Made by a program: the position numbers and the translations under genes. The notes under the pieces were generated by a model. It was given only the letters and a program-made list of their open reading frames with translations. It was not told the origin of the DNA and made no database searches. Below, one piece after another: positions 1 through 34,517 of a stretch of DNA of 34,517 nucleotides. Origin of the DNA: Kutzneria sp. 744 (GTDB lineage: Bacteria > Actinomycetota > Actinomycetes > Mycobacteriales > Pseudonocardiaceae); assembly GCF_000568255.1 (NCBI RefSeq), contig NZ_KK037166.1, forward strand, positions 10,106,680-10,141,196, given 5' to 3'. Each line of letters begins with the position of its first letter. Position 1 is the stretch's first letter.

Positions 1-2
1 CC

Positions 3-305
3 ATCCTCGCGCGCGGCGAGTTCGTGGTGAACCTGTTGCACGAGCACGCCCGGTCCACCGCGGAGCTGTTCGCCTCGGGCGACCCGGACCGGTTCGACCA
101 GGTCGCCTGGTGGTCCGACGGCGAGAGCAGCGGGCCACACCTGCGCCGGGACGCCCACGCGATCGCCGACTGCCGGGTGCTCATGCCGCTGCCGGTCGGC
201 GACCACATGGTGGTGTTCGGCGAGATCGTCCGGGTCAGCACCCGCACGGAGCGGCGCCCGCTGCTGTACGGGCTGCGCCGGTACGGCAAGTGGGCGGTGG
301 CCTGA
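3..305 (+). CDS. Flavin reductase-like protein (FMN-binding split barrel), C-terminal fragment
   Basis: The 5' end of this gene lies outside the window; the open frame runs in from base 3 and ends at a TGA at 303-305. The visible ~100 residues contain a stretch like the middle of flavin:NAD(P)H reductase domains (ARGEFVVNLLHEHAR, then a Phe-Ala-Ser-Gly and an Arg-Phe-Asp segment), followed by a Gly-rich beta-strand region and a terminal YGLRRYGKW. Such proteins supply reduced FMN or FAD to two-component monooxygenases, or act as small flavin oxidoreductases. It is convergent with the PaiB-like gene, with 9 bases between the stops. Family assignment is from motif resemblance. Which oxygenase it serves cannot be seen here, although an LLM-class monooxygenase lies at 21.1 kb. 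Confidence 0.7.
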   Translation: MLARGEFVVNLLHEHARSTAELFASGDPDRFDQVAWWSDGESSGPHLRRDAHAIADCRVLMPLPVGDHMVVFGEIVRVSTRTERRPLLYGLRRYGKWAVA

Positions 306-314
306 GCCACCGCC

Positions 315-956
315 TCACTCGGTCGGGAGCCGGTCCATCAGGCCGGCGACCGCCCGGGTGGCCTCGCAGCCGCCGAACGAGTGCCGGACGCGCCGACGGA
401 TCGCCGGCTGCTGCTCCTGGCTGAGCTTGAACATGCCGTCGGCCTCGGCGACCCGCAGCCGGAACGCCCCGACGCCGGGCAGGATGCGCCGGAAGTAGTC
501 GAGCGAGCCCGTCATGTCCCAGCCCGCGCCGAATCTCGACTCCAGGGCGGCCACCGTGGCCCGCACGGTGGCCAGTGTGTCGTCCGCCGACTCGACCTTG
601 CGCAGCTCGCCGCGCACCTGCACCGAGGTGAAGTTCCAGGTGGGCGCGGCGGGCGCGGTCCGGTAGACGGCGGGGGAGACGTAGGCGTTCGGGCCGGCGA
701 AGGTCGCCACCACGTTCGCGGCCCCGCCCAGCGCGGCCCAGTGCGGGTTGGCCCGGTTCATGTGCCCCCACAGCGTGATCCCGACCAGTCTGTCGACCGG
801 TCCGTCCAGCTCCGGGTCCACGATGATCGGCACGTGGGTGATGTGCGGCGCGGCGCCGCCGGCGCCGTTGCTCGCCAACTGCGCCAGCGGATGACCGCGG
901 ACGAGGTCGACCAGCCACCGGTCCTCGGGCGCGTGGTACGGGCCGGGCACGAACAT
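315..956 (-). CDS. PaiB-family FMN-binding protein (negative transcriptional regulator family)
   Basis: A 213-residue protein of about the usual PaiB length. The N-terminus (MFVPGPYHAPEDRW), the central Pro-Ile-Ile-Val-Asp and GHMNRANPHW segments and the later Tyr-Val-Ser-Pro and Pro-Thr-Trp-Asn-Phe motifs are those of the PaiB/FMN-binding split-barrel family. Members have been described as regulators of sporulation and protease genes in Bacillus, but structurally they are heme/flavin-binding barrels, so a redox role is equally possible. It is the last gene of the operon 6645-315; its ATG lies 9 bases after the thioesterase stop, with a GGGAG four bases upstream of the start. In a biosynthetic operon it could be a flavin-dependent tailoring enzyme or a local regulator. 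The sequence does not decide. Confidence 0.85.
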   Translation of the reverse strand: MFVPGPYHAPEDRWLVDLVRGHPLAQLASNGAGGAAPHITHVPIIVDPELDGPVDRLVGITLWGHMNRANPHWAALGGAANVVATFAGPNAYVSPAVYRTAPAAPTWNFTSVQVRGELRKVESADDTLATVRATVAALESRFGAGWDMTGSLDYFRRILPGVGAFRLRVAEADGMFKLSQEQQPAIRRRVRHSFGGCEATRAVAGLMDRLPTE

Positions 957-965
957 GAGGCTCCC

Positions 966-1736
966 TCAGCCAACGGCGGAACTGGGCGAGTCCACCGATT
1001 CGATGGTCCGCACGACGAGGTCGACCAGTGCGGGCTCCTCCTCGCGCAGGAAAAAGTGCCCGCCCGGATACAGGTGCAGGCCGCGGAAATCCGTCGACTC
1101 GGGCGCCCACGTGCGCATCAGGTCCGGCGGGGTGACCCAGTCCCGCTCGCCCCCCATGGCGATGACCGGCAGGTCGAGCGGTGGCCCGGGTCGGTAGGAG
1201 TAGCTGCGGCAGAGCGCGAAGTCGGCGCGCAGCATCGGCAGCACCGCGCGGAACACGGCCGGGTCGGCCAGTATCTCGTCCGGCACGCCGCCCAGCCTGC
1301 GCACGTCCTCGGCGAACTCCTCCTCGCCGGCGGCGGGATCCGGCATGGTCGTGGCTGCCGCACCGACCGGCGGCCACGACGCGGCGGCCACCAGACGCGG
1401 CAGCGGGCCGCCGGTGCGCACCAGCTCCCTGGTCATCCGGTACGCCAGCAGCGCGCCCATGCTGTGCCCGAAGAACGCGTAGTCCTCGGTGAGGTCGTCC
1501 GCCAACCCGTCCAGCAGCGCCGCCACGGCGGTGTCCGCGTCCGTGAACGCGGGTTCCCGGTGCCGGCCCTGGCGGCCGGGCAGGCGCACCGCGCGCAGTT
1601 CGATCCAGTCCGGCAGCCGAGCGGCCCAGGTCCGGAACATCGAAGCCCCGCCGCCCGCGCAGGGCAGGCAGTACAGCCGCAACCGGGCGTCCGGCCGCGG
1701 CTCGAAGGCCAGGTACCACGAGCGTGACAACACCAT
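966..1736 (-). CDS. Type II thioesterase (alpha/beta hydrolase) for NRPS/PKS editing or release
   Basis: This 256-residue alpha/beta hydrolase begins with the N-terminal pattern of type II thioesterases (LYCLPCAGGGASMFRTW) and carries the nucleophile elbow GHSMGA with Ser92. A conserved Asp follows in a GGERDWVTP-like segment, and the catalytic His is in PGGHFFL near the C-terminus. Such enzymes hydrolyse misprimed or finished acyl groups from carrier proteins. Here it is the fourth gene of the operon headed by a free-standing A-PCP protein, so it could release the modified amino acid from that carrier, as CmaT does in coronamic acid biosynthesis, or proofread it. The ATG at 1736 follows the dehydrogenase stop by 40 bases. 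A Shine-Dalgarno-like GGGAG lies rather far upstream, so a start a codon or so later is possible. Confidence 0.9.
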   Translation of the reverse strand: MVLSRSWYLAFEPRPDARLRLYCLPCAGGGASMFRTWAARLPDWIELRAVRLPGRQGRHREPAFTDADTAVAALLDGLADDLTEDYAFFGHSMGALLAYRMTRELVRTGGPLPRLVAAASWPPVGAAATTMPDPAAGEEEFAEDVRRLGGVPDEILADPAVFRAVLPMLRADFALCRSYSYRPGPPLDLPVIAMGGERDWVTPPDLMRTWAPESTDFRGLHLYPGGHFFLREEEPALVDLVVRTIESVDSPSSAVG

Positions 1737-1776
1737 TTTTCCGACGCGCTTTCTCCCTGGACCGGACCCGAGCCGG

Positions 1777-2934
1777 TCAGATCAGCGAATGACTGATGAT
1801 CTCCTTCATCACCTCGGTCGTGCCGCCGTAGATGGTCTGCACGCGCGTGTCCAGGTACGCGCGGGCCACCACGGACTCGCGCACGAACCCGTACCCGCCG
1901 TGCAGCTGCAGGCACTGGGTGACGACCTGCTGGCACAGCTCGGTGTTCCACCACTTCACCATCGCGGCGTCCTCCGCGCTCAACCGCCGATCGTTGTACG
2001 CGAGGATCGCTCGGTCGCAGTGGCTGCGCGCGACCTCGACCGCGGTGGCGAGCTCGGCCAGGTGATGGCGGTTGCTCTGGTGCTGCCCGACGGCCATCCC
2101 GAACACCGAGCGTTTGCCCACGTACTCCAGGGTTTCGGCGAGCACCCGCTCGGCCGCCGCCAGCGCGGAGATCCCGATCCACATGCGTTCCTGGACCAGG
2201 TTGCGCATGAGATAGCCGAACGCCCGCCCCGGACGGCCCAGCAGATTCCTCGCCGGCACGGCCACGTCGTCGAAGAACAGCTCGCTGGTGTCCAGGGCCT
2301 TCATGCCGATCTTGTCGATCAGCCGGCCGCGTTTGACCCCGGCCCGGTCGGCCTCGACCACCAGCATGCTGGCCGAGGTGCCGCGCGCGGGCGCGGCCGT
2401 TCGCGTGTCGGTCGGGGTCAGCGCGACGACGAGATACAGGTCCGCGCTGTGCCCGTTGGAGACGAACGTCTTGCTGCCGTTGAGCTGCCAGCCGCCGTCC
2501 CGCCCGACGGCGGTGGTGCGCATGGCGCTGATGTCGCTGCCCGCGTCCGGCTCGGTGATGGCCAGCGCCGTGACCAGGTCCCCGGAGCAGAACCCGGGCA
2601 GCCAGCGTCGTTGCTGCTCGGCCGTGGCCAGCGTGCGCAGGTAGGAGCCGACGATCTCGTTGTGCAGCGGCAGACACGGCGCGTACGTGCCGGCCCGCGC
2701 CAGCTCCTCGGACAGGATCGCCTGGAACCGGTAGTCGTCGCTGCCCCCGCCGCCGTGCTCCGCCGGCATGTCGATGCCGAGCAGGCCGGCCGCGCCGGCG
2801 GCCCGCCACACCTCGCGGTCGGCCACGCCGCGCCGTTCCCACGCCGCGTAGTGGGGAGCGATCCGCCGGGCGATGAACGTGCGCACCAGCTCGCGGAAAT
2901 CGCGGTGCTCGTCGGCCAGGATCTCCTCGCGCAT
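1777..2934 (-). CDS. Acyl-CoA dehydrogenase family flavoprotein, probably acting on a carrier-bound acyl or aminoacyl group
   Basis: A 385-residue protein with the complete acyl-CoA dehydrogenase fold: an N-terminal helical domain, the flavin-binding segment with ITEPDAGSD, a middle beta domain, and a C-terminal helical domain with LHGGYGF and IYGGTTEVMKEI. The usual catalytic Glu of the medium-chain YEGT motif is a Gly here (YGGT). The alternative base used by long-chain/isovaleryl-type enzymes is present as Glu249 in a VQERMW segment. ATG 2934 is preferred over GTG 2937 because a GGGGGA lies five bases upstream. It starts 13 bases after the radical SAM stop and is cotranscribed with an A-PCP, so dehydrogenation of an aminoacyl-PCP is inferred, as with prolyl-PCP oxidases. 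An ordinary acyl-CoA substrate cannot be excluded. Confidence 0.9.
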   Translation of the reverse strand: MREEILADEHRDFRELVRTFIARRIAPHYAAWERRGVADREVWRAAGAAGLLGIDMPAEHGGGGSDDYRFQAILSEELARAGTYAPCLPLHNEIVGSYLRTLATAEQQRRWLPGFCSGDLVTALAITEPDAGSDISAMRTTAVGRDGGWQLNGSKTFVSNGHSADLYLVVALTPTDTRTAAPARGTSASMLVVEADRAGVKRGRLIDKIGMKALDTSELFFDDVAVPARNLLGRPGRAFGYLMRNLVQERMWIGISALAAAERVLAETLEYVGKRSVFGMAVGQHQSNRHHLAELATAVEVARSHCDRAILAYNDRRLSAEDAAMVKWWNTELCQQVVTQCLQLHGGYGFVRESVVARAYLDTRVQTIYGGTTEVMKEIISHSLI

Positions 2935-2947
2935 CACTGTCCCCCGG

Positions 2948-4855
2948 TCACCCGGCGACGGGTCGGGCCGGCTCGGCGACCCGCCACTGCGGCAGGATGT
3001 CGCGCATCCTGTTCATCATCGCCTGGCAGTACGAGGCGTTGTGGTCGAGGTCGCGGTGCCGCGGATACGGCATCTTGCGCCGGCCGCGGTGGTCGATGAC
3101 CATGCTCGCCCGGTCGCCGTCCGGCGTGTGCTCCACCCCGATCCACTCCGCCGCCGCCCGCGGCGCGTCCACCGTGACGTGGTAGCGGCCGTGGTCGGTC
3201 ACCGCGACCTCGTCCAGCGCGACGTCCGGCAGGCTCAGCGGTTCGCGGTAGACGTAGGGCCGGGCGAGCAGGTCGATCTCGAAGATCGCCCGCAGCAGCG
3301 GATCCTCCCGCCACCGTGGCAGCGAGCGGACGTAGTCGCGCAGCAGCCGGTCCACTTCGGCGCGGTGCGAGTGCATCACCATGTGCAGCACCTTGCCGAC
3401 GTTGTTGATGTCGTAGTTGTCCAGCGTGGCGATGGAACGGGCGAGGAAGGCGCAGAGCTCGGTGTCGGCGTGCGCGCGGAACCAGCGCGCCACGTTCTCC
3501 AGGAACGTCTCGTGATCCTGGTCGCCGACCGAGTCCAGGTAGCGCGCGGTGTAGTAGGCGCCGCGCGCGTTGTAGGCCACGACGACCGCGTAGTAGAACC
3601 ACAGCCCCAGCTCGTAGTCCTGTCGGTTCACCCACTTGGTCTCCACGACCACGTCCGCCTCGGAGACGGTGTCGTTCACGCGGACCTTCTTGATGCCGAG
3701 CACCTCGGCCTGCCGTTCCATCGGCGTGTTGGGCAGCAGCAGCTGCGGGTAGGTGACCACCACGTCCGCGCCGATCCGGCACAGCTTGCCGATGCCCTCG
3801 CGGAACGAGTCCAGGGTCTCCCCGGGCAGCGGCCAGATCAGCTCGGTGTAGGAGCTGATCTCCTTCTCGTGCAGCTTCTGCTGCAGCTCGACGTAGGTCG
3901 ACTCCTTGATGTTCGACCGGTCGACCATGGCCAGGGTGGCCGGGCTGACGGTCTGCAGCGACACCGGCTGGCTGGTCAGCATGCCGCCGGCCACCAGGAT
4001 CTCGGTGATGTCGGTGACCCGGTCCGGGCGGTTCTTGGCCGCCTGCATGCTGACCATCATCGGATAGCCGTTGCGCTGCTTGCACTCCACCAGATGCCGG
4101 GTCAGCTCCACGTCCCTCGGCAGCGCGCCCCAGTTGGCGTCGGCCAGGAAGATGCTCTCGACGCCGTGCTCGGACAGCCACGTCAGGTCGTCCCGGACCC
4201 GGGTCAGCTCCCACCGGTGCACCTTGTCGTTGGTGGCCGCGCCCCAGTAGCAGTAGCTGCACCGGAACGGGCACCCGCGGTTGGTCTCGACCACGGCGAA
4301 GGCGTAGTCCGCGCCGTCGAACACGCCCGCGGCGAAAGGCGAGGGAATCTCGTCGAGATCCTTGATGCGGTCGGGTGCGGGCGTGGTGACCAGCGTGCCG
4401 TCACGCCAGAAGCTGATGCCGGGCACCCGGGCGAGATCCGGGTCCTCGCCGAGCAGCTCGCGCAGGTACTCGGAGAAGATGATCTCGCCCTCCGAGTCGG
4501 CGACGACGACGTCGGTCATGCTCGCGTCGATGTACTCGGTGATCCGGTTCATCACCTGCGGGCCGCCGAGGATGAACCGGGCCGACGGCCGGGCCTCGCG
4601 CAGCGCGGCCAGCACCACGCTGATCCGGCGCATGTTCCACAGGTAGCAGCTCATCGCGTAGACCTCGCAGTCCAGCTCGACGAGCTCGCGGATCAGCTCC
4701 CGCTCGGGATGCGACACCGCCCGGGAGTGGATCACGAAGGAGTACTCCTCGGCGATCCGCGGGTCCTGCTGGGCGTACGCCTGCAGATAACCGGAGGCCA
4801 GCGGCAGGGTGTTCGGATACAGCGGCACCTCGACCAGCGCGACGGACCTGCTCAT
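2948..4855 (-). CDS. Cobalamin-binding-domain radical SAM enzyme
   Basis: A 635-residue protein. Residues 1-160 resemble a B12-binding Rossmann domain (LGGPQV near residue 97 after an alternating hydrophobic strand). The radical SAM cluster motif CPFRCSYC follows at Cys195, Cys199 and Cys202, giving the canonical CX3CX2C, directly followed by YWG. The TIM-barrel part extends to about residue 420, followed by a ~200-residue C-terminal region of the kind seen in B12 radical SAM proteins. Such enzymes methylate unactivated carbons or rearrange carbon skeletons using SAM and cobalamin. The start ATG overlaps the A-PCP stop in an ATGA, so the two are translationally coupled, and the dehydrogenase follows directly. 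The likely substrate is the amino acid on the neighbouring PCP or a product of it. Methyl transfer versus another radical reaction cannot be told from sequence alone. Confidence 0.9.
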   Translation of the reverse strand: MSRSVALVEVPLYPNTLPLASGYLQAYAQQDPRIAEEYSFVIHSRAVSHPERELIRELVELDCEVYAMSCYLWNMRRISVVLAALREARPSARFILGGPQVMNRITEYIDASMTDVVVADSEGEIIFSEYLRELLGEDPDLARVPGISFWRDGTLVTTPAPDRIKDLDEIPSPFAAGVFDGADYAFAVVETNRGCPFRCSYCYWGAATNDKVHRWELTRVRDDLTWLSEHGVESIFLADANWGALPRDVELTRHLVECKQRNGYPMMVSMQAAKNRPDRVTDITEILVAGGMLTSQPVSLQTVSPATLAMVDRSNIKESTYVELQQKLHEKEISSYTELIWPLPGETLDSFREGIGKLCRIGADVVVTYPQLLLPNTPMERQAEVLGIKKVRVNDTVSEADVVVETKWVNRQDYELGLWFYYAVVVAYNARGAYYTARYLDSVGDQDHETFLENVARWFRAHADTELCAFLARSIATLDNYDINNVGKVLHMVMHSHRAEVDRLLRDYVRSLPRWREDPLLRAIFEIDLLARPYVYREPLSLPDVALDEVAVTDHGRYHVTVDAPRAAAEWIGVEHTPDGDRASMVIDHRGRRKMPYPRHRDLDHNASYCQAMMNRMRDILPQWRVAEPARPVAG

Positions 4856-6645
4856 CGGCCCTCACGCCCCGTTCGCGTCGCGATGGACTCCAGCAGTGAC
4901 TGGGCCAGCTCGTGCAGGATGTCGGTCTCGAAGAAGTCCTCGGCCACCAGCCGCACACCCCGTCGGCGTGCCTCCGCCGCGGCGCGCATCGCCAGGATGG
5001 AGTCGCCGCCGAGATCGAAGAAGCTGTCGGCCCGGCCCACCGCGGCCAGGCCGAGCACCTTGGCCCACACCTCGGCCAGCACCCGCTCGACGTCGTTGCG
5101 GAAGCCGCCGTTCTGCTCGGTCGGTTGGTCCAGCGGCCGGGCCGCGAGCGCGGGCCGGTCGGTCTTGCCGTGCGGGGTCAGCGGAAGCGCGTCCAGCCGC
5201 ACCAGGGGATGCGGGAGCAGATAGCTCGGCACCGCGGCGGCCAGCAGCTTCCCGAGGTGCTCGGAGTCCGAGCCGTCGCCCGCGCCGGTCCAGTAGCCGA
5301 CCAGCCGTCGGAGGGGGGCGCCGTCCTGGCCGGGCGTCTCGTGCACGACGACGGCGGCGCCGGTGACACCGGGCAGTTCGAGCATGGCCGCCTCGATCTC
5401 CCCAGGTTCTATCCGGAAACCGCGCAGCTTGATCTGGCTGTCGTTGCGGCCGAGGAATTCCAATTGCCCGTCGGGGCGTCGACGCACGATGTCACCGGTC
5501 GCGTACATACGTTCTCGCGGGTGCTCCGTATCGGGAAGGAACTTGCGTTCGGTCAGCTCGGGGCGATTGAGGTAGCCGCGGGCGACCTGGATTCCGGACA
5601 GGTGCAGTTCGCCCGATTCCCCGTCCGGGACCGGCCGGCGATTCTCGTCCAGGACATGGGCCCGCAATCCGGGCAGCGGAGAACCGATCGGCGGCGGCGT
5701 GTCCGCAGGCGCGTCCGCGGTGATTTCGCCGCAGGTGGCCAGCATTGTCGTCTCGGTGGGGCCGTACACGTTGTAGAGCGCGAATTTCGGGCGGATCCGC
5801 GGCGGCGCGTGCAGCTTCTCGCCGCCGAGCAGCATCGCCCGGAAAACGCCGTCCCGCGGCCACCGGGCATCGAGCAGCTGCGTGGCCAGCACGGTGGTGA
5901 AGAACCCGACCGTGATGCGTTCGTCCCGCAGCCAGTCAACCATGTCCTGTGGGGATTCCGGCAGCCGGTTGTCCGCGAGGCACAGGGTGGCGCCGCCGGC
6001 CAGGCAGGGCCAGACCTCCAGCCCCCAGCCGTCGAACGAGGGCCGGGCCATGGTCGGCATCCGGTCGCCGGGTCGGACAGCGAACTTCTCGATGTGCCAG
6101 GCGACCAGCTCGGCCACGCCGCGGTGCTCGACGAGCACGCCCTTCGGCGCGCCGGTGGAACCCGAGGTGAACGTGACGTAGCAGAGGTCGTCGGGCGCGC
6201 CGCCCGGGCCGTCCGGCTCCTCGACCGACTCGTCCGCGACGAGGTCCTCGACGAAGACGGCCGTGCCGTGGCCGGCCGGCAGGCTGCCCGCGAGCCGCCG
6301 CGTGGTCAGCACCACCGGCGCCGCGCAGTCGGCGAGGATCTGGGCGACCCGCCCGGGCGGATCCTGCACGTCCATCCCGACGTAGGCGCCGCCGGCCAGC
6401 AGCGCGCCGAGGGCGGCGACCACCAGCTCCGGCGACCGCTCCAGCCACAGCGGGACGAGGACGTCGCGTGTCACCCCCGCCCGGCGCAGCTTCCCGGCGA
6501 CGCGTCGCGCCGACCGGTGCAGCTCGTCATAGGTGATGACGCGCCCACCGCTGTCGATCGCGGGTTGATCGGGACGGCGTTCGCGCCAATCGGCTATTCG
6601 ATCGAGCAGCGGCCTGGCCATCCCAACAGATGTGTCTTCGCGCAT
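4852..6645 (-). CDS. Stand-alone NRPS adenylation-carrier didomain (A-PCP)
   Basis: A 597-residue protein. The adenylation domain spans about residues 12-490: YVTFTSGSTGAPKG (A3), NVYGPTETT (A5), YATGD (A7), GRNDSQIKLRGFRIEPGEIE (A8) and the A10 lysine in PHGKTDR. A carrier domain follows at about 515-590 with phosphopantetheine Ser549 in LGGDSI. There is no C or TE domain. Aligning by eye to GrsA gives the specificity residues D-G-L-F-L-G-V-M. The nearest signature I remember is the isoleucine type (DGFFLGVV); the dedicated prolyl signature (DLLYLALV) fits less well. It therefore probably loads an aliphatic amino acid onto its own carrier for the radical SAM and dehydrogenase enzymes encoded next. 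It is the first gene of the operon and divergent from the cyclodeaminase gene. GGAAGG 12 bases upstream of the ATG is the only visible Shine-Dalgarno. Confidence 0.9.
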   Translation of the reverse strand: MREDTSVGMARPLLDRIADWRERRPDQPAIDSGGRVITYDELHRSARRVAGKLRRAGVTRDVLVPLWLERSPELVVAALGALLAGGAYVGMDVQDPPGRVAQILADCAAPVVLTTRRLAGSLPAGHGTAVFVEDLVADESVEEPDGPGGAPDDLCYVTFTSGSTGAPKGVLVEHRGVAELVAWHIEKFAVRPGDRMPTMARPSFDGWGLEVWPCLAGGATLCLADNRLPESPQDMVDWLRDERITVGFFTTVLATQLLDARWPRDGVFRAMLLGGEKLHAPPRIRPKFALYNVYGPTETTMLATCGEITADAPADTPPPIGSPLPGLRAHVLDENRRPVPDGESGELHLSGIQVARGYLNRPELTERKFLPDTEHPRERMYATGDIVRRRPDGQLEFLGRNDSQIKLRGFRIEPGEIEAAMLELPGVTGAAVVVHETPGQDGAPLRRLVGYWTGAGDGSDSEHLGKLLAAAVPSYLLPHPLVRLDALPLTPHGKTDRPALAARPLDQPTEQNGGFRNDVERVLAEVWAKVLGLAAVGRADSFFDLGGDSILAMRAAAEARRRGVRLVAEDFFETDILHELAQSLLESIATRTGREGR

Positions 6646-6678
6646 AAGACAGGCTGACCTTCCACGAGCAGGATATCT

Positions 6679-6700
6679 GTCCTCCTCGGTGAGGAAGGAC
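6679..6700. promoter_or_regulatory. Imperfect inverted repeat in the A-PCP/cyclodeaminase divergent promoter region
   Basis: The left arm GTCCTCCTC and right arm GAGGAAGGAC are exact complements except for one bulged base, separated by GGT. It lies 34 bases upstream of the A-PCP start and about 140 bases upstream of the cyclodeaminase start. It could be an operator controlling both directions or a 5' leader hairpin of the A-PCP transcript. No regulator is assigned. Confidence 0.45.
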
Positions 6701-6717
6701 GGACTCGGGACGACACG

Positions 6718-6727
6718 CGAATATTCG
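6718..6727. promoter_or_regulatory. 10-bp palindrome CGAATATTCG
   Basis: A perfect AT-centred palindrome in a GC-rich divergent intergenic region, between the inverted repeat at 6679 and a TTGACG at 6782-6787 that could be a -35 element for the cyclodeaminase gene. The -10 region is weak by eye. It is possibly an operator half-site. Confidence 0.3.
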
Positions 6728-6838
6728 TGACGCTACTCGACCCGGCCGCGCACGGTCAATGTCGCCGGTGCGGCGGGGAACTTGACGTGTTGTCCGGTCG
6801 GCAAACACTGTTGAAGTATTCCCGATCGGAGGTATGTG

Positions 6839-7825
6839 ATGCTGGTTTTGGATGCCGCCGCGATTCGTGAGTTGTTCCCCATGAAAGAATCCATCGAGCT
6901 GATGCGTTCCGCGCTGGTCGCCTTCAGTTCGGCGCGGGCCCTCGTGCCGCAGCGCCTCATGCTGCGAATCCCGGGCGGCGACGCCTACGCCGTGATGCCC
7001 GGTTATGCCGCGCCGTCGCCGGACGTGCCGCACGGCGGTTTCGGCATCAAGGTGATCGCCATCAAGCCGGACAACCCGAGCCGCGGCCTGCCGGTGAACT
7101 CCGGGCTGGTGCTGGCCTTCGACGAGCTGACCGGACGCCCCGACGCCGTGCTCGACGGCGCGACCATCACCGAGATCCGCACGGCCGCCGTGTCCGGCGT
7201 GGCCACCGACCTGTTGGCTCGTCCGGACGCCGCCACGCTGGCCATCCTCGGCGCCGGCGTCCAGGCCCGCAGCCACCTGGAGGCGATGGCCGCGGTGCGG
7301 CCGCTGCGCGGCGCGCGCATCTGGTCCCGCACCGAGGAACGGGCCCGCGCACTCGCCGAATCCGCCCAGGACTACCCGTTCCCGGTGAGCGTGGCCTCGT
7401 CCGTCGCCGAGGCCACCGACGGCGCCGACATCATCTGCACCGTGACCGGCAGCGTCGAGCCCGTCCTGCGGGATCGGGACGTCCCGGCCGGCGCGCACGT
7501 CAACGCCGTCGGCTCGTCCTTCCCCGACAAGCGCGAGCTCACCGAGGAGCTCGTCGCGCGCTGCTCGGTCTTCGTCGACAGCCGGTCCTCCGCGCTGGCG
7601 GAGGCCGGCGAGCTGGTCATCCCGATCGGCCGCGGCGCCTTCGGCCCCGAGGTGGTCCTGGCCGAGATCGGCGAGCTGCTGCTCGGCCGGTCGGCGGGCC
7701 GGCGCGGTCCCGACGAGACCACCCTGTTCAAATCCCTCGGCCTGGCTGTCGAGGACACCCTGTCGGCCTCCTTCATCGCCCACCGGGCCCGCCACCGCGG
7801 CGTCGGTCAGGAGGTGTCGTTCTGA
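6839..7825 (+). CDS. Ornithine cyclodeaminase / mu-crystallin family protein
   Basis: A 328-residue protein of the usual family length. It shows the N-terminal substrate-binding part with an active-site Lys in GFGIKVIAIKPDN, the Rossmann dinucleotide motif LGAGVQARSHL at about residue 139, and a later Asp in FVDSRSSALAEAGEL. Characterised relatives convert L-ornithine to L-proline with NAD recycling, or act as NAD(P)-dependent imine reductases or alanine dehydrogenases. It is the only gene of its direction before the 1-kb gap, divergent from the A-PCP operon, and could supply proline or a cyclic imine to the pathway. ATG 6839 is chosen over GTG 6836 because GGAGG at 6828-6832 is then six bases away. 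Confidence 0.88.
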   Translation: MLVLDAAAIRELFPMKESIELMRSALVAFSSARALVPQRLMLRIPGGDAYAVMPGYAAPSPDVPHGGFGIKVIAIKPDNPSRGLPVNSGLVLAFDELTGRPDAVLDGATITEIRTAAVSGVATDLLARPDAATLAILGAGVQARSHLEAMAAVRPLRGARIWSRTEERARALAESAQDYPFPVSVASSVAEATDGADIICTVTGSVEPVLRDRDVPAGAHVNAVGSSFPDKRELTEELVARCSVFVDSRSSALAEAGELVIPIGRGAFGPEVVLAEIGELLLGRSAGRRGPDETTLFKSLGLAVEDTLSASFIAHRARHRGVGQEVSF

Positions 7826-7836
7826 CCGTGGGTGAT

Positions 7837-7852
7837 GTCCCGTCAACGGGAC
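7837..7852 (+). terminator. Hairpin 11 bases after the cyclodeaminase stop
   Basis: GTCCCG-TCAA-CGGGAC forms a 6-bp perfect stem with a four-base loop. There is no T-run after it, which is common for actinomycete terminators. The position suggests transcription termination of the cyclodeaminase gene. Confidence 0.5.
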
Positions 7853-8682
7853 GGAACCAACTCCGCCAGACCCGCTCCACCGAGCGGGCCATGCCCTTGC
7901 TTCCCGATCTTCGTCCGGCGTCGGCGCTTCGCGCCGCCGGTGCGGGAGAGGGCCCCTGACCTGCGGCGATTGTTGTCACAGCAACCGACGGCCGCTGCCC
8001 GAAAGGGCAGTGTGACCGTTCCGACGTCTTGCGGATCCACGTTCGCCTTGTGCTGGCGGGCGGCATGTGCAGCGGCGCGCCGGTGATCCGCCCGCGCCCG
8101 GCCGCCGGGCACGACGACGACCGCACGCTCACGGGAAAGGAGGTCGACCCGCCCCGCTCGTCGCCCCGGGCCGGGGCACCCGAGCGTGATGGCTGCCGCG
8201 CGCTCGCCGTGCGGGGTAGCCGCGCGCATGTCGCGCCCGATGGAAGCAGAGGCGGGATGATGGGTCGCGTGAGCTCGATCGCGACCGTCGCCGGCGTGGA
8301 CCTTTCTAGTGCCGCGCAGGTGTTCCGCCTGTGCCGGGACACCCATGACCACACCGGCGGCCGTATGTCCGGGGACGCCGCCGCGCGCGGTGCTGCCTTG
8401 TTCGCTGCCGGCTCGTCCTTCGCTGCCTTGTCCTCCGCGGGAGAAAACAAGATCCAATGTGGTTCGGGACGATCCTGTCTACCGCCAAGATCACCAACAT
8501 GACGGCGCCGGAACGCACGTTCGGGTCATGGACCAGCAGGCCGGGACCCGTTATGGGCGGCCGGGACGAGCCCGCTGGCCCGAAGACGGAGCGGGGGGCG
8601 CCGACCGGCGGCGAAGCCTCCCCAGATCGTCCCCGTCACCAGCAAAAACGTACCTGAGGTTCGCCCAGGTTTGGCCGGAGCG

Positions 8683-8704
8683 CGGGCATCGGCGCCGATG
8701 CCCG
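8683..8704. promoter_or_regulatory. Perfect 22-bp palindrome upstream of the LmbU-type regulator gene
   Basis: The half-site CGGGCATCGGC is followed directly by its exact reverse complement with no spacer. It lies about 155-185 bases before the regulator gene. A perfect 22-bp symmetry fits a dimeric repressor or activator site, or the stem of a leader hairpin. Its core CGGCGCCG is similar in character to the short GC palindrome I remember being reported as a LmbU site in the lincomycin cluster, so autoregulation is possible. Confidence 0.5.
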
Positions 8705-8813
8705 ATCCGCGCGGTGGTCCCGGAATATCGTCTTCGGGTGGCGTGACCTATTGGCCTCGCGAAACAGTCACATTTACACTCCGGGCAACTGCGAATCGCT
8801 ACTGGACAGCTAC

Positions 8814-8828
8814 CTAGGGTTGTCCTAG
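8814..8828. promoter_or_regulatory. Inverted repeat CTAGG-N5-CCTAG just upstream of the LmbU-type gene
   Basis: Arms CTAGG and CCTAG flank GTTGT, 30-45 bases before the possible starts. CTAG is rare in high-GC actinomycete DNA, which makes the element stand out. A TTTACA at 8773-8778 could be a -35 element. The same ACCTAGG heptamer recurs at 11632-11638. Confidence 0.4.
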
Positions 8829-8870
8829 CATCGACCTCAAGGTTCCGACCCAGGGGGGATGGGTAGGGGG

Positions 8871-9581
8871 ATGACTGTCTCGAACAGTGTTTCGTACTCG
8901 GCTTCGGCCATGGTTCGTGATCGGCACGCCGGGGCGCGGCCACCTCAACAGCGGCATCCGTCAGATGAAAGAATCCTCACCACTAAAAACGGCCTGCACA
9001 TTCCGGAAGGCCTTTCCTTCAGCGAGTGGAAGGTCGCCGGCAGGCGGCTGTCCGGAATTCTTGACTCCTCTTGCTGGTGGCTCGGTGACTGGCTGGTTTT
9101 CGGCAAGGAACAATATTCCGACCGGTATCAGCGCGGTGTTGAGGCCGTCAACCTCAGTTATCAGACCTTACGAAACTACGCCTGGGTTGCCCGGCGTTTC
9201 CCGTTGGAGCGCCGACGTGCGCAGCTGTCCTTCCAGCACCACTCCGAGATCGCCTCGCTGCCGGACGACGAGCAGGAACAGTGGCTCGACGAGGCCGAGG
9301 CGCGCAGCTGGACGACGAAGCAACTGCGCAGCGCCGTTCGCATGGCCCAGCACAACGGATTATCCGAAGGCGACGCGAGCATGAAACAGCTCGCGGTGCC
9401 CGGCAGCCGGGTCAAATGCTGGCGTCAGGCGGCCGAACGCGCGGGTGTCGCCTTCGAGCAGTGGGTGCTCTCGACGCTCGACCACGCCGCCGAATTGGAA
9501 CTGGACTCCGAAAGCGGACCGCCTGACACCCAGCTCGGCAACGGCGGGGAAGAGGATGGTTATGCGGATCGCACTGGTTAA
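8871..9581 (+). CDS. LmbU-family transcriptional regulator
   Basis: About 236 residues. The central part carries the family hallmarks: LHIPEGLSFSEWKVAGRRLSG, then CWWLGDWLVFG, then a Tyr-Gln-Thr-Leu-Arg-Asn-Tyr-Ala-Trp-Val-Ala-Arg-Arg-Phe segment typical of the DNA-binding region. LmbU is the pathway activator of the lincomycin cluster, and homologues sit in many actinomycete antibiotic clusters. This gene ends inside the radical SAM gene (20-base overlap), so the two are coupled. It contains two in-frame TTA codons (9168-9170 and 9360-9362), which would make translation dependent on the bldA tRNA where that control exists. The start is uncertain: ATG 8859 and ATG 8871 are both in frame, each directly preceded by a G-run and neither ideally spaced. 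Confidence 0.9.
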   Translation: MTVSNSVSYSASAMVRDRHAGARPPQQRHPSDERILTTKNGLHIPEGLSFSEWKVAGRRLSGILDSSCWWLGDWLVFGKEQYSDRYQRGVEAVNLSYQTLRNYAWVARRFPLERRRAQLSFQHHSEIASLPDDEQEQWLDEAEARSWTTKQLRSAVRMAQHNGLSEGDASMKQLAVPGSRVKCWRQAAERAGVAFEQWVLSTLDHAAELELDSESGPPDTQLGNGGEEDGYADRTG

Positions 9582-11478
9582 CATGCCGTTCGCCGACTGG
9601 GATCGCCCATCGGTGGCACTGAGTCAGCTCGCCGCATATGTGAATCATGAGTTCGGTGACGCCGTCGAGACCGATGTGCGCTACATCAACCTTGATTTCG
9701 CGTTGCTCTTCGGCGCCGGCGACTACAAGATCTTCGTGAACCAGTCCGAACACCTCATCGCCGGTGTCGGCGAATGGCTGTTCCGTGCGCTGGCCTTTCC
9801 CGATGTCCCCGACAACGCCGACAGCTACTTCGGGCGCTACTTCGCCGACGACGGCTCCGCTGGCTTTCGGGCCCGGTTGATGCAGGTCAGGGGCCGGCTG
9901 AGGGACTTCTGCGGCAAGATGATCGACGACTACCGGCTGGCCGAGGCCGATATCGTCGGGTTCACGTCGATGTTCTCGCAGAACATCGCCAGCATCGCCC
10001 TCGCGCGGATGATCAAAGAGCGCAACCCGAACGTCATCACGGTCATGGGCGGCGCCAACTGTGAGACTCCCATGGGCACGGTGCTCGCCGAGTACATGCC
10101 GGCGCTCGACTTCATCTTCTCCGGTCCCGCCCTGCACAGCTTCCCGGAATTCGTCCGCTGCGTGCTCGACGGCAAGCCCGAGTCGGCCGACGACATCCCG
10201 GGCATCATCTCGCGGCGCAACGTCAACAGGCCCGGCATCCGGGAGTCCATGGGCCGGGACCGCGATATCGACGACTATGTGCGGCCGGAGTTCAGCGGCT
10301 TCGTCGACAAGTTCAAGCAGTGCGAGGACGAATTACGTGCGACCGCCGGTTCGGCGTCGCCGAGGCTCTACTTCGAGACCTCGCGCGGATGTTGGTGGGG
10401 TGAGAAATCGCACTGCACGTTCTGTGGTCTCAACGGCCTCGGTATCGGATATCGCGCCATGGAGCCCGAGAAGGCGCTCGCGCAGTTCGAGTGGCTCTTC
10501 GAGTACGCGCCCTGGTGCAAGTCCTTTCACTGCACGGACAACATCCTGCCCAGGAACTACATGCGCGAGGTGCTGCCGAATATGCGCCCGCCGGCGGACG
10601 TCTCGGTGTTCTACGAAGTCAAGGTGCCGATCTCGGACCGGGATTTCAAGTCGATGGCGCAGGCCGGAGTTCGCATCGTGCAGCCGGGCATCGAAGCGCT
10701 GGCCACCTCGACGCTCAAGCTGATGGCCAAGGGCACGACGTCGTTCCTCAACCTCCAGTTCCTCCAGAAGTGCCTCAAGTACGACGTCGAGCCGAGCTGG
10801 AACCTGCTGATGGGATTTCCGGGGGAAGAGGCGGAGGTCTTCGAGAAATACGTGACCGATCTTCCCTCGTTGACGCACCTGCCGCCGCCCGACGGTGCCT
10901 TCCTTGTCCGCTTCGACCGGTACAGCCCCTACTTCAACAAGGCCGCGGAATTCGGGCTCGATCTGGCGCCGCTGGAGTTCTACCGCCTTGCCTATCCGGT
11001 CGTGCCCGACGAGAGGCTTTTCGATCTGGCGTACTTCTTCGTCGACGACAATCTGGGGCCCTACCAGGTGCACTCCGCCGAGTGGCTCGGCAAGGTCGAG
11101 CTCCAGGTCCGGAGCTGGCGGGCGGCCTGGCAGCGGGACACGCCACCGCGGCTGGCCCTGCTCACCGACGACGCCGGCGAGCTGGGTGTGCTGGACACGA
11201 GGTTCGAGCAGCACCGGTGGACCCCGGTCCAGGAGGACGGCGCGGCCCTGCTGCGCCGGCTCGCCTCGCCGAGCCGGTCGAGCAAGCTGGTCACGGAGCT
11301 GGGCATTTCCGCCGAGCGGCTGGCCGAGCTGGTCACCGAGTTCACCGAACGGAGGTTCCTCTTCCTGGAGGGCGACACCATGATCAGCCTCGTCATGCTG
11401 GACGAGGTGACCGACGACGGCCCGGACGAGCCGGTCGAGGTCGCGGCCCCGCGACTGCTTCCCCTCGTGCAGGTCTGA
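9562..11478 (+). CDS. Cobalamin-dependent radical SAM enzyme of the RiPP-maturation C-methyltransferase type
   Basis: A 638-residue protein. The N-terminal ~230 residues form a B12-binding-like domain (ALVNMPF start, then MGGANCE at about residue 162). The cluster motif reads SRGCWWGEKSHCTFCGLNG, so Cys277, Cys285 and Cys288 form a CX7CX2C instead of the canonical CX3CX2C. This expanded motif with WWG and GLNG is that of the radical SAM proteins annotated as RiPP maturation radical SAM protein 1, which are B12-dependent methylases of peptides. The C-terminal ~100 residues look like a small winged-helix-like extension (SSKLVTELGISAERLAELV). ATG 9562 is preferred over ATG 9556 because GAGG at 9552-9555 is then six bases away. 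A TTA codon lies at 10333-10335. No convincing precursor peptide is adjacent, so the substrate may be an NRPS intermediate. Confidence 0.9.
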   Translation: MRIALVNMPFADWDRPSVALSQLAAYVNHEFGDAVETDVRYINLDFALLFGAGDYKIFVNQSEHLIAGVGEWLFRALAFPDVPDNADSYFGRYFADDGSAGFRARLMQVRGRLRDFCGKMIDDYRLAEADIVGFTSMFSQNIASIALARMIKERNPNVITVMGGANCETPMGTVLAEYMPALDFIFSGPALHSFPEFVRCVLDGKPESADDIPGIISRRNVNRPGIRESMGRDRDIDDYVRPEFSGFVDKFKQCEDELRATAGSASPRLYFETSRGCWWGEKSHCTFCGLNGLGIGYRAMEPEKALAQFEWLFEYAPWCKSFHCTDNILPRNYMREVLPNMRPPADVSVFYEVKVPISDRDFKSMAQAGVRIVQPGIEALATSTLKLMAKGTTSFLNLQFLQKCLKYDVEPSWNLLMGFPGEEAEVFEKYVTDLPSLTHLPPPDGAFLVRFDRYSPYFNKAAEFGLDLAPLEFYRLAYPVVPDERLFDLAYFFVDDNLGPYQVHSAEWLGKVELQVRSWRAAWQRDTPPRLALLTDDAGELGVLDTRFEQHRWTPVQEDGAALLRRLASPSRSSKLVTELGISAERLAELVTEFTERRFLFLEGDTMISLVMLDEVTDDGPDEPVEVAAPRLLPLVQV

Positions 11479-11494
11479 ATCTCCGGCGCTGCCT

Positions 11495-11581
11495 ATGTGC
11501 GACTTTGGAGTCTCGATTTATACAAACAACAGCCCAGTGGTGGGCTCGTGTGTAGTATACTGCAGCCTTAAAAGAGTGTAG
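11495..11581 (+). CDS. Hypothetical 28-residue peptide in an AT-rich intergenic island
   Basis: A short ATG-to-TAG frame 17 bases after the radical SAM stop. The peptide begins MCDFGVSIY, has a Val-rich middle with Cys19 and Cys23, and ends CSLKRV. Codon use (TTT, ATT, TAT, AAA, AGA) is unlike every neighbour and there is no clear ribosome binding site. It overlaps the hairpin at 11531-11546. The upstream gene encodes a RiPP-type radical SAM enzyme, so a precursor peptide is conceivable, but no recognised leader or core is visible. A non-coding relic is more likely. Confidence 0.15.
   Translation: MCDFGVSIYTNNSPVVGSCVVYCSLKRV
11531..11546 (+). terminator. Hairpin downstream of the radical SAM gene
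   Basis: AGCCCA-GTGG-TGGGCT is a 6-bp perfect stem with a 4-base loop, 52 bases after the radical SAM stop and before the convergent NRPS gene. There is no long T-run. It may serve as a terminator for the lmbU-like/radical SAM transcript. Confidence 0.4.
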
Positions 11582-11714
11582 GTATGGGTCTGTTTGCATG
11601 TCTGTGGGTAAGGACAGAGAGATACGTGCCGACCTAGGCACTACCACCGGCCGAAGACTATCCAGATCACTTCATTCTAATAAATTGACGGGGACATCCC
11701 TTGGCCAATTCCGG

Positions 11715-14700
11715 TCAGCGGACGTCGGCGCGGAGCAGGAAGCGCGACATCACGGCGGCGACCGACCGGGCATGCGGGGCCCGCAGCAGACCGTCGTGCG
11801 TCGCCGGCACCTTCGCCTCGTCCAGGCCGACCGGCACGCACTGCTGCCACTCCTCGGGGCGCACATCGCTCGACCCGCCGCCGGCGGTCGCCCTGATCAG
11901 CAACGCCGGACAGGGGAGCACCCCGGGTTCGGGCCAGTCGAGCGTGCGCATCGCGGCGTAGTACTCGAACGGTCCGCGCAGGCTGCCGTCCAACAGGTCC
12001 AGCTGGGACTGTCGGAGCAGGCGGTCGCCGTGCGCCAGGATGTCCGCCTCCGTGGCCCCCTCCAGCTCGAACTTCTCGGCGCTCCACCGCTGGGCCGCGT
12101 CCGGGAACGCGTCGGCGACGGCGGACAGGAACGAGCCGAGGAGTTCCTCGCGGCTCCCGATCAGCAGGTCGGTGAGTCCGATCGGGGCGGGGGAGTCGAG
12201 CAGGGTGAGGCTGCGCACCTCGTGCCCCCGTCGCACCAGCGCGTCGGCGAGATGGAAGCCGAGCGTGCCTCCGACGCTGTGTCCCGCGAGGTGGACCGGG
12301 CCCGGGCAGGACGCGGTGACGGCCCGCACGCAGTCGTCGAGCAGCGTGCTCAGGGTCAGTCCGGCGCCGTGGGCCTCGACCATCTCCCGCACCGGCAGCC
12401 CGAAACAGGGGCGGTCGGTGAGATACGCGGCGACCTGCGCGAACGACGATTCGAGGCCGAGACCGCCGGGCAGCGCGACGACGGCCGGGGCAGTGCTGGC
12501 GCTGGACCGCAACGGGAACAGGGCCGTCGGCGCGGGCGAGGCGGAGGTGGCGTCGTCGAGCCCCGGTGCGCCGGACAGCAGCGTGCCGCGTGCGTCCGGG
12601 CGGGCGGTCACCTCGGCGATCAGCCGCTCGAAGTCGGTGGCCAGCCCCTCGATCGTCTCGTCGTGGAAGAGATCGGTGTTGTACGTCCAGCGGAACGTGA
12701 CGCGGCCGCCGGTTTCGAACACCTCCAGATGCAGGTCCATCTTGGCGGTGTCCTCGACGACGCTGAGGCTGGTCGCCTCGATCTCGTCGAGCTCCAGCGT
12801 CACGGGCTCGTTGTTCTGCACGATGATCATGATCTGGAACAGCGGCATCGCCGCCGAGCTGCGCCGCGGGTTGAGCCGCTTGACCACCACGTCGAAGGGC
12901 ACGTGCTGGTGCTCGAGATCGTCGAGCGTGTCGCCGCGGACCCGGCCGAGCAGTTCCTGGAACGACTCGTCCGCGCGCACGGTGATCCGGCTGACCAGGG
13001 TGTTGACGAACATGCCGATCAGCTCGTCGAGCTCGGCGAACGGGCGGTTGGCCACCGCGGAGCCGAACGCGACGTCCGGCGCCGCCCCGCGCCGGACGAG
13101 CAGCACGGCGAGCGCCGCCTCCATCACCATGAACAGCGTGGTGTTCTGCTCCTGGCACAGCCGCCGCAGCCGGTCGGCCGCGTCGTCGGCGAGGACGACC
13201 TCGGTGGCCGCGCCCCGATAGGTCATCTGCTCGGGCCGCGGCTTGTCGGGCGGCAGCGGCGAGGCCTCGGGCAGCCCGTCCAGCCGCCGGATCCAGTAGC
13301 CGATGTCCGTCTCGGCCTCGGCCGAGGCCAGCCACTCCTGCACGCTGTGGGCGTAGTCGGGATAGCCGTAGCGCAGCGGGGCGAGCGGCGACTCGCCGCC
13401 GGGATTGTCGCGGAAGTGCTGGTAGAGGAGCTTGAGCTCGCGGCTGAGCACCGCGATCGACCAGCCGTCCGCCGCGATGTGGTGCATCGTCAGCATCACC
13501 GCGGCGAGCCCGGGCACGACCCGGACCAGACGCGCGCGCAGCATCAGGTCCTCGCGCAGGTCGAAGCGCCGGTCGGTCTCGGCGGCGGACAGCGCCACCA
13601 GGGCCTGCCGCCACGTGCTGCCGGCCGGGATGACCAGATCCTCCCGGGGCAGCCGGAAGCCGAGGTGCGGCCGGACCTGCGAGCGGTGCCGACCGTTGCT
13701 CACGTTCACCACGGTCCGCAGCGGGGCGTGCCGCGCCACCACGACGTCGAAGGCGCGTTCCAGCGCGGCCTCGTCGAGCGGCCCGTCCAGGATCACCGTG
13801 GTGTGCAGGTGATAGGCGGTCATGCCCTTGGCCAGCCGGTCGATGAAGTACAGGCGCGACTGCGGATCGGTCAGCGGCGGGTTGTCCGGATCCGGCGCCA
13901 TCAGCGGAACCAGGGCGCGCGGGTTGCCGCGGCTCGACCCGTGCGCGCCCGCGTCCTTACGTCCGGCGCGGACGAGCGTCGACAGGCCGCGCACGGTCGG
14001 GTCGCGGAAGAACTCGCGCAGCGTCACGTGCACACCGAGGTCCGACTCCACGTGCGCGAGCAGCCGGGTGACCAACAGGGAATGGCCGCCCGCGGTGAAG
14101 AAGTCCGTGCCCGGCGTCACCTCGTTGTTGTGCAGCAGGCTCTTGACCATGGTCAGCAGCTGCGCCTCGACATCGCCCGCACCGGCCTCGACACCGTCGT
14201 CCGGGACCGCCAGCACCGGTTCGGGCAGGGCGCGCTGGTCGAGCTTGCCGTGATCGGTCAGCGGCAGGTCCGCGAGGAACACGAAGGCGCGCGGAATCAT
14301 GTACTCCGGAAACGACTCGGCCAGCGCGGCCCGCAAGGTCTCGGCCGCGAGGTCGGCGTCGGCCGGGACCACGTAGGCCACCAGGCTCATGCCGATGTCG
14401 GGCACGTCGCGGCCGACCACCGCCGCCTTCCTCACCTGGTCGAGCGCGCTGAGCACCGCCTCGACCTCGCCCGGCTCGACCCGGTACCCCCTGATCTTGA
14501 CCTGGTCGTCGTTGCGGCCGCGGAACTCGTACTCGCCGCCGGCGGTCAGCACCGCCAGGTCGCCGGTCCGGTATCCGCGCCGCCGTCCGCCGGTCGCGGT
14601 GGGCACCTCGACGAAGCGGTCCTGCGTCAACTCCGCGCGGCCGGCGTAGCCGAGAGCCACCGAAGGGCCGGTGATCACGATCTCGCCCGGTGTGCCGGCG

Positions 14701-15815
14701 GGCGCCGGCGCCAGGTTCTCGTCGACCAGCACGAAGTCGAGGCCGGGCAGCGGGCGGCCGATCAGGCTCCTGGTCTGGTTGAGGTCGTCCCGGCTGAGCG
14801 GGTAGTACGAGGCGATCACCGTCGCCTCGCTCGGCCCGTAGATATTGGCCAGCCGGGGGGAGTCCTCCCCGTACTTGTCCATCCACGGCCGCAGTTCCGC
14901 GAAGCGCAGCGCCTCGCCGCCCAGCAACACGTAGCGCAGCGGCAGCCGGTCGGCGTGCCGCACGTCCTCGGCCATGAGCTGGGCGAACGACTTCGGGGTC
15001 TGGTTGAGCACCGTCACCCGCTCGTCCCGCAGCAGGCCGCGCAGTTCGACCGGGTCGCGCGCCAGGTCGTTGGGCACGATGACCACGCAGCCGCCGGACA
15101 GCAGCGGGCCCCACGTCTCCCAGATCGCGAAGTCGAAACCGAAGGAGTGGAACAGCGTCCACACGTCCTCCGGGCCGTAACCGAGCAGTTGTCCGGTGCT
15201 CGACAGCAGGTGCAGCAGGCTCCGATGGGACACCCGCGCGCCCTTGGGCCGCCCGGTCGTGCCCGAGGTGAACACGGTGTAGGCGGCATCCGAGGGCTGG
15301 ATCGGGGGCTGCCGCCACTCGTGCGCGGCCGGCATCGGCGCCTCGTCGACCAACAGCGTGTCCAGGTGCCCGGGCACCAGGTCGGCGACGCCGCTCGCGG
15401 TCACCACCAGCGACGGCGCCGCGTCCTCCAGGATCAGCCGCAGCCGGCCGGCCGGGTTCGACGGGTCCAGCGGCACGTAGCCGGCCCCGGCCTTCACCGC
15501 GGCCAGCGCGGCCACGATCATCTCCGGCGTCCGGTCCAGCAGCACGGCGACGGGCCGGGTGTCCTGGCCGATCCGGGCCACGATCGCCGCGGCCAGCCGT
15601 GATGAGGCATCGTCGAGTTGCCGGTAGGTCAGTTCGCGGCCCGCGCAGCGGACGGCGGGCCGGTCGCCGCAACGCCGCACCACGTCGGCGAAGGTCGCGG
15701 GCAGGTCCTCGGCGCCGGTGGCTGCGGATCGGCCGTCGGCCGGCCGCACCGGCACGTCGATGCCGTGGTGCAGGGCGATCCGACGCCGCATCCGCTCGGC
15801 ACGAGCTGTGTCCAT
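11715..15815 (-). CDS. NRPS, domain order A(Thr)-PCP-C-TE
   Basis: A 1366-residue protein. The adenylation domain occupies about residues 30-520 (VFTSGTTGRPKG, NIYGPSEAT, YRTGD, GRNDDQVKIRGYRVEPGEVE, terminal Lys in DHGKLDQR). The carrier is at about 545-615 with Ser579 in GGHSLL. The condensation domain is at about 640-1080 with HHIAADG (His778, His779, Asp783), and the thioesterase is at about 1120-1366 with GHSVGG Ser1180. Alignment to GrsA gives specificity residues D-F-W-N-L-G-I-V, close to the threonine signature DFWNIGMV. The C domain lies after the carrier with no second carrier before the TE, so the acceptor must come in trans, possibly from the A-PCP protein. The start at ATG 15815 is supported by AGGAGG at 15826-15831; the frame is open for 39 further codons upstream. 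Confidence 0.93.
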   Translation of the reverse strand: MDTARAERMRRRIALHHGIDVPVRPADGRSAATGAEDLPATFADVVRRCGDRPAVRCAGRELTYRQLDDASSRLAAAIVARIGQDTRPVAVLLDRTPEMIVAALAAVKAGAGYVPLDPSNPAGRLRLILEDAAPSLVVTASGVADLVPGHLDTLLVDEAPMPAAHEWRQPPIQPSDAAYTVFTSGTTGRPKGARVSHRSLLHLLSSTGQLLGYGPEDVWTLFHSFGFDFAIWETWGPLLSGGCVVIVPNDLARDPVELRGLLRDERVTVLNQTPKSFAQLMAEDVRHADRLPLRYVLLGGEALRFAELRPWMDKYGEDSPRLANIYGPSEATVIASYYPLSRDDLNQTRSLIGRPLPGLDFVLVDENLAPAPAGTPGEIVITGPSVALGYAGRAELTQDRFVEVPTATGGRRRGYRTGDLAVLTAGGEYEFRGRNDDQVKIRGYRVEPGEVEAVLSALDQVRKAAVVGRDVPDIGMSLVAYVVPADADLAAETLRAALAESFPEYMIPRAFVFLADLPLTDHGKLDQRALPEPVLAVPDDGVEAGAGDVEAQLLTMVKSLLHNNEVTPGTDFFTAGGHSLLVTRLLAHVESDLGVHVTLREFFRDPTVRGLSTLVRAGRKDAGAHGSSRGNPRALVPLMAPDPDNPPLTDPQSRLYFIDRLAKGMTAYHLHTTVILDGPLDEAALERAFDVVVARHAPLRTVVNVSNGRHRSQVRPHLGFRLPREDLVIPAGSTWRQALVALSAAETDRRFDLREDLMLRARLVRVVPGLAAVMLTMHHIAADGWSIAVLSRELKLLYQHFRDNPGGESPLAPLRYGYPDYAHSVQEWLASAEAETDIGYWIRRLDGLPEASPLPPDKPRPEQMTYRGAATEVVLADDAADRLRRLCQEQNTTLFMVMEAALAVLLVRRGAAPDVAFGSAVANRPFAELDELIGMFVNTLVSRITVRADESFQELLGRVRGDTLDDLEHQHVPFDVVVKRLNPRRSSAAMPLFQIMIIVQNNEPVTLELDEIEATSLSVVEDTAKMDLHLEVFETGGRVTFRWTYNTDLFHDETIEGLATDFERLIAEVTARPDARGTLLSGAPGLDDATSASPAPTALFPLRSSASTAPAVVALPGGLGLESSFAQVAAYLTDRPCFGLPVREMVEAHGAGLTLSTLLDDCVRAVTASCPGPVHLAGHSVGGTLGFHLADALVRRGHEVRSLTLLDSPAPIGLTDLLIGSREELLGSFLSAVADAFPDAAQRWSAEKFELEGATEADILAHGDRLLRQSQLDLLDGSLRGPFEYYAAMRTLDWPEPGVLPCPALLIRATAGGGSSDVRPEEWQQCVPVGLDEAKVPATHDGLLRAPHARSVAAVMSRFLLRADVR

Positions 15816-15948
15816 CGGGATTCTGCCTCCTAACCGTGGTCGGCTCGGGCGATCGGCGCGGGATGATCGATCGGCACGCCGAACGCGCGCCGCCCGGCCC
15901 GGCGGGGGCGCCGCGCGCGCCCACTCCGCCATCCTGACTTCCGTACCA

Positions 15949-15971
15949 ATGTATCGGCACGAATGTTCGGC
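15949..15971. promoter_or_regulatory. Direct repeat ATGTATCGGC / ATGTTCGGC in the NRPS-XRE divergent region
   Basis: Two nearly identical 9-10-bp repeats start 14 bases apart (15949 and 15963), about 100 bases upstream of the XRE-cupin gene and 135 bases upstream of the NRPS start. They are a candidate operator for one of the flanking genes. A further perfect palindrome, GGATGGCATCC, lies at 16008-16018. No convincing -35/-10 pair was found. Confidence 0.35.
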
Positions 15972-16068
15972 TCGCTAGTCTTGACGGGTGCCGGATCGGC
16001 GGGGCCGGGATGGCATCCTGTCCCGGTAACCGGCCGCTGGCCCCTCCCAGACCGAATTGGCGCGAACC

Positions 16069-16632
16069 ATGGACCGTGCAGCTCAGATCGTCGCCGCCAA
16101 CGTGCGACACCACCGCGCCCGTGCCCAGCTGTCCCTGGCCGACCTCGCCCGGCTGTCCGGCGTGGCCAAGGCGACGCTGTCCAGCCTGGAGGCCGGGGTC
16201 GGCAACCCGACCATCCAGACCCTGTGGTCGATCGCCAACGCGCTCGGGGCCGGCTTCAGCGACCTGCTGGTCGAGCCGGCCGACGAGGCCGAGGTGCACG
16301 TGGTCAGGGGCACGGTCGGCGTGGTGACGCCCGAGGACGGCGCCGAGGCGATCGAGCTCTACAGCCGGTGGCCCGCGCGCGGCATCACCGAGTCCTACGC
16401 CATCGTGCTCGGCGAGGGAACGCGGTACGAGGCCGGGCCGCACGCCATGGGCACGGTGGAGCACCTGATCGTCGTCGAGGGCGCGGCGTTCGCGGGCCCG
16501 GCCGGCAAGCTGGTCCGGCTCGAACGGTTCGACTACGCCCGGTTTCCGGCCGATCGGCCGCACGTCTACGAGTCCATCGACGGCCCGGCGCGCTGCCTGC
16601 TCATCGTGAGCTACGCGCCGCACCAGGCCTGA
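16069..16632 (+). CDS. XRE-family regulator with C-terminal cupin domain
   Basis: A 187-residue protein. Residues 5-65 form an HTH_3-type helix-turn-helix (LSLADLARLSGVAKATLSSLE, then GNPTIQTLWSIANALG). Residues 95-185 form a cupin-like beta barrel with EGTRYEAGPHAMGTVEHLIVVEG. HTH-cupin regulators usually sense small metabolites and control neighbouring amino-acid metabolism or transport genes. The gene is divergent from the NRPS and 27 bases upstream of the lyase gene, probably in one transcript with it. ATG 16069 is chosen; an in-frame TTG at 16057 is an alternative. Neither has a good Shine-Dalgarno, so leaderless translation is possible. Confidence 0.9.
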   Translation: MDRAAQIVAANVRHHRARAQLSLADLARLSGVAKATLSSLEAGVGNPTIQTLWSIANALGAGFSDLLVEPADEAEVHVVRGTVGVVTPEDGAEAIELYSRWPARGITESYAIVLGEGTRYEAGPHAMGTVEHLIVVEGAAFAGPAGKLVRLERFDYARFPADRPHVYESIDGPARCLLIVSYAPHQA

Positions 16633-16659
16633 CCACCAGCCTGACCACCAGGAGGCGCA

Positions 16660-18168
16660 TTGTCCGGGGGGAACGAGACGTCGGTGGCGGCACTCACCGG
16701 CCGGATCAGCGCGGGGCCGACGGAGCTGCTGCGCACCGAGGTGCTGGAGCCGCAGTTCCGCTACGAGGCCGGCGCGCTGCTGCACCACTACGTGCACCTG
16801 GAAAAGGTGCTGCTGCTGGAATTCCGGCGCATGGCGGTGCTGCCGGCCGACCAGGTCGCGGCCATCGCGCGGGCGTTGGACGAGATCACCGCCGACCGGA
16901 TCGTGGAGGGCATGGGCGGCAGCATGTCCGACATGGCCTTCGCGATCGAGCGGTTCGTGCTCGGCCGGCTCGACGCGCCGGCCCCGGCGTGGCACGCCGA
17001 CCGCAGCCGCAACGACCTTCAGGCCTGCGCGCAGCTGATGGCCGCCCGCGAGATCACCCTGGCCGCCGCGGCCGAACTGGCCGGGTGCGCGGCCGCCGCG
17101 ATCGACCGGGTCGGCCCGCTCGCGCACGACGTGATGCCCGGATACACGCACCTCCAGGCCGCCCAGGTGGTGTCGCCGGGTTTCCACCTCGCGGCGCTGT
17201 CCGGACGGCTGCTGCACGCCCTGGCCCGGCTGAGCGACGTCTACGACGGCTTCGACGCCTGCCCGCTCGGCAGCGGCGCCATGGCCGGCCAGGAGCTGGA
17301 CTGGGACCGGCACGCCATGAGCGAGCTGCTCGGGTTCGCCCGGCCCGAACCCCACGCGCTGACCGCCGTCGCGTCCCGGGAATGGCTGCTCGAACTGGCC
17401 GGCGCGTGCTCGACGACCGGTGTGGTGCTGAGCCGGTTCACCACCGACCTGATGGCCTGGACCAGCAGCGCCTACGGTTTCTGCGAGCTGCCCGACGAGC
17501 TCGCCGGCATCTCCTCGGCCATGCCGCAGAAGAAGAACTATCCGATCCTGGAGCGGATCAGGGGGCGGACGGCGCACCTGACCGCGTGGTACGTCGACGT
17601 CGCGACCACCCAGCGCGCGGTGCCCTACGCCAACTCCGTGGAGACCTCCAAGGAGGGCAGCGCCCTGCTCCCGACGGCCATGTCGTCGTTCACCACGGCG
17701 CTCGGCCTGCTTCGCGCCGTCCTCGACGGCCTGGAGTTCCGCGCTGATCGCATGCGCGCCGCCTGCGAGCGGGAGTTCCTCGGCGGTTTCGCGCTGGCCA
17801 ACCGCCTGACGCTCGACGCGGGCGTGCCCTGGCGCACCGCGCAGGTCATCACCGGCGCCTACATCACCGCCGCGATGCGGGCCGGACACGCGCCGGCCGA
17901 CGTCCGCCCCGACCTGTTGGCCACGGCCGCCGAGACGCACGGGCACTCCCTGTCCGATCCCGCCGTTCTGCTGGCCGACGTCTTCAACCCGGACGCCGAG
18001 CTGGCCCGCAAGCGCTCGTACGGCGCCGCGGCTCCCGATCTGGTCCTCGCCGCGCGCGACGAGCAGGCGGCCAGGCTGACCGAGCTGACCGGTCAGTGGC
18101 GGGAGCGGCGGCGGGTCGTCGACGACGCCGTGCACCGCGTCGACCACCTGCTGGGCACTCGGCCGTGA
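16660..18168 (+). CDS. Argininosuccinate lyase-like enzyme (fumarase/aspartase superfamily)
   Basis: A 502-residue protein with the superfamily signatures: the TGRISAGP start, HADRSRNDLQ, a PGYTHLQ-containing block with the conserved His, and the flexible catalytic loop GISSAMPQKKNYPILERIRG. Enzymes of this family eliminate fumarate from N-succinyl compounds or perform related beta-eliminations. True argininosuccinate lyases normally have an Asn-Pro-Asp after the PQKK of the loop; here it is Asn-Tyr-Pro, and the protein is longer than the ~460 residues usual for ArgH. A divergent substrate is therefore likely. It follows an XRE-cupin regulator and precedes an amino-acid transporter by 187 bases. 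TTG 16660 with AGGAGG four bases upstream is the proposed start; GTG 16684 is an alternative. Confidence 0.88.
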   Translation: MSGGNETSVAALTGRISAGPTELLRTEVLEPQFRYEAGALLHHYVHLEKVLLLEFRRMAVLPADQVAAIARALDEITADRIVEGMGGSMSDMAFAIERFVLGRLDAPAPAWHADRSRNDLQACAQLMAAREITLAAAAELAGCAAAAIDRVGPLAHDVMPGYTHLQAAQVVSPGFHLAALSGRLLHALARLSDVYDGFDACPLGSGAMAGQELDWDRHAMSELLGFARPEPHALTAVASREWLLELAGACSTTGVVLSRFTTDLMAWTSSAYGFCELPDELAGISSAMPQKKNYPILERIRGRTAHLTAWYVDVATTQRAVPYANSVETSKEGSALLPTAMSSFTTALGLLRAVLDGLEFRADRMRAACEREFLGGFALANRLTLDAGVPWRTAQVITGAYITAAMRAGHAPADVRPDLLATAAETHGHSLSDPAVLLADVFNPDAELARKRSYGAAAPDLVLAARDEQAARLTELTGQWRERRRVVDDAVHRVDHLLGTRP

Positions 18169-18259
18169 ACCTCGTGACTGCGCGTCCGTAGCCGCACCAC
18201 GGCCACGGCGCAACCCCTTATCGCAGCGCGGCGACCCGCCGGTGGCAAGGCTCCACCAC

Positions 18260-18295
18260 CCGGTAACCGGCGGTCAATTCCCTCGGTAATCGAGG
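18260..18295. promoter_or_regulatory. Two palindromes in the leader of the ABC transporter operon
   Basis: CCGGT-A-ACCGG (18260-18270) and CCTCG-GTAAT-CGAGG (18281-18295) lie 60-95 bases before the permease start. Both contain GGTAA. They are candidate operator sites or leader hairpins for the transport operon. No known riboswitch was recognised. Confidence 0.4.
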
Positions 18296-18355
18296 TAGAA
18301 CGCCTCCGGAATCCGCATAGCATTCGGATGGTCGTCAGCCCGGGGGAGAGCAGTC

Positions 18356-19354
18356 ATGAGTCCAGCACCGCAGCGCACACCTGTGCCGCCGGGTGCTTCC
18401 GTGCCCGTGCGGACGGTGCTCGCCGACGACGACCTCGACGCTCTCGCCACCCTTCCGGTGGTGCCGGTGCGCCATCCCGCCCGCTGGGTCGCGGTGGCCG
18501 TGCTGCTGGTGCTCGCGGCGCAGTTCGTGCACGGGCTGGTCACGAATCCGGGCTGGGACTGGCCGGTGTTCCGGCAGTTCTTCGCCGATTCGACCATTCT
18601 CGGCGCGCTCGGGCTCACGCTGCAGCTGACCGCGTACGGCACGGTGCTGGGGTTCGCGCTGGGCCTGGTGATCGCCCTGATGCGCCTGTCGCACAGCCCC
18701 CTGCTCAACGCGGCGGGATGGCTGTACGTCTGGGTTTTCCGGTCGGTGCCGCTGATCGTGCAGCTGTTGTTCTGGTTCAACCTCGCCTACCTGTACCCGC
18801 GCCTGTCGTTCGGGATTCCGTTCGGGCCGGCGTTCTTCTCCGCGCCCACGCTGCAACTGGTCGGTCCGATGGGCGCGGCGGTCCTCGGTCTCGCGCTGCA
18901 CCAGGCCGCGTACGCCGCGGAGATCATCCGGTCCGGGGTGATCTCGGTCGACCGGGGCCAGCTGCTGGCGGCCGCGGCGCTCGGGATCCCGAAGCGCCGC
19001 CAGCTGACGCGGCTGGTGCTGCCGCAGGCGATGCGGACCATTCTGCCCAATGCCACCAACGAGATCATCACGCTGCTGAAGGGCACGTCGATCGTCTCGG
19101 TGATGGCCCTGGGCGACCTGTTCTACCAGGCGCAGGTCATCTACGGCCGCAACGGCCGCGTGGTGGCGCTGATGATGGTCGCGACGATCTGGTACGTGAT
19201 CCTCACCGCGCTGCTGTCGGTGGTCCAGTACTACGTGGAGCGCTACTTCGCCCGTGGCTCCTCGCAAGCGCTGCCGCCGACGCCGATCCAACGCCTGCGG
19301 ACGTGGCTGGCCCGGATCGCGGCCGGCGGCCGCACGAAGGAGCGGGTGCGATGA
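18356..19354 (+). CDS. Polar amino-acid ABC transporter permease (HisM/GlnP type)
   Basis: A 332-residue integral membrane protein. An N-terminal cytoplasmic segment of about 45 residues is followed by a first membrane helix (WVAVAVLLVLAAQFVHGL), further helices from about residue 80, and the permease-ATPase coupling segment (AAALGIPKRRQLTRLVLPQAMR). The family contains one permease per half-transporter; with no second permease here it probably works as a homodimer. ATG 18356 has GGGGGAG seven bases upstream. The stop overlaps the ATPase start (ATGA). Substrate is not predictable beyond polar amino acids or related sulfur or amine compounds. Confidence 0.93.
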   Translation: MSPAPQRTPVPPGASVPVRTVLADDDLDALATLPVVPVRHPARWVAVAVLLVLAAQFVHGLVTNPGWDWPVFRQFFADSTILGALGLTLQLTAYGTVLGFALGLVIALMRLSHSPLLNAAGWLYVWVFRSVPLIVQLLFWFNLAYLYPRLSFGIPFGPAFFSAPTLQLVGPMGAAVLGLALHQAAYAAEIIRSGVISVDRGQLLAAAALGIPKRRQLTRLVLPQAMRTILPNATNEIITLLKGTSIVSVMALGDLFYQAQVIYGRNGRVVALMMVATIWYVILTALLSVVQYYVERYFARGSSQALPPTPIQRLRTWLARIAAGGRTKERVR

Positions 19355-20127
19355 CGGCGTCGACGGTGCCGCCCATGGTCCGCGTGCGTGGCGTGCACAA
19401 GAGCTACCACGACAACACCGTGCTCAAGGGCGTCGACCTGGATGTCGCGCCCGGCTCGGTGACCGTGCTGATCGGCCCGTCCGGCGCGGGCAAGTCGACC
19501 CTGCTGCGCGTGATCAACCACCTGGAGAAGGTGGACCGCGGTTATGTCATGGTCGACGGCGAGCTGATCGGCCACCGCCGCGCCGGCGGCCGGCTGCACG
19601 AGCTGCGGGAGAGCGAGATCCTCAAGCAGCGCACCAACATCGGCTTCGTGTTCCAGGACTTCAACCTGTTCGCGAATCTGACGGTGCTGCAGAACGTCGC
19701 CGAGGCGCCGATCTCCGCGCAGCGACGACGCCCGGCCGAGGTGTACCCGATGGCGCGCGAGCTGCTCGACCGGGTGGGCCTGGCCGACAAGGCCGACGAG
19801 TATCCGCGCCGGCTGTCCGGCGGCCAGCAGCAGCGGGTGGCGATCGCGCGGGCGCTTGCCTTGCGGCCCAAGCTGTTGCTGTTCGACGAGCCGACGTCGG
19901 CGCTGGACCCGGAACTGGTCGGCGAGGTGCTGGCGGTGATGCGCTCGCTGGCCGACCAGGGCACCACCATGGTCGTGGTGACGCACGAGATGGCGTTCGC
20001 GCGCGAGGTCGCCGACACCGTGGTGTTCATGGCGGACGGCGCGGTGGTCGAGCAGGGCCCGCCGGATCGGCTGCTGGTCCGCCCCGATCACGAGCGCACC
20101 CGGAGTTTCCTGGCCAAGTTCCTGTAG
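19351..20127 (+). CDS. Amino-acid ABC transporter ATP-binding protein
   Basis: A 258-residue ATPase with Walker A GPSGAGKS, a Q-loop in FVFQDFNLF, signature LSGGQQQRVAIARAL, Walker B LLLFDEPTSALDPE and a switch His in VVVTHEM. It belongs to the GlnQ/HisP subfamily that pairs with HisM-type permeases. It starts inside the permease stop codon and is followed after 32 bases by the lipoprotein gene, so the three are one operon. Confidence 0.95.
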   Translation: MTASTVPPMVRVRGVHKSYHDNTVLKGVDLDVAPGSVTVLIGPSGAGKSTLLRVINHLEKVDRGYVMVDGELIGHRRAGGRLHELRESEILKQRTNIGFVFQDFNLFANLTVLQNVAEAPISAQRRRPAEVYPMARELLDRVGLADKADEYPRRLSGGQQQRVAIARALALRPKLLLFDEPTSALDPELVGEVLAVMRSLADQGTTMVVVTHEMAFAREVADTVVFMADGAVVEQGPPDRLLVRPDHERTRSFLAKFL

Positions 20128-20159
20128 TTCCCCGAAGTCGCGGTGTCTGGAGGACGACA

Positions 20160-21116
20160 ATGCGCCGAGTATCGGCGGCCGGCCTGGTGCTGGTGGCGGT
20201 CACGCTGCTGGCCGGGTGTGACGCGACCAAGGGCGGCGATCCGGCCGCGCCGGGCACGTCCCACGCGGTGGCCATCAACCTCGCTCCCGACCAGAACCGG
20301 CTGCGGGCCACCAAGGTGGCTTCGATCGCCGACACGGCGCCGGCGGCCGTGCGCCAGCGGGGCACGCTGCTGGTCGGCGGCACCATCGACAACACGCCGC
20401 CACTGAGCTGCTACGCCACCGACAACAAGACGCCGATCGGCTTCGAGTACGACGTCGCGGTGCTCGTCGGCGACGTGCTCGGCCTGAAGACCGAGCGCGA
20501 GGTCACCTCGTGGGAGAACCTGTTCCTCGGCGTCGACAGCGGCCGCTTCGACCTCGGCTTCTCCAACATCGCGGTGACCGAGGCGCGCAAGCAGAAGTAC
20601 GACTTCGCCACCTACCGCCAGGATCTGCTGGCCGTCGAGGCGCGGTCGGACGCGAACTTCACGGTGACCAAGCCCGCCGACCTGGCCGGCAAGACCGTCG
20701 CGCTGAACTCGGGCACCAACCAGGAGCAGGTGATCCTGCGGTGGAGCGCGCAGGACAAGGCCGCGGGCCTGCAGCCGATCACCATCCAGTACTACCAGAA
20801 GGCCACCGACTACTACCTGGCCCTGCAGTCCGGGCGGGTGGACGCCTACGTCGGCCCGAACCCGACGGCCTCGTTCCACGCGCTGACCACCGGCCAGTCG
20901 AAGGTCGTCGGCGTGATCGCGGACAGCAAGGGCCAGGTGGCCAGCCTCGTGGCGGCGATGTCCAAGAAGGACAGTGGCATGGCCGCGCCCGTGGCGGCGG
21001 CGATCGACGAGCTGATCCGCGACGGGAAGTACGCAGAACTACTGGGGCGGTGGGGCCTGTCCAGCGAGGCCGTGCCCAAGTCCCTGGTCAACCCGGAGGG
21101 ACCGGCCGGTACGTGA
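20160..21116 (+). CDS. Amino-acid-type substrate-binding lipoprotein of the ABC transporter
   Basis: A 318-residue protein with a lipoprotein signal peptide: basic Arg2-Arg3, a hydrophobic core and lipobox LLAGC with Cys20. The mature part is a type 3 extracellular solute-binding domain (PIGFEYDVAVLVGDVLG, SGRFDLGFSNIAVTEARK, YYLALQSGRVDAYVG). It would be anchored outside the membrane and deliver ligand to the permease dimer. GGAGG at 20149-20153 lies six bases before the ATG. It is followed seven bases later by the LLM monooxygenase, suggesting that the imported compound is the monooxygenase substrate, possibly a sulfur- or amine-containing molecule. Confidence 0.94.
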   Translation: MRRVSAAGLVLVAVTLLAGCDATKGGDPAAPGTSHAVAINLAPDQNRLRATKVASIADTAPAAVRQRGTLLVGGTIDNTPPLSCYATDNKTPIGFEYDVAVLVGDVLGLKTEREVTSWENLFLGVDSGRFDLGFSNIAVTEARKQKYDFATYRQDLLAVEARSDANFTVTKPADLAGKTVALNSGTNQEQVILRWSAQDKAAGLQPITIQYYQKATDYYLALQSGRVDAYVGPNPTASFHALTTGQSKVVGVIADSKGQVASLVAAMSKKDSGMAAPVAAAIDELIRDGKYAELLGRWGLSSEAVPKSLVNPEGPAGT

Positions 21117-21123
21117 GCAACCC

Positions 21124-22239
21124 ATGATGCACCTCTCAACGATGATCGACGGATTCGGCGCGCATCCGGCGGCATGGCGCTCGCCGGGCGTGACACCCGG
21201 CGACCTGTTCGACCCCATGCGCGCCGTGGCGCTGGCCAGGCTGGCCGAAGAGGGCCTGCTGGACTTCGTGACCCTGGACGACCAGCGCGTGGAGTCGCCG
21301 CAGCCCGGCACCACGTTCGGCGCCCTCGACGCGCCGCTCGTGCTCGCGCTGGCCGCCGCGCACACCCACCGCATCGGACTCGTGCCGACGGGTGTGACGC
21401 GCGGCGACCCGGTGGCGATGGCGGCCCGGATCGCCACGCTCGACCGCGTCAGCGGCGGGCGCGGCGGCTGGCGGCCGAGAGTGTTCCTCACCGACGAGGA
21501 GCGCCGCAACGCGACCGCCGACCCTGAGGCCTACGCGGACTTCACCGACCAGCGCTTCCAGCACGTCACCGAGTACGTCGACGCGGTGATCCGGTTCTGG
21601 GACAGCTGGGCCGACGACGCCGTCGCGGCCGACGGGACGGCGCCGGAGTTCGTCGACCCGCAGCGGATGCGGCCGGCCCACATGTGCGGGGAACAGGTGC
21701 ACGCCACCGGGTTCGGGGGCATCCCGACCTCGGCCGACGGCCAGCCGCTGCTGGTCACGCTGGCGCATTTCACGGCCCCGTTCAAACTGGCGGCCCGGCA
21801 CGCCGACATCGTGTGCATCACGCCGTTCACGCTGGACGAGATCCTGGCGGTGCGGGCGGAACTGGCCCAGTGGTGCGTGGATCTGCACCGCGGGCGCACC
21901 CCGCTGACCGTGCTGGCCGACCTGAACGTGGTGCTCGGGCCGACCGAGGCCGCAGCCCGTGAGCGCCTGGCCTTCCTGGACGCCCGCTTCGGCTCGACGT
22001 TCAGCTCCGACGCCGCGACCTTTGTCGGCACGCCGGAAGGGCTGGCCGACTTCATGGAGCACTGGCACACCGACGGCGGTGTCGACGGTTTCCGGCTGCG
22101 TCCGGCCGTCCTGCCGGACGATCTGTCCACTGTGGTCACCGAGCTGGTGCCGCTGCTTCAGCGGCGCGGGCTGTACAAGACGTCCTATCCGGACACTCCG
22201 CTGCGGTTCCGTCTGCGGACCGCCGCCCACGTCGGATGA
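21124..22239 (+). CDS. LLM-class FMN-dependent monooxygenase (luciferase-like)
   Basis: A 371-residue protein of the bacterial luciferase/NtaA-DszA superfamily: a TIM-barrel pattern with ARLAEEGLLDFVTLDD near residue 40, a GLVPTG strand, TLDRVSGGRGGW, and the later FVGTPEGLADFMEHW typical of these enzymes. They oxidise organosulfur, amine or chelator substrates using FMNH2 from a partner reductase. The gene is fourth in the transporter operon, and its stop overlaps the ATG of the GNAT gene. An in-frame second ATG at 21127 is also possible as start. A flavin reductase fragment at the left edge of the window is a conceivable but distant partner. Confidence 0.9.
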   Translation: MMHLSTMIDGFGAHPAAWRSPGVTPGDLFDPMRAVALARLAEEGLLDFVTLDDQRVESPQPGTTFGALDAPLVLALAAAHTHRIGLVPTGVTRGDPVAMAARIATLDRVSGGRGGWRPRVFLTDEERRNATADPEAYADFTDQRFQHVTEYVDAVIRFWDSWADDAVAADGTAPEFVDPQRMRPAHMCGEQVHATGFGGIPTSADGQPLLVTLAHFTAPFKLAARHADIVCITPFTLDEILAVRAELAQWCVDLHRGRTPLTVLADLNVVLGPTEAAARERLAFLDARFGSTFSSDAATFVGTPEGLADFMEHWHTDGGVDGFRLRPAVLPDDLSTVVTELVPLLQRRGLYKTSYPDTPLRFRLRTAAHVG

Positions 22240-22535
22240 GCGCTCCGGATCTCGTGGTCCAGCGGATCGGCCTCGCCGATCCGCTGGCCGCGCCGTTGCT
22301 GGCCGGTCTCACCCACGAGTACCGGGTCCGGTACGGCGCGGGCGCGGACCGTGAGATGAGCGCGTACGACGGCTCCGAGTTCGATCCGCCGGACGGCGGG
22401 TTCCTGGTGCTGACCTCCGCGGGAATGACCGTGGCCGGTGGCGGCTTTCGCCGGCACGGCCCGGATTCCGCGGAGCTCAAGCGGGTCTGGACGAGCCCGG
22501 CCCACCGCAGGACGGGACTGCCCATCCAAGAGTAG
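22236..22535 (+). pseudogene. GNAT-family acetyltransferase, truncated at the 3' end
   Basis: The reading frame starts inside the monooxygenase stop (ATGA) and encodes 99 residues of a GNAT-like protein. It breaks off right after LKRVWTSPAHRRTGL, which corresponds to the beginning of the acetyl-CoA-binding strand-loop; complete GNAT proteins continue for another 50-70 residues. From about base 22515 the sequence changes to lower-GC DNA with no GNAT similarity and a TAG soon follows. The acetyl-CoA site is therefore incomplete and the protein is probably non-functional. The break looks like a recombination or insertion junction. Confidence 0.7.
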
Positions 22536-22714
22536 CGTTGGGAGGTTCCCTACTGGCGTCGAACCGCTCACTTAGACGCCTTCGGTGTTTAAGCTCAACC
22601 ACAGGAGAGCTCCCTGTTGGAGAAAGTGTACCGTTCCAAAAGCGCTTAGTCACCACGTCCCCCACGCAACGCACTACGTCGACCGGTGTGCGGGAGGGCT
22701 TTTTGCGCGGCCGG
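22516..22714. other. Low-GC segment between the truncated GNAT and the MFS gene
   Basis: About 165 bases (to about 22680) that are AT-richer than the flanks, beginning exactly where the GNAT similarity stops. No open frame shows a recognisable family. A TTTTT run occurs at 22700-22704. It could be the end of an inserted element or island, but no terminal repeats or target-site duplication could be identified by eye. Confidence 0.4.
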
Positions 22715-24178
22715 CTAGGCCACCGCGTTGTCCACAGCGGACTCCTCGGCCTGCGGCGCGGCCTGGGCCGGCTTACGCAGCACCGACATGGCCACGATGA
22801 ACGCCACCACGGCGAACCCGGAGGCCACGAAGAACGCGGTGTGGAAGCCGGCGGTCAGCGCCTCGAGCTCGCTGGAGCCGGTGGCCTTGAGCGCGTCGGT
22901 CCGGTCCGCGGCCAGCGCGGCCAGCACCGAGAGGCCCAGCGCGCCACCGACCTGCTGGCTGGTGTTGAACATGCCCGACGCCAGGCCGGAGTCGGCCGCG
23001 GTCGCGCCGGACATGCCCAGCGTCATCAGCGCCGGCATCGCCGCGCCGAAGCCCACACCGATGATGATCATCGCCGGCAGCACGTCCACCACGAACGAGC
23101 CGCCGATCGGGGCCCGGCCCAGCAGCGCGAGGCCGATCGCGATCAGCACCAGGCCGGCGCCGAGCACGGTCCGCTCGCCGAACCTGCCGATCAGCTGGGC
23201 CGACAGGCCCAGTGCGACCGCGCCGATGGCCACCGCGACCGGGATCAGGCCGAGACCGGTGTTCAGCGCGTTGAAGCCGAGGGACTGCTGCAGGTACAGC
23301 GCGCTGAAGAACAGGAAGCCGAACATGCCGGCCACCATCAGGAACTGCGTGATGTTGGCGCCGGAGACGTTGCGGGAGCGGAACATCCGCAGCGGCAGCA
23401 GCGGCGTGGCCGCCTTGGCCTCGCGGATCACGAAGCCGACCAGCAACGCGATCGCGATCACGCCGGTGACCAGCGTGTTCACCGAGGCGAAGCCGTAGTT
23501 CGCGGTGTTGACGATGGTGTAGATGGCGATGATCAGGCCGCCGGTGACCAGCAGGCCGCCGGTGACGTCGGAGCCACCCTGCGCGCCGATGCCGGTGTCC
23601 TTGGCCAGCAGCTTCAGCGCGAACAGGATGGTCACCACGCCGATCGGGATGTTGATCAGGAAGATCCACGGCCACGACACGGCCTGGGTCAGCACGCCGC
23701 CCAGCAGCGAGCCGATCGAGCCGCCGCCGGCCTGCACGAAGCTGAACACGCCGATGGCCTTGCCCAGGTCCTTGGGCTCGGGGAACAGCGGGAAGATCAT
23801 GCCGAGCAGCACCGCCGAGCACATCGCCCCGCCGATGCCCTGCACGAACCGGGCGCCGATCAGCATGCCCGCGTTGCTGGCCAGGCCGCACGCGATCGAC
23901 GACAGGGTGAACACCACCATGCCGGCGATGAACATGCGCCTGCGGCCCCACAGGTCGCCCAGCCGGCCGGCCAACAGCAGCAGGCCGCCGAAGGAGGCCA
24001 CGTAGGCGTTGACCACCCAGGCCAGGCTGGACTCGGAGAAGCCGAGGTCGGACTTGATGAACGGCAGGGCGACGCTGACGATCGTCTGGTCAATGATGAT
24101 CATCAAGGTCCCCCCGCAGATCACCGCGAGAGCTGCCCACCGGTTGCTGGGAGGAGCGTCGATCCTGGTCATTTCCAA
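22715..24178 (-). CDS. DHA2-family MFS multidrug exporter (14 TM)
   Basis: A 487-residue, strongly hydrophobic protein with the DHA2 pattern: an N-terminal helix with IDQTIVSVALP, then WVVNAYVASFGGLLLLAGRL, motif A GRLGDLWGRRRMF, the motif C-like region near GGGSIGSLLGG, and VSWPWIFLINIPIG. The length and hydrophobic segments fit 14 membrane helices. Proton-driven export of drugs or antibiotics is the usual role. It is divergent from an HxlR-type regulator across an operator-like repeat, the standard arrangement for a repressor-controlled exporter. It may give self-resistance or export for one of the flanking biosynthetic loci. Confidence 0.93.
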   Translation of the reverse strand: MEMTRIDAPPSNRWAALAVICGGTLMIIIDQTIVSVALPFIKSDLGFSESSLAWVVNAYVASFGGLLLLAGRLGDLWGRRRMFIAGMVVFTLSSIACGLASNAGMLIGARFVQGIGGAMCSAVLLGMIFPLFPEPKDLGKAIGVFSFVQAGGGSIGSLLGGVLTQAVSWPWIFLINIPIGVVTILFALKLLAKDTGIGAQGGSDVTGGLLVTGGLIIAIYTIVNTANYGFASVNTLVTGVIAIALLVGFVIREAKAATPLLPLRMFRSRNVSGANITQFLMVAGMFGFLFFSALYLQQSLGFNALNTGLGLIPVAVAIGAVALGLSAQLIGRFGERTVLGAGLVLIAIGLALLGRAPIGGSFVVDVLPAMIIIGVGFGAAMPALMTLGMSGATAADSGLASGMFNTSQQVGGALGLSVLAALAADRTDALKATGSSELEALTAGFHTAFFVASGFAVVAFIVAMSVLRKPAQAAPQAEESAVDNAVA

Positions 24179-24198
24179 CCTTCCATGAGGTACGACTT

Positions 24199-24222
24199 GT
24201 AACTGACGTAATTATCGGTAAC
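24199..24222. promoter_or_regulatory. Three phased GTAAY repeats, putative HxlR operator
   Basis: GTAAC (24199-24203), GTAAT (24208-24212) and GTAAC (24218-24222) are spaced 9-10 bases apart, so all face the same side of the helix. They lie in the short, AT-rich divergent region between the MFS and HxlR genes. They are a good candidate for regulator binding that controls both promoters. Confidence 0.5.
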
Positions 24223-24251
24223 CATCAGGCATGGTGAAAGGAGGCACTTTG

Positions 24252-24644
24252 TTGAAACAGGGGAACACCAGTGTGTCCGAGCAGGTCATGGCCGAGGGAT
24301 GCCCGGTTCGGGAGGTGCTCGACCGGGTGGCCGGGAAGTGGAGCATCCTCATCGTGGTCGCCGCGGCGCAGGGGCCGATCCGGTTCACCGAGCTCGAACG
24401 CTCGATCGAGGGGATCAGCCGCCGGATGCTCACGCTGACCCTGCGCAACCTGGAGCGGGACGGCCTGATGGTCCGCCGGGTCTATCCGACCGTCCCGCCC
24501 AAGGTCGAGTACGAGCTCACGCCCATCGCCCGGGAACTGCACCGGTCCCTGGTCACGCTGACCGACTGGGCCGGCAAGCACCGGCACACGATCGCCGCCG
24601 CCCGCCGCGCCTACGACGAGGGGCACGAGCACGTGCCGGCCTGA
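24252..24644 (+). CDS. HxlR-family winged-helix transcriptional regulator
   Basis: About 130 residues with the HxlR domain: CPVREVLDRVAGKWSILIV with the conserved N-terminal Cys, then RFTELERSIEGISRRMLTLTLRNLERDGL and the wing VPPKVEYELT. These are small dimeric repressors or activators, several of which sense electrophiles or quinones through the Cys. The TTG at 24252 is proposed as the start because a perfect AAAGGAGG lies at 24237-24244 with seven bases of spacing; the upstream ATG at 24231 would place this Shine-Dalgarno inside the gene. It is divergent from the exporter gene and ends two bases before the oxidase stop on the other strand. Confidence 0.9.
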   Translation: MKQGNTSVSEQVMAEGCPVREVLDRVAGKWSILIVVAAAQGPIRFTELERSIEGISRRMLTLTLRNLERDGLMVRRVYPTVPPKVEYELTPIARELHRSLVTLTDWAGKHRHTIAAARRAYDEGHEHVPA

Positions 24645-24646
24645 GC

Positions 24647-26158
24647 TCACGAGCCGATGCTCCGCGGGTACCGGAAGAAGTTCGTCGGGTCGTAGTGGTG
24701 CTTGACGTCGGTCAGCCGCGGGTAGTTGCCGCCGTAGTACATCTGGCGCCAGTTCGGCAGGACCGAGCTGACGAAGTTGACGTACGCGCCGCTGGCCAGC
24801 CGGTCGAGCACGACGGTGCCGTCGGCCAGCCAGCTCTCGGCCGCGGTGATGTCCTGCGCGGTCGGCTTGTCGTACTGGGCCACGAAACCGCCGACGAACA
24901 GCGCGTCCCGGTGCGGGAACGCGATCGCGTCGGTCGTGTGGTCGGCCAGCGCGCCGCCGAGCCCGATGCAGTGCAGGACGCGGAACTGGCCCGCGCGCCG
25001 ACCGTTGTCCCAGGCGGTGAGCATGTCGTTGATGTCGGACGACGACATCACCCGGTTGAACATGCGGTAGCTCTCCCGCTGCAGGCCCGTGCGCGGCAGC
25101 ACCGCCACCGGGTTCTGCCCGACCGTGTGGCACTGCGCCACGGTCAGCGCGTCGCAGTTGTAGCTGGCCTGCAACGACTTGTCGTAGGAGAGCTCCGTCA
25201 TCGAGCTGCTGGTCGGCTGCGCGCCCGCCGCCGAGGACATCTCGGCGATGACGGCCTTCAGGTCCGCCTCCGCGCCCAGGTACAGGCCCGTCACGAACAG
25301 GTTCGGTGTGGCCCCCGGCGCCGCGTTCGGCAGGGCCAGCACGAACGCCGAGCCCAGGTCGCGCGGGCCGGTGGCCTGCGCCTGCTGCCACGCCGCGAAC
25401 AGCTCCGCCGCCACGTCGACCGGCCAGGACACCGTGAACTGCACGGCCGTCGGCTGCGGGATCGGCAGCACCTCCCAGTCGAGGACCACGCCGAAGTTGC
25501 CGCCACCGCCGCCGCGCATCGCCCAGAACAGATCGGGCTCACGCGTGTCCGACGCCTTGATCACGCGGCCGTCGGCCAGCACGATCGTGGCGGACACGAC
25601 CCGGTCCGCGCCGAGGCCGTACTTGCGGGTCTCGTAGCCGACGCCGCCGCCGGAGATGAAACCGCCGCCGCACACCGTGGGGCAGGTGCCCTCGACGACC
25701 TGGATGTTGTGCTGGCCCAGCACCGAGACGGCGTCGATGGCCTTGGTGCCCGGTCCGAGATGGACGGTCGAGCCGGTGATCGTGGCCTGGTCGAACCGGG
25801 AGACGTCGATGACCAGGCCGTCGCCGGTCGACCAGCCGTGGTAGTTGTGGCCGCCGCTGCGCACCCGCACCGGCACGTTCTGGGCCCGCGCGAACAACAC
25901 GCAGTTCCGCACGTCGGACTGGGTCTGGCAGTAGGCGATGGCCTGCGGGCGGATCGCGTCGTACTCGGCGATGTGCAGCTGCTTGGCCAACTCGTAGTCG
26001 CTGTCCGACGGGAGCACGAGCTCGCCGTCGAAACCGGCGCTGAGGGCGTCCCACTTGCCGGCGACGCGGGGGCCGGTCGCGGCCGCGGCGGGCAGGCCGA
26101 CACCGGCGGCGACGACAGCGGCGGCGGACGCGCGCAGCAGAGAGCGTCTGGACAACAT
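24647..26158 (-). CDS. Secreted bicovalent FAD-linked oxidase, berberine-bridge-enzyme type
   Basis: A 503-residue protein with a twin-arginine signal (SRRSLLRAS, hydrophobic stretch, cleavage near AAAATG at about residue 28). The FAD_binding_4 domain has RSGGHNYHGWS with His104, the expected 8-alpha-histidyl attachment, and GTCPTVCGGG with Cys159, the expected 6-S-cysteinyl attachment. Both flavin links therefore appear present, giving a high-potential oxidase. The C-terminal BBE motif is YYGGNYPRLTDVKHHYDPTNFFRYPRSI. Homologues oxidise alcohols, sugars or aromatic rings late in antibiotic pathways. It is the last gene of the ACP-amide synthase-oxidase operon, starting three bases after the amide synthase stop. 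The export signal suggests that it acts outside the cytoplasm on a near-finished product. Confidence 0.92.
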   Translation of the reverse strand: MLSRRSLLRASAAAVVAAGVGLPAAAATGPRVAGKWDALSAGFDGELVLPSDSDYELAKQLHIAEYDAIRPQAIAYCQTQSDVRNCVLFARAQNVPVRVRSGGHNYHGWSTGDGLVIDVSRFDQATITGSTVHLGPGTKAIDAVSVLGQHNIQVVEGTCPTVCGGGFISGGGVGYETRKYGLGADRVVSATIVLADGRVIKASDTREPDLFWAMRGGGGGNFGVVLDWEVLPIPQPTAVQFTVSWPVDVAAELFAAWQQAQATGPRDLGSAFVLALPNAAPGATPNLFVTGLYLGAEADLKAVIAEMSSAAGAQPTSSSMTELSYDKSLQASYNCDALTVAQCHTVGQNPVAVLPRTGLQRESYRMFNRVMSSSDINDMLTAWDNGRRAGQFRVLHCIGLGGALADHTTDAIAFPHRDALFVGGFVAQYDKPTAQDITAAESWLADGTVVLDRLASGAYVNFVSSVLPNWRQMYYGGNYPRLTDVKHHYDPTNFFRYPRSIGS

Positions 26159-26161
26159 GGC

Positions 26162-26956
26162 TCAGGCTTCCTGTCTCGGGTGCATGATCTCGGTGACGGC
26201 GGCCGCGAGATCCTCGGCCTTGACCAGCACGCTCATCCGCTCGACGCCCGACGACTGCCGCAGCAGCCGCCGTCCGACCAGCAGCAGCTTCCCGTCCTCG
26301 GTACCGCGGGAGCGCACGACGGTGCCGGCCTCGATGACCTCGCCCGCCCAGTTCCACTCGTGGTCGTCCTGGCCGATCCGCGCGACCGCCTTCCACTCCG
26401 CCAGCTCGCGGGGCGTGTCGTGGAAGCGGTAGACGTCGTTCCAGTCGCCGGTGGCGCCGCGGTACTGGAGCAGGTGGTAGCCGTCCTGGTCGACGATCCG
26501 GTAGGTGACGCCGTACTGCGTCTGCTCGTCGGAGGACAGCCGAATGGGCTCCACAAAGGACAGTCCGGCGAAGCCCACGTCCACCAGCCACGTCTCGCCG
26601 TCCAGCGGGACCGACAGCAGCATGTGCTCCAGGTCCGGCCCGAAGCCGCCGCCGGGGCCGCGCACGCCGGCCGCCAGCAGGGTGTAGGTGAACCCGAACT
26701 CGGCCAGCAGCGTGCGGAAGATGCCGTTGAGCTCGTGGCACACACCGCCCTCGCCCTCGGTGATCAGCCGGCGGAACACGACGTCGACGTCGGCGTCCAC
26801 CTCGTCCCAGACGGCGAGCCCCTTGGCGGCGTTGGCCGAGTTGTCGAACGGGACGGTCATGACGTGGCGCTTGTGCAGCTCCCGCAGCGTGTCGAGGCCA
26901 GGGGTGCGCGGACCGTCGTAGCCGAGATGCTTCAGGTACTCGGCAGCGTCGAACAT
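26162..26956 (-). CDS. rifF-like: Arylamine N-acetyltransferase-fold amide synthase, RifF-like
   Basis: A 264-residue NAT-family protein with the full catalytic triad: Cys73 in GGVCHELNG, His111 in GPDLEHM and Asp126 in VDVGFAG. The N-terminus (EYLKHLGYDGP, then TVPFDNSANAAKGLAVWDEVD) resembles the ansamycin amide synthases RifF/Asm9/GdmF more than xenobiotic NATs. Those enzymes release the polyketide chain by forming a macrolactam with the aromatic amine of the AHBA starter. It is encoded between a discrete acyl carrier protein and an FAD oxidase, and an aminodehydroquinate synthase gene lies 6 kb away, which supports an AHBA/ansamycin context. No polyketide synthase is visible in the window. 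GGGAG lies about five bases before the ATG. Confidence 0.85.
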   Translation of the reverse strand: MFDAAEYLKHLGYDGPRTPGLDTLRELHKRHVMTVPFDNSANAAKGLAVWDEVDADVDVVFRRLITEGEGGVCHELNGIFRTLLAEFGFTYTLLAAGVRGPGGGFGPDLEHMLLSVPLDGETWLVDVGFAGLSFVEPIRLSSDEQTQYGVTYRIVDQDGYHLLQYRGATGDWNDVYRFHDTPRELAEWKAVARIGQDDHEWNWAGEVIEAGTVVRSRGTEDGKLLLVGRRLLRQSSGVERMSVLVKAEDLAAAVTEIMHPRQEA

Positions 26957-26971
26957 GGTCTCTCCCAGTGG

Positions 26972-27238
26972 TCAGTCCCGGCCCGCGGTGACCTGACGAG
27001 TCATCAGGTACGCCACGAGCAGCTCCGGGGTCGGGTGGTCGAACAGCAGCATCTGCGGCAGCTTCAGGCCGGTCGCCTCGGCCAGCCGGTCGCGGAGCTC
27101 GATGGCGCCCATGGACGTCAGGCCGACATCGAAGAACCCCTCGTCCGGCTCAACCGGAGCGGCCGCCGGATCGGTAGCGTGCAGTACGGCATCGGAGTGC
27201 GTCCGCACCAGTTCGAGCAGTTCCTCGGCACGGCCCAC
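26972..27238 (-). CDS. Discrete acyl carrier protein
   Basis: An 88-residue carrier protein with phosphopantetheine Ser42 in FFDVGLTSMGAIELRDRL and the downstream LFDHPTPELLVAYL typical of modular-PKS carrier domains. It begins with GTG 27238, behind an AGGGGGA. It is the first gene of the operon with the amide synthase (15 bases to its ATG) and oxidase. It may present an acyl unit to the amide synthase or take part in chain transfer. It does not look like the methoxymalonyl-ACP subfamily, but this is a judgement by eye. Confidence 0.9.
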   Translation of the reverse strand: MGRAEELLELVRTHSDAVLHATDPAAAPVEPDEGFFDVGLTSMGAIELRDRLAEATGLKLPQMLLFDHPTPELLVAYLMTRQVTAGRD

Positions 27239-27253
27239 GGATTCCCCCTCACA

Positions 27254-27282
27254 GGTGACACGGCACGGCGCCGCACGTCACC
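27254..27282. promoter_or_regulatory. Hyphenated inverted repeat GGTGAC-N17-GTCACC before the ACP operon
   Basis: Six-base arms surround a GC core that itself contains CGGCGCCG. It lies 15-45 bases upstream of the ACP start, in its leader or promoter. A second palindrome, GTCACG-C-CGTGAC, occurs at 27371-27383 nearer the FAD-binding protein gene, sharing the GTCAC element. Confidence 0.4.
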
Positions 27283-27301
27283 GGACGCTATCCACGCCGG
27301 T

Positions 27302-27343
27302 CCTGACCACGCCCCCTGACAAAACCCCTAACGCCCCCTTGAC
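27302..27343. promoter_or_regulatory. Tandem CCYTRAC direct repeats, putative SARP box
   Basis: CCTGAC (27302-27307), CCCCCTGAC (27312-27320), CCCCTAAC (27325-27332) and CCCCCTTGAC (27334-27343) follow one another at about 11-13-base intervals, near one helical turn. Heptamer direct repeats at 11-bp spacing are the classical binding pattern of SARP activators, and the last repeat creates a TTGACT like a -35 element. The region lies between the divergent ACP operon and the FAD-binding protein gene. A near-identical 21-bp box is at 33025-33045. Confidence 0.5.
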
Positions 27344-27492
27344 TTGCGCGCATCGGCGAGGCCGTGCGAAGTCACGCCGTGACCGAGATGACGTGGTGAC
27401 CGTTGGATTACCGCCCGCCGATCACCGACTGGCTATGGTCGGGGCAGTCCGTCGCTACGCGCCTGCCGCGTTCTGGGGAAGGGAATTCCGTC

Positions 27493-29347
27493 TTGGCAAC
27501 GAGTCCGCCTGCGGTGATCGCCATCGTGGGCGCCGGGCCCAGCGGCATCGGCGTGCTCGAGCGGCTCGGCGCCAACGCGCCCGAGCTGCTCGCCGGCCGC
27601 GATCTCGAGGTGCACCTCATCGATCCCTACCCGGCGGGGCCCGGTCGGATCTGGCGGCGCGACCAGTCGCCGCTGCTGATGCTGAACACCATGTCGGCCC
27701 ACGTCACCATGTTCACCGACGACAGCGTCCTGTGCGACGGGCCCGATCCGGCCCGGGCCCTCGCTGCTGGACTGGATCGGCCGGCACGGCACGGAAGCCG
27801 AGCGGCAGACCATCACCCGCACGTCCTTCCCCACCCGCCGGCTGCAGAGCCGGTACCTGACCTGGGTCTACGAGCAGGCCGTCGCGGCCCTGCCGGCCGG
27901 CTCCACGTTTCGCTTCCACCAGGTGCGTGCCGTCGAGCTGACCGAGGAACCCGGTGGCCGGCAACGGGTGTCGATGGCCGACGGGCGGGAGCTGACCGCC
28001 GATGTGGTGGTGCTCGCCGTGGGGCACCAGGACGTCGAGGTGGCGGGCGAGCACGGGCGGCTGGCCGAGTTCGCCGCCCGGCACGATCTCGTGTTCCTGC
28101 CGCCGGGTTACGCCGCCGACTGCGACCTTTCCGTTGTGCCGGCCGGGGAACCGGTGATCGTGCGTGGGCTCGGGCTGGCGTTCATGGACCTGGCCGTCCT
28201 GCTCACCGAGGGGCGCGGCGGCCGTTTCGTCGAGACCGGGAGCGGCCTGCGCTACGAGCCCGGCGGCCAGGAGCCCCTGCTGTACGCGGGTTCCCGGCGG
28301 GGCGTGCCGTACCCGCCCAAGCTGACCTTCCCGCTGTCCGGGCCGCCGCCGGCGCTGCCCCGGTTCTTCGACGCGGCGCGGATCGTAGCCGAGGCCCGCG
28401 GTCCGCTCGACTTTCGCCGGGACGTCTGGCCGGCCATCGCCGCCGAGGTCGGCTGGGGCTACTACCACGAACTGGTCACCGGGCATCCGGACCGGGTGAC
28501 CGTCGGGCTCGACGAGTTCGCCCCGGCCTATGCCGCCGCTGTGCACGACCCGGACCGGATGCGCCGGCTGTTGGCCGACACGGTGGTCGACCCGGCCGAC
28601 CTGTTCGACATCGGCCGGCTGGACACCCCGCTGCTCGGCGAGCGGTTCGCCGACCCGGCCGACCTCCAGGCCCGGATCCGCGACTACCTGGTGTCCACAG
28701 TGGACCGCAGCGAGAACCCGCGGAACAGCCCGTACCTCGGGGCCACGTTCGGGCTGCTGTCGGCGTTCACGGCGTTGCCTCGGCTGGTGGCCGACGGCCG
28801 GTTCACGGCCCGCTCCCGCGCGGTCGACGTGGACGGCTGGTGGGCCGGTCTGGTCAACCTCGTGGCCAACGGGCCGCCGCCGCGGCGGGCGCGGGAACTG
28901 CTGGCGTTGTCCGAGGCGGGAGTGGTGCGGTTCGTCGGGCCGGACATGTGGGTCGAGGCACGCGAGGGCCGGTTCGCCGCGGGCAGCCCGGCCGTGCCGG
29001 GCACGGTGACCGCGCGGGCGTTCGTGGAGTCCCGGCTGCCGGTGGGCTCCGCGCCGGCCAGCCGGGATCCGTTGGTGCGCACCCTGTACGAGCGCGGCCA
29101 GCTGTCCGAGGACGTGGCCGCCGACGGCGAGTTCCGGCACCGCACCGGGTTGGCCGCTGTGGACGGGCAGGACGGCGCGGTGTTCGACGCCGTGGGTCGT
29201 AGGCACGCGCGAAGGTTCGCCATCGGTCCGTTCACCGTGGCGATCGCGGGCGGGAACTTCACCCGGCCCGGCGCCAACGCGTTGCCGTCCCGGATCACCG
29301 ACGCGGTGGCCCGGTCGGCGTTGCGCGCCGCGGTGTCAGCCGAGTGA
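27493..29347 (+). pseudogene. FAD/NAD(P)-binding protein (NAD_binding_9 type) with a +1 frameshift near 27748-27765
   Basis: The N-terminal part, from TTG 27493 with GGGGAAGGG nine bases upstream, encodes the dinucleotide-binding motif AIVGAGPSGIGVLERL and the family segment SPLLMLNTMSAHVTMFTDD. The similarity then continues one base over: PSLLDWIGRHGTEAERQ onwards is in the frame that runs to the TGA at 29345-29347, including VVVLAVGHQD and RNSPYLGATFGLLSAF. One extra base in the GC run ccggcccgggccc would explain the shift. Corrected, the protein would be about 617 residues, a normal size. It is either a pseudogene or a sequencing indel. Family members are flavoproteins of largely unknown function; an amine- or carbon-oxidising tailoring role is only a guess. 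Its 3' end overlaps the convergent AAA gene by 12 bases. Confidence 0.8.
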
Positions 29348-31021
29348 CGCCGACGGCGTGACCTTCGGCCGCGGCGGCGGGTTCGCCTCGGTCAGGTCGT
29401 CGCGGCTCCAGCGCAGCAGCTCCGGCAGTTGCGGGTGGTCGGGCGGGCAGAAGTCCAGCGCGGCCCGGTAACCGTGCAGCGCCGTGCGCTGGGCGCCGCG
29501 GGCCAGTGCCTGGTGGCCGGCCTGGATCAGCCCGTCGCAGGCCCGACGTGCGATGTCGCGCGTGTCGAGGCCGGCGTACGACGCGTGCTCGACGGCTTCC
29601 TTGTAGTGGTGGGCCATCAGACCGACCGGCTCGCCCGACATGCCGCACAGCCATTCCGCGGCCAGCATGTGCTTGTCGGCGCGCAGCGCACGCGGCAGCC
29701 GCGAGTACGCGACCTCCCGGACCAGCGAGTGCGTGAACGTGTACTCGACATGCCCCAGATCGACGCCGAAACGGGAGCGCCGCACCAGATCGTGCCGCTC
29801 CAACGTGTCGAGGCACTCCTCGATGCTCGTCGCCTCGCGGTCGCCGAGCACGGCCAACGTCTGGCGGCAGAACGAGTCGCCCAGCACGGCCGCGTCGTAC
29901 AGGACCGCCTTCTCGGCCGGGGACAACGTGTCCAGCCGGGTGGCGATGATGTTGTGCACCTTCTGCGGCACGGGCACGTTCGGGCCCGCCGCGGCGCCCG
30001 GCTCGCCGGCCAGCGCCCGCGTCGACATGGCGCCGTCGTGCACCAGTCGGACGTACTCCATGGCGAACAACGGGTTTCCGCCGACCTGGTCGACCAGGTT
30101 CGCGCAGACCGCGGCCAGCTTCTCGCCGGTCGGCGTGTTCTGCCGCTGGGCCTCCGTCGGCTCCGCCCTGGTCAGCAGGTCGCTCAGCAGGGTGTGCGTC
30201 GCCGAGCGGGACAGTGGGTCGATGCTCATGGTGGAGGCGTTGCGCCGGCCGCCGGACCAGTACGAGTCACGCTCGGCCAACTCCAGCCGGCCGGTGACCA
30301 CGAGCAGCAGCGGCAGCATCCCGGCCAGCTCGGCCATGTCGCCGACGAATTTCAGCAGGACGTCGTCCACCCGGTTGAGGTCCTCCAGGATGATCACCAG
30401 CGGCTCGCGCGCCGCGATCTCCTGCACCAGCCGCCGCCACGCCGCGAACACCGGCTTGGTGTCGGCCAGGCCGGCGCCCTGGACCAGCAGGTCGCGCAGG
30501 TTCTTGACCAGCTGGCTGGCGATCGGGCCGGTGCCGACCAGTCCGGTCACCGCGACCCGCAGCTTGTTGGTCAGCTCCGCCGGCCCGTCGGCGTCGGTGA
30601 TCCCGGCGTACGAGCGGACCACACCCTCCAGCGAGGCGTACGGGGAGTCGGGCCCGAACGACCGGTTGCAGCCGACCAGGCACCGCGCCCCGCCGCGCTC
30701 CCGGATGGCCCGGCGGAACTCGTGCAGGATCCGGCTCTTGCCGACGCCGGCCTCGCCGAGCAGGGTCACCAGGTGCGGACGGCCGCGCCGCCGCACATCG
30801 TCCAGCAACTGGTCCAGCAGCCGCAGTTCCCGATCGCGCTGCATCAGTGGCCCGGCGCCGCGGCCGCCCAGTTCGGCCTTGCGGCTGGCGATGACGTCGT
30901 GCGCGTCGGCGTCGGACTTGGACGGGGCGAAGCTGAACTCGTGCGCGCACGCCTGCCGCACCGGCTCGGACACCCGGACCACGGCGCACCGGCCCACGCC
31001 GAACAGCAACCGCAGGCCGTC
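29336..31021 (-). CDS. AAA ATPase/helical C-terminal half of a SARP-type large regulator (separated by frameshift)
   Basis: The frame encodes about 560 residues: the tail of a cyclase-homology region (LEDGLRLLFGVGRCAVVRVSEPV), then an AAA_16 ATPase domain with Walker A GEAGVGKS and Walker B LVIILEDLN, sensor-type segments, and a helical C-terminal part with KHMLAAEWLCG. Fused SARP-cyclase-AAA proteins continue directly from the cyclase region into this sequence, so this looks like the second half of the gene at 31023-32456. If translated on its own, TTG 31009 or ATG 30844 (just before the AAA domain, MQRDRELRLLDQ) could be used; neither has an obvious Shine-Dalgarno. The 3' end overlaps the convergent FAD gene. 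Confidence 0.8.
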   Translation of the reverse strand, partial: DGLRLLFGVGRCAVVRVSEPVRQACAHEFSFAPSKSDADAHDVIASRKAELGGRGAGPLMQRDRELRLLDQLLDDVRRRGRPHLVTLLGEAGVGKSRILHEFRRAIRERGGARCLVGCNRSFGPDSPYASLEGVVRSYAGITDADGPAELTNKLRVAVTGLVGTGPIASQLVKNLRDLLVQGAGLADTKPVFAAWRRLVQEIAAREPLVIILEDLNRVDDVLLKFVGDMAELAGMLPLLLVVTGRLELAERDSYWSGGRRNASTMSIDPLSRSATHTLLSDLLTRAEPTEAQRQNTPTGEKLAAVCANLVDQVGGNPLFAMEYVRLVHDGAMSTRALAGEPGAAAGPNVPVPQKVHNIIATRLDTLSPAEKAVLYDAAVLGDSFCRQTLAVLGDREATSIEECLDTLERHDLVRRSRFGVDLGHVEYTFTHSLVREVAYSRLPRALRADKHMLAAEWLCGMSGEPVGLMAHHYKEAVEHASYAGLDTRDIARRACDGLIQAGHQALARGAQRTALHGYRAALDFCPPDHPQLPELLRWSRDDLTEANPPPRPKVTPSASLG

Positions 31022-31022
31022 C

Positions 31023-32456
31023 TCAAGGAACTGCCCCGGTCACCTGGAGGATGCGCGCCCCGCCGGCCGAGCGCACGACCAGCGCCTCGCCCGCGACCAC
31101 GGCGACCGCGGCCTGCGGGAGCCGCGCGGCGGCCACCTCGTCTCGGACGGCCATCGCGGCCCGCACCGCGCGCTGCGCATCGTCCTCTTTGGTCTGTTCG
31201 GTGCCGAACAGGGCCACCAGCACCGGCCCGAGCGAGTCGTGCCGGACGCCACCGAACCGGTGCACCTGGTCGGCCACGGTCGCGTTGAGCCGGCGCAGCG
31301 CCTGATCCAGCACCTCGGGGTCGTCGTCGGCGCCGGTGCCGGCGCGGACCAGGATCGCGCTGACCCACTTGCGTTCCGCGGCGGGCCGCTCGTCGTCCGT
31401 GCACGCGGAGGCGGCCGGCGCCGGTCTCGCCGGTTCCTCGGCTTCGTCCGCCGGCGGTTTCCGCGGCGGCTTGCCCGTCATGACGGCCGGCGGTTCGGCC
31501 GGCGGCCGCGCGGTGCCGGCGGGGACTTCGGCACGGGCCGCCGGGACGGCCGTTTCGGCTCGGCGCTCGCCCACGCGGATCAGGGTCGGGTCGTGGTCGA
31601 GGATGGCGCGTTCGAGGTCCGCGAGTTCCCGACCGGGATCGAGCCCCAGCTTGCCGACCAGCGCCGACCGGGTGCGCCGGTACACGCTCAGCGCGTCGGC
31701 CTGGCGTCCGGACCGGTACAGCGCCAGCATCAGCTGCGCGCACAGCCGTTCCCGCAGCGGATCGGCGCCGACGAGCGGTTCCAGCTCGCCGATGAGCTCC
31801 AGATGGCGGCCGGTGCTCAACGCGGCCTGCGCCCGGTCCTCCTGCACGGCGTACCAGGTGTTCTGCACGCCGTTGCACTCCGGCCACTCGTAGCCGTTCT
31901 CGGCCAGGTCGGCGAGCACCGGGCCGCGCCACAGGGCCAGCGCGTCGCCGAGGTAGCGGTCCGCGTCGTCCCACGCCTCGCCGGCGACCGCCGCCCGGCC
32001 CTTGCGGGCGAGGTCCTCGAACCGGCACAGGTCGACGCTGTCGCGGTCGACCCGCAACAGGTAACCGGGCGCGTGCGTGACGAGCAGTCCGGAGCGGTCG
32101 ACGTCGTGGCCGGGCGCGGACGGCAGCGCGCGGCGCAGGCCGGAGACGGCGTTCTGGAGCATCTTGCGGGCCGTCGGCGGTGCGTCGGCGCCCCACAGCG
32201 CGCGCAGCAACTCGCTGGTCGCCACCACCTTGTTGGCGTACAGCAACAGATAGCCCAGTGTCGCGCGCTGGATCATGCCGTTGAGCGAGACGCTGTCCTC
32301 GCCGTCGAGCACTTCCAGCGGGCCGAGGATGTTGAACGTCGTCGTCACTGTGGCCATCCCAGTGCCGACGGACCAGCGCCATTCGAGACCAAGATCGTTC
32401 CCCCCAGAACCACTGTTCGCCTCCTGGGTGTGGCCGGCCCGCGTCATTGGGGCCAC
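31023..32456 (-). CDS. SARP-family pathway regulator (OmpR-type DNA-binding, BTAD, cyclase-like region), frameshifted at its 3' end
   Basis: A 477-residue product. Residues 40-115 are the OmpR-like winged helix (FNILGPLEVLDG, then RATLGYLLLYANKVV and LLRALWG). Residues 120-275 are the bacterial transcriptional activation domain (WRGPVLADLAENGYEWPE, RLCAQLMLALYRSGRQADALSVYRRTR). A Pro-rich linker follows, then a cyclase-homology region from about 370 (ERKWVSAILVRAG). The frame stops after LQVTGAVP, exactly where the AAA half begins one base over, so an extra C near 31026-31029 probably splits one ~1040-residue gene. GTG 32456 is the likely start (GAGGTG 8 bases upstream). SARPs activate biosynthetic promoters by binding direct heptamer repeats near the -35; candidates are at 27302 and 33025. 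Confidence 0.88.
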   Translation of the reverse strand: MAPMTRAGHTQEANSGSGGNDLGLEWRWSVGTGMATVTTTFNILGPLEVLDGEDSVSLNGMIQRATLGYLLLYANKVVATSELLRALWGADAPPTARKMLQNAVSGLRRALPSAPGHDVDRSGLLVTHAPGYLLRVDRDSVDLCRFEDLARKGRAAVAGEAWDDADRYLGDALALWRGPVLADLAENGYEWPECNGVQNTWYAVQEDRAQAALSTGRHLELIGELEPLVGADPLRERLCAQLMLALYRSGRQADALSVYRRTRSALVGKLGLDPGRELADLERAILDHDPTLIRVGERRAETAVPAARAEVPAGTARPPAEPPAVMTGKPPRKPPADEAEEPARPAPAASACTDDERPAAERKWVSAILVRAGTGADDDPEVLDQALRRLNATVADQVHRFGGVRHDSLGPVLVALFGTEQTKEDDAQRAVRAAMAVRDEVAAARLPQAAVAVVAGEALVVRSAGGARILQVTGAVP

Positions 32457-32909
32457 CGGCCTATCACCTCAAGGCGTCACCGCCCCATCGTAGGGTCTGC
32501 CGGCACACGTTCTCAAGGAAACGGACCATTCGCGCAGAGATGGTCACGAAACATCGTGTTAAACCTGTCCACCGCTGCGGCCGGATACCGGGACGGCCGG
32601 TCGGTCACTGCGCCGATCGGTGCCGTCGCGGGGCCGCCGCGGTGCCACCGTTCCCATTCGGGTGCGAATGAATCCTTCCCGTCTGCCGACGACGCGCGGC
32701 CGACCGACCCGGCGAACCCGGGCTGTGCAACGAAAATGCGCGGAACGGTGATATGGGGCGGTCCGTCGGAGGGTGACCTCACCGAGGTTTCCCGGCCCGA
32801 TGGATGTGACCTGCGCCGCTTCGCGACGAACGCCGCGGGTGGGGGCGTCACCGATACCGGGCGTCGAAGTGGGACAATTCCTGTCCGGCCGGCCGAACGA
32901 ATCGCGCTC

Positions 32910-32938
32910 CGGTCATTGTCGATATCGCGGAATGACCG
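32910..32938. promoter_or_regulatory. Hyphenated palindrome CGGTCATT-N13-AATGACCG
   Basis: Eight-base arms are exact complements, and the 13-base centre contains the palindrome CGATATCG on nearly the same axis. It lies 207-235 bases upstream of the aminodehydroquinate synthase start. The double symmetry fits an operator for a dimeric regulator. Confidence 0.5.
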
Positions 32939-33024
32939 CGACGAAGGCGACGGACCCGGCTTCCCCATCGCTCCGGCCCCGCGGTCACGGCCGCGACCGT
33001 GACCCGACGGCCGACCCGGCATTG

Positions 33025-33045
33025 CCCCTAACCGCCCCCAGACTT
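33025..33045. promoter_or_regulatory. CCCCTAAC-type 21-bp box, putative SARP site
   Basis: CCCCTAAC at 33025-33032 is followed by CCCCAGAC at 33036-33043, giving an 11-base repeat period, and then TT. Aligned to 27325-27345, 17 of 21 positions match. It lies 100-120 bases upstream of the aminodehydroquinate synthase start. A partial copy in the opposite orientation (CCGCCCCCGGACTCG on the minus strand) occupies 33101-33115. Confidence 0.55.
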
Positions 33046-33144
33046 CGGCCACGGGCCGTTCGATCCGGCGATCGCCGGGGCGCCGCGCCCTACCATCCGT
33101 CGAGTCCGGGGGCGGAGTCTCTCACAACGGAACGGCGGGGCGGA

Positions 33145-34206
33145 ATGACGAAGATGCCGGTCGACAACGTCGGTGTGGCCGCGACCAGCACCATCGAGGT
33201 CGCGTTGGGGGATCGGTCGTACGCCGTGCACATCGGTTCCGGCGTGCGCCACCGATTGGCGTCGGTCGTGGCGCGGCTGGGCGCCGAGCGGGTGGCCGTG
33301 GTGTCGGCGCGCCCGGCGGAGTCGACGCCGGAGACCGGCGTGCCGACCCTGTTCGTGCCGGCCCGCGACGGCGAGGAGAACAAGAACCTGGCGTGGGTGG
33401 AGGAATTGTGCCGCAAGTTCGCCGCGTTCGGCCTGACCAGGGGCGACGCCGTGGTCTCCTGCGGCGGCGGCACGACCACCGACGCCGTGGGGCTGGCCGC
33501 CGCGCTGTACCACCGTGGCGTGCCGGTGGTGCACATGCCGACCTCGCTGCTGGCGCAGGTGGACGCGAGCACCGGCGGGAAGACGGCGGTGAACCTGCCG
33601 GCGGGCAAGAACCTGGTCGGCGTGTACTGGCAGCCCAGTGAGGTGTTGTGTGACACCGACTACCTGCGGACGCTGCCGGCGCGGGAGTGGACCAATGGCT
33701 ACGGCGAGATCGCCCGCTGCCACTTCATCGGCGCGGGAGACCTGCGCGGCCTGCCGCTGGACGAGCAGATCGCGGCCAGCGTCCGGCGCAAGGCCGAGAT
33801 CGTGACCGCGGACGAACGCGACACCGGACTGCGGCACCTGCTCAACTACGGACACACGCTGGGGCACGCGCTGGAGCGCGCCACCGACTTCGCGATCAAG
33901 CACGGCGAGGGCGTCGCCATCGGCACGGTGTTCGCCGGACGGCTCGCGCACGCGCTGGGCCGGATCGACGAGGCGCGGATGACCGAGCACCTCGATGTCG
34001 TCAGTGGCTACGGCCTGCCGACCGCGCTGCCGATCGGCCTGGCGGCCGAGACCCTCATCGGACTCATGCGGCTGGACAAGAAGGCGGTCGGCGGGCTGGC
34101 GTTCGTGCTGGACGGTCCGCGGGGCGCCGAACTGGTGCGCGACGTGCCGGCCCACGTGGTCGTGCGGACGCTGGCCGAGATGCCCGTGGCGGCGCTGCCG
34201 GTGTGA
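33145..34206 (+). CDS. rifG-like: 3-amino-5-hydroxybenzoate pathway aminodehydroquinate synthase, RifG-like (DHQ synthase family)
   Basis: A 353-residue sugar-phosphate cyclase. It has the NAD-binding GGGTTTD (107-113), AQVDASTGGKTAVN (Asp140, Lys146), GKNLVGVYWQPSEVLCDT, GYGEIARCHF (Glu188, Arg191) and metal-ligand His residues in NYGHTLGHALE and KHGEGVAIG. Ordinary AroB proteins have SSVGGKT and GLAEVIK; the GGGTTTD, ALYHRGV, QPSEVLCDTDYL and GEIARCHFIG stretches instead match my memory of RifG, the aminodehydroquinate synthase of rifamycin biosynthesis. The enzyme would cyclise 4-amino-DAHP to aminodehydroquinate, on the way to AHBA, the starter of ansamycins and mitomycins. It stands alone between two regulator genes and is followed by a terminator. 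A primary-metabolism AroB role is less likely, because such a gene usually adjoins aroK. Confidence 0.87.
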   Translation: MTKMPVDNVGVAATSTIEVALGDRSYAVHIGSGVRHRLASVVARLGAERVAVVSARPAESTPETGVPTLFVPARDGEENKNLAWVEELCRKFAAFGLTRGDAVVSCGGGTTTDAVGLAAALYHRGVPVVHMPTSLLAQVDASTGGKTAVNLPAGKNLVGVYWQPSEVLCDTDYLRTLPAREWTNGYGEIARCHFIGAGDLRGLPLDEQIAASVRRKAEIVTADERDTGLRHLLNYGHTLGHALERATDFAIKHGEGVAIGTVFAGRLAHALGRIDEARMTEHLDVVSGYGLPTALPIGLAAETLIGLMRLDKKAVGGLAFVLDGPRGAELVRDVPAHVVVRTLAEMPVAALPV

Positions 34207-34226
34207 TCGGCCGTGCCCCGACACGG

Positions 34227-34250
34227 ATCGTCCCGTTCGGACGGGGCGAT
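34227..34250 (+). terminator. Strong hairpin after the aminodehydroquinate synthase gene
   Basis: ATCGTCCCGT, loop TCGG, ACGGGGCGAT: a 10-bp stem with one G-U pair, 20 bases after the stop codon. It is a good candidate terminator although no T-run follows. A second 8-bp stem (CCGGGCTG/CAGCCCGG, 34351-34376) lies nearer the next gene, probably in its leader. Confidence 0.6.
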
Positions 34251-34402
34251 GGGCGGGCAGTGGGCAGCGGATGGGCGGACCACGGCAATGCTGACGACGC
34301 GGACGGTCGCTCGGACTGGGGCTCGATGACGCGCCGCCGCACCAGCATGACCGGGCTGCCCGGACGGACAGCCCGGGGGGGAGCAAGACGGGGGTAATAC
34401 CA

Positions 34403-34517
34403 GTGCTGATCGTGGAGCGAACCACGCAGTTGTCCGACTGTCTTTCGCTCATCGCCGAAACCACGACGCGCCAGGGGCAGGTGGTCCTCATCGAGGGGTT
34501 GATGGCCACCGGACGCA
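34403..34517 (+). CDS. LuxR-family (LAL-type) transcriptional regulator, N-terminal fragment
   Basis: GTG 34403, with GGGGG nine bases upstream, opens a frame that runs off the window. The 38 visible residues read LIVERTTQLSDCLSLI, then QGQVVLIEGLMATGR, the beginning of the AAA/Walker A region of large LuxR-type ATP-binding regulators (usually G-x-x-A-T-G-K-[ST]). Such LAL proteins are common pathway regulators in ansamycin and macrolide clusters. Only the start is visible, so the C-terminal HTH cannot be confirmed. Confidence 0.7.
   Translation, partial: MLIVERTTQLSDCLSLIAETTTRQGQVVLIEGLMATGR

Follow-up and report, generated by a model that had tools for sequence, protein, structure and literature searches.

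The three tightly packed genes for an A-PCP didomain, a cobalamin radical SAM enzyme (B12-rSAM) and an acyl-CoA-dehydrogenase-like (ACAD-like) flavoenzyme that we describe here in Kutzneria sp. 744 form, as is strongly supported, a part of the kutzneride gene cluster. This cassette is quite possibly a so far unassigned component of the pathway, one that uses a carrier of its own to build 2-(1-methylcyclopropyl)glycine (MecPG); MecPG is found in the kutznerides according to the accessible part of a review (PMC4147253). The identity of the product is read from the genes and their neighborhood and could well be MecPG, and the chemical route that we outline below for its formation is a more doubtful proposal.

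Organization of the cassette

The window, that is, the entire stretch of 34,517 nucleotides that was analyzed, comes from one contig and lies where the kutzneride cluster ends on the right. A preliminary description of this DNA had proposed a unit of A-PCP, B12-rSAM and ACAD genes followed by a type II thioesterase gene, an arrangement that the reading frames and Pfam matches confirm (Table 1). The ATGA overlap of the A-PCP and rSAM genes is indeed present (four bases), and the reported gap of 13 bases ahead of the ACAD gene is right for an ATG start at 2934; it shrinks to 10 bases if the GTG at 2937 is used. Third-position GC amounts to 0.88-0.96 in the four cassette genes, as it does in real genes of this DNA. 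While the cassette thus proved real, the gene set had been drawn too narrowly, omitting both ktzT and the divergently oriented gene of the ornithine cyclodeaminase/mu-crystallin (OCD) family.

Table 1. Features of the cassette and its surroundings (positions in the window)
Feature	Position	Strand	Evidence
A-PCP didomain, 597 aa	4852..6645	-	Pfam AMP-binding, AMP-binding_C, PP-binding
Cobalamin radical SAM (B12-rSAM), CysS-like, 635 aa	2948..4855	-	Pfam Radical_SAM, above cut-off; CysS match
ACAD-like flavoenzyme, 386 aa	1777..2937	-	Pfam, all three ACAD domains
Type II thioesterase, GHSMG	966..1736	-	Pfam Thioesterase
KtzT, piperazate synthase, final gene of apparent operon	315..956	-	PDB 9jn4/5/6 match
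OCD family protein, divergent from A-PCP	6836..7825	+	Pfam OCD_Mu_crystall
Flavin reductase-like gene, cut by contig edge	24..305	+	Pfam Flavin_Reduct, only profile 59-152 of 153
LmbU-family regulator	8859..9581	+	NCBIfam, above cut-off
Second, different B12 rSAM, near cassette	9445-11478

Placement in the kutzneride cluster

The start of KtzT lies nine bases past the thioesterase gene on the same strand, and the cassette and ktzT appear to share one operon. KtzT differs from the protein in PDB entries 9jn4/5/6 at a single position, residue 197; 9JN5 is named KtzT in PMC13274692, which also mentions a KtzT C197 variant. About 11 kb to the left of the window, KtzI is identical to PDB 4TLX over residues 3-424 (422 residues). 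The left flank further contains two Trp halogenases (locus L010), and the flavin reductase-like gene, by its position after these, is probably KtzS. The LmbU-family regulator possibly belongs to the same cluster; homologues of it are found near KtzT homologues in loci L061, L063, and L064. Two terminator-like matches were found, one of them inside the thioesterase gene, ahead of ktzT and on the same strand, a number equal to that given by shuffled sequences (2.0); this counts against MecPG as the product.

The amino acid that the cassette makes had initially been viewed as a free-standing new compound, a view that its position next to ktzT in the kutzneride cluster does not support. Because the cassette abuts ktzT, a residue of the kutznerides, either MecPG or the tert-butyl hydroxy acid (DMB), is a more likely product than an unknown one.

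The presence in the same cluster of a KtzA/KtzB/KtzD-type set, to which reviews attribute the kutzneride cyclopropane, also counts against MecPG as the cassette product, and a gene for a PhyH-type protein (non-haem iron halogenase) is present elsewhere in the ktz cluster; no such halogenase was found among the reading frames and Pfam matches of the cassette itself. That KtzA/KtzB/KtzC/KtzD make MecPG after all, with the cassette merely assisting or being a relic, is in our estimate highly improbable. The KtzA-KtzB-like pair is intact in the genome of Kutzneria sp. 744, the accessible part of one review assigns a KtzB/KtzN/KtzC set to MecPG (PMC4147253), and the formation of the kutzneride cyclopropane is said to start with the halogenation of isoleucine in the portion available of another review (PMC8407142). 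However, the building block that KtzD is credited with setting up is allocoronamic acid rather than MecPG in the available text of PMC12615548, and the reading frames of the cassette are open and its catalytic residues conserved. The accessible portions of PMC6271018, PMC4052310, PMC6864650, PMC8407142, and PMC9866976 do not mention that a B12 rSAM takes part in making kutznerides, nor did a term search of PMC10888640 yield a hit; the cassette is missing from the list of stand-alone kutzneride parts in the available section of one review.

Occurrence in other actinomycetes

A genome-neighborhood search for A-PCP, B12-rSAM and ACAD triplets, the check advised in the preliminary description, retrieved the trio in the same order from 12 other actinomycete genomes (13 in all), with Streptosporangium, Microbispora and Streptomyces among the genera; hence, the cassette is not a chance arrangement. 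All 13 A domains possess a code of the branched-aliphatic type, D(A/G)LFLG. The thioesterase gene, previously taken as part of the unit, directly follows the ACAD gene in eight of the trios and in this part of the family is a member of the set. An OCD homologue is present in only 5/13 trios, in the four outside Kutzneria sp. 744 directly after the ACAD gene, and the OCD protein of the window is 45-55% identical to the trio OCDs versus 30-36% to its own paralogues.

The cassette also turns up in clusters with nothing to mark them as kutzneride clusters, five of which have the more leucine-like codes DALFLGNVVK or DALFLGNAVK; both observations count against MecPG. Homologues of the two PhyH-type proteins of the cluster were not listed in the 12 other trio neighborhoods, which span 20-40 kb each (E 1e-15 or 1e-12). 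At E 1e-70, eight other genomes of the family have KtzA homologues, and the trio is absent from all eight, so that the KtzA set and the cassette travel independently. This distribution, together with the 12 further genomes and the right half of the window, where an NRPS with a Thr-like code lies among genes lacking an evident kutzneride role, would suit a cassette whose dehydro or C-methyl branched amino acid ends up outside the kutznerides or in a minor congener, and whose place beside ktzT reflects a cluster fusion. We regard this as rather unlikely, given that KtzT ends the same apparent operon.

At six loci, the gene for a related rSAM adjoins an A domain but an ACAD is missing; five of their codes are proline-like. 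A rule by which the ACAD accompanies branched codes and its absence proline codes holds for 13/13 trios and for 5/6 of these loci, a count that covers 6 of the 19 non-trio genomes. We rejected it because it is broken by genome G799, where an A-T, rSAM and thioesterase set combines a Val-like code (DAVVLGGTLK) with no ACAD within 18 kb. Among the other 13, the rSAM contig of G610 carries an ACAD-like gene (30% identity) that does not adjoin the rSAM gene, locus L066 has an A domain with an Asn-like code 1.5 kb away, and in the others the stretch inspected shows no A domain next to the rSAM or is only 3-5 kb long. The idea that the trio rSAMs form one clade was likewise dropped: two label changes are required on the tree, which includes nine of the trios (9/13), and a single change suffices in only 2% of 200 bootstrap trees, although the well-supported branches alone would still permit it.

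Predicted properties of the cassette enzymes

Alignment to GrsA yielded the A-domain code DGLFLGVMLK. It reproduces the specificity residues D-G-L-F-L-G-V-M noted earlier, and its branched-aliphatic type supports the aliphatic substrate suggested at that time. As a predicted specificity, this code is compatible with Ile, Val or Leu alike and cannot separate them; it argues against proline.

The ACAD-like protein belongs to the acyl-CoA dehydrogenase family by its three domains and its catalytic Glu: Glu250 of helix G aligns with the same Glu in LCAD, and a Gly occupies the site of MCAD Glu376. The helix-G Glu is kept in all nine cassette ACADs (9/13) that were aligned alongside KtzA-like proteins and the paralogues of Kutzneria sp. 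744. Against the NCBIfam model of RedW-type prolyl-PCP dehydrogenases, the protein scores 184.9 bits, far from the cut-off of 650; it is 32% identical to the KtzA-like protein of the same organism.

The rSAM matches CysS (9n1b) over residues 3-630 with 518 bits. It shares with CysS/KedN5-like methylases the CxxxCxxC motif (C195-x3-C199-x2-C202, invariant in the five trio proteins aligned), a cobalamin domain whose Pfam B12-binding score of 29.1 bits is slightly below the cut-off of 32.1, and a Trp under the cobalt (W73, at the site of CysS Trp75), retained in the nine trio proteins aligned. Its score of 336.5 bits lies below the NCBIfam cut-off for KedN5 (700 bits). In contrast to CysS, which iteratively methylates an aryl methoxy group, the cassette enzyme lacks the gating and SAM-binding residues W271, H371, F485, D607, and H617. 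Reading a loss of methylation from these changes is not diagnostic because the methylase TokK also lacks W271 and H371; the aligned part of TokK ends before F485, D607, and H617. No residue that separates a methylase from an isomerase was found in the rSAM alignment. CysS, an enzyme of cystobactamid biosynthesis, and with it TokK and KedN5 resemble the cassette enzyme in their full-length homology and in a substrate that is, for the cassette presumably, bound to a carrier or pantetheine; CysS works on pantetheine-bound substrates according to the available part of PMC12846815.

Since CysS and TokK, the closest characterized and structurally solved relatives, are methylases, methylation is the default expectation. 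Valine would then be loaded and methylated at C-beta by the rSAM, the thioesterase would free tert-leucine, and the OCD-family protein or another enzyme would convert it to the keto acid from which the tert-butyl hydroxy acid derives, the ACAD playing a side role. DscE, a B12 rSAM assayed as a late C-methylase of the nonribosomal, t-leucine-containing discodermins, provides a precedent in the accessible part of PMC12858407; the gene set of G799, with its Val-like code and no ACAD, and, in the left flank, an A domain with a KR-PCP unit behind it, an arrangement suited to an alpha-hydroxy acid, fit as well. Yet tert-leucine has no beta hydrogen, which would leave without a task the ACAD that all 13 trios retain, and the second B12 rSAM nearby could perform this task. 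We therefore consider such a C-methylation cassette unlikely.

Discussion

Our analysis supports the earlier idea of an on-carrier unit for amino acid tailoring, for which dehydro-, C-methyl- and rearranged products all remain chemically feasible. KtzA/KtzB/KtzC/KtzD, together with the coronamate enzymes CmaA-E, are among the closest known systems. The Ktz set resembles the cassette in its carrier-bound aliphatic amino acid, its separate A and carrier functions, and its ACAD-like flavoenzyme, and departs from it in employing a non-haem iron halogenase instead of a B12 rSAM. The methylpyrrole set CloN3-CloN6, like the cassette, combines A, PCP, ACAD, and B12 rSAM proteins; this set and the RedW-type prolyl-PCP dehydrogenase act on proline, to which the cassette code is not suited. 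The preliminary judgment that neither CmaA/CmaT nor CloN3-N6 provides a match consequently stands. In the norcoronamic acid route of Orf29/Orf30, a B12 rSAM likewise contributes to a cyclopropyl amino acid; however, SAM itself is methylated there before a PLP enzyme closes the ring, and the accessible part of PMC7277169 describes this two-gene route without a carrier or an ACAD.

For the formation of MecPG by the cassette, we envisage that the A-PCP would load an amino acid with a branched aliphatic side chain, in the simplest case L-isoleucine. Glu250 of the ACAD might then abstract the alpha proton, turning Ile-S-PCP into 2,3-dehydroisoleucine-S-PCP, from whose delta methyl group the CysS-like rSAM would take a hydrogen. 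The resulting homoallyl radical could close onto C-beta in a 3-exo fashion, and the stabilized C-alpha radical would be quenched, or oxidized to an imine that might be reduced by an OCD-family reductase, giving MecPG-S-PCP. The thioesterase is proposed to release MecPG for loading onto the main synthetase. As MecPG and dehydroisoleucine are isomers (both C6H11NO2), an ACAD paired with an isomerizing radical enzyme balances exactly. A variant that begins with Val, adds one methyl group from methylcobalamin and removes two hydrogens would arrive at the same product, with an identical formula. We advance the halogen-free isomerization, in which no methyl group is transferred, with considerable reservation.

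With KtzD/KtzA reportedly giving a different amino acid, the cassette is a direct candidate for the source of MecPG. If the proposed isomerization is correct, ring closure independent of methylation would add a new reaction to the repertoire of CysS-like enzymes and would explain the origin of MecPG in the kutznerides. The trio, present in 13 actinomycete genomes, would then represent a reusable enzyme set for the halogen-free synthesis of aliphatic amino acids that are strained or quaternary, and it would serve as a marker for new peptides that carry such residues.

A tailoring cassette next to ktzT of the kutzneride cluster

The A-PCP, the CysS-like B12 radical SAM enzyme (rSAM) and the acyl-CoA-dehydrogenase-like protein (ACAD) had been viewed in the preliminary description as an on-carrier amino-acid tailoring unit; its placing of the three genes and the thioesterase is borne out by gene calls and a domain search, and the cassette, a real one, turns out to be better placed than could then be known, running into ktzT. 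Because of the gene spacing, the cassette through ktzT appears to be, and likely is, one operon. Our consensus scan found two terminator-like sites in positions 1-8900, where shuffled sequences gave 2.0; the site at 1074-1059 (minus strand) falls within the thioesterase gene and so precedes ktzT.

Genes of the cassette and its surroundings (window positions; L010, left flank; L011, beyond the right end; L172, a locus of genome G799)
Feature	Position	Strand	Remark
A-PCP	6645-4852	minus	4-base overlap with rSAM
rSAM	4855-2948	minus	between A-PCP and ACAD
ACAD	start 2937 (GTG) or 2934 (ATG)	minus	10 or 13 bases after rSAM
Thioesterase	1736-966	minus	40 bases after ACAD
KtzT gene	956-315	minus	only 9 bases after thioesterase
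Ornithine cyclodeaminase (OCD)/mu-crystallin family gene	start 6836	divergent	190 bases from A-PCP start
Second B12 radical SAM, other family	9445-11478	plus	507 bits with the RiPP C-methylase model TIGR03975, above its cut-off
NRPS, unusual order A-PCP-C-TE	11715-15932	minus	code DFWNLGIVI (first nine letters)
AroB-like gene	32773-34206	plus	in the window
Class-II DAHP synthase gene	L011:653-3802	plus	past the cassette, right side
KtzI gene	L010:7721-8995		some 11 kb outside the window
rSAM, A-T, thioesterase	L172:5574-10165		Val-like code, no ACAD

The protein encoded at 956-315 equals PDB chain 9jn4 but for residue 197. This chain shares its sequence entry with 9JN5, which is KtzT of kutzneride biosynthesis according to the available part of PMC13274692, where a KtzT C197 variant is also mentioned. 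In the left flank, one protein aligns with KtzI (PDB 4tlx) at residues 3-424, and the alignment as printed is free of differences; the flank also contains two genes each of the tryptophan-halogenase and TauD families, a P450, an isolated A domain, another A domain with a KR-PCP unit after it, NRPS modules, a KtzA/KtzB-like pair and PhyH-family genes. Besides KtzT and KtzI, the ktz names used here are putative, assigned by family and place. The genome (11,646,492 bases) is one scaffold with N gaps in both flanks, and the window, spanning exactly from gap to gap, almost surely represents a single contig in which the kutzneride cluster reaches its right-hand edge; we regard the cassette as a member of this cluster with high confidence.

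The stand-alone NRPS parts named in the accessible text of PMC4147253 are KtzB, KtzN and KtzC, together with a single type II thioesterase, KtzF; that list includes neither the A-PCP nor the thioesterase of the cassette. No report joining a B12 or radical SAM enzyme with kutzneride was found in the literature searched, which excluded most subscription journals; judged by titles, PMC7277169 was the only paper found there on a B12 radical SAM enzyme and a cyclopropane.

Conservation of the trio

Relatives of the rSAM with at least 38% identity occur in at least 32 genomes (16 from the family search, Kutzneria included; at least 11 more from a second search, and 5 more from a third). Among the matches listed, 13 of them carry the trio in the same order: Kutzneria, G499, G621, G471 and G615 within the Pseudonocardiaceae, Streptosporangium sandarakinum (L058), Microbispora siamensis (L059, which at 100% identity is also G1045), Actinobacteria bacterium OK074 (L062), Streptomyces sp. 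NRRL F-5727 (L067), and genomes G903, G1053, G1069 and G1114. None was seen among the matches listed in the other 19, six of which are covered by 3-5 kb only. Three pairs are near-copies at the DNA level (L058/G1069, 98.6%; G1053/G1114, 97.5%; G621/G471, 92.8%). The set is rare: matches came from 1 of 396 genomes of a phylum draw (E 1e-60) and 7 of 394 of a class draw (E 1e-100), Kutzneria included in both, and from 47 of 390 family genomes at 1e-30, in 31 of which no match exceeded about 40% identity. An rSAM tree that included nine of the trios placed these in two well-supported groups, of four and five, requiring two label changes; a single trio origin appeared in 2% of its bootstrap trees. 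As far as could be checked, the cassette is a rare, conserved set without assignment so far.

A thioesterase directly follows the ACAD gene in 8 of the 13 trios (window, G499, L058, L059, G903, G1053, G1069, G1114) and an OCD homologue in four (G471, G621, G615, L067). Five trios have an OCD gene in all, divergent in the window, where its protein is 45-55% identical to the trio OCDs versus 30-36% to paralogues of its own genome.

Substrate code

A-domain codes were read against GrsA. They are DGLFLGVMLK in the window and G499, DALFLGLVVK in L058, L059, G903, G1053, G1069 and G1114, DALFLGNVVK in G621, G471, G615 and L067, and DALFLGNAVK in L062; close codes are those for Ile (DGFFLGVVYK) and Leu (DAWFLGNVVK). 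By comparison with such codes, which do not separate Ile, Val and Leu, all 13 trios therefore read as branched-aliphatic in type. Among six loci with an rSAM next to an A domain and no ACAD, five (L055, L060, L061, L063, L064) have DVQFN(A/G)HMVK, which we take to be proline-like, and the sixth (G799) has the Val-like DAVVLGGTLK. Judged by these two sets of codes, the ACAD goes with a branched substrate, G799 being the one counter-example on the ACAD-less side. The KtzB-like protein of the kutzneride cluster has DAFFLGMTFK.

Those five proline-code loci consist of A-T, CysS-like rSAM and thioesterase genes, joined in L061, L063 and L064 by homologues of KtzT (57-58%) and LmbU (52-59%); possibly such sets C-methylate carrier-bound proline in piperazate peptides. 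The L172 set is a possible tert-leucine cassette. A 53-kb contig of genome G610 (contig 51; L051/L052) has three genes for CysS-like rSAMs, of which two stand in tandem, a TIGR03975-type relative adjoining an A-PCP-like gene, an ACAD-like gene and A domains, one with the presumably Val-like code DAFWLGGTF.

In the window, the second radical SAM gene overlaps an LmbU gene, has relatives at 50-53% in seven other family genomes, G610 among them, and may be what builds the tert-butyl residue of kutznerides. The NRPS gene, whose code we take to be Thr-like, has no evident kutzneride role, and the AroB-like and DAHP synthase genes suggest that aromatic precursors are made by a separate pathway encoded on the right side.

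The two tailoring enzymes

The full length of the rSAM can be aligned with CysS. PMC12846815, in its available part, describes complexes of CysS with pantetheine-tailed substrates, in which Trp75 lies under the cobalt; the equivalent of Trp75 is kept in all rows aligned, and other CysS residues named there are not kept in the cassette rSAM. Since two of these are also absent from the aligned part of TokK, they have no power to tell methylase from isomerase, and we rejected the differences as such a sign. In the ACAD, the helix-G Glu (Glu250) is kept in nine of nine aligned sequences (of 13 cassette ACADs), and Gly stands at the place of MCAD Glu376. Its best solved relatives are LCAD and 2pg0, presumably a Geobacillus-type ACAD. 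The window protein is 51-65% identical to the other eight cassette ACADs, 44% to an LCAD-like paralogue in its own genome and 32% to the KtzA-like protein; by these identities it is no close relative of KtzA, and by the RedW profile result it is not a prolyl-PCP dehydrogenase of that type.

Relation to KtzA-D and proposed product

KtzA homologues (E 1e-70) occur in 9 of 390 family genomes, Kutzneria included, and five of the other eight have a KtzB-like gene (4-kb stretch each). None of these eight is a family trio genome: the cassette is INDEPENDENCE from KtzA-D, and of the family genomes covered by the search, Kutzneria alone therefore has both sets.

One residue of the kutznerides is 2-(1-methylcyclopropyl)-D-glycine (PMC4147253). 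In the accessible part of PMC12615548, isoleucine bound as a thioester is the reported substrate of KtzD, and KtzD/KtzA are credited with allocoronamic acid, whose ring is placed differently from that of 2-(1-methylcyclopropyl)glycine (MecPG).

In the route that we propose, the cassette ACAD would desaturate Ile-S-PCP to dehydroisoleucine-S-PCP; dehydroisoleucine and MecPG are isomers. A 5'-deoxyadenosyl radical would then generate a delta-carbon radical, a homoallyl radical closing on C-beta; the resulting C-alpha radical would be stabilised by nitrogen and thioester, and its quenching would give MecPG. Were it oxidised instead, an imine would form that the OCD-family reductase could reduce, a speculative account of this gene. 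Such a radical isomerisation, with no methyl transfer, strikes us as rather unlikely. MecPG may also arise from valine by gain of one methyl group and loss of two hydrogens, which leads to the same formula. From an rSAM of this family one would by default expect methylation, and a methylase acting by itself would give a tert-leucine-type product, but the ACAD would then be idle. By whichever route, we tentatively propose, at somewhat less than even chances, that the cassette makes the MecPG residue of the kutznerides.
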